A DNA stretch of 64,000 nucleotides from Gammaproteobacteria bacterium (GTDB lineage: Bacteria; Pseudomonadota; Gammaproteobacteria; Enterobacterales; Permianibacteraceae): assembly GCA_016182845.1 (NCBI GenBank), contig JACPFT010000013.1:62001-126000 (forward strand), read 5' to 3'. The notes beneath the pieces are model-generated. The model did not search any database. It saw only the letters and a list, made by a program, of their open reading frames with translations, and had not been told where the DNA came from. Positions 1-64,000 of the stretch are shown here, piece after piece. Every line of letters starts with the position of its first letter. Position 1 is the first letter of the stretch. Both the position numbers and the translations under genes were made by a program.

Positions 1-66
1 AGCCGCCTTCCGCTTCCCCGCTGGCGTCGCGTAACCCGACGCGGATTACGCGCGATGAACCATTGT

Positions 67-92
67 GTCGGGTTGCGCTGCGCTAACCCGAC
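67..92. repeat. palindromic intergenic repeat (GTCGGGTT hairpin)
   Basis: GTCGGGTT at 67-74 pairs perfectly with AACCCGAC at 85-92 around a 10-base loop. A further AACCCGAC copy lies near 32-39. Repeats of this type are common between genes in proteobacteria. No T-run follows, so it is not an obvious terminator on the plus strand. Confidence 0.6.
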
Positions 93-240
93 CTACCGTT
101 CCCCTCCTCCATTTCACGCTAAACCACTGCCAGCCCCCCTTGCCCCCTCCGGTTTTTGTCTTTTTCTCGCCGCCCAATCCACGAAGAAATTCTTATAAAT
201 AAAGCGGATATTGCGTCGCAAAAATGTCATGGCGGCGGCG

Positions 241-270
241 TTGACTCTGCCGCTAGGGGGATAGTTTAGA
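241..270 (+). promoter_or_regulatory. possible sigma70 promoter for the ACP/KS operon
   Basis: TTGACT at 241-246 matches the -35 consensus at five positions. TTTAGA at 265-270, 18 bases downstream, is a weak -10 candidate. This is the best pair found close to the first gene. The -10 is poor, so the call is tentative. Confidence 0.25.
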
Positions 271-349
271 TTGCCGCCGTCGCCGGGAAGCATGCGTGTT
301 TCCTGGCATACAACCTTCTTCTTTGCAAGGACACGACAGGAGCAGCGGC

Positions 350-919
350 ATGAACAATCCCCTGGATTTGAGCGAGGTCATCGAGAGCACCCGCGAGATT
401 CTCGCGCAGTTACTGGCCATGGATGTCGAGGATATTTCCGTGGACGCCAGCATCACCGAGGATCTGGGCGCGGATTCCCTGGATATCGTCGATTTGAGTT
501 TCCAGCTCGGCCGGCGCTATGGCTGCGCGCTGCCGAAGATCAACGTCCTGGATCATGCCCAGGCGGTGTGCGGCAGCGTTAGTGCCTTTATCAGCGGCGG
601 CGGCCTGACCGAGGCCGGGATCGCGCTGATGCGCGGCAGCTTGAGCGCCTATTCGGCGGAGCAGCTGCGCCTGGGCATGCGCCCGGCGGAGATCTTCGCG
701 GCGACGACGGTGCGCAATTGGGCGCAGCAGTGTCATAACCTGTTCCAGCACCTGCCGGCGAGTTGCCCGGAATGCGCCGCCAAGCATGCGCAGTTGAACG
801 AGCGCCACCAGGTCGTGTGCAGCGGCTGTAGCGCCCGGCTGTCGCCCGTGGACGGCGACGAGGCCTCGCGCCGGCTGGTCCAGCGCTTTGTCGCCCCGGA
901 CATGAAAGCGGTGGCCTGA
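350..919 (+). CDS. acyl carrier protein with C-terminal zinc-ribbon domain
   Basis: A 189-residue protein. Residues 1-85 look like an acyl carrier protein: the segment around 40-44 (G-A-D-S-L) carries Ser43, the expected phosphopantetheine attachment site, in a helix-rich acidic context. Free-standing ACPs are about 80 residues. Here roughly 100 more follow, with two CxxC pairs (Cys139/Cys142 and Cys157/Cys160) spaced like a zinc ribbon. The ATG at 350 is chosen because AGGAG lies 7 bases upstream and the ACP fold starts directly after it. Its stop overlaps the next start by one base, so it heads the operon. It should carry the growing acyl chain for the ketosynthases downstream. What the zinc ribbon does is unknown; docking of a partner enzyme is my guess. 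Confidence 0.85.
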   Translation: MNNPLDLSEVIESTREILAQLLAMDVEDISVDASITEDLGADSLDIVDLSFQLGRRYGCALPKINVLDHAQAVCGSVSAFISGGGLTEAGIALMRGSLSAYSAEQLRLGMRPAEIFAATTVRNWAQQCHNLFQHLPASCPECAAKHAQLNERHQVVCSGCSARLSPVDGDEASRRLVQRFVAPDMKAVA

Positions 920-2190
920 TGCAACGGGAGGTCCTGGTCACCGGTTACGAGCTGGTCGCGCCCGACGCCCTGGACGCCGCCACGCTGTTCCGGCATATCG
1001 CCGAAGGGCAGTCGGGCCTGCGCGCCCACCCGCGTTTCGAAGCCCTGGGTTTCGCCAATACGGCGGCGGGATTTCTCGACGCGGCGCAGTGGGCCCATAT
1101 CCACGCCGCCACCGCGCAGCTGCCGGGCATCACGCCGCCCCAGGCGCGGCTGGCGGAGTTCGTGGCCCAGGGCGCCCTGGCCCGCGCGGGACTCGTGCCC
1201 GACGATTTTCGGGACTTGCGCGCCGGCTTGTTCCTGGGGGCGAATAAGTTCTGCGCCGACAGCCGGGATTTCGCGGCACTCTGCCCCTGCGTGGACAGCG
1301 TCGAGTTGTTCGACCTGGACCGCCTCCTGGACGAGGTGGCGCCGGTCAGCCATCCCTATGCGCGCCGGGTCGATCAGCAGACCCAGCATCTGGCGGAACG
1401 CCTGGGGGTCGCCGATCAGATCAGCACCCATGCCGATGCCTGCGCGGCCGGCACGGTAGCCATCGGCAGCGCCTTTCGCGCCATCGCCCGGGGCGAGATC
1501 GACATTGCGCTCTGCGGCGCCGTGGAGCTGATGGCCAACGAGCTGCCTTATTACATGTTCAACAGCCTGGGCGCCCTGTGCCAGGCGGAGCTGCCGGCCG
1601 AGCAGCAGAGCCGGCCCTTTCTGCGCGACCGCGCCGGCTTCGTGCTCGGCGAGGGTGCGGCCCTCCTGGTCCTGGAATCCCGTCAGCATGCCGAGCGGCG
1701 CGGCGCGGCCGCCCTGGGCCGGGTCCTGGGTTTTTCGGCCCTCAGCGAGGCCGAGAAGATGACCTCCAGCAGCCGCGACGGCGGCAAATACCTGGCCTGC
1801 ATGCGCGCCACCCTGGACGATGCCCGCTGCAGCCCGGCGGATATCCACCATATCAATACCCACGGCACCTCGACCCAGGCCAATGACAGCTGCGAGGCCA
1901 AGGCCGTGCTCACCCTGTTCGAGGGCCAGCTCGAGCGCCTGACCCTGACCGCCAACAAGTCCGCCATCGGCCATTCCCTGGCGGCCAGCGGCGCCATCGA
2001 GGCCGTGCTGTCCCTGATGTCCCTGAGCGAGGGCCTGTTGCTGCCCACGCTCAATTACCGCGCCGAGGCGGCGGAATTCCCGGCCCTGCGTTTCCTGAGC
2101 GCCGCCGAGCGCGCGCCCATCCACACCGTGCTGTCCAATTCCTTCGGTTTTGGCGGCGTCAACAGCAGCCTCGTGCTGGGGAGGGCCTGA
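919..2190 (+). CDS. beta-ketoacyl-ACP synthase (FabF-like), first KS
   Basis: A 423-residue thiolase-fold ketosynthase. The complete Cys-His-His triad is visible: Cys175 in D-A-C-A-A-G, His315 in T-H-G-T-S-T, and Lys347/His352 in A-N-K-S-A-I-G-H. It should catalyse decarboxylative condensation of malonyl-ACP with an acyl chain. It overlaps the ACP gene by one base and is followed after 2 bases by a degenerate KS, the arrangement of KS/chain-length-factor heterodimers in type II polyketide and aryl-polyene systems. The short N-terminus and closing glycine-rich F-G-F-G-G segment are typical of the family. The distinction between FabF and polyketide KS cannot be made by eye. Confidence 0.9.
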   Translation: MQREVLVTGYELVAPDALDAATLFRHIAEGQSGLRAHPRFEALGFANTAAGFLDAAQWAHIHAATAQLPGITPPQARLAEFVAQGALARAGLVPDDFRDLRAGLFLGANKFCADSRDFAALCPCVDSVELFDLDRLLDEVAPVSHPYARRVDQQTQHLAERLGVADQISTHADACAAGTVAIGSAFRAIARGEIDIALCGAVELMANELPYYMFNSLGALCQAELPAEQQSRPFLRDRAGFVLGEGAALLVLESRQHAERRGAAALGRVLGFSALSEAEKMTSSSRDGGKYLACMRATLDDARCSPADIHHINTHGTSTQANDSCEAKAVLTLFEGQLERLTLTANKSAIGHSLAASGAIEAVLSLMSLSEGLLLPTLNYRAEAAEFPALRFLSAAERAPIHTVLSNSFGFGGVNSSLVLGRA

Positions 2191-2192
2191 GC

Positions 2193-3272
2193 ATGGCCGC
2201 CGCGCCCCGTCCCGTTTACCTCCTGCAATCCGCCCTGCTCAACGCCGCCGGCGACTCGGCGGAGGCCCTGCACGGCCCGGCGCCCGCCGCCCAAGCCCTG
2301 GAATTCGCGCCGGAACGCTTGGGCTTTCCCCTGGCCGCACCGCGCCTACCGGCCGGGCGCTTCGACCGCAAGCTGGCCCGCAGCGTCGAGGCCCAGGGCC
2401 TGCGCCTGTTGCATTGCGCGGCGCGCCTGGGCGATGCCCTGGATGCCCTGGGCCTGGCGCCGGAGCGCATCGCCCTGACCGCCGCCATCCCCGAGGTGGA
2501 TGCCCCCAGCCCCGGCTGGGAGGCGGTGGCGGCCATGCGCGAACAGCCCGGCCACTGGCTGGCCCAGTGGTTCGCCCACACCCCGCCCCTGCACAGCCTG
2601 ACCCTGCTCAATAGCAGCGTCATGGCCCATATCGCCGAGGCCCTGGCCTGCCGGGGTCCCATGGCCGGTTATTGCGGCCAGGACAGCGCGGGGCTCGATG
2701 CCCTGGCGGCGGCCATGCACGCCGTCGCCGAGCACCGGGCCGATGCCGCCCTGGTGGTCAGCGCCAGCCCCAATCTCACTCCAGCCCTGTTCCTGCGCGA
2801 GGCGGAGCTGGAAGACGGCGGCGTCGATTTCCGTCCCGGCGAGGGCGCGGCCGCCTGGCTGCTGAGCGCCGAAGCGCCCGCCGGCCGGCGCGTGCGCATC
2901 GCCGGTTTCGGCCGGGGCTATGTACCGGCCTCCGCCGAGGTCGAGTCCGCGGCCCGGGACTGCCTGGCGCGCGTCATGAACCAGGCCTTAGGCCCCGAGC
3001 GCCTGAGCCTGGGCGATCTGGCGGCGGTCTATAGCGAGCCGGAGGATGTGCTCCTGGGCTGGGCCCTGGGCCGGACCCCAGTGCATGGCGGCGCCCGTCC
3101 CCGGGTCGGCGCCCTGGGCGCCAGCAGCCTGCTCACCGATCTGGCCTATGCCCTGGCCAGCCCGGAGTTTTCGACATTGGAACGGACCGCCTATCTGCTG
3201 TTCCTGAACCGCAGTTACACCGGCCAGGTCGCTGCCCTGGTCCTGGCCCTGGAACCCGGGAGGACGGCATGA
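2193..3272 (+). CDS. ketosynthase-like chain-length factor (inactive KS), first copy
   Basis: A 359-residue KS-fold protein lacking all catalytic residues. The nucleophile elbow reads Q-D-S-A-G, placing Asp164/Ser165 where Cys is expected. The two histidine motifs (T-H-G-T and N-K-x-x-x-G-H) are absent. It is about 60 residues shorter than its active neighbour. Following an active KS directly and overlapping the next KS by four bases (ATGA), it fits the role of a chain-length factor or structural partner. Classical actinorhodin-type CLFs have Gln at the nucleophile position; this one does not, so it belongs to a divergent class. It might instead be a ketosynthase-related protein of unknown activity. 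Confidence 0.75.
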   Translation: MAAAPRPVYLLQSALLNAAGDSAEALHGPAPAAQALEFAPERLGFPLAAPRLPAGRFDRKLARSVEAQGLRLLHCAARLGDALDALGLAPERIALTAAIPEVDAPSPGWEAVAAMREQPGHWLAQWFAHTPPLHSLTLLNSSVMAHIAEALACRGPMAGYCGQDSAGLDALAAAMHAVAEHRADAALVVSASPNLTPALFLREAELEDGGVDFRPGEGAAAWLLSAEAPAGRRVRIAGFGRGYVPASAEVESAARDCLARVMNQALGPERLSLGDLAAVYSEPEDVLLGWALGRTPVHGGARPRVGALGASSLLTDLAYALASPEFSTLERTAYLLFLNRSYTGQVAALVLALEPGRTA

Positions 3273-4564
3273 ACCCGCCGCGTATCGTGATCACTGGCCT
3301 GGGCGCCGTCACCGGCTTCGGCTTCGAATGGCAGGGGCTTTGGTCGGACATGCTGCGCGGCCGGCATTGCATCCGCCCCTGGCAGCCGGAAGGCGTGAGC
3401 GAGGGCAGTTTCCCGGTGCGTTATGCCGCGCCGGTGGATTGGCAGCGCCTGCCCGCCTATCTGCGCAGCCACCCGGCCCTGGCCGGCGAGCTGGAACGGC
3501 GCACGCGCTTCGGCTGGCTGGCCGCGAGCCAGGCCCTGGCCGACAGCCGCCTGGGCTATGCCCATTGGCGCGACGTGGCGGTCCTGGCGGCCTCCGGCGC
3601 GCCCCAGCACAGCCTGGACGACATGCAGCTGGCCTTCGCCGATGGCGAGACGGCGCCGAGCTGGAAATCGGTCATGCGCCACGCGGCCTCGGTGCGCGGC
3701 GATGCCTCCCTGCGCCAGAGCAGCGACCGCCTGGCGCGGGTGATCGCCGACGAGCTGGGCAGCGCCGGGCCGGTGATGAATGCCAGCAGCGCCTGCGCCG
3801 GCGCCGCCCAGGCCATCGGCAATGCCTTCCATATGCTGCGCCGGGGCGAGTGCGAGCTGGCCCTGGCCGGCGGCGCCGATTCGGTGCTCAACCTGGACAC
3901 CCTGGGCGCCCTCTACCTGCTGGGCGCCGCCAGCACGGAGACCCGCCGGGGCGAGGCCCTGTGCCGGCCCTTCGACGCCGGGCGCAGCGGCCTGGTGGCC
4001 GGCGAGGGCGGCGGTTTCCTGATGCTGGAAACCCTGGAACACGCCCTGGCGCGCGGCGCCAAGCCCTATGCCGAGATCCTGGGCTATGGCAGCAGCCTGG
4101 ACGGCTACCGGCTCACCGCCCCCGAGCCCGAGGGCCGGGGCGCGAGCGAGGCCATGGCCGCCGCCCTGGACGATGCCGGCATCGCCCCGGAGCGGGTCGA
4201 TCTGGTCAATGCCCATGGCACGTCCACGCCCCTGAACGACCGGGCCGAGACGCTCGCCATCAAGCGCGTCTTCGCCCGCGACCAGCATTACCGCCAGCTG
4301 AGCGTCGCCGCCAATAAATCCCAGTTCGGGCATTTGATCGCCGCCGCCGGAGCGCCGGAGCTCCTGGTGAGCGCCCTCTGCTGCCGGGAGGACTGGGTGA
4401 CGCCCACCCTCAACCTGGACGAACCCGATCCGGATTGCGATCTGGACTACACCGCCCACAAGGCCCGTCACCGGCGCGTGGATATCGCGCTCAGCAATTC
4501 CTTCGGCTTCGGCGGGCTCAACACCGCCCTGGTCCTGGGCAAATACCGGAGCGATGCGTCATGA
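3269..4564 (+). CDS. beta-ketoacyl-ACP synthase (FabF-like), second KS
   Basis: A 431-residue ketosynthase with an intact active site: Cys176 in S-S-A-C-A-G-A, His316 in N-A-H-G-T-S-T, and Lys350/His355 in A-N-K-S-Q-F-G-H. ATGA overlaps on both sides (with 2193-3272 and 4561-5814) imply translational coupling. It is a second condensing enzyme, clearly diverged from the first KS. The two may act at different chain lengths, or one may start and the other extend. The C-terminal F-G-F-G-G segment is conserved. An acyl-specific starter role cannot be judged from sequence. Confidence 0.9.
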   Translation: MNPPRIVITGLGAVTGFGFEWQGLWSDMLRGRHCIRPWQPEGVSEGSFPVRYAAPVDWQRLPAYLRSHPALAGELERRTRFGWLAASQALADSRLGYAHWRDVAVLAASGAPQHSLDDMQLAFADGETAPSWKSVMRHAASVRGDASLRQSSDRLARVIADELGSAGPVMNASSACAGAAQAIGNAFHMLRRGECELALAGGADSVLNLDTLGALYLLGAASTETRRGEALCRPFDAGRSGLVAGEGGGFLMLETLEHALARGAKPYAEILGYGSSLDGYRLTAPEPEGRGASEAMAAALDDAGIAPERVDLVNAHGTSTPLNDRAETLAIKRVFARDQHYRQLSVAANKSQFGHLIAAAGAPELLVSALCCREDWVTPTLNLDEPDPDCDLDYTAHKARHRRVDIALSNSFGFGGLNTALVLGKYRSDAS

Positions 4565-5814
4565 GCTTTTCTTTCGCCCGGCGGCCGCAAGCCCAGGCCG
4601 CCATCGCCCTGGCCGGTGCCGGCTGCGTCCTCGCCACCGGCATCGGCAGCGCCGCGCTCTGGGAGGCCGCCTGCGCCGGCCGTAGCGGCATAGGCCCGCT
4701 CCAGGCCAAGCATTTCCGCAGCCGCCGCATCGCCGCGTTCGGCCATGTGGGCGAGGCCGAGCAGGAGCACTGCCGCGCGGCCCTGCCCGCCCATCTGCTG
4801 CGCTACGCGCCGCCGCCGGTGGCCTGGGGCCTGGCCGCCGTGCGCCAGGCCCTGGCGGAGGCCGGGCTGGAGCCCCAGGCCTCGGGCCTGCGCTTCGGCC
4901 TGTACACCAGCCAGGGCGGCTACACCCATCCCTCCCTGGATGCCTATGCGGAACTGCTGCACGAATGCCGCGCCGGGAACGAGCTGGATGCCCGCCGCCT
5001 GGCCGCCCGGGTCCTGCAGGAGCGCGCCCTGGATCCCTTCCTGGTGCTGAAGAGCCTGAGCAATGGCCTCCTGGGCATCGTCAGCCTGGCCTACAAGCTG
5101 GAAGGCCCCTGCGGCGCCTATATGCAGGGCGTGGCCGGCAACCATGCGGCCCTGCGCGAGGCCTGTGCCGCCCTGCGCGAGCGGCGCATCGACGCCGCCA
5201 TCGTGGTCGCCGCCGGCAGCGAGTTGGATGCACTGGCCCTGGCCGATCTGGCGCGCGCCGGGGTCATCGCCGCCGACGGCGCCACGGACTTCCGACCCTT
5301 TGACCGCGCCGGACGCGGCGGCATCGCCGGCGAGGGCGCCGCCGCCCTGGTGCTGCGCCGCCAGGCGGATCTGGCCGCCCCCGAGGCGGTCTGCCTGACC
5401 GAGCTCCACGCCCAGGCCCAGCTGCGCGGCCTGGCGTCGGCGCAAGGCGGCTGCGAGCTGCTGATCGCCAGCGGCTGGGCCCGGCCCGAGGCGGATCGGC
5501 GCCTGGCCGGGAGTCTGGCCCGCTTCGCGCCCCGTCATATCGGCAACAGCCAGGCCCTGACCGGGATCCTGAGCGGGGCGCCCAGCCTCGCCGACCTGGT
5601 CCTGGCACGCCAAGCGCTGCAAGCCCAGCGCGTGCCCGGGATCGCCGGCTTGCAAGAGCCGGTCAGCCCGGATCTGCCCTTCGCCCGCGCCAGCCGGGAC
5701 GCGCCGCTGCGCCAAGCCCAGGTGCTCAATGTCGAGGGCAATGGCTTCGCCGCCTGCTACCGCCTGGAACGCCTGCCGGCGCCCGCCCATTCCACGAACC
5801 GCATCACCCTCTAG
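4561..5814 (+). CDS. ketosynthase-like chain-length factor (inactive KS), second copy
   Basis: A 417-residue KS-fold protein starting at the ATG that overlaps the previous stop. An earlier in-frame start exists but lies within the previous gene. The catalytic elbow reads M-Q-G-V-A-G, with Gly190 at the Cys position and Gln189 beside it. The first His motif is missing, and the second reads A-L-T-G-I-L-S-G without the His. It therefore cannot condense by the normal mechanism and most likely pairs with the KS encoded directly upstream. Together with 2193-3272 it gives two KS/CLF-like pairs in one operon. Confidence 0.75.
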   Translation: MSFSFARRPQAQAAIALAGAGCVLATGIGSAALWEAACAGRSGIGPLQAKHFRSRRIAAFGHVGEAEQEHCRAALPAHLLRYAPPPVAWGLAAVRQALAEAGLEPQASGLRFGLYTSQGGYTHPSLDAYAELLHECRAGNELDARRLAARVLQERALDPFLVLKSLSNGLLGIVSLAYKLEGPCGAYMQGVAGNHAALREACAALRERRIDAAIVVAAGSELDALALADLARAGVIAADGATDFRPFDRAGRGGIAGEGAAALVLRRQADLAAPEAVCLTELHAQAQLRGLASAQGGCELLIASGWARPEADRRLAGSLARFAPRHIGNSQALTGILSGAPSLADLVLARQALQAQRVPGIAGLQEPVSPDLPFARASRDAPLRQAQVLNVEGNGFAACYRLERLPAPAHSTNRITL

Positions 5815-5827
5815 GAAGCCTGCCACC

Positions 5828-8692
5828 ATGGATTACCGCGATTACGTCCGCCCCAAATACGTCGAGCTGATGCAGGCCCTGGGCCTCACCCGCCAGTTCC
5901 ACCGCGCCCGCTGCAGCAAGCTGTACTACCGGGATGCCCAGGGCCAGGAGCAGGCCGTCACCGATTTCCTCGGCGGCTATGGCGCGGCCCTGTTCGGCCA
6001 CAACGATCCGGAATTCGTCGAGGCCATGTGCCAGATGCTCGGCGAGGGCGTGCCCTTCAATGCCCAGATGTCGGTGCGCGGCGCGGCCGGCGAGCTGGCA
6101 CGCGAGCTGTCGGCCGCGCTCAATGCCGAGCTGGGCAGCTCGGAACGCTATATCACGACCTTCTCCAATAGCGGCGCCGAGGCGGTGGAAATCGCCGTCA
6201 AGCATGCCGAGTTCCGCCGGCAAAAATGCCTCCAGGAATGTTTCGATGCCATCGATGTCGAGCTGGCGGCCCTGTCCAGCGGCGATGCCGCCTACGAGGA
6301 ACTGGAATTCGCCGGCCTGGACCTGCCCGCCGGCCTGCTGCCGGACAGCCAGGCCTATGGCACGCTGCGCCAGCTCGCCGAGGCCCTGCGCCAGCACAAC
6401 CAGGCGCTCTGCCAGAGCGAGCCGGTGTTCGTCGCCCTGCGCAAGAGCTTCCACGGCAAGCTGGTCAATACCGTGCAGCTGACCCATGGCAAGCAATACC
6501 GCAAGCCCTTTTCGCGCTTCGGCCTGCGCGTGGAGTTTCTGGATCCGGAACAGCCGGAACAGCTGGAAGCCCTCAAGGCCCGCCACCGCCGGGAATGGCT
6601 GGGCCTGCGCCGCCAGGACGGCCGCCTGGAACTGCGCCGCGAGGCCTTCAGCGGCATCGCCGCCCTGCTCATGGAGCCCATCCAGGGCGAGGGCGGCATC
6701 AACGAATTCCCCGGCGAGTTCCACCTGGCCCTGCGCCGCTTCTGCAACGAGCTGGCCTGCCCGCTGATCATCGACGAGATCCAGTCCGGCTTCGGCCGCA
6801 CCGGCAGCCTCCTGGCCAGCAGCCGCTACGGCATCCAGGGCGATTACTACTGCCTGTCCAAGGCCCTGGGCGGGGGCCTGGCCAAGATCGCCGCGACCCT
6901 GATCCGCAGCAGCCATTACGAGACGGATTTCAGCTATATCCACAGCTCCACCTTCGCCGAGGACGATGCCTCCTGCCGCATCGCCCTGCTGGCCCTGCGC
7001 CGCCTCCAGGCCCAGGACGGCGCCCTCTTGCGCGACATCCGCAGCAAGGGCAGCTATCTGAAAGCCGCCCTGGAGGACCTGCAACAGGCCTATCCGCAGG
7101 TCATCAAGGCCGTGCGCGGCCAGGGCCTGTTACTGGGCATCGAGCTGCACGATGTCTCGGCCAGCCCGTCCATGGTCCAGGCCTCGGCCCAGTACAACGA
7201 GGCCCTGGGCTATCTCATCGCCGGCTATCTCTTGCAGCACGAGGCCCTGCGCGTCGCGCCCTCGGGCAGCAATGCCAATGTCCTGCGCCTGGAGCCGCCG
7301 GCCACCATCAGCCTCGCCGAGATCGATACCCTGATCACCGCCCTGGGCCGGGTCTGCGACTTCCTGCAGCGGGGCGATGCCCTGCCCCTGGCGGCCGGCG
7401 TGCTCGCCGATCTCGCCCCCGAACTCGCCCCGCGCCAGACCGATTTCCGCGGCGCCGATGCCCCGGTCCCGGCCGAAGGCCGGGTGGTGGCGAAGGTGGC
7501 CTTCATCAACCATTTGATCGACACCGACATGCTCAGCGAGGTGGATCCCTCCCTGGCGCCCTTGAGCGCCGCCCAGAAACAGGAATTCGTGACGCGCATG
7601 AAGCCGGAGCGCCGCGCCGTGCCCATCGGCCCGGCCCGGATCCGTTCGGCCCTGGGCAGGGCGGTGGACTTCACGCTCTATCCCCTGTGCATGGACTCCC
7701 AGGCCATGGCCGCCTACCTGGCCAGCGGCGAGCTGGAGCCGATCCGAAAGGAGATCGCCGAGCGCATCCGCGATGCCCGTGCCGACGGCTACCGGGTCGC
7801 CGGCCTCGGCATGTACACCTCCATCGTCACCAACAACGGCCAGGCCCTGGACATCCCCGACATGGCCCTGACCTCGGGCAATGCCCTGACCATCGGCATG
7901 GGCCTGGAAGCCATCGAGCAGGCCTGCGCCCAGCAGGGCCTGAACCTGGCCGAACAGACCGCCGCCATCGTCGGCGCGGCCGGCAATATCGCCTCCACCT
8001 ATGCCTCCCTGCTCTCGGCCAAGGTCGACCGCCTGCTGCTGGTCGGCAGCGGCCGCGAGGGTTCGCTGCGCCGCCTGGAGCGCACGGCCCACCAGATCTA
8101 TGCCGATGCCGCCCGCACCATCGCCCAGGGCCGGGCCGCCGGCGATCGCCTGGCGACGCGCCTGATGGAGCGGCCGGAAACCGCCGCCCTCCTGGCCCGC
8201 GAAGCCGATGCTCCGGATCTGGGTAAACGCCTCTACGCCCTGGTGGCCGATCTCCTGGGCGATAAGGCCTGGGTGCTGCTCTCTGACGAGCTCGCCGAGC
8301 TGAAGCGCGCGCGCATCGTGGTCTGCGCCGCCAATGCCCCCGAGGCCTTCCTGGGCGGCGAACACTTCGGCTCCGGCAGCGTGGTCTGCGATATCGCCGT
8401 GCCGCTCAATGTCCGCGCCGAGGTCGCCGCACAGCGCCCGGATCTCGTCTACCTGCTGGGCGGCATCGTGCAGACGCCCCTGGGCGACGGCCTGGCGCCG
8501 ACGGTGCGCGCCTATCTGGGGGCCGATCAGCTCTATGCCTGCATGGCCGAGTCGGTGCTCATGGGCCTGTCCGAAACCAAGAGCCACTTCTCCTACGGCG
8601 ACATCAGCCGCGAGCAGGTGCAGCAAATCCGCGCCCTGGCCGCCGCCCACGGCTTCCGCCTGGCCCAGTTCAAGACCTGCAACTCGCTGTAA
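5828..8692 (+). CDS. class III aminotransferase fused to acyl-ACP-reductase-like domain
   Basis: A 954-residue two-domain protein, starting at 5828 after an AGGA ribosome site. Residues 1 to about 545 are a fold-type I, class III PLP aminotransferase: E-P-I-Q-G-E-G-G at 283-290, Asp316 in I-I-D-E-I-Q, and Lys345 as the expected PLP lysine. Residues from about 600 to 954 resemble the cyanobacterial long-chain acyl-ACP reductase: a Rossmann segment G-A-A-G-N-I-A-S at 716-723 and Cys905 in L-Y-A-C-M-A-E, matching the M-F-A-C-F-A-E context of the reductase's catalytic cysteine. The natural reading is that the reductase releases an ACP-bound chain as an aldehyde and the aminotransferase converts it to a primary amine. 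Tambjamine and prodigiosin pathways use reductase-aminotransferase proteins of related logic; the domain order here appears different. Confidence 0.85.
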   Translation: MDYRDYVRPKYVELMQALGLTRQFHRARCSKLYYRDAQGQEQAVTDFLGGYGAALFGHNDPEFVEAMCQMLGEGVPFNAQMSVRGAAGELARELSAALNAELGSSERYITTFSNSGAEAVEIAVKHAEFRRQKCLQECFDAIDVELAALSSGDAAYEELEFAGLDLPAGLLPDSQAYGTLRQLAEALRQHNQALCQSEPVFVALRKSFHGKLVNTVQLTHGKQYRKPFSRFGLRVEFLDPEQPEQLEALKARHRREWLGLRRQDGRLELRREAFSGIAALLMEPIQGEGGINEFPGEFHLALRRFCNELACPLIIDEIQSGFGRTGSLLASSRYGIQGDYYCLSKALGGGLAKIAATLIRSSHYETDFSYIHSSTFAEDDASCRIALLALRRLQAQDGALLRDIRSKGSYLKAALEDLQQAYPQVIKAVRGQGLLLGIELHDVSASPSMVQASAQYNEALGYLIAGYLLQHEALRVAPSGSNANVLRLEPPATISLAEIDTLITALGRVCDFLQRGDALPLAAGVLADLAPELAPRQTDFRGADAPVPAEGRVVAKVAFINHLIDTDMLSEVDPSLAPLSAAQKQEFVTRMKPERRAVPIGPARIRSALGRAVDFTLYPLCMDSQAMAAYLASGELEPIRKEIAERIRDARADGYRVAGLGMYTSIVTNNGQALDIPDMALTSGNALTIGMGLEAIEQACAQQGLNLAEQTAAIVGAAGNIASTYASLLSAKVDRLLLVGSGREGSLRRLERTAHQIYADAARTIAQGRAAGDRLATRLMERPETAALLAREADAPDLGKRLYALVADLLGDKAWVLLSDELAELKRARIVVCAANAPEAFLGGEHFGSGSVVCDIAVPLNVRAEVAAQRPDLVYLLGGIVQTPLGDGLAPTVRAYLGADQLYACMAESVLMGLSETKSHFSYGDISREQVQQIRALAAAHGFRLAQFKTCNSL

Positions 8693-8701
8693 GGAGGCGT
8701 C

Positions 8702-9454
8702 ATGAACGAAGCGCAACGCCTGAAAAAAGTCGCCGTGGTCACCGGCGGCAGCCGGGGCATAGGCCGCGCCTGCGTGCGGGCCCTGGCTGAAGCCGGCTAC
8801 CGCCTGGCCTATAGCTATGTCCAGGACGAGGCCGCTGCCCAGGCCCTGTCCGCCGAGCTGGAAAGCCAAGGCCGGGAGCACCTGGCCCTGCGCTGCGACA
8901 TCGCCGACCCGGACCAGGTCGCCGCCTTCTTCGGCCAGGTGGAGGCCCGCTTCGGCCGCCTCGATGTCCTGGTCAATAACGCCGGCATCATCCGCGACGG
9001 CCTCCTGGCCAACATGGCCTATGCCGACCTCGCCCAGGTGATCCAGACCAACCTGGTGGGCCCCATGCTCTGCTGCCAGGGCGCCATCCCCGCGATGATG
9101 CGCCAGCGCAACGGCTGCATCGTCAATCTCAGTTCCGTCGCGGCCCAGAAGCCCGGCAAGGGCCAGAGCAATTACGCCGCCGCCAAGGGCGGGGTCGAGG
9201 CCCTGACCCGCGCCCTGGCCGTGGAGCTGGCGCCGCGCAATATCCGCGTCAATGCCATCGCCCCGGGCATCGTCAACACCGGCATGAGCGCCGCCCTGGT
9301 GGACGCCCAGGCCCCGGAAATCCTGAGCCGCCTCCTGGTCAAGCGCCACGCCGAGCCGGAGGAAATCGCCGAGGCCGTGCTCTTCCTGGCCGAACGCGCG
9401 CCCTATATGAGCGGCGAGGTCCTCGCCCTCAACGGCGGGTTGAAGATGCCATGA
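8702..9454 (+). CDS. 3-oxoacyl-ACP reductase-like SDR (FabG family)
   Basis: A 250-residue short-chain dehydrogenase. It shows the N-terminal nucleotide motif G-G-S-R-G-I-G, the N-N-A-G motif, an S-S near residue 143 and a Y-A-A-A-K catalytic Tyr/Lys. A strong GGAGG ribosome site lies 3 bases before the start. It should reduce beta-keto groups on ACP-bound chains with NADPH. It overlaps the next SDR by four bases. Reduction of the aldehyde released by the preceding protein is an alternative substrate. Confidence 0.88.
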   Translation: MNEAQRLKKVAVVTGGSRGIGRACVRALAEAGYRLAYSYVQDEAAAQALSAELESQGREHLALRCDIADPDQVAAFFGQVEARFGRLDVLVNNAGIIRDGLLANMAYADLAQVIQTNLVGPMLCCQGAIPAMMRQRNGCIVNLSSVAAQKPGKGQSNYAAAKGGVEALTRALAVELAPRNIRVNAIAPGIVNTGMSAALVDAQAPEILSRLLVKRHAEPEEIAEAVLFLAERAPYMSGEVLALNGGLKMP

Positions 9455-10215
9455 GTCAGACCCGCCACATCCTCATCACCGGCGCCGCCCAGGGCATAGG
9501 CCGCGCCGTCGCCGAACGCTTCGGCCAGGAACCGGGCAACCGCTTGATCCTCCTGGACCGGGATTCGGCCGCCTTGGGCCAGTGGCTGGAGACGGCGGGG
9601 CTCGCCGCCGAGGTCCATGCCCATGCCGCCGACATCGCCGATCTGGAAGGCCTGCGCACGCTGTTCCGCGAGCTGGAGCGGCGCCACGGCCATGTGGATG
9701 TCCTGGTCAACAGCGCCGGGATCTGCGACGAGAACGAGCCGGAGGACATCGCCGCCTGGCACAAGGTCATCGCGGTCAATCTGCACGGCAGTTTCTATGT
9801 CTGTGCCCTCGCCCAACCCCTCTTGGCCGACGGCGGACGCATCATCAACATGGCCTCCATCCTCGGCCGGGCCGGCAAGCAGCGCAACACCGCCTACTGC
9901 GCCTCCAAGCACGGCCTGGTGGGCATGACCAAGGCCCTGGCCCTGGACCTGGCGCCCCGACGCATCACGGTGAACGCCATCCTGCCGGCCTGGATCGACA
10001 CGCCCATGCTGCAACAGGAACTGGCCCTGCAGGCCAGCACGGCTGGCCTGAGCCTGGAGCAGATCCAGCGCAATGCGCGCAAGAAACTGCCCCTGCGCCG
10101 CTTCATCGAATCCGAGGAAGTGGCGGCCCTGGCCCACTACCTGGCCAGCCCCGAGGCCGCCGGCCTCACCGCCCAGAGCCTGGTGCTGGACGGCGGCGTG
10201 GGACTGGGGATGTGA
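9451..10215 (+). CDS. second SDR-family oxidoreductase (FabG-like)
   Basis: A 254-residue SDR with G-A-A-Q-G-I-G, N-S-A-G and Y-C-A-S-K motifs, so it has the complete cofactor and catalytic signature. It is translationally coupled to the previous SDR (ATGA overlap). Sequence similarity between the two is moderate, so they are not a recent duplication and probably act on different intermediates. Possible roles are a second ketoreductase or an alcohol/aldehyde oxidoreductase acting on the released chain. Confidence 0.85.
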   Translation: MSQTRHILITGAAQGIGRAVAERFGQEPGNRLILLDRDSAALGQWLETAGLAAEVHAHAADIADLEGLRTLFRELERRHGHVDVLVNSAGICDENEPEDIAAWHKVIAVNLHGSFYVCALAQPLLADGGRIINMASILGRAGKQRNTAYCASKHGLVGMTKALALDLAPRRITVNAILPAWIDTPMLQQELALQASTAGLSLEQIQRNARKKLPLRRFIESEEVAALAHYLASPEAAGLTAQSLVLDGGVGLGM

Positions 10216-10217
10216 GC

Positions 10218-11465
10218 ATGCGTCCGCTTTCCCTACTGGCCTTGCTGCTGGCGCCGCTTGGCGTTCGGGCCGCGCCCGATTACTGGGACGCGGAGCTGGG
10301 CATCGCCCTGGCGACGCGGCTGCACGGCGAGGATCGGCTGTTCCAGCGTTCCACCCAACTCTTGGCCACCCTCGAGGATTCCTGGGGCGAGGTCTACCTC
10401 AAGGCCAAGGGCCGGGCGCGCTACGACTTCCGCTACGAGGGCGAACATCCCTACGGCGAGGCCGCCGAGGAGGCCTACCGGCATGACGCCGACTGGCGCC
10501 ATCTGTACCTGGGCATGCCCCTGGCGGAGGGCGAGCTGACCCTGGGCTGGCAGCAGGTGGTCTGGGGCCGGGCCGACGAGCTGCGCGTCCTGGACCAGGT
10601 CAATCCGGTGGATTACCGCTGGGGCGGCACGGCCCTGCTGGACGACAGCCGCATCGCCCTGCCCATGCTGCGCTATACCCGTACCAGCGGCGACTGGGAG
10701 TGGGAGGCCCTCGCCGCCGGCAGCCGGAAGAACCGGGCTCCGGAACCGGGCAGCGAGTTCGACTCGCCCGTTTTCGCCGCCCCGGACCCGGCCTACTTCC
10801 ACGCGCTCCCGCCCGAGGACGACCGCGGTCTCGCCTACGGCCTGTCGGCCAACGGCCGGCTGGGCGAGATCGACGCCAGCTTCGTGGCCTTGAGCGCCCG
10901 CCAGTTCGACCCGGTGTACGCCAGCCTAGGCCCGGACCCGGACGGACGCCTGGCTGTCCGCGCCGAACACCCGCGCTACACCATGCTGGGCACGGGCCTG
11001 GCCGCCGATCTCGGCAACAGCCTGGTGCTGCGCGGCGAGCTGGCCTATTTCGACCGCTGGCGGGTCGCCAACCCCAGCCGCGAGACGGGCAGCGACGAGA
11101 CCGCCCAGATCAAATCCCTGCTGGGCATCGACTACCTGGTCCGGGAGTGGCTGATTTCCGGCCAATGGCAGGGCCAGCGCCTCCTGGACTGGCGCGAGGG
11201 CATGCTCGGCGCACGAAGCGAGCATGTGTTCACGCTCTCCGCCGAGGGCAGCCATGCCCAGGATCGCCTGAAGAGCCGCTTCCTGCTGGCCTTCTCCCCG
11301 CCGGCCGGCGACGACGCCTGGCTGCAGGGCCTGTTCAGCTACAAGCCGGCGGACTGGTTGAAGCTGGGCCTGGAAATCAATGTGTTTTTCGGGACCGATA
11401 CGACGATGTTCGGCGCCTACGACCGCCGCGACCACCTGCGCCTTTCCGCCGCCTATGTGTTCTAG
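10218..11465 (+). CDS. outer-membrane beta-barrel protein (DUF1302-like)
   Basis: A 415-residue protein with a cleavable signal peptide (hydrophobic residues 4-17, A-x-A site near 19). Alternating aromatic and polar residues are typical of an outer-membrane barrel, and the last residue is an aromatic Phe. The segment W-G-R-A-D-E-L-R-V-L-D near residues 117-127 resembles DUF1302-type porins that accompany LolA-like and MMPL genes. It starts 2 bases after the previous stop. It probably provides the outer-membrane exit for the operon's product; substrate and direction are inferred from context. Confidence 0.72.
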   Translation: MRPLSLLALLLAPLGVRAAPDYWDAELGIALATRLHGEDRLFQRSTQLLATLEDSWGEVYLKAKGRARYDFRYEGEHPYGEAAEEAYRHDADWRHLYLGMPLAEGELTLGWQQVVWGRADELRVLDQVNPVDYRWGGTALLDDSRIALPMLRYTRTSGDWEWEALAAGSRKNRAPEPGSEFDSPVFAAPDPAYFHALPPEDDRGLAYGLSANGRLGEIDASFVALSARQFDPVYASLGPDPDGRLAVRAEHPRYTMLGTGLAADLGNSLVLRGELAYFDRWRVANPSRETGSDETAQIKSLLGIDYLVREWLISGQWQGQRLLDWREGMLGARSEHVFTLSAEGSHAQDRLKSRFLLAFSPPAGDDAWLQGLFSYKPADWLKLGLEINVFFGTDTTMFGAYDRRDHLRLSAAYVF

Positions 11466-11495
11466 AGCCTCTAAAAGGGGCATGAGGAGTTTGCC

Positions 11496-12332
11496 ATGTT
11501 CACACCGCTGAAAATCCTGTCCGCGACCCTGATGCTAAGCCTGTCCGCCAGTGCCGTAGCAAGCGCGGAAACCGATGCCGACGCCATCATGCGCGCCGTG
11601 CGCGATCGCGACGACGGCCGGAGTTTCCTGTCCCAGGTGTCCCTCATCCTGCACGACAAGAACGGCAATGCCCGGACCCGGGAATTCCTCTATTTGCAGA
11701 AGGATTATCCGGAGGGCGACAAGTTCACCATGTTCTTCTCCGCCCCCGCCGATGTGCGCGACGTGGCCTTCCATATCGAAAACCCCAAGGAAGCCCAAGG
11801 CAGGGAAGACAGCCAGTGGATGTATCTGCCGGTGAGCCGCCAGACCCGGCGCATCTCCACCAGCGACAAGCGCGGCGCCTTCATGGGCAGCGAATATTCC
11901 TATGCCGATCTGGACAAGGTCCGCGTCGGCGATTACCGCCAGAAACTTGTCGGTGACGAGGTCCTTCTGGAGCGTCCCTGCCATGTGATCGAACGGGAGC
12001 CGGCCTCGCCGGAAACCCTGACCAAGACCGGCTACAACAAGCTGAAGGTCTGGGTCGACAAGGAAAACCACCTGGTGATGCGCCAGGATTTCTTCGACGT
12101 CAAGGGCGTTCTCGTCAAGCAGATGCGCACCCTGTCGGTGGCCACGATCGACGGCATAGACAGCATCATGCTCAGCGAAACCGAGCATTTCATCGACGGT
12201 ACGCGCTCGGAAATGCGCTTCAACCAGCTCAAATACAATATCGAGCTGGATGACAAGCTATTCACCCAGGCGGCCATACGGCGCGGCCTGAAAGCCGGCG
12301 ATCTGCCGGAAAACGCCCTGTCCTCGCTCTAA
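11496..12332 (+). CDS. LolA-like periplasmic outer-membrane lipoprotein-sorting family protein
   Basis: A 278-residue protein with a signal peptide (residues 1-24, A-S-A site). The mature part looks like the LolA-like fold that binds lipidated cargo: regularly spaced beta strands and the conserved segment W-M-Y-L-P with R-R-I following. A GAGGAG ribosome site precedes the ATG. Genes of this family nearly always sit beside an MMPL/RND transporter, as here. It likely shuttles a hydrophobic product across the periplasm from the transporter to the outer-membrane barrel. Confidence 0.75.
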   Translation: MFTPLKILSATLMLSLSASAVASAETDADAIMRAVRDRDDGRSFLSQVSLILHDKNGNARTREFLYLQKDYPEGDKFTMFFSAPADVRDVAFHIENPKEAQGREDSQWMYLPVSRQTRRISTSDKRGAFMGSEYSYADLDKVRVGDYRQKLVGDEVLLERPCHVIEREPASPETLTKTGYNKLKVWVDKENHLVMRQDFFDVKGVLVKQMRTLSVATIDGIDSIMLSETEHFIDGTRSEMRFNQLKYNIELDDKLFTQAAIRRGLKAGDLPENALSSL

Positions 12333-12350
12333 GCCGGAGTGCGCCCCGCC

Positions 12351-14942
12351 ATGGAACGCTATCTCGATTTCGTCGAGCGCCACGCGCGCAGCCTCATCGC
12401 CATCCTGGTGGCGATCACCCTGTATTTCGGTTACGTGCTCGGAACCCTGATCTCCGACACCAACCCCTATTTGCTCAAGGAGGACCACCCGGCGCGCAAG
12501 ACCATCATCGAGCTGCAGGGCGAATTCACCGGGACTTACGATTCGGTGATGATCGCCCTGCATAATAAAAATGGGGTCTTCAAGCGCGACAGCCTGAACG
12601 CCCTGTATTCCCTGTCCCAATCGGCGCGCAAGGTGGTGCTCAGCACTGTGGAAGATGCCGACCAGCTGATGCTGATCACCGGCAAATACCCGGAAGACGA
12701 GACCGCTCAGCGGCTCGCCGAGGCCATGCTCAAGGACGGCCTCGCTCAGAATGACTACGCCGACGCCAAGGCCCTGCGCGAGCATGCCAAGGCCAAGGAC
12801 TGGAGCGCCCACGACCAGCAATTCCTGAGCTTCCTCGCCGAGCGCGTCAACCCGATCCGCGAGATGGCCTCCATGGCCGATCTGGAAAACATCGTCCTGA
12901 CCGACGAGGGCGAGCTGGTCATCCACAAGACCCTGCGCGCCTTCGACATGCCGCCGTCCGAGGTCGAGCGGGAAATCATGGGCAACGAGCTGATGCTGGA
13001 CGGCGTCGTGTCCGAGGACAAGACCGTCGCCCTGCTGGTGGCCGAACTGGGCACCAAGCAGGACGACGCCATCGCCCAGTTGCGCGCCTACCGGATATTC
13101 CGCGATATGGTCGCCGATTACCAAAAGGCCCACCCGGAATTGCAGGACGAGATCTTCATCGCCGGCATGCCCATCTTCATCGGCGCCCAGCAGGAAATCA
13201 TCGACCACGATCTGGGCCTGCTGTTTCCCATCGTCTTCCTGATCGTCACCGTCCTGCTGCTGATTTTCTTCCGCAAGCCCCTGGGCGTCATGCTGCCCCT
13301 GTTCAATATCCTGTTTTGCACCATCTGGACCCTGGGGCTCATGGCCTTGTTCGAGGTGCCCATCGATCTGCTGACCTCGGTCCTGCCGGTCTTCCTGTTC
13401 ACCATCTGCTGCGCCGACGCCATCCACGTCATGGCCGAGTATTACGAGCAGCGCGCCGCCGGGAAAACCAACCGCGAGGCCAACCGCGCCACCCAGCGCC
13501 TGATGGTCACGCCCGTGGTGCTGACCACGGTCACCACCATCGGCACCTTCCTGATTTCCACCACCACGAATATCACCAGCATCCGTAATTTCGGCGCCTT
13601 CATGTCCATAGGACTGACCGTGGCCTTGATCATCTCCCTGCTGCTGATCCCGGCCTGGATTTCCGCCTGGGGCCGCGACGGGAAAATCGAGAACAAGGTG
13701 CGCCGCGAATCCCTGATCTCCCGCGCCCTGGTAGCCGCCTGCGCCCATCTCATCGCCCGCCGCAAGCTCTGGCTGACCGTCCTGGTCCCGGCCATGGCGG
13801 TGATGACCGTACTGACTTTCCGCGTCGACATCGAGGATTCCGGCATCGCCTATTTCAAGCCGGACAATCCCTTCCGTATTTCCGACCAATTCATCAACGG
13901 CCATGTGGCGGGCACCGCCCCCGGCTGGATCGCCATCGACAGCAAGACGCCGCGCGGCGTGCTCACCACCGAGACCCTGAGCTTCATCGACGAGCTGGAT
14001 CGCTACATCAAGTCCCAGCCGGAAATCAGCTACGGCTATTCCCTGGCGACCTATGTCAAGCGCATGAACCTGGTGCTCAATGACATGGATCCACGCTACA
14101 ACCGGGTGCCCGGGCCCAAGGAACTCCTACAGTCCCGCGACGAATCGGGCCAGAAGGAGAGCTTCGAGGTCGACGGCAATGCCCTGATCGGCCAGCATGT
14201 CGTGCTCTTCGAAAATGGCGGCGGCTCGGACTTGAGCAATGTGCTCAATGCCGATTATTCCAAGGCCCTGACGCTCTACACCCTGACCACCTCGGTGGCC
14301 AGCGACTACACCCGTTTCCTGGAAAAACTCGATGCCTGGCTCGCGGTCCACAAGCCGGCCCATCTCGACATCACCCACGCCGGAACCCCGGTGATCTGGA
14401 CCGGCGTGCTCCAGGAAATCACCCGGGGCCAGGTCCTGAGCTTCAGCCTGGCGACCCTGGTGGTCACCCTGATGATGATGGCCTGGCTGAAGTCGGTGCG
14501 CCTGGGCGTCCTGGGCATGCTCACCCTGTTGACCACTTCGGTCACCCTCTACGGCTGCATGTATTTGTTCGGCATCGAGCTGAATATCGGCACGGCCCTG
14601 GTGACCTTCCTGGTGGTGGGCGTGGTGGATTACGCGGTGCACCTGCTGTCGCGCATCAAGCACTTCGTGGAGCGGGGCGTGGCCGTCGACGAGGCCACGC
14701 TCAAGGCCATGCACACCGTGGGCCGCTCCACCGTGGTCAATGTGGCGATCTTCTCCACCGGCTTCCTGGCCCTGCTGTTCTCCGACTACAAGCCCATCAT
14801 CGACCTGGGCGCCCTGGTGGCCCTGGCCTTGTTCACCAGCGGCGTGATGACCGTGCTCGTCGTCACCCTCATCGCCCCCTGGTTCTTCGTGGCGCCGGCG
14901 GCGGAGCCCGCCTCCCTGACGGCCGCCGAGCAGGTCTCCTAA
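12351..14942 (+). CDS. MMPL/RND-family lipid exporter
   Basis: An 863-residue inner-membrane transporter with the two-fold RND layout: one N-terminal helix (about 14-31), a large periplasmic domain, five clustered helices (about 285-440), then the same plan repeated (helix near 470, domain, helix cluster to about 855). The conserved segment S-D-T-N-P-Y-L near residue 35 is common in MMPL proteins. ATG 12351 is preferred to the in-frame GTG at 12339 because GGAG lies 11 bases upstream and the N-terminus is then standard. MMPL exporters move lipids and aryl polyene-like products. It closes the operon and is the likely exporter of its product. Confidence 0.85.
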   Translation: MERYLDFVERHARSLIAILVAITLYFGYVLGTLISDTNPYLLKEDHPARKTIIELQGEFTGTYDSVMIALHNKNGVFKRDSLNALYSLSQSARKVVLSTVEDADQLMLITGKYPEDETAQRLAEAMLKDGLAQNDYADAKALREHAKAKDWSAHDQQFLSFLAERVNPIREMASMADLENIVLTDEGELVIHKTLRAFDMPPSEVEREIMGNELMLDGVVSEDKTVALLVAELGTKQDDAIAQLRAYRIFRDMVADYQKAHPELQDEIFIAGMPIFIGAQQEIIDHDLGLLFPIVFLIVTVLLLIFFRKPLGVMLPLFNILFCTIWTLGLMALFEVPIDLLTSVLPVFLFTICCADAIHVMAEYYEQRAAGKTNREANRATQRLMVTPVVLTTVTTIGTFLISTTTNITSIRNFGAFMSIGLTVALIISLLLIPAWISAWGRDGKIENKVRRESLISRALVAACAHLIARRKLWLTVLVPAMAVMTVLTFRVDIEDSGIAYFKPDNPFRISDQFINGHVAGTAPGWIAIDSKTPRGVLTTETLSFIDELDRYIKSQPEISYGYSLATYVKRMNLVLNDMDPRYNRVPGPKELLQSRDESGQKESFEVDGNALIGQHVVLFENGGGSDLSNVLNADYSKALTLYTLTTSVASDYTRFLEKLDAWLAVHKPAHLDITHAGTPVIWTGVLQEITRGQVLSFSLATLVVTLMMMAWLKSVRLGVLGMLTLLTTSVTLYGCMYLFGIELNIGTALVTFLVVGVVDYAVHLLSRIKHFVERGVAVDEATLKAMHTVGRSTVVNVAIFSTGFLALLFSDYKPIIDLGALVALALFTSGVMTVLVVTLIAPWFFVAPAAEPASLTAAEQVS

Positions 14943-14954
14943 GCGTGTGCCCGC

Positions 14955-14978
14955 GCCGGTCTCAGGGACGAGACCGGC
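14955..14978 (+). terminator. hairpin after the biosynthetic operon
   Basis: GCCGGTCTC at 14955-14963 pairs perfectly with GAGACCGGC at 14970-14978 across a six-base loop. It sits 12 bases after the exporter stop, between convergent genes. No T-run follows, so it may be an RNA-stabilising hairpin or an inefficient terminator. Confidence 0.5.
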
Positions 14979-15015
14979 AACCTGGCCTGGTAACCCAGGA
15001 TGACGAGCAGGCGGC

Positions 15016-15456
15016 TCAGCTCGCCATGGCGCTGGCTTTTTTTTCCGGGCCGGCCGCGCGCACCAGATGGCATTCTTCCTTGGCGTCCTGCAGGCTGTTC
15101 TCGAACTCTTCGAGGCCGATGTAAAGCTGCTGCATGCCGGCGATCTGCTCCCTCAGCTCGCGCTTCTTGCGCTGGATCTCGCGTTGGGCCAGCTCCCAGG
15201 GAAAGGCCGCGCCGTTATAGCCCCGGAGGATAGCCTGCAGTTCCTTGAGCTTGAAGCCCAGGGTCTGCGCGCACTTGATGAAGCGCAGCACATCGACGCT
15301 CTCCTGGGTATAGACGCGGTACTTGCCCTTGCGCTCCGCCGGCGGCAGGAGGCCGATGTCCTCGTAATGGCGAATGCTCTTGATGGTGGTTCCCGACAAC
15401 TGGGCCGCTTTTCCGATATACACCCTGTAGTCTCCCGTTCCTGGTTGGTGGGGCAT
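15016..15456 (-). CDS. MerR-family transcriptional regulator
   Basis: A 146-residue protein. Residues 11-80 form the MerR winged helix: I-G-K-A-A-Q-L-S-G, then I-R-H-Y-E-D-I-G-L-L and Y-R-V-Y. A long charged dimerisation helix follows (about 90-130) with a short tail containing a single Cys. The lack of paired metal-binding cysteines argues against a CueR/ZntR-type metal sensor. It is convergent with the biosynthetic operon and divergent from yqgE, so its target is not obvious. Sensing a small organic molecule is possible but unsupported. Confidence 0.85.
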   Translation of the reverse strand: MPHQPGTGDYRVYIGKAAQLSGTTIKSIRHYEDIGLLPPAERKGKYRVYTQESVDVLRFIKCAQTLGFKLKELQAILRGYNGAAFPWELAQREIQRKKRELREQIAGMQQLYIGLEEFENSLQDAKEECHLVRAAGPEKKASAMAS

Positions 15457-15578
15457 TGTAATAGAGCATACTGAACAGCGGTTAGCAGTCAGTCACAGGT
15501 CCCGCCTCCCGGCCCGTCAGCCCTAGGCGCCATAAGCCCTTGTTATGACACGGCCCTCCCTTACGAGGGCAACTCGCC

Positions 15579-15607
15579 TTGAGAATCCGCCGCTCAGCCA
15601 CGATACT
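15579..15607 (+). promoter_or_regulatory. putative yqgE promoter giving a leaderless transcript
   Basis: TTGAGA at 15579-15584 and GATACT at 15602-15607 are separated by 17 bases. Transcription would start about 7 bases later, at or next to the A of the yqgE ATG (15614). No ribosome-binding sequence precedes that ATG. Confidence 0.4.
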
Positions 15608-15613
15608 TGTAGC

Positions 15614-16180
15614 ATGAGCGAGCCCAATCTCAGCCTTCGCCATCACCTCCTGATCGCGATGCCCAACCTGATGGACCCGAATTTCTACCATTCGGTCACC
15701 TATATCTGTTCCCACGACGAAGACGGCGCCATGGGCATCGTCATCAACAACCCCCTGGACGCCGGCCTCGCCGATCTGCTCAAGCACCTGGCCATCGCCA
15801 TCGGCCCGGAATTCATCGATCAACGCCTGATGCTGGGCGGCCCGGTGGAGAACGAGCGCGGCTTCGTGGTGCACAGCAGCGGCGGCGGCCGCTGGGAATC
15901 CAGCCTGAAGGTGGGCCCGGGCATCTGCATCACCACCTCCCGCGACATCCTGCACGCCCTGGCCAAGGACGAGGGTCCCGGCGAAGCCTTCGTCGCCCTG
16001 GGCTATGCCGGCTGGGGCGCCGGGCAGCTGGAGCAGGAACTCACCGACAACGCCTGGCTGGCCGTGCCCGCCGATGCCCAGATCCTGTTCCACACCCCCA
16101 TCGAACAACGCTGGCACGCCGCCGCCGCCCTCCTGGGGATCGACATCCACCAGATGAGCGGGGAAGCCGGACGGGCCTAA
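15614..16180 (+). CDS. yqgE: YqgE/AlgH family protein (UPF0301)
   Basis: A 188-residue protein matching the family length. Conserved signatures include H-H-L-L-I-A-M-P, the Y-I-C-S-H-D-E-D-G-A-M-G-I-V-I-N segment, and a late G-Y-A-G-W-G-A-G-Q-L-E-x-E segment. The ATG at 15614 is chosen because the family begins with this short N-terminus; an in-frame ATG 69 bases upstream would add an atypical tail. AlgH-type proteins have been linked to alginate regulation in Pseudomonas but the biochemical role is unclear. It precedes ruvX, as in many gammaproteobacteria. Confidence 0.93.
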   Translation: MSEPNLSLRHHLLIAMPNLMDPNFYHSVTYICSHDEDGAMGIVINNPLDAGLADLLKHLAIAIGPEFIDQRLMLGGPVENERGFVVHSSGGGRWESSLKVGPGICITTSRDILHALAKDEGPGEAFVALGYAGWGAGQLEQELTDNAWLAVPADAQILFHTPIEQRWHAAAALLGIDIHQMSGEAGRA

Positions 16181-16184
16181 GCGT

Positions 16185-16472
16185 TTTAACCGCCAAGGAC
16201 ACCAAGCAAAGACAAGGGAGCATTCCTAACCGGCCCTGCTCTTACTGCAGGGCCGGATCATACTTCGTTGAACAAACCCAAAGAGCCCTTCGATACGCCC
16301 GCCGAAGCGGGCTACTCAGGGCGAACGGTGTAAAAATACTCCGTTCGTGCTGAGTAGCGCCCGTCGGGCGCGTATCGAAGCACCAGCCATGACGGTTTTT
16401 GTCAAAGTATGCTCCCGCCCAGGCCCTCACTGGTCTTCCCTTTGTGTTCTTGGTGTTCTTGGCGGTTAATCT
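16185..16472. repeat. composite intergenic element with long terminal inverted repeats, copy 1
   Basis: The left arm (about 16185-16220, TTTTAACCGCCAAGG type) is inverted at about 16431-16472 (CTTGGCGGTTAAT type). The space between yqgE and ruvX is filled by this element and a nested hairpin repeat at 16278-16419. No gene is visible. Two further elements with related arms lie at 30674-30824 and 36001-36215. Confidence 0.7.
16278..16419. repeat. REP-like long imperfect hairpin, copy A
   Basis: Nested complementary words form a long imperfect hairpin: TTCGATACG (16289-16297) with CGTATCGAA (16371-16379), CTACTCAG (from 16312) with CTGAGTAG (16350-16357), and CGAACGG (16322-16328) with CCGTTCG (16341-16347). 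The same order of words, with conserved downstream sequence, recurs at 25089-25228. Confidence 0.8.
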
Positions 16473-16509
16473 CTCTTAAACTGCGCATCCCCAACCACCT
16501 CCGCCCGCC

Positions 16510-16929
16510 ATGACCGACTCCTACACCCTGCTCGGCTTCGACTACGGCCTGCGCCGCATCGGCGTCGCCGTGGGCCAGAGCATCACCGGCACGGCCTCGC
16601 CGCTGCCGCCGCTCCTGGCCCGGGACGGTCAGCCCCAGTGGGAGCAGATCGCGGCCCTGATCGCCGAGTGGAAGCCGGCCCGATTGGTGGTGGGCCTGCC
16701 CCTCACCCTGGACGACGGCGAACAGCAGTTGAGCGCCGCCGCGCGCAAGTTCGCCAAGCGCCTGCATGGCCGCTACGGCCTGCCGGTGGACACGGTGGAC
16801 GAGCGCCTGTCCACCAAGGCGGTGCGCGCCGAGCTGTTCGAGCGCGGCGGCTACAAGGAGCTGCAGAAGAAGTCGGTGGACTCGCGGGCGGCCTGTCTGA
16901 TCCTGGAGGGCTGGTTTGAGCAGCACTGA
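16510..16929 (+). CDS. ruvX: Holliday junction resolvase-like RuvX / YqgF
   Basis: A 139-residue RNase H-fold nuclease. The N-terminal [10 protein letters not shown] motif carries catalytic Asp11. The V-D-E-R-L-S-T motif and final Asp-containing segment are also present. The family is implicated in processing of pre-16S rRNA 5' ends and possibly in recombination. It follows yqgE in the conserved order, though separated here by a repeat element. Its 3' end overlaps the next gene by 14 bases. Confidence 0.95.
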
Positions 16930-17572
16930 GTCTGCCCAGCGCCTGAGCGTCGAGGCGCTGCCCGGCGGCTGGGCCCTGAGCCATTACCATGCACCGCAGC
17001 TTGCCACGCAACTCCAGCCGGGCATAAGCCTGCGCGCCGGCGAGCGGCTCCTGGCGCCCATGGCCTGCCAGGCGGGGACGGGGCGCATCAGCCTGGGCCA
17101 TCGCCGGGACGAGGCCCTGCCCGAGATCCTGGAGCTAGCCGTTTCCGGCGGGGCCGTGCCGCTACCGAGCGGCCCGCTGCTGTTGCTGGCCCAGGACGCC
17201 GGTCTGTTTCCCCTGGTCTGGTGGCTGTCGGTCCTGCGCCAGGCCAAGTGCAGCCGCCCCTTGGTGTTGCTGGGCACGAACAATGCGTTCCCCTTTCAGC
17301 CGGCTCCCTCGCGCATCCTCTTGCCGGACCTGCCGCCCTGGCTCATCGCCACCATGCCCCTGCTGGACGACTGGCAAACGCCCGGCCGCCTGGCCCATGC
17401 CGATGGCCTGCCCGGCTGTCACGAGGGGGAGGTGTTGGAACTGGCCGCACTGTGGCTGGCGGCGCTCTACGATGGGCAACAGCCCGGCATCCTGCTGTTC
17501 GGCGATGCCGCCTGGCAGGAAGCCGCGCGGACGCGCCTGCCCAACGCGCTCGGCGCTTACGAGACCCGCTGA
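16916..17572 (+). CDS. uncharacterised protein, possibly FNR-like flavodoxin-reductase fold
   Basis: A 218-residue protein beginning at a TTG inside the end of ruvX; no better start is visible. It lacks a signal peptide or membrane helix. The layout, a beta-rich first half followed by hydrophobic strands such as [10 protein letters not shown] and P-L-V-L-L-G-T, resembles the NAD-binding half of ferredoxin/flavin reductases, but the glycine-rich nucleotide signature is degenerate. It occupies the position where Pseudomonas has pyrR-pyrB-pyrC. The 3' end overlaps convergent mutarotase by 16 bases. I do not recognise it with certainty. Confidence 0.5.
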
Positions 17573-18378
17573 ATCCGCTGGCGGCCCAGCCAGCGCCGGC
17601 CCGGTTCCAGGACGATGGGCGTCAGGGCATGGGCCGCCTCGATGCAGAGGAAATGCCGCCACTCTTCCTCGCCCAGATCCCCGAGAGCCTGAGCCCGCAC
17701 CGCCCCCGGATTCCAGATCACGGTCTCGGTGAAGCCTTCCATGGAGAAGCGCAGCCGGTGTTCGCCGTCGACGAGGCTCAGGGGCTGGGCCGAGCGGTAG
17801 ATGCGATCCAGCTCGCCCAGGGGCGCAAGCCGCGCCTCCCGCTCGATGGCGTCGCGGCCTAGGGCGCTGTCGCGGTAAATGCAGCCCTCCAGGCCCTCCA
17901 GGCGCACCGACTCCACGTCGCGCACCGCGAAATAGCCATGCAGGGCCGCCGTGAAACCGAAGGCCGTGGCGCCCGGATTGAACACCGACAGATCCAGCTC
18001 CAGCGCGTCGGCGTCGGCGGCCAGACGCAGGCAGAGCTCGTAGGCATGGGGAAAGTCGCCATCGGTGTGGTGCGTGCTGGATAGATGCAGCTCGGCCCAG
18101 GCCTGGCCCGACTCGGTCAGGCCCGTGGCGGCCAGATGCCAGGGCGCCAGGCGCGCGAAGCCATGCTTGGGCAGGAGGCCGAAATCGGCGAACTGGGGAA
18201 AGATCACGGGCACGCCGCCGCGTATGGCCCCGCCCTCCCGGTACTCGGCCCGGGAGCTCAGGAACAGCAGCTCGCGGCCGGCGGCCCGCCAGGACAGGAG
18301 CTGGCCGCCGTGACGGCAGAAGCTTAGGCGTGCGCCATCCGCCGCCGCGAGCTCCACCGGCTCGAAGCGCTCAGGCAT
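17557..18378 (-). CDS. D-hexose-6-phosphate mutarotase (YeaD family)
   Basis: A 273-residue galactose-mutarotase-like enzyme. Signature parts are G-A-I-R-G-G-V-P-V-I-F-P-Q-F, the K-H-G-F-A-R segment with a catalytic-type His, and the H-x-Y-F segment in the middle. It should interconvert alpha and beta anomers of glucose-6-phosphate in the cytoplasm. The ATG at 18378 is preferred because it lies just past the pilU stop at 18386, while an earlier in-frame ATG would overlap pilU. It is likely co-transcribed with pilU. Confidence 0.85.
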   Translation of the reverse strand: MPERFEPVELAAADGARLSFCRHGGQLLSWRAAGRELLFLSSRAEYREGGAIRGGVPVIFPQFADFGLLPKHGFARLAPWHLAATGLTESGQAWAELHLSSTHHTDGDFPHAYELCLRLAADADALELDLSVFNPGATAFGFTAALHGYFAVRDVESVRLEGLEGCIYRDSALGRDAIEREARLAPLGELDRIYRSAQPLSLVDGEHRLRFSMEGFTETVIWNPGAVRAQALGDLGEEEWRHFLCIEAAHALTPIVLEPGRRWLGRQRIQRVS

Positions 18379-18385
18379 GGAGGAC

Positions 18386-19516
18386 TCAGCGCCGGGCGCC
18401 ATCCACGGTCATGCGCTCGAAGGCGCCCCGTTCGCCGGCCATGACATCGCCCTTGTTGGCGTCCAGCTTGATCATCAGGCGCAGATCGTTGGGCGCGTCG
18501 GCATGGTGCAGGGCGTCCTCGTAGGTGATCTGGCCGGACTTGTAGAGCTTGAACAGGGACTGGTCGAAAGTCTGCATGCCCAGTTCGTTGGACTTGGAAA
18601 TCAGCTCCTTGAGCAGATGCACCTCGCCCTTGCGGATGTGATCGGCCATGAGCGGCGTATTGATCAGCACCTCCATGGCCACCACGCGCCCCGTGCCATC
18701 CGGCGTCGGGATCAGCTGCTGGGCGACGATGGCCTTCAGGTTCAGGGACAGATCCATGAGCACCTGGCCCTGCTTGTCCTTGGAGAAGAAGTGCAGGATG
18801 CGGTCCAGGGCCTGGTTGGCGTTGTTGGCGTGCAGGGTGCACAGGGCCAGGTGGCCGGTCTCGGCGAAGGCCACGGCGTAGTTCATGGTCTCGGGGGTAC
18901 GCACCTCGCCGATCAGGATCACATCCGGCGCCTGGCGCAGGGTGTTCTTCAGGGCCACCTCGAAATTGTCCGTGTCTATGCCCACCTCGCGCTGGGTGAT
19001 GATGCACTTGTCATGCTGGTGCACGAACTCGATGGGATCCTCGATGGTGATGATATGGCCGGTGGAATTGCGGTTGCGATGCCCGATCAGGGCCGCCAGG
19101 GAGGTGGATTTACCGGTGCCCGTGGCGCCCACGAAGATCACCAGGCCGCGCTTGGTCATGGCGATGTCCTTGAGGATCTCCGGCAGCTTCAGTTCGTCGA
19201 TGGTGGGGATCGTGGTCTCGATGCGGCGCAGGACCATGCCCACCTGGTTGCGCTGCTGGAAGGCGCTGACGCGGAAACGGCCGACGCCGCTGGCCGAGAT
19301 GGCGAAATTGCACTCGCGGGTACGCGAGAAATCGCGGCGCTGCTCCTCGTTCATCACCGAGAGCACGACCTCGCGCGCCTTCTCCGCCGGCAGGGCATTC
19401 TGGGTCACGGGCAGGATCTTGCCATTCACCTTCAGGCAGGGCGGCACGCCGGCGGTGATGAACAGATCCGAAGCACGCTTCTGGACCATGAGTTTGAGCA
19501 GGGATTCGAAATTCAT
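18386..19516 (-). CDS. pilU: type IV pilus retraction ATPase paralogue PilU
   Basis: A 376-residue secretion-type ATPase. Walker A G-A-T-G-T-G-K-S-T lies at about 130-138, with Asp-box, Walker B and His-box regions following (G-E-V-R-T-P-E-T, and C-T-L-H-A-N-N). The C-terminal extension beyond the PilT length, including the charged M-I-K-L-D-A-N segment, is typical of PilU. PilU works with PilT to power pilus retraction at the cytoplasmic base. Four extra residues precede the chosen ATG in the longer reading frame. It lies downstream of pilT on the same strand. Confidence 0.95.
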   Translation of the reverse strand: MNFESLLKLMVQKRASDLFITAGVPPCLKVNGKILPVTQNALPAEKAREVVLSVMNEEQRRDFSRTRECNFAISASGVGRFRVSAFQQRNQVGMVLRRIETTIPTIDELKLPEILKDIAMTKRGLVIFVGATGTGKSTSLAALIGHRNRNSTGHIITIEDPIEFVHQHDKCIITQREVGIDTDNFEVALKNTLRQAPDVILIGEVRTPETMNYAVAFAETGHLALCTLHANNANQALDRILHFFSKDKQGQVLMDLSLNLKAIVAQQLIPTPDGTGRVVAMEVLINTPLMADHIRKGEVHLLKELISKSNELGMQTFDQSLFKLYKSGQITYEDALHHADAPNDLRLMIKLDANKGDVMAGERGAFERMTVDGARR

Positions 19517-19717
19517 ATACGGCACCACGGTAGGCCGGGCATGCGCTCATGCCGGCCGGACTGGAAAAAAGCCGACACGCCGGAAGACGGTTGTTCCGGG
19601 GCCGGTCACACCACGGGGGCATGACGCGCATCAACATGCGCGCATCCCCGTTTTCCCGCCGGCGCTCATCGAGTCCGGCGGGGTCTGCGCCACAGCGATG
19701 TTTCGGGCTGGACGCGC

Positions 19718-20752
19718 TTAGAAATCAGCCTTCTGCTTGGCCTTCTCGCGGGCATCCAGGCGCGTGATCAGGCCCTTGGACACCAGTTCCTTGAGGCATT
19801 GATCCAGGGTCTGCATGCCGTCCTTGGCGCCAGTCTGGATCGAGGAATACATCTGCGCCACCTTGTCCTCGCGGATCAGGTTACGAATGGCCGGCGTGCC
19901 GATCATGATCTCGTGGGCCGCGACGCGGCCGCCGCCCACCTTCTTGATCAGGGTCTGGGCGATGACCGCGTTCAGGGACTCGGAGAGCATGGAACGCACC
20001 ATGTCCTTCTCCGCCGCCGGGAACACGTCGATGATACGGTCGATGGTCTTGGCCGCGCTGGTGGTGTGCAGGGTGCCGAACACCATGTGGCCGGTCTCGG
20101 CGGCGGTCAGGGCCAGGCGTATGGTTTCCAGATCGCGCATTTCACCGACCAGGATCACGTCCGGGTCCTCGCGCAGGGCCGAGCGCAGGGCGTTGTTGAA
20201 GCCCAGGGTGTCGCGGTGTACCTCGCGCTGGTTGATCAGGCATTTCTTCGATTCGTGAACGAATTCGATGGGATCCTCGATGGTGAGGATGTGGTGATAT
20301 TTATTGTTGTTCACGTAGTCGATCATGGCCGCCAGTGTCGTGGACTTGCCCGAACCGGTGGGGCCGGTCACCAGGCAGAGGCCGCGCGGCGCGCTGGAGA
20401 TCTCCTTGAACACGCCGGGGCAGTTCAGCTCTTCCAGGCTCAGGACCTGGGAGGGAATGGTACGGAACACGGCACCGGCGCCGCGGTTCTGGTTGAAGGC
20501 ATTGACGCGGAAACGGGCGACCCCGGGCAGCTCGAAGGAGAAATCGGTCTCGAAGAACTCTTCGTAGTCCTTGCGCTGCTTGTCGTTCATGATGTCATAG
20601 ACCAGGCTATGCACCATCTTGTGATCCAGGGGCGGGATATTGATGCGCCGCACGTCGCCGTCCACGCGGATCATGGGCGGCAGGCCGGCGGACAGATGCA
20701 AGTCCGATGCCTTGTTTTTGACACTGAAAGCCAACAGCTCGGTAATATCCAT
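19718..20752 (-). CDS. pilT: type IV pilus retraction ATPase PilT
   Basis: A 344-residue hexameric ATPase with Walker A G-P-T-G-S-G-K-S-T at 130-138, the A-I-R-N-L-I-R-E PilT signature near residue 290, and conserved His-box T-L-H-T-T. Length and sequence match PilT. It drives twitching motility and DNA uptake by depolymerising the pilus. Only 29 bases separate it from the divergent yggS gene, so its promoter must lie partly within or next to that gene's start. About 200 bases separate it from pilU. Confidence 0.97.
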   Translation of the reverse strand: MDITELLAFSVKNKASDLHLSAGLPPMIRVDGDVRRINIPPLDHKMVHSLVYDIMNDKQRKDYEEFFETDFSFELPGVARFRVNAFNQNRGAGAVFRTIPSQVLSLEELNCPGVFKEISSAPRGLCLVTGPTGSGKSTTLAAMIDYVNNNKYHHILTIEDPIEFVHESKKCLINQREVHRDTLGFNNALRSALREDPDVILVGEMRDLETIRLALTAAETGHMVFGTLHTTSAAKTIDRIIDVFPAAEKDMVRSMLSESLNAVIAQTLIKKVGGGRVAAHEIMIGTPAIRNLIREDKVAQMYSSIQTGAKDGMQTLDQCLKELVSKGLITRLDAREKAKQKADF

Positions 20753-20781
20753 CGCTTCCCCAACAGGCCGTTCTTGTAAAT

Positions 20782-21480
20782 ATGGAAACTATAGCATCCC
20801 GACTCGCCGCCGTTCGCGCTCGAATCGCGGCGGCCGAAGCAAAAGCGCGCCGTCCCGCCGGTAGCGTGCGCCTCCTGGCGGTGAGCAAGACCTACGGCGC
20901 GGACGCCGTGCGCGAGGCCCATGCCGCCGGCCAGTCGGCCTTCGGCGAGAACTACGTCCAGGAGGGCGCGGCCAAGCTCGCCGCCTGCGCCGACCTGCCC
21001 CTGGCCTGGCATTTCATCGGCCCGCTGCAGGCCAACAAGACCCGCGCCGTCGCGGAAGCCTTCGCCTGGGTGCAGAGCGTCGATCGGGAGCGCATCGCCC
21101 GCCGCCTGGCGGAACAGCGCCCGGCCCATCTGCCGCCGCTCAATGTCTGTCTGCAGGTCAATATCAGCGGCGAGGCCAGCAAGTCCGGCATCGCCCCCGC
21201 CGAGCTTCCGGCCCTGGCCGACCAGGTCGCGGCCCTGCCGGGCTTGGCGCTGCGCGGCCTCATGGCCATCCCCGAGGCGACGGAGGACGAGGCGGCACAG
21301 CGCCGCGCCTTCGCCGCCCTGCGCGGCCTCTTCGAGCGCCTCCGGGCCACGCATCCCGGGCTCGACACCCTGTCCATGGGCATGAGCGGCGATCTGGAAG
21401 CCGCCATCGCCGAGGGCGCGACCCTGGTGCGCGTGGGCACGGCGATCTTCGGCAGCCGCACGCAGGGGCAGTTGTTATAA
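20782..21480 (+). CDS. yggS: PLP homeostasis protein (YggS/PLPBP)
   Basis: A 232-residue alanine-racemase-like barrel. The PLP lysine is Lys36 in L-A-V-S-K-T. The F-G-E-N-Y-V-Q-E motif and the S-M-G-M-S-x-D motif with following L-V-R-V-G-T are diagnostic. The family buffers free pyridoxal phosphate and has no known catalytic reaction. It is divergent from pilT and followed after 38 bases by proC, the order seen in Pseudomonas. Confidence 0.96.
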   Translation: METIASRLAAVRARIAAAEAKARRPAGSVRLLAVSKTYGADAVREAHAAGQSAFGENYVQEGAAKLAACADLPLAWHFIGPLQANKTRAVAEAFAWVQSVDRERIARRLAEQRPAHLPPLNVCLQVNISGEASKSGIAPAELPALADQVAALPGLALRGLMAIPEATEDEAAQRRAFAALRGLFERLRATHPGLDTLSMGMSGDLEAAIAEGATLVRVGTAIFGSRTQGQLL

Positions 21481-21518
21481 TCCAGCGCTTCATGAAAATC
21501 CCTGGCGGCAAGAACAAA

Positions 21519-22340
21519 ATGCGAAACCCATCGCAAATCGCCTTTCTCGGCGCCGGCAACCTGGCCCAGAGCCTGGTCGCCGGCCTATTGGCCCAGGGCC
21601 ATCCCGCCGCCGCCCTGCGCGCCACGCGCCGTGGGCCTGAGCAGCAAGAGGCCTTGCGCACCCGCTTCGGCATCGCCGCCGACGGCGACAACCGTGAGGC
21701 AGCGGCCTGGGCCGAGCTCGTCGTGCTGGCGGTGAAGCCCCAGCAGCTGGCGGCGCTCTGCGCCGAGTTGGCCGCGGTCGACTTCACCGGCAAGCTGGTG
21801 ATCTCGGTGGCCGCCGGCGCCACGACGGCCCTCATCGCCAAGCACCTGGGCCAGAGCCCGGCCATGGTGCGCGCCATGCCCAACACCCCCAGCCGCATCG
21901 GCCTGGGTGCGACAGGCCTGTACGCCACTCCCGCCGTGAGCCCGGCGCAGAAGGCCGAGGCCGAGGCTCTGTTCCAGGCCGTGGGCACGACCGCCTGGCT
22001 CGCCGACGAGGGGTTGATGGACGTGGTGACCGCCGTGGCCGGCTCCGGACCGGCTTATTATTTCGCCTTTATGGAGGCCATGCAGGCGGCTGCCGTAAAC
22101 CTGGGCCTGGACGAGGCCACCGCCCGGATCCTGGTCAAGCAGACCGCCCTGGGCGCCGTCAGCCTGGCGGAGCGCAGTGCCGAGGATCTGGCCGAGCTGC
22201 GCCGGCAAGTCACATCAAAGGGCGGCACCACCGCCGCCGCCCTGGCCCGCTTCGAGGCCGGGGACCTGAACGGCCTGGTGCTGGACGCCTTGAGCGTAGC
22301 CACGGCTCGGGGCCGGGAGCTGGCCCAGGCTCTGGATTGA
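21519..22340 (+). CDS. proC: pyrroline-5-carboxylate reductase
   Basis: A 273-residue enzyme that reduces pyrroline-5-carboxylate to proline with NAD(P)H. The Rossmann motif F-L-G-A-G-N starts at residue 9. The A-G-S-G-P-A-Y segment and the late V-T-S-K-G-G-T-T signature confirm the family. The ATG at 21519 gives the standard short N-terminus; another ATG at 21492 would add nine residues and has no better ribosome site. Confidence 0.96.
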   Translation: MRNPSQIAFLGAGNLAQSLVAGLLAQGHPAAALRATRRGPEQQEALRTRFGIAADGDNREAAAWAELVVLAVKPQQLAALCAELAAVDFTGKLVISVAAGATTALIAKHLGQSPAMVRAMPNTPSRIGLGATGLYATPAVSPAQKAEAEALFQAVGTTAWLADEGLMDVVTAVAGSGPAYYFAFMEAMQAAAVNLGLDEATARILVKQTALGAVSLAERSAEDLAELRRQVTSKGGTTAAALARFEAGDLNGLVLDALSVATARGRELAQALD

Positions 22341-22355
22341 TGCCGATTCCCCCTC

Positions 22356-22380
22356 CCCCTCTCCCGCGAGGGGAGAGGGG
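22356..22380. repeat. CCCCTCTCCC hairpin repeat after proC
   Basis: CCCCTCTCCC at 22356-22365 pairs perfectly with GGGAGAGGGG at 22371-22380. The same hairpin recurs at 45869-45893. Such stems are frequent between genes; no T-run follows. Confidence 0.7.
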
Positions 22381-22440
22381 GGAAGAAATACGAATAAAAC
22401 CCGCGATTAGACCAGCGACAAACCGACAACGAGACAACCC

Positions 22441-22971
22441 ATGCACGACGCCTTCGCCTTCCTGATCCAAGCCGTCTTCAGCCTGTACATCGGCGTGGTG
22501 CTGATGCGCCTGTTCCTGCAATGGGTGCGCGCCGATTTCTACAATCCCCTGAGCCAGTTCGTGGTCAAGGCCACCAACCCCTTGCTCCTGCCCTTGCGCC
22601 GCATCATTCCCGGCTTCGGCGGCGTCGATCTGGCCTCCCTGGTGCTGGCCTATCTGCTGGCGGTGATCGAGACCCTGCTGCTCTACGGCTTAGCGCCGGT
22701 GCTCTTCGTGCTGTTCAAGTCGGCCCTGATCGTGGTGGGCACGACCTTCAACCTGTTCTTCTATCTGGTCATCGCCCAGGCTCTCTTGAGCTGGATCGCC
22801 GCCGGCCACAACCCGGCCATGCGCGTGCTGGATCAGCTCACCGAGCCGGTGCTGCGCCCCATCCGTCGGGTGCTCCCGCCCATAGGCGGCCTGGATCTCT
22901 CGCCCCTGGTTTTCCTCTTGCTGATGGGCTTCCTGGCCCGGCTTTTGAGCGCCTACGGCATCGCCATCTAG
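22441..22971 (+). CDS. yggT: YggT family integral membrane protein
   Basis: A 176-residue membrane protein made of two related halves, each with a pair of hydrophobic helices. The motif N-P-L-S-x-F-V-V-K-A-T-N-P-L near residues 33-48 and the T-E-P-V-L-R-P-I-R-R-V-L-P segment in the second half are characteristic of YGGT repeats. Its role is not firmly known; in E. coli it has been linked to osmotic tolerance. The yggS-proC-yggT order is conserved. Confidence 0.93.
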   Translation: MHDAFAFLIQAVFSLYIGVVLMRLFLQWVRADFYNPLSQFVVKATNPLLLPLRRIIPGFGGVDLASLVLAYLLAVIETLLLYGLAPVLFVLFKSALIVVGTTFNLFFYLVIAQALLSWIAAGHNPAMRVLDQLTEPVLRPIRRVLPPIGGLDLSPLVFLLLMGFLARLLSAYGIAI

Positions 22972-23013
22972 ACCAAGGGCGGAAAACGCCCGACCAGCTG
23001 TCAAATCAAAGAC

Positions 23014-23041
23014 TTGGCATAGCACTAGGTTTTGCTACACT
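23014..23041 (+). promoter_or_regulatory. sigma70-type promoter for the dynamin-like gene
   Basis: TTGGCA at 23014-23019 (five of six to consensus) and TACACT at 23036-23041 (four of six) are separated by 16 bases, about 45 bases before the ATG at 23087. It gives the dynamin gene its own promoter, separate from yggT. Confidence 0.55.
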
Positions 23042-23086
23042 CGAAACCATGCTGCCATAGGCTCGTCTTATCTCAACGAGGTAGTC

Positions 23087-25060
23087 ATGGAAACCGCTGC
23101 GTTCAAATCCCAGGTCCAGGCCTTCGATGACTGGAAAGACGGCCTGGCCAAGAATTTGGAGAGTTTCCGCCTCTGGCTGCGCCGCAACCAGCTGTTCCAG
23201 CCCGAGACCGATCTGCGTCTCTACCACATGCTGGAGACCCTGCGCAGCGACTACCTGACCATCGCCTTCGTGGGCGAGTTCTCGCGCGGCAAGACCGAGC
23301 TGATCAACGCCATTTTCTTCTCCGAGTATGGCCAGCGCATCCTGCCTTCCGACGCAGGGCGCACCACCATGTGCCCCACCGAGCTGTTCTTCGACCGCGA
23401 CAGCAAGCTGTCCTATATCCGCCTCCTGCCCATCGAGACCCGGCTCAAGGACATCGCCCTGGCGGACTACAAGACCATGCCCGGGCATTGGGTCGAGCTG
23501 CCGCTCATCACCAATTCGGCGGCGGACATGGCCCAGGCCATGGCCACCATCACCCAGACCAAGCGCGTCAGCTTCACCCAGGCCGTGGCCCTGGGCTTCG
23601 ACAAGGAGACCTTGAGCAAGTCCAAGGATCCGGACGGCTACGTGGCCATCCCGGCCTGGCGCCATGCCTTGATCTCCTTCCCCCATCCGCTCTTGTCGCG
23701 GGGCCTGTGCATCCTCGACACCCCCGGCCTGAACGCCCTGGGCTCGGAGCCGGAGCTGACCTTGAGCCTCTTGCCCAAGGCCCAGGCCATCGTCTTCGTC
23801 CTGGCCGCCGACACCGGCGTCACCGCCAGCGACATGGCCATCTGGGAGGAGCACATCGCCCAGCTGAAGTCCAAGCCGAATCTCGGCGTCTATGCCGTGC
23901 TCAATAAGATCGACTCGCTCTGGGACGAGCTGGAGGGCGAGAAGCGCGCGGAATCGTCCCTGCAGCGCATCCTCGAACTCACCGGACGCCAGCTGCAGCT
24001 GCAGGCCGCCGACGTCCTGCCGGTCTCGGCCCAGAAGGGGCTCTTGGCCAAGGTGCGCCAGGACCAGGGCCTCTTGGCCAAGACCCGCCTGGGCGAGCTG
24101 GAGAAAATCCTGTCCGAGGCCCTCTTGGGCAACAAGCAGCAGGCGCTCTGGGAGTCGGTGGTGCGCGATGCCGGCGAGCTGCTCACCGATAATGCCCGGG
24201 CCCTGGAGAAGCGCCGGGATCAGCTCAGTCTGCAGCGCAACGAGATCGAGCGGGCGCGGGGCATCAGCCAACACCAGCTGGCCGAGCTCCTGGAACAGAA
24301 TCAATCGACCCTGGCCGAGTACAAGAAGCGCATTCTCAGCCTGAAGCCCAGCCAGCGCCTGATGGAGCGCCAGACGCGCATCATGCTTGGCCACATCAAT
24401 CCCGGCCTCATGAACCAGAAGATCGAGCAGACCCGCCATGAGCTGGTGGGCGCCTGGACCACCATCGGCATGCACCGGGTCATCCACAATTTCTTCGATA
24501 GCCTGGAAGCGGTCATGAGCGAGCTGATGCGCGAGGCCGAGCTGTCCAACAAGATGGCCGAGTCCATCTACCGCAAGTTCCAGGAAGAGCATCAGATGGA
24601 GCTCCTGGCGCCCAAGCTCATCGTCTCGCGCCGCTACCAGCGCCAGCTGCAGCTGATCCTCCAGGAGTCGCAGCAGTTCAACGAGAGCCTGGTGCTCACC
24701 CTCTCCGAGCAGAGCTTCATGATCCGGCGCTTCTTCGCCACCACGGTCAGCCGAACCCTGGAACTGCTCAACACGGTGCGCCGGGACCTGATCCACTGGA
24801 GCCAGAGCGTGATGTCGCCCCTGCTCCAGCAGCTGCACGAGCAAAGGGATCTCATCGATCGCCATGTCCAGGATCTGGGGGCCCTGCAACAGGACGGCGC
24901 CACCGCCGCCGGGCGCCTGCGCGCCCTCAACACCCTGGTGCTGGAGCTGGATCAGGAACTGGCCCAGGGGCGCTTCCTGGCCAGCCAGCTGACGCCGCCG
25001 GTCCTGCCGGCCAGCGTGTCGCCCAGCAATGTGGTGGATCTTGCGCGCTTACGGCGCTGA
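23087..25060 (+). CDS. bacterial dynamin-like GTPase
   Basis: A 657-residue protein. The GTPase domain has G1 G-E-F-S-R-G-K-T at 63-70, a T-T-M-C-P-T-E switch region, G3 D-T-P-G-L-N near 210 and G4 N-K-I-D near 273. The rest is long, charged and predicted helical (about 350-620), with no transmembrane segment, resembling the stalk of bacterial dynamin-like proteins. These proteins bind and remodel membranes, and some protect against membrane damage or phage. It sits between yggT and a histidine kinase, where Pseudomonas has metX-metW further along. Cargo and location are unknown. Confidence 0.82.
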   Translation: METAAFKSQVQAFDDWKDGLAKNLESFRLWLRRNQLFQPETDLRLYHMLETLRSDYLTIAFVGEFSRGKTELINAIFFSEYGQRILPSDAGRTTMCPTELFFDRDSKLSYIRLLPIETRLKDIALADYKTMPGHWVELPLITNSAADMAQAMATITQTKRVSFTQAVALGFDKETLSKSKDPDGYVAIPAWRHALISFPHPLLSRGLCILDTPGLNALGSEPELTLSLLPKAQAIVFVLAADTGVTASDMAIWEEHIAQLKSKPNLGVYAVLNKIDSLWDELEGEKRAESSLQRILELTGRQLQLQAADVLPVSAQKGLLAKVRQDQGLLAKTRLGELEKILSEALLGNKQQALWESVVRDAGELLTDNARALEKRRDQLSLQRNEIERARGISQHQLAELLEQNQSTLAEYKKRILSLKPSQRLMERQTRIMLGHINPGLMNQKIEQTRHELVGAWTTIGMHRVIHNFFDSLEAVMSELMREAELSNKMAESIYRKFQEEHQMELLAPKLIVSRRYQRQLQLILQESQQFNESLVLTLSEQSFMIRRFFATTVSRTLELLNTVRRDLIHWSQSVMSPLLQQLHEQRDLIDRHVQDLGALQQDGATAAGRLRALNTLVLELDQELAQGRFLASQLTPPVLPASVSPSNVVDLARLRR

Positions 25061-25088
25061 GGTTGTTTGAATTCTTGGTGGCACGCAG

Positions 25089-25228
25089 CCAAAGAGCCCT
25101 TCGATACGGTGCTGCGCACCTACTCAGGGCGAACGGGACTGAAGGTGGGCCGTTCGTGCTGAGTAGCGCCTCTTGGGCGCGTATCGAAGCACGTGCTATG
25201 ACGCCAATGTCAGAGTATGCCCCGGCCC
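25089..25228. repeat. REP-like long imperfect hairpin, copy B
   Basis: It contains the same ordered words as the copy at 16278-16419: AAAGAGCCCTTCGATACG, CTACTCAGGGCGAACGG, CCGTTCGTGCTGAGTAGCGC, CGTATCGAAGCAC and a conserved tail. It fills most of the 249-base gap between the dynamin and histidine kinase genes. The outer TTAACCGCCAAG arms seen around copy A are absent. Confidence 0.8.
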
Positions 25229-25309
25229 TATCACTCCAATCTTCCCCACGCCAGGCCTAGCCAACGGCAGCTACACTGATTTTATCGATCCCTCGCAAGG
25301 GTGCGGCCT

Positions 25310-28595
<3,286 letters not shown>

Positions 28596-28603
<8 letters not shown>

Positions 28604-29519
28604 GGACAGCCTCTCGGCAGATCTCGCCACGATCCTGGTGGTGGAGGATTGCGCGCCCAATATCCGCCTGCTGGCCGAGGTCCTGCAACCCGAGTACCGG
28701 ATCACCTTCGCGACCAATGGCCAGGATGCCCTGGAGCGGCTGCGGGAGCAGGTGCCGGACATGGTGCTGCTGGACGTCATGCTGCCGGACATGGACGGCT
28801 ACGAGATCTGCCGGCGCATCAAGAACGCGCCGGAAACCCAGGACGTGCCGGTGATCTTCCTCACCGCCATGCGCATGGAGGAGCACGAGACCCGTGGCCT
28901 GGAGCTGGGCGCGGTGGACTATATCTGCAAACCCTATTCGCCCGGCGTGGTGCGCGCGCGGGTCAAGGCCCACATGGATCTGAAGCGCCACCGCGACGCC
29001 CTGCGCGAGCTGGCCCTGGCCGACGGCCTGACCGGCATAGCCAACCGCCGCCGCTTCGACGAGTTCCTGGCCATGGAATGGGGACGGGCCATACGGGAGA
29101 GCGCGCCCATCAGCCTGATGCTGATCGACATCGACCATTTCAAGCCGCTCAACGACGAGCTGAGCCATGCCGCCGGCGACGACTGCCTGCGCCGGGTGGC
29201 GCGCATCCTGGAATCCTGCGTGCGCCGTCCCGCCGATCTGATCGCCCGCTACGGCGGGGACGAATTCGCCGCCGTGCTGCCCAAGACCGCCGGACTGGGC
29301 GCACTGCGCATCGGCGAGGTGATGCGCGAGCGCGTGGCCGGCGAGGCCATAGCTCACGGCCACTCGCCGGTCGCCGGCCATGTGACCGTCAGCGTGGGTA
29401 TCGCCAGCACGACGCCGGAACGCCATGCGCGCGTCCCCCTGTTGTTGGAAACCGCCGACAAGGCCTTGTACGAGGCCAAGCGCGGCGGGCGTAACGCCGT
29501 GCACGGCATCGAACTCTAA
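28596..29519 (+). CDS. response regulator with GGDEF diguanylate cyclase output
   Basis: A 307-residue protein with an N-terminal receiver (phosphorylation Asp60 in L-L-D-V-M-L-P) and a C-terminal GGDEF domain: intact G-G-D-E-F at 220-224 and an R-x-x-D inhibitory site at 211-214. It should make cyclic di-GMP with product inhibition. The start at 28596 is chosen because GGAGGGAGA stands directly before it; earlier in-frame ATGs exist within the upstream gene. Overlap with the kinase gene suggests coupling. Confidence 0.94.
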
Positions 29520-29556
29520 GAACTACACTCCCATAGTACCTAGCAAGGAGCTTTCC

Positions 29557-29997
29557 ATGTCCACCGCCCTCTCCCGCTCTATCGCCCTAGCCTCGAGCCT
29601 GTTTTCTCTGGCAGCCGGCGCCGAGCAGGTCCAGATCATGGGCGACTACAAGGTCCATTACAATGCCTTCAATTCCACCTTCCTGAGCCAGGCGGTCGCC
29701 ACCCAATACGGCCTGACTCGCAGCAAACTGCAAGGTGTCATCAATATCGCCGTGCAAAAGCCCGCCGCTGGCAAGGACGTCCCGGTTACCGCAAACTTGA
29801 GGGGCCTGGTGAAAAACGACATCGGTCAGGGCAAGGAGCTGGAAATCCGCGAAATCAAGGACGGCCAGGCGATTTACTACATCGCCAGCTTCAGCCACGG
29901 CGACAACGAAAAACTCGATTTCGAGATCGCCGTCCAGGGCGAAGGCAGGGGCGAGGTCAAGATCCTGAAATTCAGCCAGCTGTTTTTCGCGGACTGA
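29557..29997 (+). CDS. DUF4426 periplasmic protein
   Basis: A 146-residue exported protein: signal peptide to about residue 21 (L-A-A-G-A-E), then a small beta-rich domain with the family segments V-H-Y-N-A-F-N-S-T-F-L and Y-G-L-T-R-S-K. GGAG lies 7 bases before the ATG at 29557. In Pseudomonas it follows metX-metW and precedes rdgB; the rdgB part of that order is kept here. No function is established. Confidence 0.85.
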   Translation: MSTALSRSIALASSLFSLAAGAEQVQIMGDYKVHYNAFNSTFLSQAVATQYGLTRSKLQGVINIAVQKPAAGKDVPVTANLRGLVKNDIGQGKELEIREIKDGQAIYYIASFSHGDNEKLDFEIAVQGEGRGEVKILKFSQLFFAD

Positions 29998-30055
29998 AGC
30001 GCCTCCAGGCCGGCGATGCTATGATCGCCGGCCATTTCTCCCGAGGCTTTAGACC

Positions 30056-30676
30056 GTGCCGCCATTCGAGCTCCCTTCTCAGCACTGGGTCATCGCCAGC
30101 AACAATGCCGGCAAGCTGCGCGAGCTCAATGCGCTCCTGGCGCCGCTGGGCCTGGACGCCCGCGTGCAAAGGGATTTCGCCGTGCCCGACGCCGAGGAAA
30201 CCGGCCTGTCCTTCGTGGAGAATGCCCTAATCAAGGCCCGCCATGCCGCGCGCCTGACTGGTCTGCCGGCCCTGGCCGACGACTCGGGCCTGGAGGTCGA
30301 TGCCCTAGAGGGCGAGCCGGGCATTTGGTCGGCGCGCTATGCCGGTCCCGGCGCCAATGACGCGGCCAACAACGCCCGATTGCTGGAAGCCCTGGCCGGC
30401 CTTCCGGACGAGCGGCGCGGGGCGCGCTACCAGTGCGTCCTGGTCTTGATGCGCCATGCCGCCGATCCAACGCCGCTCATCTGCCAGGCCGCCTGGGAAG
30501 GGCGCATCCTCACGGCGCCGCGCGGAACCGGCGGCTTCGGCTACGATCCCCTGTTCTTCGTCCCGGACCAGGGCCACACGGCCGCCGAGCTGGACCCGGC
30601 CCTGAAGAACCGATTGTCCCATCGCGGCCAGGCCCTGGCGCGGCTGCGTGCGGCGTTGGAAGGAAAACCGGTTTAA
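30056..30676 (+). CDS. rdgB: XTP/dITP pyrophosphatase RdgB
   Basis: A 206-residue Ham1-family house-cleaning enzyme that removes deaminated purine triphosphates. Diagnostic segments are A-S-N-N-A-G-K-L-x-E-L, E-E-T-G-x-S-F-V-E-N-A-x-x-K-A-R, [11 protein letters not shown] and G-F-G-Y-D-P-x-F. The start is a GTG. The stop codon TAA is formed by the first bases of an intergenic repeat that begins here. Confidence 0.96.
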
Positions 30677-30824
30677 CCACGAAGAACACAAAGACCACGA
30701 AGGAAAGAAGGCCAAGGCCGGTCTTCCCTCCAGCCGTTTTGGGCACTCCCGCCCGTCGAGCCCACTCCCTATCGCCACGGGCTGCTGCTGAATTCTTTGT
30801 GCTCTTTGTGTTCTTAGTGGTTAA
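30674..30824. repeat. composite intergenic element with terminal inverted repeats, copy 2
   Basis: The left arm 30674-30708 (TTAACCACGAAGAACAC type) is inverted at 30793-30824 (GTGTTCTTAGTGGTTAA type). A partial repeat of the right end (GTGGTTAATCTT) follows at about 30839-30850. It lies between rdgB and hemW and contains no gene. Its left end supplies the rdgB stop codon. Confidence 0.7.
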
Positions 30825-30856
30825 TCTTCTACAAATTCCGTGGTTAATCTTTCTTC

Positions 30857-32056
30857 ATGAACTTCGATTTTCACTCGCCCCTACCTCTGGCCCTGTATGC
30901 GCACATCCCCTGGTGCGTGCGCAAATGCCCGTATTGCGATTTCAATTCCCATGAAAAATCCGGCGCCCTGCCGGAGGACGCCTATGTGGATGCCCTGATC
31001 GCCGATCTGGAGCAGGACCTGCCGCGCGTCTGGGGCCGGCGAGTGACTTCCGTGTTCATCGGCGGGGGCACGCCCTCGCTGTTCTCGCCCGAGGCCATCG
31101 ATCGGCTGTTGGCCGCCGTGCGCGCCCGCCTGATCTGCCAACCGGACATGGAGATCACCCTGGAGGCCAATCCCGGCACGGTGGAGGCCGGGCGCTTCGC
31201 GGAATTCCGCGCCGCCGGGGTCAACCGCCTGTCCATCGGCGTACAGAGCTTCGACGACGACAAGCTCAAGGCCCTGGGCCGCATCCACGGCCGCGACCAG
31301 GCCATCCGCGCCGCCGAGCAGGCCCATGCCGCCGGCTTCAAGACCTTCAACCTGGATCTGATGCACGGCCTGCCCGGCCAGGATCTGGCCCAGGCCATGG
31401 CCGATCTGGAGCTGGCCATGAGCCTCAAGCCCACCCATCTGTCCTGGTATCAGCTGACCCTGGAACCGAACACAGTCTTCGCCAAGCGCCCGCCGGTCCT
31501 GCCGGAAGACGAAGTGCTCTGGGACATCCAGGAGGCGGGTTGGGCGAAAATGGCCGAAAACGGCTATGCCCAGTACGAGGTCTCGGCCTTCGCCCAGGAA
31601 GGCCATCACTGCCGGCACAATGCCAATTACTGGTCCTTCGGGGATTACTTAGGCATAGGCGCCGGCGCCCATGGCAAGCTCACCGATCTGCAATACCAGC
31701 GCGCCTACCGGACCACCAAGAAGAAAAACCCCAAGGATTATCTGGACCCCGCCAAGCCCTTTCTGGCCGAGGAGGTCGATATCGCGCCGCGGGAAATGCC
31801 CTTCGAATTCATGCTGAACGCCCTGCGCCTGAACGCGGGCCTGCCGATTTCCCTGTACAGCGAGCGCAGCGGTCTGCCCCTGGCCGGCATAGCACCGGTG
31901 CTGAGCAAGGCCCGCGACAAGGGCCTGCTGGATGCCGATCCCTCGCTGATCAAGCCCACGGAAACCGGTCACCGCTTTCTGAACGACCTGCTGGAACTCT
32001 TCCTGCCGGATAACCTGCCGAAATCCCGCATCATTCCGATTGCACCAGCGCGCTGA
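30857..32056 (+). CDS. hemW: HemW-like radical SAM protein
   Basis: A 399-residue radical SAM enzyme with the iron-sulfur cysteines Cys20, Cys24 and Cys27 (C-V-R-K-C-P-Y-C). G-G-G-T-P-S, the S-I-G-V-Q-S-F motif and a C-terminal HemN-like domain follow. HemW proteins bind heme and are related to coproporphyrinogen dehydrogenase, but act as heme chaperones rather than in heme synthesis. It follows rdgB as in Pseudomonas. Its 3' end overlaps the convergent PBP gene by 26 bases. Confidence 0.94.
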   Translation: MNFDFHSPLPLALYAHIPWCVRKCPYCDFNSHEKSGALPEDAYVDALIADLEQDLPRVWGRRVTSVFIGGGTPSLFSPEAIDRLLAAVRARLICQPDMEITLEANPGTVEAGRFAEFRAAGVNRLSIGVQSFDDDKLKALGRIHGRDQAIRAAEQAHAAGFKTFNLDLMHGLPGQDLAQAMADLELAMSLKPTHLSWYQLTLEPNTVFAKRPPVLPEDEVLWDIQEAGWAKMAENGYAQYEVSAFAQEGHHCRHNANYWSFGDYLGIGAGAHGKLTDLQYQRAYRTTKKKNPKDYLDPAKPFLAEEVDIAPREMPFEFMLNALRLNAGLPISLYSERSGLPLAGIAPVLSKARDKGLLDADPSLIKPTETGHRFLNDLLELFLPDNLPKSRIIPIAPAR

Positions 32057-35000
32057 TCTGGCCGGCGCCGGCCGGCGATTTCAGCGGCTGGCACAGGCTT
32101 AGGCGCCCCGGCTCCAGATAGGGCTGGAGTATGGGCGCCATGCCCTTCAGGACCTGGACAGGCAGGGCCGAGGTAAAGCGCAGTCCTTGGGCGCTCTCGC
32201 CGGGCACGAAGGCGGTCAGCGTGCCGAAATGCTTGTCCCCCAGGAAGAACACGAAGGTCGCCGTGCGGTTCAGGATCCGCGAGCTGAGCACATGGCCGCC
32301 GCGCGTCGTGGCCTCGATGCGGTTGTCGCCGGTGCCGGTCTTGCCGCCCACCGCCAGGGGCTGGCCGCCGGCCAGCTGGAAGGTCCCCGCCAGGCGCCGC
32401 GCCGTGCCGCCCTCCACCACCTGCGACAGGGCGCCGCGCAGCGCCGCCGCCACTTCCGCCTTCAGCACGCGCTGGGGTTCCCGGACCGCCGGACTCAACC
32501 GAGTCTCGTAAGGCGTATCGGCGGCGAAATGCAGGCTGTCGATGCGCACTACCGGCAGGCGCAGGCCGCCGCCCTGGATGATGCCCATCAACTCGGCCAG
32601 GGCCGCCGGCCGATCGCCGGAGCTGCCCAGGGCGGTGGCCAGAGAGGGCACCAGGTGCTCGAAGGGATAGCCCACGCGCTGCCAGCGCTGGTGAATCTCC
32701 AGGAAGGCCTCCACCTCCAGCATGATGGCGATGCGGCTGTCGCGGGCGCGCTTGTGGCGGCTCTTGAACAGCCAGCCGTAGACCTCCTGGCGCACGTCGG
32801 CGCTGGCCGTCACCAGCTCCTTGTAGGGCGCCTCGGGATGCTGGACCAGATACCCCAAGAGCCAGAGTTCCAGCGGATGCACCCGGGCGATGAAGCCCTG
32901 ATCCGGCAGGCTATAGGCCCCCGGGCCGTAGCGCTTGTACAGCTCGGCCAGACGCTTCTCGGTGAGCGGCGCCTCGGCCGGCAGACGCCCCTTCAAGAAG
33001 GTCGCGAAGCTCTCGTAATCGGCCTCGGGAAGCAGATAGCGATGCACGGCGGCCAGGCGCGAGGCACCGGGGCGCAGGCCGTCCCAGAACAGCTTGAGCC
33101 GCTCGTCGGTGGGCTTACCCCGGTATTTCTTCCAGAAACGCAGCAGGAAGCTCTGCCCTTCCCTATCGGCGAACTGGCGCAGGTACTCCAGCCGACGCGA
33201 ATCCCTGTCGTCCTTGAGCAGCTCGGCCCGGCCGGATTCGGGCTGGTAAATCGTATAGCGCACGATGTCGCGCAAGAGGCGCACGAAGGGCAGGTTGATG
33301 GACTCGCGCAGGGCCTCGCGCACCGTGGGCACGCGGCCATTGTCCTCGCGCTTGAAGTTGCTGAAGCTGTGCCGCCCGCCGCCGGTGAAGAAATACTCGC
33401 CGGGACTCGCCGAATAACGCCGCTCCAGGGCCGCCTCCAGCATGGCCGGCAGGCTGCGATCGGAGGTCTGCGCCAGATAATCCACGGCCCAGCGGCTCAG
33501 GTGATCCTGGGGCAGCAGCTCCACCAGTTTCAGGTAGTTGGCGCTCAGATGGGCGTAGCGATCGTGCAGCTCGGCGACGATTTCCAGATAGGTGGTGAGC
33601 ACCCGCAGCTTGGCCGTGGAGCCCAGCTCCAGCTTGGAGCCCTCGTTGATGTCGAAGGGCTGGTCGGTGTTATCGGTCTGGGCGCGCACCCGGAAGCTGT
33701 CGCCGGTGTTCTCGAACAGGGTGAAGCTGTAGCGCACATCGCCCACCTGGCTGGACTTGAGCAGGCGCTCGCCGAACAGCCCCAGGCGCTCGGCCTCGGC
33801 CGGCGCGGCCAGGGCGCGCAGGTAGAGGCTGGCCGCTTCCTGCAACTCGCCCTGCAGGGGCGTGCTGGCCGAAAGGTCCAGACGGTCCAGGTCGTACAGA
33901 GGCCGGGCCAGCATGTCCGAGAGATGGCGCCGCGCCAGGTTGATGCCCTTGCTGGCCTGAATGGCGTTAAGGGCCGGTTCGGCCTGAAAATCACGGAAGC
34001 GCAGGACTGCTTCCAGGGCGGCGTTGCGCAGCGAAGGCGCGATGACGCCGGCCCCGGCCAGGACGCGCAAATGGCTGTCCACCAGGGCATTCAGCTCAGC
34101 GCGGCCCTGTGCCAGGTAATAGGAAGGCCGGCGCTGAGCGATGATCAGGGAGATGACCTGGCGCAGGGCCAGTCCGCGCTCCGGAAACAGCCCCTCGTCT
34201 TCACGCAGCAGGCGATTGACCGTCGCGAAATCCGCGCCGAACCAGATCTTCAGGCCGTCGGCCAGGCCATGCACCTCGCCATAGCCAGGCACCGCCGAGA
34301 GCGGCACGCTATTCAGATAATCGCGCACGATGGCCTGGCGCACCGCCCCGGTCTCCGGGCCGGCCTGGTAGGCCCGCACGCTGGCCGAGGCCATCTGGCG
34401 CAGTTTCTCGCCGGCGCTCAAGGTCAGGCCGTCGGGGGAATGGCGGAATTTCTCGATCTGGGTGGCCAGGGTTGAGCCGCCCACGGAGTCCTCCGCGAGG
34501 CCCAGGTTCTTGCCCAGGTGCTGCAGGCTGGCCAGGGTGAAGCGCGGCCAGTCCACGGCCGGATTGGCGAAGGGCTGGCCCGGTTTGAGCAGCTCCCGGT
34601 TCTCCACGAAGAGCAGGCTATCGACCACCAGGGGCGGAATATCGCGGAACTGGCCATAGCCCTGGGCCGGGTAGAGGAAGCGGTACAGGGGCTCGGCACG
34701 GCAGTCGCGTATGCTCAGGCCGGCCTGGGCTTTCTGGGGATAGGGGGGAAACAGGCCCAGCTCGTCGTAGCGCATGAGGGCCGGCGACTGGCGCACCTGG
34801 GCGCTGATGCCATAGCCGCGCGCCGAGAGGCGGGGCAGCATGTCCGGGAGATAGGCATAGCCCATGCGTCGATCGAAGGGGCCTTGGCGCGGATAGTGGA
34901 TGGCTGGACTGCCGCCGGCCTGCAGGCTGTAGCCGAGCTGGTCGGCATAGCGGCTGAGCCACCAGGATTGCAGGCGCGAGCTGCGGACTTCCTGGTAAAC

Positions 35001-35153
35001 CAAGGCGGAAATACTGGCGGTGAGCAGGAGCAGGATAAAGAGGAAGAGCACGCGCCCCCGGGATCTCCGGTGCGGCGTTTCGGGCAATGCACCGGCTACG
35101 CGGCCCTGGGTCGGTACCGCGCCATCAGCCCTGACAAACCGTGACGCGACCAT
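32031..35153 (-). CDS. class A PBP-like transglycosylase/transpeptidase
   Basis: A 1040-residue membrane protein: basic N-terminus, one helix at about 32-52, a family 51 transglycosylase region (about 180-330, with G-G-S-T-L-A-T-Q), then a penicillin-binding region containing S-T-A-K (S-x-x-K), S-I-N (S-x-N) and K-T-G-T motifs. All three active-site motifs of a transpeptidase are present. It is longer than typical PBP1 proteins, with extra sequence between the S-x-N and K-T-G motifs. The usual transglycosylase motif E-D-x-x-F-x-x-H is altered to E-N-R-E-L-L. It probably works in cell-wall synthesis. Confidence 0.8.
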   Translation of the reverse strand: MVASRFVRADGAVPTQGRVAGALPETPHRRSRGRVLFLFILLLLTASISALVYQEVRSSRLQSWWLSRYADQLGYSLQAGGSPAIHYPRQGPFDRRMGYAYLPDMLPRLSARGYGISAQVRQSPALMRYDELGLFPPYPQKAQAGLSIRDCRAEPLYRFLYPAQGYGQFRDIPPLVVDSLLFVENRELLKPGQPFANPAVDWPRFTLASLQHLGKNLGLAEDSVGGSTLATQIEKFRHSPDGLTLSAGEKLRQMASASVRAYQAGPETGAVRQAIVRDYLNSVPLSAVPGYGEVHGLADGLKIWFGADFATVNRLLREDEGLFPERGLALRQVISLIIAQRRPSYYLAQGRAELNALVDSHLRVLAGAGVIAPSLRNAALEAVLRFRDFQAEPALNAIQASKGINLARRHLSDMLARPLYDLDRLDLSASTPLQGELQEAASLYLRALAAPAEAERLGLFGERLLKSSQVGDVRYSFTLFENTGDSFRVRAQTDNTDQPFDINEGSKLELGSTAKLRVLTTYLEIVAELHDRYAHLSANYLKLVELLPQDHLSRWAVDYLAQTSDRSLPAMLEAALERRYSASPGEYFFTGGGRHSFSNFKREDNGRVPTVREALRESINLPFVRLLRDIVRYTIYQPESGRAELLKDDRDSRRLEYLRQFADREGQSFLLRFWKKYRGKPTDERLKLFWDGLRPGASRLAAVHRYLLPEADYESFATFLKGRLPAEAPLTEKRLAELYKRYGPGAYSLPDQGFIARVHPLELWLLGYLVQHPEAPYKELVTASADVRQEVYGWLFKSRHKRARDSRIAIMLEVEAFLEIHQRWQRVGYPFEHLVPSLATALGSSGDRPAALAELMGIIQGGGLRLPVVRIDSLHFAADTPYETRLSPAVREPQRVLKAEVAAALRGALSQVVEGGTARRLAGTFQLAGGQPLAVGGKTGTGDNRIEATTRGGHVLSSRILNRTATFVFFLGDKHFGTLTAFVPGESAQGLRFTSALPVQVLKGMAPILQPYLEPGRLSLCQPLKSPAGAGQISALVQSE

Positions 35154-35295
35154 GATATGCAGCGAACCTCACTGCCTGCTCCCCCTCAATTTGAGCATAG
35201 TGAAGCCGGCTGAGAGCTGCATGAAAATGGCCGCAAATATTCCTGAAAAACCGACGCGAGTCACAAGGCGGCTCAGACTTCCTGCCCGCCTCCGC

Positions 35296-35994
35296 TCAGG
35301 CTATACGCTGGAACATCAGATCCCAGTTGCCATGGCCCAGGCGCGTCCCGCGCCGCTCGAACTTGGTGACCGGCCGGGATTCGGGGCGCGGGACATAATC
35401 GCCGCTCGCCGACAGGTTCTTATAACCCGGAGCCGTGTTCATCACGTCGCGCATGTGCTCGGCGTAGTTTTCCCAATCGGTGGCCATATGGAACACGCCG
35501 CCTATTTTCAGCTTGCGGCGCAAGAGCTCGGCGAATTCCGGCTGCACGATGCGGCGCTTGTGGTGGCGCTTCTTGTGCCAGGGATCGGGGAAGAACAACT
35601 GCACCATGGCCAGCGAGCCGTCGGGGATGCACTGTTCCAGGACTTCGACGCCGTCATGCTGGAACACCCGCACATTCGTGAGGCCCTCCTTGCCCACGGC
35701 CATGAGCAGGGCGCCGACGCCGGGGCCGTGGACCTCGATGCCGATGTAATCGCGTTCGGGATGCACCCGCGCCTGTTCGGCCAGGGAATGGCCCATGCCG
35801 AAGCCGATCTCCAACACCGTGTCCGCGCCCTCGCGGCCGAAGACCCGGGCCAGATCCTGAAGGCCGTCGCCGGCCACCAGGCCTAAGCGCGGCCAATAGG
35901 TTTCCATGGCCGTTTCCTGACCGGTGGTCATGCGCCCCTCGCGGCGCACGAAGGAGCGGATACGGCGATGATGTTCGGGAGTTTCGTGAGTCAT
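35296..35994 (-). CDS. trmB: tRNA (guanine-N7)-methyltransferase
   Basis: A 232-residue SAM methyltransferase that modifies G46 of tRNA. It has the SAM motif L-E-I-G-F-G-M-G near 62-69, [10 protein letters not shown]-x-K-R-R near 139, and the family T-K-F-E-R-R-G segment near the C-terminus. It lies upstream of the PBP-like gene and downstream of thiG on the same strand. Confidence 0.96.
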
Positions 35995-36000
35995 TTTGGA

Positions 36001-36215
36001 TTAACCGCCAAGAACGCCAAGAACACCAAGGAAAGCCGGAGAAAGATGCCCTTTAGTGTAATGCCAGTCAGATTCGTCGTCCCCGCGAAGGCGGGGACCC
36101 AGTCGGTGGCCATTGCTACTGGCTGGATACCCGCCTTCGCGGGCATGACGAGAGGTTAACAGAGCGGCATTACCCTTTATTGGACTCTTGGCGTTCTTGG
36201 TGTTCTTGGCGGTGA
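36001..36215. repeat. composite intergenic element with nested inverted repeats, copy 3
   Basis: Outer arms 36001-36034 (TTAACCGCCAAGAACGCC type) and about 36186-36215 are inverted. A second pair, TTTAGTGTAATGCC and GGCATTACCCTTTA, lies inside. The centre is another inverted pair at about 36075-36102 and 36123-36150, with the words CCCGCGAAGGCGGG and CCCGCCTTCGCGGG. The whole element separates thiG from trmB, and no gene is visible. Confidence 0.72.
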
Positions 36216-36230
36216 ACAATCTTCTTTGTC

Positions 36231-37013
36231 TTAGAAAAACAGCCCGTCGATGGGCGAGGAGGCGCTGGCATAGAGCTTGCGCGGCATGCGCCCGGCGAGG
36301 AAGGCCTCGCGGCCGGCTTCCACGCCCTTCTTCATGGCGCCGGCCATGAGCACCGGATTCCTGGCGGCGGCGATGGCCGTGTTCATGAGCACGCCGTGGC
36401 AGCCCAGTTCCATGGCCACGGTGGCATCGGAGGCCGTGCCGACGCCCGCGTCCACGATGATGGGCACGCTGGCGTTTTCCAGGATCAGGCGGATGTTGTA
36501 GGGGTTGCGGATCCCCAGGCCAGAACCGATGGGCGCGGCCAGGGGCATGACCGCCACACAGCCGATCTCCTCCAGGCGCTTGGCGATGAGCGGATCGTCC
36601 GAGGTGTAGACCATCACCTTGAAGCCGTCCTTGACCAGGATCTCGGCGGCCCTCAGGGTCTCGGTGATGTCCGGGAACAGGGTCTTCTGATCGCCCAGGA
36701 CCTCCAGCTTCACCAGGTCGTGGCCGTCCAGCAGCTCGCGGGCCAGGCGGCAGGTACGCACCGCGTCGTCGCAGGTATAGCAGCCGGCGGTATTGGGCAG
36801 GATGGTGTACTTGTTGGGCGGGATCACGTCCAGCAGATTGGGCTCGCCGGGGTTCTGGCCGATATTGGTGCGGCGTATGGCCACGGTCACGATCTCGGCG
36901 CCCGAGGCCTCGATGGCGAGACGGGTTTCTTCCAGATCCTTGTACTTGCCGGTCCCGACCAGGAGGCGGGAGTTATAGGCCTTGCCGGCGATCATCAGGG
37001 CGTCGTTGTTCAT
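36231..37013 (-). CDS. thiG: thiazole synthase
   Basis: A 260-residue TIM-barrel enzyme that forms the thiazole phosphate of thiamine from deoxyxylulose phosphate, dehydroglycine and ThiS thiocarboxylate. Family segments include [22 protein letters not shown], and [10 protein letters not shown]. The ATG at 37013 gives the normal length; a longer in-frame reading upstream runs through a repeat and is rejected. It lies downstream of thiS. Confidence 0.97.
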
Positions 37014-37064
37014 GAGGTTCTCAAGGGGGCGATGCAGGCTCGCTCCAGGGAAAGGGGCTGGACC

Positions 37065-37093
37065 GTTCGCCCTGAGCCTGTCGAAGGGCGAAC
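37065..37093. repeat. GTTCGCCCT hairpin repeat between thiS and thiG
   Basis: GTTCGCCCT at 37065-37073 pairs with AGGGCGAAC at 37085-37093. A near-identical hairpin lies at 38413-38441. Confidence 0.75.
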
Positions 37094-37134
37094 CGCGGGG
37101 ATTGCTGAATATGCGCGGGTAGTACCGACTCGGC

Positions 37135-37341
37135 TCACCCGCCGCCAATCGCGTGCACGATCTCCACGCGCTCGCCGCCCCGCAGCCAGGTTTCGCCGTG
37201 GCGGCTCTTGGGCACGATGGCCTGGTTCACTTCCACCGCCACGCGCTTGTCGGCCATCTCCAGTCGGGCCAGCAGTTCGGCGATGCTCAATGCCGCCTCG
37301 AACTGGCGGGTTTCGTTGTTGATGACGATTTCCACGGACAT
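37135..37341 (-). CDS. thiS: sulfur carrier protein ThiS
   Basis: A 68-residue ubiquitin-like protein ending in G-G-G, whose terminal Gly-Gly is adenylated and thiocarboxylated to supply sulfur to ThiG. The ATG at 37341 gives the standard start with the Ubl segment I-V-I-N-N-E; a longer reading adds eight residues. It lies upstream of thiG in the same direction, with a hairpin repeat between them. Confidence 0.93.
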
Positions 37342-37369
37342 GCTGCGGCAACTGGTGTAAAGCAAGGGG

Positions 37370-37397
37370 TTGCCAATTATAGAGAAAAACGCATAAT
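37370..37397 (+). promoter_or_regulatory. promoter of tRNA-Gly
   Basis: TTGCCA (37370-37375) and CATAAT (37392-37397), each five of six to consensus, are separated by 16 bases. The expected start is about 7-8 bases upstream of the mature tRNA 5' end. Confidence 0.7.
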
Positions 37398-37411
37398 GGC
37401 GCTTCGCTTAT

Positions 37412-37485
37412 GCGGGCGTCGTATAATGGTAATACCCTAGCTTCCCAAGCTAGAGCCGTGGGTTCGATTCCCATCGCCCGCTCCA
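37412..37485 (+). tRNA. tRNA-Gly (anticodon CCC)
   Basis: A 74-base cloverleaf. The acceptor stem GCGGGCG (37412-37418) pairs with CGCCCGC (37475-37481). The anticodon stem CTAGC/GCTAG encloses the loop TTCCCAA, giving anticodon CCC. A GGTTCGATTCC T-arm is present and CCA is encoded. A T-run follows the 3' end directly and may terminate transcription. Confidence 0.97.
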
Positions 37486-37536
37486 CTTTTTTCTGGCCGC
37501 GGCTACACTACCCTAAGTCCTTGACTCGGATAGGAA

Positions 37537-38397
37537 ATGACTCAAGCGCGCGGACTCGACCCCAATCCGCTGATCTCCCAGCTCAGCCAGACGCTGAAGC
37601 AGCGTCAGTTCGATCTGCCCACCCTGCCCGAAGTGCCCATGAAGGTCAGGCGCCTGGTGGACGATCCGAACTCATCCCTAAGCCAGCTGGTCCGTCTGCT
37701 GTCCGCCGATCCGGTCCTGACCGGACGCATGATCCTGCGCGCCAACAGTGCCCTCTACGGCAATCTGCCGCCGGTGCGCACCTTGCAAGGCGCCATCGAG
37801 CGCCTGGGCTTCATCCCGACGCGCAACCTGGTCATCAGCCTGACCATGTCCAAGATCTATCAGGTGCGCGGCTCGGAACTGGTGAGGACCAAGCTGGCCC
37901 AGCAATGGAAGTACTCGACCCAGGTAGCGGCCCTGTGCCAGGTCTTCGCCAAGCACGCCCCCCACCTCGACCATTCCGAGGCCCTCTTGGCCGGCCTGCT
38001 GCATAATATCGGCGCCCTGCCGGTGATCATGACCTATGCCCGGCGCAACACCGAACAGGAGCTGTCCAGCCGCGATCTGGACCGCTTGATCGAACCGCTC
38101 TACCCGGAGCTGGGCGGTTTCATCCTGCGCGAGTGGAAGATGCCTGACGTGATCGCCGAGGTGGCCGAGCACCATCTGGACGTCCAGCGCGAGCACGAGG
38201 GCCTGGCCGATTACCTGGACGTGGTGGTCATCGCCGGCCTGCATGCCTACCGCGGCAGCAACCACCCGCTGGGGCGGGTGCCCCACTGGATGGAAGTGCC
38301 GGCCTTCACCAAGCTGGGCCTGACCCCGGACGACAGCATCGAGGCCACGCGCATCGCCTACAAAGAGATTCAGTCCTTGCAGCAGATGCTGCGCTAA
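37537..38397 (+). CDS. HDOD-domain signalling protein
   Basis: A 286-residue protein with an HDOD domain over about 25-235: L-P-x-L-P-E-V-P near the start, S-A-D-P-x-L-x-x-R-x-L-x-x-A-N-S near 60-76, and L-L-H-N-I-G-A-L in the middle. HDOD proteins lack HD phosphodiesterase activity and act in signal transduction, often in c-di-GMP and motility networks. No output domain is fused here. It stands between tRNA-Gly and mutY. Confidence 0.88.
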   Translation: MTQARGLDPNPLISQLSQTLKQRQFDLPTLPEVPMKVRRLVDDPNSSLSQLVRLLSADPVLTGRMILRANSALYGNLPPVRTLQGAIERLGFIPTRNLVISLTMSKIYQVRGSELVRTKLAQQWKYSTQVAALCQVFAKHAPHLDHSEALLAGLLHNIGALPVIMTYARRNTEQELSSRDLDRLIEPLYPELGGFILREWKMPDVIAEVAEHHLDVQREHEGLADYLDVVVIAGLHAYRGSNHPLGRVPHWMEVPAFTKLGLTPDDSIEATRIAYKEIQSLQQMLR

Positions 38398-38412
38398 GTC
38401 GACACCCACCCC

Positions 38413-38441
38413 GTTCGCCCTGAGCCTGTCGAAGGGTGAAC
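38413..38441. repeat. GTTCGCCCT hairpin repeat before mutY
   Basis: GTTCGCCCT at 38413-38421 pairs with AGGGTGAAC at 38433-38441 with one G-T pair. It is the same repeat as at 37065-37093. Confidence 0.75.
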
Positions 38442-38461
38442 GACCAGCCAATACAAACGTC

Positions 38462-39514
38462 ATGACACAAGCCCCCGACTTCGCCCAGCGCGTGCTGGCC
38501 TGGTTCGCCCGGCACGGCCGCAAGACCCTGCCCTGGCAGCAAGAGCCCACGCCCTATCGGGTGTGGATCTCCGAGATCATGCTGCAACAGACCCAGGTGG
38601 CTACGGTCATCCCCTATTACCAGCGCTTCATGGCGCGTTTTCCGTCACTAGCCGACTTGGCGGAGGCGCCGGAGGACGAGGTCCTGGCCCTATGGAGCGG
38701 TCTGGGCTATTACTCCCGGGCGCGCAACCTGCACGCCGCCGCCAAGCGCGTGATGCACGAACATGGCGGCAAATTTCCCGCCGAACTCGATGAGATCGCC
38801 GAACTTCCAGGCATAGGCCCATCCACGGCCGGCGCGATTCGGAGTCTGGGGCACCAGCTTCGTGGTGTGATCCTGGACGGCAATGTCAAACGAGTCCTGG
38901 CCCGCCACGGCGCGGTGGCCGGCTGGCCGGGCGAAACCGCCGTCCTGAAACGGCTCTGGGAACTGGCGGAAGCCTACACGCCCGAGCGAGACTTCGGCCC
39001 CTACACCCAGGCCATGATGGATCTGGGCGCGCTGATCTGTACGCGCAATCAGCCGCGCTGCGACGATTGCCCGGTCGCCGCCGACTGCGCCGCCCGCCTC
39101 GCCGATGCCCAGGGCCGCTACCCGGGCAGGAAGCCGGCGAAGCCGGTGCCGGAGCGGGAAGTACAAATGCTCATCATCCAGGACAGCCAAGGCGCCGTGC
39201 TCCTGCAGAAGCGCCCGCCCACCGGCATCTGGGGCGGCCTATGGAGCCTGCCCGAATGCCCGGCTGGCAGCGACGGCGTGGCCTGGGCCGAGGACGAGCT
39301 GGGCCTGAAGACCCGGGAGCGTGGCACGTTGCCGGCGTTCAGCCACACCTTCAGCCACTTCCGCCTGCTGATCACGCCCCAACGCCTGAGCCTGAGCGGC
39401 GCCAGCGCCCTGGCCGAGGGCGAATGGCGCTTCTACGCGCGCCAGGAACTGGCCGCCATAGGCCTACCCGCCCCCATCGCCAAGCTGCTGGACAGCCCCG
39501 GCCCGGCGGCGTAG
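38462..39514 (+). CDS. mutY: A/G-specific adenine glycosylase
   Basis: A 350-residue base-excision repair enzyme that removes adenine opposite 8-oxoguanine. It shows the catalytic Glu segment S-E-I-M-L-Q-Q-T-Q, a helix-hairpin-helix [18 protein letters not shown], and the iron-sulfur cysteines Cys193, Cys200, Cys203 and Cys209 in C-x6-C-x2-C-x5-C spacing. The C-terminal MutT-like domain recognises 8-oxoG. It precedes yggX as in many gammaproteobacteria. Confidence 0.97.
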
Positions 39515-39551
39515 GCTGCGCGCCGTTGTCCCCCCAAGCCAGGAGCCATCC

Positions 39552-39833
39552 ATGTCTCGCATCGTGCATTGCGCCAAGCTCAAGAAAGACGCCGAAGGCC
39601 TGCCCACCCCGACCTACCCCGGCGAACTGGGCAAGCGCATCTACCTGGAGGTCAGCGCCGAGGCCTGGCAGCTCTGGCTCAATCACCAGACCATGCTGAT
39701 CAACGAATACCGTCTGTCCCTCATCGACCCCAAGGCCCGCGAGTTCCTCAAGGCCGAGATGGAGAAGTTCCTGTTCAGCGAGGACTACACCAAGCCCGCC
39801 GGCTATGTGCCGCCGGAGGAAGGCCAGGCCTGA
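39552..39833 (+). CDS. yggX: Fe(II)-trafficking protein YggX
   Basis: A 93-residue protein. The conserved N-terminus with Cys7 (R-I-V-H-C-A-K-L), [10 protein letters not shown] and W[13 protein letters not shown] motifs identify YggX, which protects iron-sulfur enzymes and, in E. coli, is linked to the mutY operon. An AGGAG ribosome site precedes the ATG. Confidence 0.96.
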
Positions 39834-39875
39834 GGGCCAGTCCCGGGGCGCCATAGCAGAAATTCCACTTAGCGC

Positions 39876-39904
39876 TTGACGGCTTAGTTCGATTACTGTT
39901 TAAT
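39876..39904 (+). promoter_or_regulatory. promoter of tRNA-Phe
   Basis: TTGACG (39876-39881) and TTTAAT (39899-39904), both five of six to consensus, are separated by 17 bases. Predicted transcription starts about 10 bases before the tRNA. Confidence 0.85.
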
Positions 39905-39921
39905 GCGCGCTCTCCGACGTT

Positions 39922-39997
39922 GGCCCGGTAGCTCAGTCGGTAGAGCAGCGGATTGAAAATCCGCGTGTCGCCAGTTCGATTCTGGCCTGGGCCACCA
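39922..39997 (+). tRNA. tRNA-Phe (anticodon GAA)
   Basis: A 76-base cloverleaf. The acceptor arms GGCCCGG and CTGGGCC pair with one G-T. The anticodon stem GCGGA/TCCGC encloses TTGAAAA, giving GAA. The T-arm has CAGTTCGATTCTG and CCA is encoded. Confidence 0.98.
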
Positions 39998-40005
39998 TAT
40001 AAAAC

Positions 40006-40033
40006 AAAGGCTTGGCAGCGATGCCAGGCCTTT
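40006..40033 (+). terminator. intrinsic terminator after tRNA-Phe
   Basis: AAAGGCTTGGC at 40006-40016 pairs with GCCAGGCCTTT at 40023-40033 (one G-T pair), followed by GTGCTTT. It lies nine bases after the tRNA, a common arrangement. Confidence 0.7.
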
Positions 40034-40040
40034 GTGCTTT

Positions 40041-40547
40041 CTGGCTCCGGTCACTACCGGGCAACACGGCGTACTGCCCGGTCCATCAGCCTGCCAGGCC
40101 GTGCAAGCTCACCTCGCTTCGACAACCAAGCACTGCTTATCGAGACCGCGCCGGGCCACGCTTAGTGAGGATCCGTCCTTCGGACAAACCCTCCCACTTT
40201 AAAGTTTAGGCAAACACCTTACACTCGGCCCCAGCTGCCACCGCGTCCGCCCCCTCACCAAAGCTCCGAAAGCGCCAGAGCCTAGATGCTGGCGCAGCCC
40301 TCGAGCTCTGCGTCACAAGGTAGCCGCCTCTCCGCCCCCTATCCTTCTCGGATGCTTGGCGTTCCGCCGCTCCATGCTAGCTCGCTCCTCGGCCACCCTG
40401 CTGATCGGAGAAGCAGGGGCACTGGAAACAAGAGGAAGCTGAACGATCGCCCCTAGGCCTAAAAACCTGCGCACCCGAACCGGCGTATGCAAAGCGACCT
40501 CCCGAACCAATGCCGACGGGCCAGAGCTTGTGAAAAAACCATATTCA
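40041..40547. other. non-coding stretch between tRNA-Phe and the toxin-antitoxin pair
   Basis: About 500 bases without a convincing gene on either strand. Only short accidental reading frames and one tiny hairpin (GTCC-TTC-GGAC) are visible. No copy of the tRNA 3' end could be found by eye. It may be debris of an integrated element; nothing proves this. Confidence 0.5.
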
Positions 40548-40561
40548 GACTAAATTTAGTC
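40548..40561. promoter_or_regulatory. palindromic operator of the toxin-antitoxin operon
   Basis: GACTAAATTTAGTC is a perfect 14-base palindrome, 26 bases upstream of the antitoxin start, in an AT-rich patch. Antitoxins of the Phd/YefM type repress their own operon by binding such sites. No other palindrome of this quality lies nearby. Confidence 0.65.
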
Positions 40562-40587
40562 CACCTCGTTCCTAGCCTGGCACAGTC

Positions 40588-40863
40588 ATGAAGTTCTCCA
40601 GCCAAGTCAAACCCATCAGCTACCTCAAGGCCCATGCCGCCGAGATCGCCCGCCGGCTCGCCGAGGACCGGGAGCCCATGGTCATCACCCAAAACGGCGA
40701 GGCGAAGCTGGTGGTGCAGGACGTGGCCAGTTACGAGGAGACGCAGGAGACCCTGGCCCTGCTCAAGATCCTGGCCTTAGGGAACCGCGAGATCGAGGAA
40801 GGCCGGGTCACCCCCGCCGCCGAGGTCTTCGCCCGCCTGCGTCAGCGCCGGGCCGAATCTTGA
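40588..40863 (+). CDS. Phd/YefM-family antitoxin
   Basis: A 91-residue protein. The N-terminal Phd/YefM DNA-binding fold is visible: K-P-I-S-Y-L-K near 8-14, R-E-P-M-V-I-T-Q-N-G-E-A-K-L-V-V near 28-44, then Y-E-E-T. The C-terminal half is charged and helical and should wrap the toxin. A TTG start of the toxin overlaps its stop. The palindrome at 40548-40561 is its probable binding site. Confidence 0.88.
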   Translation: MKFSSQVKPISYLKAHAAEIARRLAEDREPMVITQNGEAKLVVQDVASYEETQETLALLKILALGNREIEEGRVTPAAEVFARLRQRRAES

Positions 40864-41189
40864 TTGCCTATGAGGTTCTGCTGACCGACGCGGCGGCGCG
40901 CGATCTGGACGAGCTGTACGACTACATCGCCCGCCACGATTCTCAGGAACGGGCCGGCTATGTCCTGGAGCAAATAGAAACGGCGGTCATGGCCCTGGCC
41001 GAACTGCCGGAACGGGGAACGCACCCCAAGGAGCTGCAGTCTCTGGGCTCCCGCGAGTACAGAGAGGTCTTCTTCAAGCCCTACCGCATCCTGTACCGAA
41101 TCGCCGGCACCAAGGTCTTTGTCTACCTGGTGGCCGATGGCCGCCGCGACATGCAGGCCCTGCTCAGCCGCCGCCTCCTCAACGGCTGA
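40860..41189 (+). CDS. RelE/ParE-superfamily toxin
   Basis: A 109-residue basic protein: Y-E-V-L-L-T-D-A-A-A-R-D-L at the start, D-Y-I-A-R-H-D, and the late Y-R-I-L-Y-R-I-A segment with V-F-V-Y-L-V-A-D-G-R-R-D and multiple arginines, a RelE/ParE fold pattern. Start is TTG, overlapping the antitoxin by four bases. Mode of action (ribosome-dependent mRNA cleavage or gyrase inhibition) cannot be told from sequence. Confidence 0.87.
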   Translation: MIAYEVLLTDAAARDLDELYDYIARHDSQERAGYVLEQIETAVMALAELPERGTHPKELQSLGSREYREVFFKPYRILYRIAGTKVFVYLVADGRRDMQALLSRRLLNG

Positions 41190-41215
41190 GCGTCGGCCCA
41201 CCGTCCTGAATTTCC

Positions 41216-41647
41216 TCAGCCGCTCCCCTCATCAAACTCTACTTGGCCTATCCAATTCCGCACGCGCCGTGCCAGCCGAGCCTCTTCGCTTTCCCCCTCG
41301 AAGTCCGCCGCCGCCCGGCGCAGCAGGGCGGGATCCAGGTCTTCCAGGGTGTTGACGTTGACCACGGCATAGAGCCGGCCTTCGATGTCGCTGGTGGCGG
41401 CCGGGACGACGCCGCAACGGGCGCAGACGTGAAACTCGGCGGTCCGGGTCCCGAAGCTGTATCGGGAAACTTGGCCGGGATCCTTGATGCTCAGCCGGAG
41501 TCTGCCTTCGGGGCAGGCGGTCCAGACGCCGCCGTGCTTGGTGCAAAACGAACAGGAACAGGCACGGGCGGGGATCTCGCTGGGCGAGGGCTCCCAGTTC
41601 AGCGTGTAGGCGATGTTGCCGCAATGGCAGCGTCCATGGAGCAGCAT
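41216..41647 (-). CDS. GFA-family zinc-binding protein
   Basis: A 143-residue protein with the cysteine set of the glutathione-dependent formaldehyde-activating (GFA) fold: G-R-C-H-C-G, C-S-C-S-F-C-T-K, and C-A-R-C-G-V. The ATG at 41647 is chosen because the fold begins there. Members bind zinc and some act on thiol adducts; the substrate is unknown. It runs downstream of the LysR gene and may be co-transcribed (3-base gap). Confidence 0.85.
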   Translation of the reverse strand: MLLHGRCHCGNIAYTLNWEPSPSEIPARACSCSFCTKHGGVWTACPEGRLRLSIKDPGQVSRYSFGTRTAEFHVCARCGVVPAATSDIEGRLYAVVNVNTLEDLDPALLRRAAADFEGESEEARLARRVRNWIGQVEFDEGSG

Positions 41648-41649
41648 GT

Positions 41650-42585
41650 TTACCTCGGCTTGCCGGGATTGTCGGTGTTCGAGGCCTCCGCCTCGCGCTG
41701 TGCACACACCTCGCGCAAACAGCCGCGCAGCCAGCGATGGACCGGATCGGCATGCGAACGCGGGTGCCAGAGCATGGACACGGTGAGGCCGGGAACGGCG
41801 AAGGGCAGGGGGAAACTGTGCAGGCCGGCGCGCAGGACCGCCGTGTGGCGCTCGGGGACGGTGGCGACGAGGTCCGAGGCGCGAGCCAGGGCCAGGGCGG
41901 TAGCGAAGCCGCCGACGACGGTGGCGATGCTGCGTTCCAGGTCCAGCACGTTCAGTGCGTCATCGATCCCGCCCCGAGCCCGGCCGCGCCGCGAAACGGC
42001 GATGTGCCGGCCGGCGGCGTAGCGGACCGGAGTGAGCTCGCCGAGGCGGAGCGGGTGGCCTTCGCGCACGACGCCGATGAAGCGATCCTGGAACAGGGCC
42101 TGGGCATGCAGCTCGGGGCTCGTGTCTTCGCCCACGACACCGGTCTCCAGATCGACGCGGCCGTCGCGCAGGAGCGTGCTGTCCTTGTCCAGCTTCGGCA
42201 GGAAGCGCAGCCTCAGGCCGGGCGCCTCCCGCTCCAGCCTGGCGATGAGCGCGGGCCCGAAGTTTTCCGCGAAGCCCTCGCTGCTGCGCAGCGTGAAGCT
42301 GCGCGTCAGGCGCTTGAGGTCCGGCGCCTCCGCCGGACGCAGCACGGCTTCGGCCTCCTGGACCAGCTGGGCGACCCGCTCGCGCAGTTCCAATGCCCGG
42401 GGCGTGGGCACCAGGCCGCGGCCGGCACGGACCAGGAGCGGATCGCCCGTGGTCTCGCGCAGCCGCGCCAAGGCCCGGCTCATGGCCGAAGGACTGAGGC
42501 GCAGGCGCTCGGCGGCACGGGCAACGCTGGCTTCCGCGAGCAACACATCTAGGGTCAGCAGCAGGTTGAGATCGGGCTTGGTCAT
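41650..42585 (-). CDS. LysR-family transcriptional regulator
   Basis: A 311-residue regulator. The N-terminal winged helix (residues 3-65) has L-N-L-L-L-T-L-D-V-L-L, A-A-E-R-L-R-L-S-P-S-A-M-S-R-A-L and L-V-R-A-G-R-G-L. A LysR co-inducer domain follows (about 90-300). It is divergent from an MFS efflux gene, with a palindrome between them, so it probably controls that transporter. Confidence 0.92.
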   Translation of the reverse strand: MTKPDLNLLLTLDVLLAEASVARAAERLRLSPSAMSRALARLRETTGDPLLVRAGRGLVPTPRALELRERVAQLVQEAEAVLRPAEAPDLKRLTRSFTLRSSEGFAENFGPALIARLEREAPGLRLRFLPKLDKDSTLLRDGRVDLETGVVGEDTSPELHAQALFQDRFIGVVREGHPLRLGELTPVRYAAGRHIAVSRRGRARGGIDDALNVLDLERSIATVVGGFATALALARASDLVATVPERHTAVLRAGLHSFPLPFAVPGLTVSMLWHPRSHADPVHRWLRGCLREVCAQREAEASNTDNPGKPR

Positions 42586-42621
42586 GGCCTGCACGATGGC
42601 ACGGGGTCATCATGGCGTCAA

Positions 42622-42640
42622 ATGCATGAATATCATGCAT
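42622..42640. promoter_or_regulatory. LysR operator between regulator and MFS gene
   Basis: ATGCATGA (42622-42629) and TCATGCAT (42633-42640) are perfect inverted arms around a three-base centre, in the 126-base space between the divergent genes. T27/A39 within it obey the T-N11-A LysR box rule. Binding is inferred. Confidence 0.6.
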
Positions 42641-42711
42641 CTCATGCGTCTTCCGCCATGTCATCCACGAGTCTAGGCTGCTCGGCAGTCATAGCCTGGA
42701 AGCGGAACATC

Positions 42712-44154
42712 ATGGAACACCCCACCCCATTGAGCGTACAGGACGCGGCGACCACGGACAGGGGCAGGGTCCGGGGCGCCCTGGCCAGCCTGGCCCTGTC
42801 CATGCTGCTGTCCTCCCTGGGCACCAGCATCGCGCCAGTCGCCCTACCCAGCCTGGCGCAGGCCTTCGGGGCCTCCTTCGCCGCCGTGCAATGGGTGATC
42901 CTGGCCTATCTCCTCGCCATCACCAGCCTCATCGTCAGCGTCGGGCGCTTGGGCGATCTCCTGGGCCGGCGTCGATTGCTGCTGGCCGGGCTCATCTTGT
43001 TCACCCTGGCCTCGCTGCTCTGCGCGCTCGCACCCAGCCTGGGGCTGCTGATCGCCGCCCGGGCGGTTCAGGGCCTGGGCGCCGCCATCCTGATGGCCCT
43101 GAGCCTGGCCCTGGTGGGCGAGGCGGTGCCCAAGGAGCGGGCCGGCCGCGCCATGGGGCTCTTGGGCACTCTCTCCGCCGTGGGTACGGCGCTGGGACCC
43201 TCGCTGGGCGGCATGCTCCTGGCCGGACTCGGCTGGCAGGCCGTCTTCCTCGTCAACCTGCCCCTGGGGATCCTGGCCTTAGGCCTGGCCCGTCACTACC
43301 TGCCCGCCGATGCCCCCAATGCCGGGCGGCCGGGCTTCGATGCGCTGGGCACACTGCTGTTGATCCTGACCCTGCTGGCCTATGCCCTGGCCATGAGCAC
43401 GGGGTCGGGCGCGGCCGGACCGGTCAAGCCGGGCCTGATCCTGGCGGCGCTCCTGGGCTTGGGGCTCTTCCTGTTCGTCGAGGCCAGGGCCGCCACGCCC
43501 CTGTTGCACCTGGCCATGTTCCGGGAGCCGGCGCTACGCGGGGGCCTGGCCATGAACCTGCTGGTCTCGGCGGTGATGATGGCGACCCTGGTGGTGGGGC
43601 CTTTCTACCTGTCCCGCACCTTGGGCCTGGATGCCGTGCAACTGGGTTTCGCGGTATCGGTGGGCCCCCTGGTGGCGGCCCTCTGCGGCCTGCCCGCCGG
43701 TCGGCTGGTGGATCATTTCGGCACTACGCGGCCCAGCCTCGTCGGCCTGGCCGGCATCACGGCGGGCTGCGCCCTGCTGTCTCTCTTGCCGGAGACCCTG
43801 GGGCTGGCCGGCTATCTCGCCCCCCTCGCCCTCGTCACCGCCGGTTATGCCCTCTTCCAGACGGCCAACAACACCGCTGTCATGAGCAAGATCCGCCAGG
43901 AGCAGCGGGGTCTGGTCTCCGGCATGCTCAACCTCGCTCGCAACCTCGGCTTCATCACCGGCGCGTCGGCCCTGGGGGCCATCTTCGCCCTGCCCTCGGC
44001 GACCAGCCCCATGGCCACGGCGCCCGCCGAGGCCGTGGCCTCGGGCATGCGCCTGAGCTTCGCCGCCGCGGCGCTGTTAGGCCTCGCCGCCCTCGCCATC
44101 GCCCTGGCGGGCGGCGCCCGCCCCGTTCGCGCGGCGCTGCCCGGCGACGCGTGA
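42712..44154 (+). CDS. MFS efflux transporter (DHA2, 14-helix type)
   Basis: A 480-residue multi-helix membrane protein. The antiporter motif A region L-G-D-L-L-G-R-R-R and the motif C-like A-L-G-P-S-L-G-G are visible. It has about 14 hydrophobic segments, as in EmrB/QacA-type drug exporters. The ATG at 42712 is chosen because the first helix starts near residue 25. Drug or metabolite export is likely; the substrate is not indicated. Confidence 0.92.
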   Translation: MEHPTPLSVQDAATTDRGRVRGALASLALSMLLSSLGTSIAPVALPSLAQAFGASFAAVQWVILAYLLAITSLIVSVGRLGDLLGRRRLLLAGLILFTLASLLCALAPSLGLLIAARAVQGLGAAILMALSLALVGEAVPKERAGRAMGLLGTLSAVGTALGPSLGGMLLAGLGWQAVFLVNLPLGILALGLARHYLPADAPNAGRPGFDALGTLLLILTLLAYALAMSTGSGAAGPVKPGLILAALLGLGLFLFVEARAATPLLHLAMFREPALRGGLAMNLLVSAVMMATLVVGPFYLSRTLGLDAVQLGFAVSVGPLVAALCGLPAGRLVDHFGTTRPSLVGLAGITAGCALLSLLPETLGLAGYLAPLALVTAGYALFQTANNTAVMSKIRQEQRGLVSGMLNLARNLGFITGASALGAIFALPSATSPMATAPAEAVASGMRLSFAAAALLGLAALAIALAGGARPVRAALPGDA

Positions 44155-44259
44155 CCGCGCGCCCAGGCCCGGACTTTCCCGATCCGTAGCATCTACTTAC
44201 AACTCGTCCCTAGAAATTGCTTTACCGCTTATGCATTCGCATCTAGCCTGGCAGATATA

Positions 44260-44273
44260 CATAAGCGCTTATG
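44260..44273. promoter_or_regulatory. MarR operator
   Basis: CATAAGCGCTTATG is a perfect 14-base palindrome ending 10 bases before the MarR ATG, touching a TATACA -10-like word. A second half-site GCTTATG lies at 44227-44233. Such sites are typical for autorepressing MarR proteins. Confidence 0.65.
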
Positions 44274-44283
44274 AGAACTCGCC

Positions 44284-44772
44284 ATGAAACCCGGCCTAGG
44301 CACTCAGCTGCGTCATCTCATCGAACTCCTGGACGGCGCGGTCGGCGCCGCCTACGACGAGCTAGGGCTCGACTACCGGCCGCGTTACACGCCGGTGATG
44401 CGTGCCCTGCTGGAGCAGGAGCCCTGCACCATCGGCCAGATCGCCGAGCTCGCCGGCATCACCCAGCCGGCCGCCACCCAGACCATCGCCCTGATGCTCA
44501 AGGCCGGGCTTATCACCGCCGAGACCGGAGCCCTGGACGGTCGGCAGAAGCTGATCCGGCTGAGTGCGGGAAGCCGCGAGCTGCTGCCCCAGTTGCAGCT
44601 TTGCTGGCAGGCTACAGCGGCGGCGGCGGCCAGCCTGGAGGCGGATATGCCGAACTCCCTGTCGGAAACCCTGGCCGCCGCCATCGCTGCGCTGAAAACG
44701 AAGTCCTATGGCACGCGCATCGCGGAGGCGCGTGCCCGCTTGTCGAAGCACGCGCCGATACCGGCCGAATAA
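44284..44772 (+). CDS. MarR-family transcriptional regulator
   Basis: A 162-residue protein. The winged helix covers about 35-105: C-T-I-G-Q-I-A-E-L-A-G-I-T-Q-P-A-A-T-Q with wing D-G-R-Q-K-L-I-R-L. Flanking helices form the dimer. It begins 10 bases after a perfect palindrome and is followed after 33 bases by an S41 protease, so it likely regulates itself and that gene. Confidence 0.9.
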   Translation: MKPGLGTQLRHLIELLDGAVGAAYDELGLDYRPRYTPVMRALLEQEPCTIGQIAELAGITQPAATQTIALMLKAGLITAETGALDGRQKLIRLSAGSRELLPQLQLCWQATAAAAASLEADMPNSLSETLAAAIAALKTKSYGTRIAEARARLSKHAPIPAE

Positions 44773-44805
44773 CCACACCCCACCCAAGCCCACAAGGAAA
44801 ACACC

Positions 44806-45855
44806 ATGGAATCCCCAGGCATGAAAGCACTGAGCCTCACCGCCCTCATCTGCGCCCTCTGGCTGGCCGCGCCCGTCTCCGCCGAGACCACCACGCCCGC
44901 CCAGTTGATCGATGCGCTGACCCAGAAATTGCACCAGGGCTATGTCTATCCCGACAAGGTGGCGAACATCGAAAAGGCCCTGCGCCAGCACGGCAAGACC
45001 TACGCCGGCATCAACGATCCGGAAAAACTCGCGGAAGCCCTGACGGCGGAGCTGCAGCAGGCCAGCGGCGACATGCATCTGCGCGTCAGCTACAGCCCGG
45101 ACCCCATCCCCGAGACGACCGGCGCCCAGGCCGGCGAGATCCAGGCCATGGAGCGGGAGATGTGGCGCGCGCATAATTTCGGCGTCAGCAAGCTGGAGCG
45201 CATGTCCTTCAATATCGGCTATTTCAAGCTGGACGCCTTCCCGCCGGTGGCGGACGCGGGCGGCATGTTCGCGGCCAGCATGACCGTGCTCGCCAATACC
45301 GACAGCCTGATCATCGATCTGCGCGAGAATTTCGGCGGCGATCATTCCGTGTCGCTGCTCTCCAGCTATTTCCTGGACCAGCGCACCCATCTGTTGGACA
45401 TGCACTGGCGCGAGGCCAAGGGTCCGCGCGTCGAGCCGGATTGGACGACCGACACGGTCGCCGGCGTGAAATACGGCGAGGCCAAGGACGTGTATATCCT
45501 GACCAGCAAGGAGACGTTCTCGGCGGCGGAAGCCTTCAGCTACGGCCTGAAAAACCTCAAGCGCGCGACGGTCGTGGGCGAGACCACGGGCGGCGCCGCC
45601 CACGCCGGAGACGATGTGCGCATCGCCGAGCATTTCGCCCTGTTCCTGCCCAATGGCCGGCCGGTCAGCCCGGTGACGAAGGGCAATTGGGAAGGCGTGG
45701 GCGTGATGCCGGATATCCGCGTGCCGGCGGAACACGCCCTGGCGGCCGCCCAGAAGGCCATCTTGGAAAAGCTGCTGAAAGCCGAGAAAAACCCGGAGCG
45801 AGTGACCCGGATCAAGGCCAGGCTCGCCGAACTGGACAGCGGCAAGGCCGGTTGA
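44806..45855 (+). CDS. S41-family peptidase-like secreted protein
   Basis: A 349-residue exported protein (signal peptide to about residue 26, V-S-A-E). The tail-specific protease fold is seen: L-I-I-D-L-R-E-N-F-G-G and the active-site segment T-S-K-E-T-F-S-A-A-E-A-F with the nucleophilic Ser, followed by G-E-T-T-G-G-A. No PDZ domain is evident, as in the interphotoreceptor-retinoid-binding-like subgroup. An AGGAAA site precedes the chosen ATG. Its target is unknown. Confidence 0.85.
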   Translation: MESPGMKALSLTALICALWLAAPVSAETTTPAQLIDALTQKLHQGYVYPDKVANIEKALRQHGKTYAGINDPEKLAEALTAELQQASGDMHLRVSYSPDPIPETTGAQAGEIQAMEREMWRAHNFGVSKLERMSFNIGYFKLDAFPPVADAGGMFAASMTVLANTDSLIIDLRENFGGDHSVSLLSSYFLDQRTHLLDMHWREAKGPRVEPDWTTDTVAGVKYGEAKDVYILTSKETFSAAEAFSYGLKNLKRATVVGETTGGAAHAGDDVRIAEHFALFLPNGRPVSPVTKGNWEGVGVMPDIRVPAEHALAAAQKAILEKLLKAEKNPERVTRIKARLAELDSGKAG

Positions 45856-45868
45856 CGGGTATTCTTTC

Positions 45869-45893
45869 CCCCTCTCCCGCAAGGGGAGAGGGG
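45869..45893. repeat. CCCCTCTCCC hairpin repeat
   Basis: CCCCTCTCCC at 45869-45878 pairs with GGGAGAGGGG at 45884-45893, matching the hairpin after proC. It lies between convergent genes and could act as a transcription barrier. Confidence 0.7.
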
Positions 45894-45921
45894 CTTGGAG
45901 CGGCGCGACCCTGTCAGCCAC

Positions 45922-46680
45922 TCAATGCAGATAAATCGCCTTGAGCCGGTCCATGCGCCCGGAAGCCTTCAGGCGCTCGAAGGCGGCGCTCAGCTTCCGA
46001 ACCACGGCGGGGTCCGTGTCCCGACTCAGGGCGAAATACAGCGGGTGCAGCTGGTCCAGCAGCAGTACCGGTTCGATGGCCGCCGGGTCGATACGCTGCG
46101 CCTTGGCCATGGAGCTCATGCCGTAGTCCATGGCCACGACGAGGTCGAGGCGGCCGGCGATGAGCTTACGGAAATTCAGCTCCTGCAGATGGGTGAAATC
46201 GGCCCGGAGCTTCTGATTCTCCATGGCATTGAGCAATAGCTGGGACGAGGCCATGCCGCGCACCAGGCCGATGCGGTAGGGAACGATGTCGGCCAGCGTC
46301 TTCACCTGGATGTCCTGGCGTTCGCGCAGCTTGTAGACGTACATGCGCCGTTCGGCGATGGGGCCTATCCACTGGAACAGCTTCTCCCGCTCGGCATTGC
46401 GCACCGTCGAATAGAGCACCACGTCGGGCAGGCTCAGGGCCTGTTGGTAGGCGCGCGGCCAGGGCATGAGTTCGAAGCGGGCGGAATGCCCGGCCTCGGC
46501 GAGCATCTCGCGCAGGAGCTCGGTGGCATAGCCGGTAATGCGACCCTCCTCCTGGTAGTTGAAGGGCGGCAGGGACTCGGTGAGGGCGCGCAGCTCGACC
46601 GCCGGCGCGAGACTGGTTAGCCCGGCCCAGAGGCCCAACAGGCCGGCCGCGAGCATGCGCATCAAGACTTTCATAGGCAT
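45922..46680 (-). CDS. periplasmic solute-binding protein (SBP family 3)
   Basis: A 252-residue exported protein: hydrophobic leader of about 28 residues, then a two-lobed binding fold with L-P-P-F-N-Y, G-Y-A-T-E-L-L-R-E-M and the late S-R-D-T-D-P-A-V-V segment. No ABC permease or ATPase genes lie nearby, so it may be an orphan receptor-like protein. The start could instead be the ATG two codons later. An inverted repeat overlaps the start codons. Confidence 0.83.
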   Translation of the reverse strand: MPMKVLMRMLAAGLLGLWAGLTSLAPAVELRALTESLPPFNYQEEGRITGYATELLREMLAEAGHSARFELMPWPRAYQQALSLPDVVLYSTVRNAEREKLFQWIGPIAERRMYVYKLRERQDIQVKTLADIVPYRIGLVRGMASSQLLLNAMENQKLRADFTHLQELNFRKLIAGRLDLVVAMDYGMSSMAKAQRIDPAAIEPVLLLDQLHPLYFALSRDTDPAVVRKLSAAFERLKASGRMDRLKAIYLH

Positions 46681-46806
46681 GAGCCTATGCCTACCCCGAG
46701 CAAAGTCAAACCGGGCCCGCGCCAGGCCCGGCCCATGCCCGGCCGCGCCAGGGCCGGTCTAAACTGCTACACTATGCGCGGCTTTTCAGCCCCGTCTTCA
46801 CCGTAA

Positions 46807-49095
<2,289 letters not shown>

Positions 49096-49116
49096 TAGCT
49101 CTCCACGCACAAACAC

Positions 49117-49153
49117 AACACCCCCGCCGGGAAACCGGTGGGGGTGTTCTTCC
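49117..49153 (+). terminator. strong terminator between IDH and the defence operon
   Basis: AACACCCCCGCC (49117-49128) pairs with GGTGGGGGTGTT (49137-49148) with one G-T pair, followed by CTTCCTT. It lies between the convergent IDH and Res genes and may serve both. Confidence 0.88.
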
Positions 49154-49164
49154 TTAGTCGAAAG

Positions 49165-51966
49165 TTATTCCCGCCATTCAAACTCCATTCGCAAGGTGGC
49201 AACACTGCATCCAAGCCGGATAGCCGTATCTGGAACCAGCAGGTAGCACCAAGGTTTGCCGCCATTCTCCTCGGCATGTCGGCTGGCATAACCACACCAG
49301 CGTACTGCTGCACGAGCCTTGTCTTTCACCTCGTCTTGGCCAATCTGGTCTGCGCGCTTCGGTTCGATGAGCAGGCAGGCATGCGGCGTTTCCACGACGA
49401 AATCCGGTTCGTAGTTCTGCCCGCTCTGATACTCGATGCGGAATTGTCCGGGGGCCGGTTTCATCCACTTGAGCACGTCGGCATCGTCCTCCAACACCTG
49501 GGCCAAGCGCCATTCACCCTCGACCGACTGGAATTTCTGGTAGGGATAGCAGCACTTCTTGAAGCCCTGGAATACCATTTGCCGGATCAGACGCTTGTCC
49601 GCCACTGGGGCACGGAAATCCCTTGGTTGTTCGCCGGCCGCCAGCGTGAAACTGACCGGCTTGAGCACGTCGAAGCCGCGCGTGACTTTACCCACATAAT
49701 CCGTCGGCGTGATCCAGACATGGCGCTGCATCTGCACCCAGACAAATTCACCCAACTGCCGCTGCCAATAGGTGAGGACGTTCTCCAGCTTCTCCTCGTC
49801 GCCACCCAAGTGTGTGCGCAAATGGGCAACGATCTGTTCGGCCAATCCATAGAGCAGGTCGGCGTGTTCATCGTAGTCAATGGCGTCCTGATCGATCAGA
49901 TGGCGGACGATATAGTCTTCTGGGCGAAGTTCCTGAACATCCGAGCCTTCCCACTGGATGCGCGCCGACTTGCCGTCTTCGAGATGTTTCAGCAACAGTT
50001 CCTGGCTGACCGGCTGGTAGTTGATCTTATCCAACCCTTCCAGCGTGAATTCCTGGAAGCGGTAATTCACCTCCCGTGTCGGTAAGACGACGACTTGCGG
50101 CACGTCGATGGTCAGTTCGATCAGGCGCTCTGTCACTTCGCGAACCACCTGCGAAACCAGGGCTTCGGTACTCGGTGCTTGTGCCGCCTCCAGCCCAGGC
50201 AGGCTGTCTTGGACAGGCAGCGCAATCTCTTCGGCCCAGCGGCGAACCTTGTCAACCAGGCGTTGTTGAACGGCCGCATCGTTCAGGGCCTTGCTGGACG
50301 GTAGCCTGGCGGCCTCCTGCTGGACGGCGCGCAGGGTCAGTTCCGCTAGGCGAGATTCTTCCTGGGTTATGGTCCTGGCGGACGTTTCCCGGACGATCGC
50401 GTTGGCCAGGCTTTGGCCGTCCTGTTCCGGCTGGCGGCCGGTACTCAGGATTTCGGCCACGGAACCCGTATTGAGGAGCTGAGGCTGCTTGTCGGGAACC
50501 TCGGCATCTTCCGCCGGGCCGATATAGACCGTCTTCTGGATGATCGAATCCGGCTCGTTAGCGCGGTCGACAATTTCCTGGAAACGGTCATGGGCGATGA
50601 TGCACAACCGATCCACCGCCTCCACGCCGGTTCGTTTGCCGAAAGGCAGTCGCAGGCCCCGTCCGATGGTTTGCTCGGTGAGGATTTCGGAAGCCGAGGC
50701 GCGCAGCGGAACGATGGTGTACAGATTGGTCACGTCCCAGCCTTCTTTCAGCTTGTTGACATGGATGACCACCTCGGTCTTATCGTCGTGCTCCACAGCC
50801 AACAGGCGCTGCATGGCCTCGTCGGACTCCTCGCCCGACTGATTGGAATGCACCTCGATGACTCGGCCCTTGTAATGGCCGTTGAAAAAGCTCTCGGACT
50901 CGATCTTCGCCTTCAGGGCCGATGCGTGGACTGTGTCCTGGGCCACCACCAGCATGAAGGGCTTAACCACCGGCTGCCCGATGGTGCGGGCGTAGTTTTC
51001 CAGTTCCACCTTGACGTACTCGTGGTGATGGATTCCGTCTTCCAGCTTGATTTCCTCCAGGCGCTCGGAGGAATACTGATCGGCACGGAAATCCTTGCGG
51101 GTCGCCACGGCCGGGATCTTCACGTAGCCGTCCAGCAAGGCGCGGGAGAGAGGGTAGTGATAGACGATGTTGGCGAACTGGCGCGGATTGGCTCCCACCG
51201 TCTTGGGCGTCGCCGTCAATTCGATGCCCAACACCGGCTTGAGGTCGTTGATCGCCTTGGCCCCTGCGCTGGCGTAATAGCGGTGCGCCTCGTCCATCAA
51301 CACGACGAGGTCGGGCAGCTTGGCGAGGTAATCGAAGTAGGATGCACCCAGGTACTCCTGAAAACGCCGCACTCGCGCCACGGTCGATTTTTCCGCCCCC
51401 TTCTTGTTGTCGCGGGCGTTGATCTTGGAGATATTGAAAATGTTGATATGGGGCGCCGAGTCATCGGCGAACAGATCGCCGGTCGCGTTTTGCGGCACGG
51501 CGATGTCCAGCCGCACGCCGCGCCCGTCCTCGTAATCTTCGCCGGTGATCAGTACCGGAGGATTGTTCGCCAGCTCCGGGATGCCCGTGAACACGTATTT
51601 CGGGCTGCCGGGCATGAAGTCCTTCTTGAGCTTTTCGTAAATCGTCAGGTTGGGCGCCAGCACGAAGAAATGGCGGCTGCGCCCGGTGATGAACAGCCAG
51701 GCGATCATGGCGCCCATCAGCCGGGTCTTGCCGACGCCGGTGGCGAGCGCGAAGCAAAGCGTCGGGAAGTCGCGCTCGAATTTTTCCACGGTCGGGTAAT
51801 GCTCGCGGATGAGCTTCAGCCAATGCTGCAAGTCGGCATCCTTGTCCAGTTCCAAGCGCTCCAGCAGACCGGCCAGGATATCCAGGGACTCCCGTTGCGG
51901 CGCACGCAGGGAAAGCCGGGCGGCGAGCTGCTGTGCCGTTCGCGGGCCGTCGATACGCTCATTCAT
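49165..51966 (-). CDS. type III restriction endonuclease, Res subunit
   Basis: A 933-residue SF2 helicase-nuclease. Walker A A-T-G-V-G-K-T at 75-81, D-E-A-H at 225-228, an L-T-A-T-P motif III, and Q-T-I-G-R-G-L-R-L motif VI are present. A C-terminal PD-(D/E)xK nuclease core is visible: P-D at 854-855 and E-P-K at 868-870. With Mod it would cleave unmodified DNA. It overlaps the mod gene by eight bases and is the last gene of its operon. Confidence 0.9.
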   Translation of the reverse strand: MNERIDGPRTAQQLAARLSLRAPQRESLDILAGLLERLELDKDADLQHWLKLIREHYPTVEKFERDFPTLCFALATGVGKTRLMGAMIAWLFITGRSRHFFVLAPNLTIYEKLKKDFMPGSPKYVFTGIPELANNPPVLITGEDYEDGRGVRLDIAVPQNATGDLFADDSAPHINIFNISKINARDNKKGAEKSTVARVRRFQEYLGASYFDYLAKLPDLVVLMDEAHRYYASAGAKAINDLKPVLGIELTATPKTVGANPRQFANIVYHYPLSRALLDGYVKIPAVATRKDFRADQYSSERLEEIKLEDGIHHHEYVKVELENYARTIGQPVVKPFMLVVAQDTVHASALKAKIESESFFNGHYKGRVIEVHSNQSGEESDEAMQRLLAVEHDDKTEVVIHVNKLKEGWDVTNLYTIVPLRASASEILTEQTIGRGLRLPFGKRTGVEAVDRLCIIAHDRFQEIVDRANEPDSIIQKTVYIGPAEDAEVPDKQPQLLNTGSVAEILSTGRQPEQDGQSLANAIVRETSARTITQEESRLAELTLRAVQQEAARLPSSKALNDAAVQQRLVDKVRRWAEEIALPVQDSLPGLEAAQAPSTEALVSQVVREVTERLIELTIDVPQVVVLPTREVNYRFQEFTLEGLDKINYQPVSQELLLKHLEDGKSARIQWEGSDVQELRPEDYIVRHLIDQDAIDYDEHADLLYGLAEQIVAHLRTHLGGDEEKLENVLTYWQRQLGEFVWVQMQRHVWITPTDYVGKVTRGFDVLKPVSFTLAAGEQPRDFRAPVADKRLIRQMVFQGFKKCCYPYQKFQSVEGEWRLAQVLEDDADVLKWMKPAPGQFRIEYQSGQNYEPDFVVETPHACLLIEPKRADQIGQDEVKDKARAAVRWCGYASRHAEENGGKPWCYLLVPDTAIRLGCSVATLRMEFEWRE

Positions 51967-53635
51967 CGCGGGCGGCCTCGCTCAGCGCTTCATCCTCGAG
52001 CTCCTCTTCCGGCAGCGGCTCCTGATCGGCCAGCACGTCGATGGAAAAGCTGTAATCGTCGCTATCCCATTCGCATTTGTGCAACACCGCCTTGGGGATC
52101 TTCTTCAAAGTCAGATTGGGGAAAGCCTTCGCATCGGCCATGAAAGCCTTACAACAGATCAGCAGGCTGCGCTCACTGCCCACGGCCTCGCTGATGGCTC
52201 GCAACTGGTCGTTGGACAGGCTGCCGGTGGTGACATAGATGAAGTCCGATTCCGTGCTATGGCCGTGCTCCCAGAAATGCGCCCGGCTTGGCGCATAGCT
52301 GAAACCCATCAGCTTGCACAAGGCCTCGGACAGCATCTCGGCGTTGTATTCCGGGTTGATGACCCACTGGCCCCATTGGTCCTTCTTGAGCAGCGAGGGC
52401 GCAAGCCGGTAATAGCGGAAGCCGCCACCGCCGCGCCAGTTCACCGCCTTGGTGATGCCACCGGGGTCCTGGCCGTCGGCGACCTTCTTGAGGCGCGGCA
52501 CGATATGGGTATGGCAGTGTTCCCCCAACTCGATCATGATCCAGCGCCGTCCCATCTTGTGCGCCACGGCGCCGGTGGTGCCGGAACCGGCGAAGGAGTC
52601 GAGGACGAGGTCACCGGGGTTGGTGGCGATGTGAAGGATTCTTGTCAGTAGTCGCTCGGGTTTTGGAGTTGCGAAGGGCTCTATTTCTGGCAACAGTTTT
52701 CTGAGATGATCTCGTCTTGCTTCCTGATTTGAGCCTACTTCAGCAGACGGCCACCATGTCTTTGGTACGACACCTTCTTGAATTTCGCTGAGATACTTCT
52801 TGATTACAGGCAAGCTATCGCCATTTTTTCCGAAATACACTCGATTTTCTTTTCTTGCGGTCTCAAAAGTGTCTCGACTAAAACGCCAGAAGTTTCCAGA
52901 TGGAGGGGTGACAACCCGTCCCGATGGTACGGTAATCTCATATCTAAGGCTTTCACTGCCGCTCTTTGCTGTTCCGTCAGCGCCTTGACGCCAAGCCCCT
53001 CTTGGATCGTTATCTGGATTTTTATACCGTTCCAGTTGTTCGTCAGTGCGAGGGAGCAGATTCCTCTTGCGTCGCCAAATCTCCTTGGTTTTGGCATATA
53101 CGAGGATATAATCGTGCGAAGATGAAACATCCGTATCATTCTTTCGCCCAGCATCCTTTTCCCAAACTATTGACGAAACGAAATTCCCGCGCCCAAACAC
53201 CTCATCACATACCACCTTGAGGTAATGACATTCGTTGTCGTCAATGGTAATCCACAGCGACCCGTCCTCCGCCAGCAGCGTCCGTATGACCTCCAGCCGG
53301 TCGCGGATCAGCGTCAGCCATAGGGAATGTTCGACGCCGTCGTCGTAGTGCTTGAAGGCGCTGCCGGTGTTATAGGGCGGATCAATGAAGACGCACTTAA
53401 CCTTGCCGGCATACTTGCTTTCCAGCGCCTTGAGCGCCAGCAGATTATCGCCTTGGATCAGGAGATTGTCGTCGTAGGCCCTGGGCCCGGGTTCCGCCTG
53501 CTCGACGAGATCGGCGACGGGCGGCGGCGCGGCGTGATAGGACTGCGTCTTGTCTTCGAGCAGGATGCGTGGTTCCAGCCGGGGGCGCTTTTGCTTGCCG
53601 GGCCAGGTGAGTTCGAGCTTGGTGTTCTGGGTCAT
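51959..53635 (-). CDS. type III DNA methyltransferase, Mod subunit
   Basis: A 558-residue adenine methyltransferase of beta class: catalytic D-P-P-Y at 85-88 and SAM motif D-S-F-A-G-S-G-T-T-G at 346-355, with the specificity region between. The start at 53635 gives the normal N-terminus, seven bases after the upstream stop. Residues about 141-335 are encoded by noticeably AT-rich DNA (52630-53210), unlike the rest of the gene. Mod marks host sites and directs Res. Confidence 0.9.
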   Translation of the reverse strand: MTQNTKLELTWPGKQKRPRLEPRILLEDKTQSYHAAPPPVADLVEQAEPGPRAYDDNLLIQGDNLLALKALESKYAGKVKCVFIDPPYNTGSAFKHYDDGVEHSLWLTLIRDRLEVIRTLLAEDGSLWITIDDNECHYLKVVCDEVFGRGNFVSSIVWEKDAGRKNDTDVSSSHDYILVYAKTKEIWRRKRNLLPRTDEQLERYKNPDNDPRGAWRQGADGTAKSGSESLRYEITVPSGRVVTPPSGNFWRFSRDTFETARKENRVYFGKNGDSLPVIKKYLSEIQEGVVPKTWWPSAEVGSNQEARRDHLRKLLPEIEPFATPKPERLLTRILHIATNPGDLVLDSFAGSGTTGAVAHKMGRRWIMIELGEHCHTHIVPRLKKVADGQDPGGITKAVNWRGGGGFRYYRLAPSLLKKDQWGQWVINPEYNAEMLSEALCKLMGFSYAPSRAHFWEHGHSTESDFIYVTTGSLSNDQLRAISEAVGSERSLLICCKAFMADAKAFPNLTLKKIPKAVLHKCEWDSDDYSFSIDVLADQEPLPEEELEDEALSEAARDE

Positions 53636-53642
53636 CGTGTAC

Positions 53643-54920
53643 TTATTCTTCGGAAGTGAACTGAGCCAGCAAGCCGTTCTTCTCTCGACTTGCTGCATAA
53701 AGGGTGAGCTTGAGTTCGGTGTGGTCGATCGACTCGTAGAGCGGGCGGCGCAGGGACAGGCGCTCACTGGCGGTGAGGATGGTCGGCACGCCTTCGCCCC
53801 GTCTTTCGATAAGGTTCTGCCGCCTGCTGACCGGGTCCGCCGGATAGTAGCGGGACAGCAGGTTTACCAGGGTTTCGTTACGGGTGATGCTGTTGGCATC
53901 CATACTCTCGACCGTGAGGCTGTTGGGCAGGCCGCCGGGCGTCGACAACTCCAGCCGGTCGGCGAACAGATGCAGACGGATGCGGGCGCCGTGCATGGAA
54001 TAATCGCGGTGGGCGACCGCGTTGACGATAGCCTCAAACACGGCGGCCAAATCGTACTGGGGAATGTCGATACGCCCTGGCCGCTTGACGGCCTCAACGC
54101 GCATATTACGTTTGACGAAGTTGAAGGCTAGGCGGATCTGCTCGTCCACCGGGCCGTCGCAATCCTGGGCATCGACCTGGTATTCGGCATTGCGCTCCGT
54201 ACCGGAATAAGCCACGCATTGTACGTAAGCGGAAGACAGATAGTCCGCCGGCCGGGTCGTGAGCAGCAGCACGCCGCTGACGGTAAGGCATGACTCGCCG
54301 CTTTCGTCCTCGCCCACGAGATAGAGCTTCTGTAACTGCGTGCGCTCAGGCAGGTCGCCGCGCAGGAAGCGGGCCTTGAGCTCCGTGGCGATGGCGTCCG
54401 GCCCGGCCTGGGGAACAAGCTGTTCATCGAACCGGATCAGGCGCACCATGCTGCGCTGCTGGAATAGCCGGGCCAGGAGTTCGGGCGACATTTCCCGCTT
54501 GCTGGAGCCGACGCGGTGGTAATAGCCGTGGGGGCTGCGATGGACGAAGACGCTCTTGGTGACTCGGACCCAGACGACGGGTTTTGCCTCGCCCTGGCGA
54601 TCGGGAATTTCCACCAACCGGGTCTGGATGGGCAGCGGCGGGTCGATGGCCTGGGTGGCGATATTGGACAACCAAAGGTCCACGGCGTCGAGATCGTCGC
54701 GCGCGATGCCTTCGACTTCCCTGGTCTTGTCGCCGACGCCAAGCACGAGAATGCCGCCGCCAGCATTGGCAAAGGCGGCCAGCTCATCGGCGACGCTGTC
54801 GCGGTGCGGCTGCTCCACCTTGCGGCCCTTGACGACGATGCTTTTGAATTCGTAGGCGGAATCCTCGCCCAACCGAATCTGGTAAATGAGTTCGCGGACG
54901 AGGTCGGTTGTATCAATCAT
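53643..54920 (-). CDS. AlbA_2 / Schlafen-like ATP-binding protein
   Basis: A 425-residue protein. The N-terminal AlbA_2 domain has E-F-K-S near 24-27, A-F-A-N-A-G-G-G-I-L-V-L-G-V near 49-62 and H-R-S-P-H-G-Y-Y-H-R-V-G. The C-terminal ATPase-like part has E-A-I-V-N-A-V-A-H-R-D-Y-S. Such proteins often accompany defence operons. Its start is 10 bases from the SNF2 stop. Specific activity is unknown. Confidence 0.82.
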   Translation of the reverse strand: MIDTTDLVRELIYQIRLGEDSAYEFKSIVVKGRKVEQPHRDSVADELAAFANAGGGILVLGVGDKTREVEGIARDDLDAVDLWLSNIATQAIDPPLPIQTRLVEIPDRQGEAKPVVWVRVTKSVFVHRSPHGYYHRVGSSKREMSPELLARLFQQRSMVRLIRFDEQLVPQAGPDAIATELKARFLRGDLPERTQLQKLYLVGEDESGESCLTVSGVLLLTTRPADYLSSAYVQCVAYSGTERNAEYQVDAQDCDGPVDEQIRLAFNFVKRNMRVEAVKRPGRIDIPQYDLAAVFEAIVNAVAHRDYSMHGARIRLHLFADRLELSTPGGLPNSLTVESMDANSITRNETLVNLLSRYYPADPVSRRQNLIERRGEGVPTILTASERLSLRRPLYESIDHTELKLTLYAASREKNGLLAQFTSEE

Positions 54921-54930
54921 GGCAGTGTTC

Positions 54931-57756
54931 TCATGAGTCCTTCAGTCGCCAGCGGATGGCGAAGAGACGCTGGCGTTCCGGCGTGATTTGCAAGGCGGCT
55001 TCGATATCGGTAAGCAAACGGTCCTCTTCGGCGTCGATACGTTTCTTTTCTTCGTGGTAGTCGAGCATCACCCGGTCGCGTTCCTGCTCAAGCTGTTTGA
55101 GCACACGCTTGGCGGCGAGCTTGTCCTGCAGCGAGGTGAGCTGCCGGGCGGCCTTACGGGCTTCCCTGATTTCCTGGTCGAGTTGTTTGATACGGATGTC
55201 GAGGGCTATGCGCCGGTCCTCGGCCCAGCCTTCCAGCTTTTCGGTTTCCTCGTTGAAGTATTGTTCGTTCCGTGTTTCTGCCGCTTCCAGATTGGCCAAC
55301 TGTTGCCTGACAAGTTCCTTGAGAAGCACCTGCTCGTCGCCCAAGACAGCCCGAGCATCCGCGATCGTCGCCGGCAGGGTAAGAAGACGGTCAATGTCCT
55401 TAGGATCCAATACTTCGCCACCATCGGTGCACGCGGCCATCACCACATGGTCGTTCACTCGCTTGGCGGTTTTGAGGGAAAGTTTTTCGACGATGAGATC
55501 GCCGCCTTGCCCGGCCAAGTTCCTAAACCAGGAATGCTGGCCGCTGGATGTGTGACCAAGATCGAACTCCAAGGTCACAAGCGGGAGCGAAGCCAGGTCT
55601 TCCTTGGCTTCGCTGATCAATTCAAAGCCGAGCCCCTCGTTGGGCCGAAGGAAACGAGCCTCCGTTTCCTCGGCGGTCTGCCAGCGGACGTCGTACCAAT
55701 GGCCGTCATGATACAGGCGGTGGTTTTCCGTCTGAGCCTGGGGCAGCATCATGCGAGCGAGCAGCAGCAAGCGTTCCTGGTAGTCATTGAGATGCTCGAC
55801 GGTCTTTTCTCGGGTCAGGTTGAGCCGCTTGACGACGTCGACGTCAAAGTTCTCCAACAATGAACGTCGGGTTTCCTGGTCGCGCGCTTCGAGCTGCGTT
55901 CTGAACATGGCTTGGAGTTGGTCGAACTCGATATCGATCTGGGCATCGTCGCGACAGCGTTGATAAATGTCATGAATATGGCGTTCGACATCCACCCCGG
56001 ACTCGATACTGCCGAGAATCTCGTCGGAGGCGCCGAAGACGCCTTCAAACAGCTGGAACTTCTCGCTGAGCAACTGAAAGACGCGTTGATCGGCGCGATT
56101 TTCCTGGTTGATAAAGTTGACGACGACGACATCGTGTTTCTGGCCGTAACGGTGGACGCGGCCGATGCGCTGCTCGAGCCGTTGAGGGTTCCAGGGCAGA
56201 TCGTAATTGATAAGCAGGGAGCAGAATTGGAGGTTGATGCCTTCCGCGCCGGCTTCCGTGCAGATGAGGATATCGGCGGCATCGCGGAAATGCTCCACTA
56301 GAGCAGCTTTCATATCCGCCGTCTTGGCGCCGGATATCCGACCGCTGCCCTCATGCCGTGTCAGCCATTCCTGGTGGATTCGCTTGGAATCCGCATCGGC
56401 ATTGCTTCCGTTGAGAATGGCAATTTTACCGGTATAGCCGTTTTCGCCAAGCAACGCCTTGAGCCTGGCCTGTGTGCGGACCGATTCGGTGAAGATCACA
56501 GCCTTGCGTTTACCGCCGAGGCGCTGGGTGAAATCGAAGGCGCGATCCAGGACACGCAGCAGGGCATCGGCCTTGGCATCGCGAACAATTCGTTCGGCCA
56601 GGGCACGAAAATCCTTGAGTTGTTCGATCTCAGCGGCCAGAGCGGCGGGATCGACGATTTCATCCTCGTCGAGGCCCTCCTCGTCAGTCAAATCGTCCAG
56701 GGCGTCATAGTCCTCCAGCGCGTCGGCGAGCGGCAGCTTTTTCTCCAGACGCTCAATCATGGTGGAAAGAGTGCCCTGGACGGCATAGGAGGACGAAGCC
56801 AGGATCTTGCGGATGACCAGCGTGACCAGATGCCTAGCGCCCGGTTTTATCGATAGGATGTTGTCATCCTGTAAATACTCGGAAACCTGCTTATAGAGCC
56901 GGAGTTCGTCCAACGATGGGCTGAAATCCTCGGTCATCGAGTAGCGGCGGGTGAACCTGATGCCGCCGATTTCCTGAACCTGCCGTCGCAGGGTCCGCTT
57001 ACAGATGCTTTTTAGCCGATCGCGCAAATGTTCAAACTCGGCCCCCTCCAGTTTCGGACGGCAATAGCGGGCTTTGAAGGCGTCTAGGCTGCCGAAGAAA
57101 TGGGGGTCGATGAGCGCGATTAGACCATAGAGTTCCTGCAAGTTGTTTTGCAGCGGAGTGGCGGAGAGCAGGAGCTTTTGCCTGCCCTTGAGAGCTGCTT
57201 CGAGCCGGCTGGCGATCTTGGCGCTTTCTCCACGGTAGAAATTGCGCAACTTGTGGGCTTCATCGAATACCACGAGGTCCCAAGGCACGCGGGCGAGTTC
57301 GGCCTGTCTGCGCGATGCGAATTCGTAGGAGCAGATCACCACGGCGGGTTCGCCAAAGGCGGTTTCTACACGCAAGGGGTTGTCGCAACCGCAGGCCAGC
57401 TTCTCCTTGAAATTTTTGGCCTCCAGGATTATCGAGGGTAACGAGAATTTCTCGACCAGTTCCTGGCTCCATTGCTTGCGCAAGGTGGCGGGCACGATCA
57501 GCAGCAGAAGACGCTTATGCTCGGCCCACTTCTGGGCCAGGACAAGGCTGGCCTCGATGGTTTTCCCCAAACCCACTTCGTCGGCGAGGATGGCCCCGTT
57601 GGATAGCGGCGAGGCGAGGGCGAACAGGGCTGCATCCACTTGATGTGGATTCATGTCAACCTTCGCGCTGGCGATGGTTTGAGTCAGAGCCTCCTCCGCA
57701 ACGCCGTCGAGCGATAGCCTATGGGCGAGGTAACCGCTTTGATAGCGGGTGTACAT
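54931..57756 (-). CDS. SNF2/RapA-like DEAH helicase
   Basis: A 941-residue SF2 ATPase: L-A-D-E-V-G-L-G-K-T with Walker A at 59-66, D-E-A-H at 165-168, S-A-T-P, and the C-terminal R-I-G-R-V-H-R-Y-G-Q motif VI. A long charged coiled-coil tail follows (about 780-925). It should translocate on DNA. In this operon it may help the type III system or act on its own against foreign DNA. Confidence 0.88.
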   Translation of the reverse strand: MYTRYQSGYLAHRLSLDGVAEEALTQTIASAKVDMNPHQVDAALFALASPLSNGAILADEVGLGKTIEASLVLAQKWAEHKRLLLLIVPATLRKQWSQELVEKFSLPSIILEAKNFKEKLACGCDNPLRVETAFGEPAVVICSYEFASRRQAELARVPWDLVVFDEAHKLRNFYRGESAKIASRLEAALKGRQKLLLSATPLQNNLQELYGLIALIDPHFFGSLDAFKARYCRPKLEGAEFEHLRDRLKSICKRTLRRQVQEIGGIRFTRRYSMTEDFSPSLDELRLYKQVSEYLQDDNILSIKPGARHLVTLVIRKILASSSYAVQGTLSTMIERLEKKLPLADALEDYDALDDLTDEEGLDEDEIVDPAALAAEIEQLKDFRALAERIVRDAKADALLRVLDRAFDFTQRLGGKRKAVIFTESVRTQARLKALLGENGYTGKIAILNGSNADADSKRIHQEWLTRHEGSGRISGAKTADMKAALVEHFRDAADILICTEAGAEGINLQFCSLLINYDLPWNPQRLEQRIGRVHRYGQKHDVVVVNFINQENRADQRVFQLLSEKFQLFEGVFGASDEILGSIESGVDVERHIHDIYQRCRDDAQIDIEFDQLQAMFRTQLEARDQETRRSLLENFDVDVVKRLNLTREKTVEHLNDYQERLLLLARMMLPQAQTENHRLYHDGHWYDVRWQTAEETEARFLRPNEGLGFELISEAKEDLASLPLVTLEFDLGHTSSGQHSWFRNLAGQGGDLIVEKLSLKTAKRVNDHVVMAACTDGGEVLDPKDIDRLLTLPATIADARAVLGDEQVLLKELVRQQLANLEAAETRNEQYFNEETEKLEGWAEDRRIALDIRIKQLDQEIREARKAARQLTSLQDKLAAKRVLKQLEQERDRVMLDYHEEKKRIDAEEDRLLTDIEAALQITPERQRLFAIRWRLKDS

Positions 57757-57941
57757 CAGGCCAGGTCCTTTTCTTTGGCTGCAAGGGGATGAAACTCGCC
57801 CCGCTTTTCCGTCCGTTCAAGGAACTCGTTGACGGCCTGACGCACAATCCAGGCCAGGGATAGCCCGTGTTGGTCGGCCAATTGCTGCAAACGCAGGAGT
57901 TGTTCGGGGGGCAGGGACACCGTGGTGCGGATCGCCTTCAT
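57756..57941 (-). CDS. ribbon-helix-helix (CopG-like) regulator
   Basis: A 61-residue protein starting R-T-T-V-S-L-P-P-E-Q, the beta strand of a ribbon-helix-helix domain, followed by two helices. The ATG at 57941 fits; a longer in-frame reading adds 26 odd residues. Its stop overlaps the SNF2 start (TGATG). As first gene it is a candidate autorepressor of the defence operon. Confidence 0.75.
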   Translation of the reverse strand: MKAIRTTVSLPPEQLLRLQQLADQHGLSLAWIVRQAVNEFLERTEKRGEFHPLAAKEKDLA

Positions 57942-58065
57942 TTTGAATCCCTGTGAATCAGAATGCATCACATTGTAGAGACTTGAGGGCAAAAGCGGGA
58001 CCACCTCTATAAAAATCAACGCTCATAGAACGCACGCTTGCTCTACACCCCCATGGTCGCCCGCG

Positions 58066-58791
58066 TCAGTCATAGGCTTCTCCACTACCCCTCAGCCTGG
58101 CGTAGGCGGCATTCTCCGTTTCAAAGGGCAAATCCCGCCGCTCCACCGGCACCGGGCTTTGCCAATCCCGCTCACCCTGCTCGTAGAAGTGGGCAATCGC
58201 AGCCTCTATCGTCTCGCGGTTGATGTCCTCGGCGTTGATCACGCCCTGCCAACCGATCCCGTAGCGATATTCCGGATCCGCGCGAAAGGATTCAGAGATG
58301 AGCGGCGGTTCTTCCAGCAAGAGCTGCTGTTCGAGCTGGGCCAGATACGCCTCCCAGGTCAGGCCACCAAATTGGGGGTAGGACACCGGCTCGGGCCTGT
58401 CCATCGTGTAACAGCGCTGACGACCGACCCCCACCGGCGTCCAGCTCAGGGCGAACTCCCGCTCCCGTTCGGCCTCGGACAGCAGGGCATAGGCCCGATC
58501 GAAGGCCAGGCTGCTTAAAGCGTCCCAGAACGCCCGCCGCGCCGTGATCAGGGTCGCGTTCCAGATCGTGCGGCCGTCGCGGCCCAGGAAGCAGAAATCA
58601 AACCATTGCTTGTAGAGCGCCGGACGTTCGGGTTCGTCAAGCAGCAGATGGCTAGTGAACCGGCCGCCGTATTGGGCCGCCTGCCGGCGGATCTGCCAGC
58701 GCAGACGGATCCACAGCTCGCGCCGCTGCCGGCGCGAGAGCTGGACAAAGGGCCGGTATTTTGGCCTCGGGTAACGGCGCTTGCTCTTCAT
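58066..58791 (-). CDS. uncharacterised basic protein
   Basis: A 241-residue protein with an arginine-rich N-terminus (residues 2-36), several Trp and Tyr residues and a charged C-terminal half. No signal peptide, membrane helix or known motif is visible. It lies seven bases downstream of the SEC-C gene on the same strand and is probably co-transcribed. It may serve the same process; no function can be named. Confidence 0.65.
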   Translation of the reverse strand: MKSKRRYPRPKYRPFVQLSRRQRRELWIRLRWQIRRQAAQYGGRFTSHLLLDEPERPALYKQWFDFCFLGRDGRTIWNATLITARRAFWDALSSLAFDRAYALLSEAEREREFALSWTPVGVGRQRCYTMDRPEPVSYPQFGGLTWEAYLAQLEQQLLLEEPPLISESFRADPEYRYGIGWQGVINAEDINRETIEAAIAHFYEQGERDWQSPVPVERRDLPFETENAAYARLRGSGEAYD

Positions 58792-58798
58792 ATGCCCC

Positions 58799-60667
58799 TC
58801 ATTTCTGCTTGCGCAACCACTCCAGGGCGCCGCTGCTCGCCTCCCAGACCGGCCGCATGGCCTCGCGGTAAAACCAGGCCTGATCCTTACCGCCGTGCGA
58901 GACCCAGCCGGGATTTAGCGCGGGCTTGCGCGGGTTCTTCGCTAGCAGCATCTTCGCGACTTCCGGGTATTGGGCGCTCAGGGTCCTGGCCCGTTCCGCC
59001 GCCTGCTCCATGTCGCCCAGCAACCACAGCGCAAGCACGCCGTTGTAGCCGAGGTGAGGGCCATCCTCGGGATAGCCCTCGTGCAAGGCACGGGCCTCGG
59101 CCGCTTCGCCGCGCTTGAGCAGCCTATCCGACGCGAGTTCGCGGTAGCCGTGGTTGTCGTTGGGATTCAGGCGCAGGAACAAATGCAGCAACTCATCGTA
59201 CTCCGCATCATGGGCCTCGCCCCGCTCCATACCCAACTCCAGCCAGAACAGTTTTTGCGCGAGGGCGCGCAAGGCCGGGCGGTTCTCGTGGATCACCCAG
59301 GGGATGGTCCCCGCGTACTGGATGTTCCGGGCGAACAGGAGACGCCAGAGCGTGTGCACGCGTTCTACCAATGGCCCCAGCAGTGGCAAGTCGATGGCCT
59401 CCAGGGGCACATCCAGGCTGGTCAGCAGGAGCAGCAGATCGTCCAGCACCTCGAAGCTGTCGAAGGCCTGCGGGTTCGCCACCAGCCAGCGCAGCCAGGG
59501 CTCGAAGTCCCCCTCGGCGGCGTCGTGCCATTCGAGTTGCAGATGGGTCAGCGAAGGCTTGCTCTGGGGAAATAGCTTGCACCACTGCTTTTCGAGCTTC
59601 TTCAGCTTGGCATCGGCCGCCATCTCGGCCATTTCCTCGTCGCCGCGCAGCGTGTAATGCAGCACGGGCTCCGGCAGCGGGCGCAGCAGTTCGGCGAGTT
59701 CGCCCAGCTCCGGCTCCTCCGCGCACGCCAGGGCGAAGGGCAGGATTCCGGGAGCGGCGATCATCTGCTCCATGAGCTCGATCAGATCGTCGTGCTCATG
59801 GCCCCAGTCCCGCCTCAGGCGCTGCTTCCAGTACTTCAGGCGCTCGGCCGCCAGCTCGCTCTTGCCCTCGCTCAGCAGGGTCAGGACCTCGAGATGGCTC
59901 AGGTGCGGATCCTGGGGATTGAGGCGCATGGCCTCGTGGAACGCCGCCCAGGCCGCAGGGAAATCGCCCTGGTCCGCGAGCTGGGTGACGCGGTGTTGCA
60001 GGGCCTCGGCGCGCAGCACCCGGCTCGGCGCCGCCAGCGTCTGCGCCTGCAACTGGACGCGCTTGCGCGGCATGTCCAAGCCCCTGTAGGCATCGTCCAG
60101 GCAGCGGTACATCCAGGCATGCCTGTCGTGCAGCGCCGCGACGTCATAGGCCGGCTCCAGGAGCTTGCGCACGCGCTGGAACTCGCCCTCGTCCAACCAC
60201 CGGGCCGCGACTTCCGCCATGTCCGGCTCGCGCACCCGCTTGGCCGGCAACGTGTCGAGCTGCTTCTGCGGCAGGCAATCCATGACATAGGGCAGCAGCG
60301 ACGCCTGTATGCTCGCCCCACCCACGGCCTTCTCCAGCGGCAAGCAGCACTGCTTGTATTTCCGTCCCGAACCGCAGGAGCACAGCCCATTGCGCTCCGG
60401 CGCTGGCAGGGGCCTGGACCGCAGCTCGTTCTCGGGCAGCGGGATCAGGTTCCACAACTGCCGGGCCAGGCCTCGCATGGCGCAGCGGCGTTCCACTTCG
60501 TCCAAGTCCGGCGGCAGCGCGCCGGGCAGGAGGCGGGGAATCTGTTGGGAAAACGCCTCGATGAACAGCTCGGCCTCGCCCAGGGCCAGGGCGAACTCCG
60601 CGGCTTTGGCCAACAACTCGTGCATCTGCCGATCCTGCTGATCGGCATCGGGATAAGAGTCACGCAT
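58799..60667 (-). CDS. SEC-C zinc-motif protein with helical repeats
   Basis: A 622-residue protein. A SEC-C motif lies at about 96-108: C-S-C-G-S-G-R-K-Y-K-Q-C-C, with Cys96, Cys98, Cys107 and Cys108, expected to bind zinc. The remaining sequence is rich in leucine and alanine and helical, resembling TPR-type repeats. SEC-C motifs are found in SecA and in many uncharacterised proteins. It precedes the uncharacterised 58066-58791 gene. Function is unknown. Confidence 0.78.
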   Translation of the reverse strand: MRDSYPDADQQDRQMHELLAKAAEFALALGEAELFIEAFSQQIPRLLPGALPPDLDEVERRCAMRGLARQLWNLIPLPENELRSRPLPAPERNGLCSCGSGRKYKQCCLPLEKAVGGASIQASLLPYVMDCLPQKQLDTLPAKRVREPDMAEVAARWLDEGEFQRVRKLLEPAYDVAALHDRHAWMYRCLDDAYRGLDMPRKRVQLQAQTLAAPSRVLRAEALQHRVTQLADQGDFPAAWAAFHEAMRLNPQDPHLSHLEVLTLLSEGKSELAAERLKYWKQRLRRDWGHEHDDLIELMEQMIAAPGILPFALACAEEPELGELAELLRPLPEPVLHYTLRGDEEMAEMAADAKLKKLEKQWCKLFPQSKPSLTHLQLEWHDAAEGDFEPWLRWLVANPQAFDSFEVLDDLLLLLTSLDVPLEAIDLPLLGPLVERVHTLWRLLFARNIQYAGTIPWVIHENRPALRALAQKLFWLELGMERGEAHDAEYDELLHLFLRLNPNDNHGYRELASDRLLKRGEAAEARALHEGYPEDGPHLGYNGVLALWLLGDMEQAAERARTLSAQYPEVAKMLLAKNPRKPALNPGWVSHGGKDQAWFYREAMRPVWEASSGALEWLRKQK

Positions 60668-60755
60668 GATTCATTCCGCAGATAAAGAGCAGGCAGTGTA
60701 GCAAGGCCACCGCACAGGGCGTCAGAGCATCTGCCTCCTATGCCGCGCCTACCCT

Positions 60756-60785
60756 CTGGCAAGCCCCGAACCCGCCAACTATAGT
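60756..60785 (+). promoter_or_regulatory. possible promoter of the porin gene
   Basis: TATAGT at 60780-60785 (five of six) with CTGGCA at 60756-60761 (four of six) and an 18-base spacer, about 75 bases before the porin ATG. Confidence 0.4.
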
Positions 60786-60858
60786 CATTAACGCAAAGGC
60801 CACGGTCCCGCCTGGGCACGGCCGGCACGAGTTCCCTACCGACTCCGGGGGTGTTCCG

Positions 60859-62151
60859 ATGCGTAGAGCCTGTGCGCTTGTTTTTGCGCTCCTTCCGTTC
60901 GCCCAGCCCTGCGCCAGGGCCGATTCCGCCGGCCACGCGCTCGCCCCCATCGGCTATTTCCGCGCCAGCCTGAGCCGCAGCGAGGATGGCCATGGCCAGG
61001 CGGCCTTCCAGGCGCCGGGGTCCAAGGCCAAGTACCGCCTGGGCAACGAGCCGGACGCCTTCGGCGAGCTGGGCCTGGATTACCGCTATACCACAAGCGA
61101 CGGCGAGGACGCGCCCTATTGGCAGGGCGTGGTCATGCTCGACGCCTTCGCCGAGCACGGCAACAGCTCGCAATTCGAGTTCGACCACGTCGCCCAGGCC
61201 TATGCCATGGCGGCGAACCTGGTCGCCCCGGGGGTCAAGCTCTGGCTGGGCCGGCGCTACTACGAGCGCAAGAACATCGAAATGAACGACTACTTCTGGC
61301 TGAACAGCGGCCAGGGGTCGGAGTTCGGTGCCGGCGTCGAGGGCATACGCCTGGCCGGCGGCGAGCTGAAGCTGGCGGCGTTCCGCCTCGAAGACGACGA
61401 TCTGGCATCCCGCCTGCCCGGCAGCGCCGAACAGGGCACGCTGCACGGCAACAGCCTGGACCTGCGCCTGGGCGGTCTGGAGATCAATGCCGGCGGGAGG
61501 CTCACGCTCTGGGCCGAAGCGACGCGCCGACAGGACAGCTCCAGCCTGGGCTACGGGGACGAGGATGGCTGGGGCCTGGGGTTCTGGCACGACCAGGACA
61601 AGTTATTCGGCGGCAGCAACACCTTCTCCGTCCTCTACCGTAGCGGCGCCGCCATCACCCAGGGCAAGGTCAATCCCCGGCCGGTGCGCGAGGACCAGGG
61701 CTACGATCTCGCCGATGCCTCGGCCCTGGAAATCACCAACAACTATGTCTACGACGACCTGGAGCACTACGCGGTGCAATGGGCCGTGTTGTACCGGGAC
61801 GAGGACTTCGGCAGGCCCGGGATCGCCGGCAGCCATGTGCGCTGGGCCTGCACGGGCCTGCGACCCATCCTCCAGTTCAACACCTGGCTGAGCCTGGCCA
61901 CCGAGCTCAGCGTGGATCGGGTGGACGACGAGCTGAACGACCGGGACGGCAGCGTGCGCAAGGCGACCCTGGCCCTGCAGCTCGCCGAGAAGCCGGGCTA
62001 TTACCAGCGGCCGGTGCTGCGCTTGTTCGCGACCTACGCCGACTGGAGCGACGAGTTCCGGGGCCTGGTCGGCGCCGGCCCCGGCGATGCGCCCTATGGC
62101 GACGAGACCTCGGGGTGGACGGCGGGGCTGCAGGTGGAAGCCTGGTGGTGA
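60859..62151 (+). CDS. LamB-like carbohydrate porin
   Basis: A 430-residue outer-membrane protein: signal peptide to about residue 21, then beta-barrel pattern with W-L-G-R-R-Y-Y-E-R-K and N-D-Y-F-W-L near residues 132-152, a segment typical of maltoporin-family trimeric porins, and a C-terminal Trp-Trp. Sugar specificity cannot be told. Divergent from the SEC-C gene. Confidence 0.85.
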   Translation: MRRACALVFALLPFAQPCARADSAGHALAPIGYFRASLSRSEDGHGQAAFQAPGSKAKYRLGNEPDAFGELGLDYRYTTSDGEDAPYWQGVVMLDAFAEHGNSSQFEFDHVAQAYAMAANLVAPGVKLWLGRRYYERKNIEMNDYFWLNSGQGSEFGAGVEGIRLAGGELKLAAFRLEDDDLASRLPGSAEQGTLHGNSLDLRLGGLEINAGGRLTLWAEATRRQDSSSLGYGDEDGWGLGFWHDQDKLFGGSNTFSVLYRSGAAITQGKVNPRPVREDQGYDLADASALEITNNYVYDDLEHYAVQWAVLYRDEDFGRPGIAGSHVRWACTGLRPILQFNTWLSLATELSVDRVDDELNDRDGSVRKATLALQLAEKPGYYQRPVLRLFATYADWSDEFRGLVGAGPGDAPYGDETSGWTAGLQVEAWW

Positions 62152-62153
62152 GT

Positions 62154-62171
62154 TTCCCCCTTGTGGGGGAA
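62154..62171 (+). terminator. short GC hairpin after the porin gene
   Basis: TTCCCCC (62154-62160) and GGGGGAA (62165-62171) pair around TTGT. No long T-run follows; termination strength is unclear. Confidence 0.4.
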
Positions 62172-62229
62172 GGGTCCGGCGGGAGAGGAGCAGGCATGAA
62201 CACAAGCGGCGCGACGCCGAGGAGAGGGC

Positions 62230-63183
62230 ATGAACAAGATCTTGGGAATTAGCACGGCCTTGGCCGCGAGCCTCTCCGCCGCCCCGGCCCAGGCCGCCGA
62301 GCCCGGCGCGCTGGCCGCCCTGATCCGGGACAGCGAGCTGGTGGATCTCACGGTCACGGTCAGCGAGAACTACCCGGCCCATTGGCCCACCCACAACCAG
62401 TTCCAGCGCTGGACCTTCACCTGGTTCGAGCCCCGCCCCGGCCCTTACAGCGAGAACCCGGCCGTTGGCGAGGGCCACCGCTCGGTGGATCCGGCCGTAC
62501 CCAGCGCCGGCCCCTATTACGGCCAGCGTTTCGTCATCGACGAGCACACGGGCACCCAGGCCGATTTCCCCGCCCATTTCATCCCGCCGCCCACGAGCAA
62601 GATGCCCTTCGCCAGCGCGACCGGCTGGCTGACCGGCGACAAATATCCCTTGCGCGATCAGATGGGACCGGCCGTGGTCATCGACCTGCGCGCCATCCGG
62701 GACAAGGCCAAGAACGGCTTCAGCCCGGCGGTGACCGTGGACATGATCAAGGCCGACGAGGCCAAGCACGGCGCCATCCAGGCCGGCGACGTCGTGATCC
62801 TCTACAGCGGCTACAGCGACGCCTACTACCGGCCCTTCCCCGAGGGCAACCGCCTGGCCTTCGACCCGCTGATCGCGAAATCCGCGCCGGGCTGGCCGGC
62901 GCCGACCGTGGAGGCCGTGGAATACCTGGCGGGCAAGGGCGTCAGGCACATGGCCACCGACGGCCCCAGCATGGGCCCGGTGGAAGGCGGTCAGGCGGTG
63001 CACGTGGCCTTCCTGAAGACCGGCGGCAGCTGGACCGAGTTCACCACGAACCTGGGCAAGCTGCCGGCGCGCGGCGCCTATTTCATCAGCCTGTCCGCGA
63101 AGATCGTGGACGGCAGCGGCGGCCTGACCCGAGCCATCGCCATCAAGCCCAAGGGGGCGGCCGGTCTTATGGAAAAACCCTAG
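62230..63183 (+). CDS. secreted cyclase-family metal-dependent hydrolase
   Basis: A 317-residue exported protein (signal peptide to about residue 22, A-Q-A). The kynurenine-formamidase/cyclase metal motif appears at 106-116 as H-T-G-T-Q-A-D-F-P-A-H, with His106, Asp112 and His116, and Gln110 where many members have His. A GAGGAG ribosome site precedes the ATG. Substrate could be an amide or lactone; not determinable. Its neighbours are a porin and a binding protein. Confidence 0.82.
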   Translation: MNKILGISTALAASLSAAPAQAAEPGALAALIRDSELVDLTVTVSENYPAHWPTHNQFQRWTFTWFEPRPGPYSENPAVGEGHRSVDPAVPSAGPYYGQRFVIDEHTGTQADFPAHFIPPPTSKMPFASATGWLTGDKYPLRDQMGPAVVIDLRAIRDKAKNGFSPAVTVDMIKADEAKHGAIQAGDVVILYSGYSDAYYRPFPEGNRLAFDPLIAKSAPGWPAPTVEAVEYLAGKGVRHMATDGPSMGPVEGGQAVHVAFLKTGGSWTEFTTNLGKLPARGAYFISLSAKIVDGSGGLTRAIAIKPKGAAGLMEKP

Positions 63184-63198
63184 CAGGGAGAGATGGTC

Positions 63199-64000
63199 AT
63201 GCGTAGTTGGCGGAGCCGCGTGCTGCCCCTGATGCTCCTGGCCTGGGCGGGGGCTGTCCAGGCCCTGCCCAAATGCCTGTTCCTGTCCTCCTACCACCCC
63301 GAATACGAGTGGAACAAGGGCATAGAGCGTGGCGTGGAAACCGTCCTCGCGGGCAAGTGCGAGATCAAGAAGTTCTACATGGACACCCAGCGCAACCCCC
63401 AGGTCGAGTTCGGCCAGGCGGTGGCGCTCAAGGCCAAGGCCTGGATCGAGGCGGAGAAGCCGGACGTGGTCATCGCCTCGGACGATGCCGCCTCCCGCTA
63501 CGTGGTCGCGCCCTATTACAAGAACGCCACATTGCCCTTCGTGTTCTGCGGCATCAACTGGACCGTGGAGGAATACGGTTACCCCTTCGACAACGCCACC
63601 GGCATGATCGAGGTCACTCCGGCCCAGCAGGTAATCGTGGTCCTGCAGCAAGTCGTGGGCAGCCTGCGCCGGGGCCTGTTCCTGTCCGGCGACAATTATT
63701 CCGACCGCAAGGACTTCAAGGGTTTCAGCCTGGAATTCAAGGCCCGCAACATCGCCCTGGAGAGCGCCTTCGTCAGCGACATGGAGCAATGGGAGCAGGC
63801 CTTCGTCGCCGGCCAGGACTATGACTTCCTCATCGTCCACAACAACACCAATATCAAGGGCTGGAACGACGAGCGCGCCGTCGCCTTCCAGGCCGAGCGG
63901 GGCCGGCGCTTCGCCCTGACCCTGAACCGCTGGATGATGCCCTTCAGTATGTTCGGCGTGTTCAAGATCCCCGAGGAACAGGGCGAGTGGGCCGCTCAAA
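63199..64000 (+). CDS. periplasmic ABC_sub_bind-like protein, cut by the window end
   Basis: At least 267 residues with no stop before the window ends. A signal peptide (about residues 1-22) is followed by L-F-L-S-S-Y-H-P-E-Y-E-W-N, the start typical of ABC substrate-binding domains. The ATG at 63199 is chosen because GGGAG lies eight bases upstream; another ATG lies six bases earlier. Such domains also form the sensor part of signalling proteins, so an output domain may follow beyond the window. Confidence 0.75.
   Translation, partial: MRSWRSRVLPLMLLAWAGAVQALPKCLFLSSYHPEYEWNKGIERGVETVLAGKCEIKKFYMDTQRNPQVEFGQAVALKAKAWIEAEKPDVVIASDDAASRYVVAPYYKNATLPFVFCGINWTVEEYGYPFDNATGMIEVTPAQQVIVVLQQVVGSLRRGLFLSGDNYSDRKDFKGFSLEFKARNIALESAFVSDMEQWEQAFVAGQDYDFLIVHNNTNIKGWNDERAVAFQAERGRRFALTLNRWMMPFSMFGVFKIPEEQGEWAAQ

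Follow-up and report, generated by a model that had tools for sequence, protein, structure and literature searches.

A kec-type gene cluster with an aminotransferase-acyl-ACP reductase fusion and a predicted MerR-family regulator

The window, the whole 64,000-nucleotide stretch of probably gammaproteobacterial DNA analysed here, carries a complete and colinear kecA-kecK cluster (350-14942), in which a gene for an aminotransferase fused to an acyl-ACP reductase homologue is very probably the kecF of a koreenceine-type cluster. Its product is predicted to carry out the reductive release and transamination of a carrier-bound polyketide, yielding a keto-amine that cyclises to a tetrahydropyridine. 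Judged by its sequence the enzyme is an ordinary one, a close relative of enzymes described in Pseudomonas, and it adds a moderately diverged KecF-type acyl-ACP-to-amine catalyst, apparently outside the Pseudomonadaceae, for use in sequence-function comparisons for amine biocatalysis. Beside the cluster, a MerR-family gene and a promoter site look like an undescribed switch of the kec-type cluster, a direct, testable handle on koreenceine activation.

241..268, + strand: predicted MerR-type promoter/operator (TTGACT, dyad, TTTA) upstream of kecA, 28 bp
265-272: TTTAGATT block upstream of kecA, in the predicted promoter region
350..919, + strand: kecA, acyl carrier protein with a Cys4 (CxxC...CxxC) tail (PF00550, E 1.1e-10; start chosen by eye)
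919..2190, + strand: kecB, ketosynthase with Cys-His-His residues (PF00109/PF02801; motifs by eye)
2193..3272, + strand: kecC, chain-length-factor-like ketosynthase without the active Cys (weak PF00109, E 2.5e-4; alignment; colinearity)
3269..4564, + strand: kecD, ketosynthase with Cys-His-His residues (TIGR03150, E 1e-100, under the equivalog cut-off; motifs by eye)
4561..5814, + strand: kecE, chain-length-factor-like ketosynthase without the active Cys (PF00109, E 1.8e-20; motif; start by eye)
5828..8692, + strand: kecF-type aminotransferase (N-terminal) and acyl-ACP reductase (C-terminal) fusion, 954 aa
8702..9454, + strand: kecG, FabG-like ketoreductase (PF13561, E 3.9e-66)
9451..10215, + strand: kecH, FabG-like/SDR reductase (PF13561, E 6.2e-55)
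10218..11465, + strand: kecI, DUF1302 protein (PF06980, E 3.8e-8, N-terminal 162 aa only; reading frame)
11496..12332, + strand: kecJ, LolA-like/DUF1329 protein (PF17131, E 3.3e-49)
12339..14942, + strand: kecK, MMPL/RND-type exporter (PF03176, E 5.6e-28)
15016..15456, - strand: MerR-family regulator, predicted for kecA (PF13411, E 5.8e-17)

Architecture of the fusion protein and its cluster

The fusion is encoded by an open frame (954 codons' worth of protein, 5828-8692, forward strand) with AGGAAG a little upstream of the ATG at 5828. The sequence-only reading had placed an aminotransferase N-terminal to an acyl-ACP reductase homologue on this single chain, and the domain profile search that it proposed as a check bore this out. 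Residues 32-508 matched Pfam Aminotran_3 (PF00202, E 3.2e-60), identifying the N-terminal part as a class III aminotransferase. The C-terminal part returned no Pfam match at E 0.001; its 435 residues matched the PDB acyl-ACP reductase 6JZQ in a phmmer search (E 9.1e-9) and the NCBIfam long-chain acyl-ACP reductase family TIGR04058 at E 4.1e-17, with a score of 62.5 bits that lies far under the family cut-off of 449.7. A profile built from 36 relatives recovered 6JZU/6JZQ at E 1.9e-39, and the similarity to acyl-ACP reductases on which the two-domain claim depended was thus detected. Since the matches listed for the full-length fold search fell in the aminotransferase part only, the C-terminal domain was modelled alone (mean pLDDT 91.7), and its model matched 6JZU over 324 residues (Z 33.9, rmsd 2.7; Foldseek E 3.4e-20). 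Across the fold searches, the fusion protein matched AAR and CrmG.

The published koreenceine order runs ACP, KS, CLF, KS, CLF, aminotransferase-reductase, KR, KR and three membrane/transport genes (PMC6498172, excerpt), and kecA-K are colinear in 22 of 23 Pseudomonadaceae kec-type loci, the other (L034) being interrupted by a contig end. The Cys4 tail motif recurs in 38 of 48 KecA frames, and KecG is 67-76% identical in the 23 loci. The kecI product is probably an outer-membrane barrel, to judge from its terminal Phe. A frame at 10700-11485 was rejected as a gene, as it overlaps kecI in another frame and its tblastn matches (35-49%) most likely stem from kecI itself. Of the cluster genes that were scanned, none was identified as a dehydratase or an enoyl reductase, and therefore the fatty-acid synthase would have to provide those steps.

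Catalytic residues, known relatives and proposed chemistry

Lys345 and Cys905 had been singled out from the sequence as lying in canonical contexts, so that both active sites looked intact, and the alignment agrees. K345 lies in SKALGGG and is kept in all 61 aligned rows; C905 lies in YACMAES and is kept in 58, in a column that corresponds to the AAR cysteine, given that the C294S mutant entry 6JZZ has Ser there. These rows comprise the window protein, 52 of 80 fusion loci and eight of nine other relatives, two row pairs being identical. The 28 loci outside the alignment (27 by choice, and L100 for a stop codon, the one stop in its frame lying close to its end) were inspected one by one, and K and C were present in all of them, although the C-terminal reading of L067, with seven stops, is unreliable. 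Loss of Cys905 in homologues, which would have spoken against the claim, was seen only as Gly in three rows, all of one Streptomyces/Embleya clade.

These three relatives are one reason to consider that the C-terminal domain might be an inactive remnant and the protein an aminotransferase only; another is that, according to the excerpt of PMC10829540, reductase activity had been measured for neither PpKTFusion nor KecF, the latter not having been assayed in vitro. Such a remnant is nevertheless highly improbable, since C905, G716 and G719 are intact with their surroundings in the window protein, C905 is so widely kept, and the reductase domain of PtTamH acts on acyl-ACP (PMC9594044). The third Gly of the nucleotide motif is Ala in the window protein, as it is in 24 of the 61 rows, that protein counted.

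The order of the two domains had been described as reversed relative to known reductase-aminotransferase proteins. This is true of PigE (prodigiosin), which has homologous domains in the opposite order: the C-terminal part aligns with the N-terminal part of PigE (4PPM), its profile giving two matching stretches against residues 3-335, and the aminotransferase of 4PPM has its counterpart in the N-terminal part. For the PigE-type family NF053554 the protein scores 293.5 bits, far under the cut-off of 850. The order is not, however, unusual or new, having been published for KecF (koreenceine; PMC6498172, excerpt), for PpKTFusion (PP_2782) and three thermophile homologues (PMC10829540, excerpt) and for PtTamH (tambjamine; PMC9594044). 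With KecF of P. koreensis and PpKTFusion of P. putida KT2440, named proteins that were compared by description, the window protein shares the aminotransferase-first AAR-type fusion and the cluster order, and it is 67-72% identical over its whole length to its counterparts in the 23 Pseudomonadaceae kec-type loci, the range being 68-72% for the eight that were aligned. PtTamH, of the tambjamine YP1 pathway in Pseudoalteromonas tunicata, has the same order, and by the paper's description its K340 and C887 play the roles of K345 and C905; it converts acyl-ACP to amine in vitro and is NADH-specific, being functional with NADH and not with NADPH (PMC9594044), but its pathway differs, its ACP is part of PtTamA, and it is reported to share only 28-32% identity with the PpKTFusion set (PMC10829540, excerpt). 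In view of this preference of PtTamH, the cofactor here may be NADH as well as the NADPH named in the assay that the sequence-only reading proposed. Cyanobacterial AAR (6JZQ/6JZU) shares the fold and the catalytic-Cys context at about 20% identity, but it stands alone and supplies an aldehyde deformylating oxygenase, whereas the window reductase is part of a fusion. A tambjamine or prodigiosin cluster was rejected as an assignment: the neighbours are kec-type, the gene does not lie in a tam (bipyrrole) cluster, and the domain order is not that of PigE.

In the proposed pathway, the type II polyketide synthase KecA-E and the ketoreductases KecG/H would assemble an acyl chain of medium length on the carrier protein KecA. 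By homology to AAR and likeness to PtTamH, the C-terminal domain would take this chain over as a Cys905 thioester and release it with NAD(P)H as an aldehyde, which the N-terminal domain would transaminate by means of PLP bound at Lys345 and an amino-acid donor, as its class III family and assays of PtTamH and PpKTFusion suggest. The keto-amine would then cyclise to a tetrahydropyridine alkaloid, following the published koreenceine proposal, and KecI-K would serve as an envelope export set. The earlier idea that one chain turns acyl-ACP into an amine without free aldehyde divides in two: the acyl-ACP-to-amine chemistry is very probable, but the second half is unsupported, as the PtTamA-PtTamH cascade released C12 aldehyde that was detectable when L-Glu was left out (PMC9594044). 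Two published negatives weigh against the proposed chemistry: the C-terminal domain of PpKTFusion showed no alcohol dehydrogenase activity (PMC10829540, excerpt), and purified PigE, given thioester and NAD(P)H, yielded no product.

The product chain length here could depart from that of koreenceine. KecC (48-55%) and KecE (49-61%) show the lowest identities to the Pseudomonadaceae loci among A-K, and genes of this kind may govern how long the chain becomes; moreover, the amine made by PtTamH, whose domains are arranged in the same way, is a C12 compound with an open chain. The same enzyme chemistry might hence lead to another amine, differing in its chain length or left uncyclised like the fatty amine of tambjamine biosynthesis. 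This alternative is rather unlikely in view of the full kecA-K set with two KS/CLF pairs and of the tree, in which the window protein clusters with KecF-type Pseudomonadaceae proteins, and a koreenceine-type product remains the preferred reading.

Distribution and host lineage

In that tree, the window protein and eight Pseudomonadaceae rows form a nine-row clade with SH-aLRT support of 100; the tree came from a quick search and, beyond the kec clade, contains numerous long branches, and only the nine-row clade was relied on. The fusion is rare in the sampled genomes, being found in two of 398 genomes of the phylum at E 1e-60 and, at E 1e-100, in five of 369 of the class and five of 394 of the order, with the window's own genome counted each time. 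Among the three family genomes examined, the reductase domain occurs in the own genome only. Not all Pseudomonadaceae fusions are kec-type, since Pseudomonas sp. PIC25 (L099), whose fusion is 37-38% identical, has no kec genes. The host lineage differs from that of KecF and PpKTFusion: host RpoB shares 77% identity with its counterpart in a same-family genome and 76-77% with those of three Pseudomonadaceae genomes (Stutzerimonas, 77%; Pseudomonas and Atopomonas, 76%), with values of 75% for Xenorhabdus, 74% for Cellvibrio, 72% for a same-order genome and 68-69% for Massilia, Undibacterium, Zoogloea and Chitinimonas. From these values the host is probably a gammaproteobacterium. Horizontal transfer of the kec-type cluster is plausible.

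The MerR-family gene and its candidate promoter

The MerR-family protein encoded next to kecK probably activates the operon at a promoter with a long spacer, upstream of kecA. Counterparts with 60-70% identity to it lie beside kecK in 21 Pseudomonadaceae loci, and Cys62 and Cys129 are present in 22 of 22 proteins. A MerR DNA-binding domain is accompanied by a dyad between -35 and -10, and the distance from TTGACT to TTAGAT/TAGATT, hexamers chosen by eye, is 19/20 bp; MerR-family promoters have 19-20 bp spacing (PMC9909328, excerpt). The dyad is imperfect, scoring 7 in the window and 7-10 in other rows with the site. Mean identity of the site to the 23 Pseudomonadaceae loci is 0.80, against 0.37 and 0.38 for the 40-nt flanks. 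A pattern fitted to the kecA site had one match in the window and none in shuffles, and with up to three mismatches its one match in the 3.82-Mb genome was the kecA site, the reversed control giving none. The first promoter pattern matched the window only with four substitutions and, at three or fewer, missed the kecA site of four loci (L022, L030, L033, L035); a looser pattern, TTGACT-N16-19-TTTA, picked after reading the sequences of those four, was present in 22 of 22 rows with the MerR gene and in two of 26 rows without it, the loci being related and not independent tests. Of the two exceptions, one belongs to a genome with a similar gene elsewhere and the other to a contig that is cut off. 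The MerR protein of the L024 genome (67% identical) has one TGA within the matched stretch.

An encounter with F. johnsoniae raises the koreenceine levels of P. koreensis (PMC6401489, excerpt), and therefore some inducible control exists. The MerR protein is predicted to serve specifically as activator of the alkaloid operon, possibly as a thiol sensor. The fuller reading, put forward only tentatively, is that the cluster has a MerR activator of its own, which drives kecA from a single long-spacer promoter and uses Cys62, with or without Cys129, to detect a thiol-reactive signal (electrophile, quinone or aldehyde). If true, the antibiotic alkaloid would be produced in answer to chemical attack, and in Pseudomonas a flavodoxin-fold reductase under a like site would go with it. 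Alternatively, the MerR gene and site could be unlinked to the alkaloid operon and the regulator could serve a neighbour gene: 18 of the 23 Pseudomonadaceae kec-type loci have a second copy of the site on the far side of merR, preceding a flavodoxin-fold protein in the two inspected (L021 and L025, with Pfam for L021 only), and a published loss-of-inhibition mutant screen names CbrA and a CysB-family regulator and no MerR in the excerpt of PMC6498172. In this genome, however, the second site is absent and the sole match precedes kecA, and merR stays by the cluster though the next gene here encodes a DUF179 (AlgH-like) protein; together with the association of site and gene, this makes an unlinked regulator quite improbable, and a link between MerR and the alkaloid operon is preferred.

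A MerR regulator of the kec cluster is not named in the excerpts of PMC6498172, PMC9239112, PMC6401489, PMC9586298, PMC10682437 and PMC10829540, which leaves its absence from print unproven; text matches to MerR in PMC9584964 and PMC9239112 were a plant-name author and a reference title, respectively. A literature search for a PilZ-bearing NRPS returned no paper. As to the signal, NmlR/AdhR thiol sensors have a single conserved Cys, numbered Cys52/54 (PMC4776306, excerpt), and Cys62 becomes residue 51 if numbering begins at the Pseudomonas start. The protein scored 37.8 bits against the NmlR model (cut-off 175) and 73 bits against CueR (cut-off 147.4), both under cut-off, with CueR the higher.

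A MerR-family gene and a site upstream of kecA

What is of interest here is mostly the prediction of a MerR-family regulator for the koreenceine-type cluster kecA-K, the fusion enzyme encoded within it being itself known in kind. The two genes are as follows.

5828-8692, + strand: aminotransferase-acyl-ACP reductase (AAR) fusion, 954 aa, ATG start with AGGAAG ahead of the ATG
15016-15456, opposite strand, after kecK: MerR-family regulator gene

In 21 Pseudomonadaceae loci, a merR gene (60-70% identity) sits at the corresponding position. The pattern TTGACT-N16-19-TTTA was searched for in the 400 nt upstream of kecA (355 nt in the window) in 48 rows, comprising the window and the 47 of 80 loci with relatives of the fusion that gave a kecA match. 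It was identified in 22 of the 22 rows with MerR (window included), which are related and not independent, and in 2 of the 26 rows without it, with a background rate of 0.0037 per 400 nt. In one exception (L024), a MerR 67% identical is present elsewhere in the genome, with one TGA within the match; in the other (L034), the contig stops ahead of the merR region. Identity between the window and 23 loci is 80% in the site, versus 37-38% in its 40-nt flanks, and a stricter pattern built from the window's own copy, allowing up to 3 mismatches, yielded a single match in the genome, at kecA, and none in the control. Between TTGACT and either TTAGAT or TAGATT there are 19-20 bp, as is usual for MerR promoters (PMC9909328). 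Eighteen of 23 Pseudomonadaceae loci have another copy of the site on the far side of merR; in the two of these examined, this copy precedes a Flavodoxin_2 protein (L021) and a protein of similar sequence (L025).

Within MerR, Cys62 and Cys129 are invariant (22/22). CueR and CadR carry two metal-loop cysteines (PMC9909328), and metal sensing appears less likely for this protein because no second conserved Cys occurs near Cys129 in the 22 rows. In published transcript and metabolite data, both the koreenceine genes and their products show a response to partners (PMC9239112, PMC6401489); the portions of published koreenceine work searched name no MerR-type regulator of the cluster.

Domains, active sites and mechanism of the fusion

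The aminotransferase class III domain spans residues 32-508 (PF00202, E 3.2e-60), its nearest solved structure being CrmG (5DDS, phmmer E 2.2e-93; 8JT3 by Foldseek, E 4.4e-47). The sequence-only reading had staked its case on similarity of the C-terminal half to acyl-ACP reductases, and this similarity is beyond chance, since it is evident in sequence, profile and fold matches. By sequence, the C-terminal 435 aa match 6JZQ, an acyl-ACP reductase (E 9.1e-9), PigE in its N-terminal part (4PPM, E 3e-17) and NCBIfam AcACP_reductase (E 4.1e-17, under the family cut-off). With a 36-row profile, the E-values are 1.9e-39 for 6JZU/6JZQ and 2.6e-45 for 4PPM. Modelled alone (mean pLDDT 91.7), the domain aligns with 6JZU at Z 33.9 over 324 residues, followed by 'TAD from Carmabin Biosynthetic Pathway' entries (best Z 31.3) and then a fall to 13.6.

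Conservation was assessed in a 61-row alignment of 52 of the 80 loci, 8 other relatives and the window, in which two pairs of rows are identical. K345, E283, D316, G716, G719 and E908 are invariant, and position 905 is Cys in 58 rows and Gly in 3. The 28 remaining loci, aligned singly, all retain both Lys and Cys, L067 being unreliable due to in-frame stops. Loss of Cys905 in homologues, which had been named as evidence against the proposal, is thus confined to a side branch, the single long-branched clade formed by Streptomyces sp. CHD11, Embleya hyalina and Streptomyces sp. YIM 98790, in which the reductase is perhaps dispensable. Directly ahead of the Embleya copy lies a 1647-aa stretch assigned by Pfam to type I polyketide synthases.

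The tambjamine enzyme PtTamH, with the same domain order as the window's fusion, turns C12-ACP into the C12 amine using NADH and L-Glu; it refuses C12-CoA, NADPH does not support the reaction, and C12 aldehyde is detected when L-Glu is left out (PMC9594044). PpKTFusion of P. putida KT2440 is an active transaminase whose reductase activity was not determined in that paper (PMC10829540), and PigE of prodigiosin biosynthesis yields cyclised amine from a thioester in cell lysate, but not as purified protein (PMC8341465). In the window's fusion, the most likely scheme is that the polyketide on KecA would move to Cys905 as a thioester, which hydride would reduce to an aldehyde; this would pass to PLP on Lys345, and the resulting amine would cyclise spontaneously. 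The earlier proposal that acyl-ACP becomes amine without free aldehyde is unsupported, although channelling is possible. The domain order is indeed reversed relative to PigE, each of whose domains is homologous to the fusion's with the order swapped, but it is not unrecorded; the swap is also discussed in PMC10829540.

Gene cluster and its distribution

The genes around the fusion encode, in order, ACP, KS, CLF-like, KS, CLF-like, fusion, two FabG-like reductases, DUF1302, LolA-like and MMPL proteins, with Cys-His-His present in KecB and KecD and absent from KecC and KecE. This matches the published koreenceine order kecA-K (PMC6498172) and PP_2777-PP_2787 of P. putida KT2440 (PMC10829540, which puts the number of homologues with comparable clusters at 230). 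By tblastn, a kecD ketosynthase match adjoins the fusion in 51 of 80 loci (L021-L069, L075, L086), a few broken by contig ends; the other 29 are not kec-type, four of them (L082, L083, L089, L100) with weak ketosynthase matches only. The full A-K set occurs in 22 of 23 Pseudomonadaceae kec-type loci, the 23rd stopping at a contig edge, with identities to the window of 48-78% (fusion 67-72%). No I-K genes were seen by tblastn in Streptomyces and Xenorhabdus loci, as also reported in PMC6498172.

In the fusion tree, the window falls in a 9-row clade (SH-aLRT 100) shared with Atopomonas, Stutzerimonas and Pseudomonas, separate from the Cellvibrio/Zoogloea/Streptomyces and Xenorhabdus types. The host appears near Pseudomonadaceae but not clearly a member, because its RpoB shares 76-77% identity with that of three Pseudomonadaceae genomes versus 77% with that of a genome of its own family. 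The reductase domain is absent from the two other family genomes examined, and horizontal gain of the cluster is a reasonable guess. The enzyme and cluster are real, intact and known in kind, a new member of the group.

A zinc-ribbon-like CxxC...CxxC tail ends KecA (350-919) in 38 of 48 translated frames from the window and kec loci; the 10 frames lacking it comprise 8 of Xenorhabdus or UBA3532 type and 2 (L030, L042) that break off early. This tail may account for the 'unusual predicted structure' of PP_2777 in PMC12490732.

Fusions in other settings and a further locus

Outside kec clusters (flanks from L073, L077 and L099), the fusion adjoins PPDK_N/PEP-utilizer and phosphatidylserine decarboxylase genes in Massilia, a patatin/NTE-like gene in Calditrichia and a fatty acid desaturase in Pseudomonas sp. 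PIC25, neighbours that hint at other amine lipids. Three actinobacterial relatives with Gly for the catalytic Cys905 (L082, L083, L089) adjoin very long reading frames, identified by Pfam as type I PKS for L083 only; judged from sequence, the three relatives are aminotransferases whose reductase domain is apparently dead.

In a Chromatiaceae bacterium (L098:2078-11122), a 3014-aa NRPS ends with the aminotransferase-AAR cassette (Aminotran_3 and reductase), preceded by condensation, two AMP-binding and two carrier stretches and a PilZ domain (residues 1778-1872); the L014 fusion is identical. c-di-GMP control of this assembly line is suggested because PilZ sits within the AMP-binding region, between the core and its C-terminal part; a literature search for PilZ-bearing NRPSs returned no match. 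Lastly, a 941-aa SNF2-like helicase in the window (54931-57756, - strand) closely resembles DISARM DrmD (NF038318, 648 bits versus a cut-off of 950) and marks a possible defence locus.
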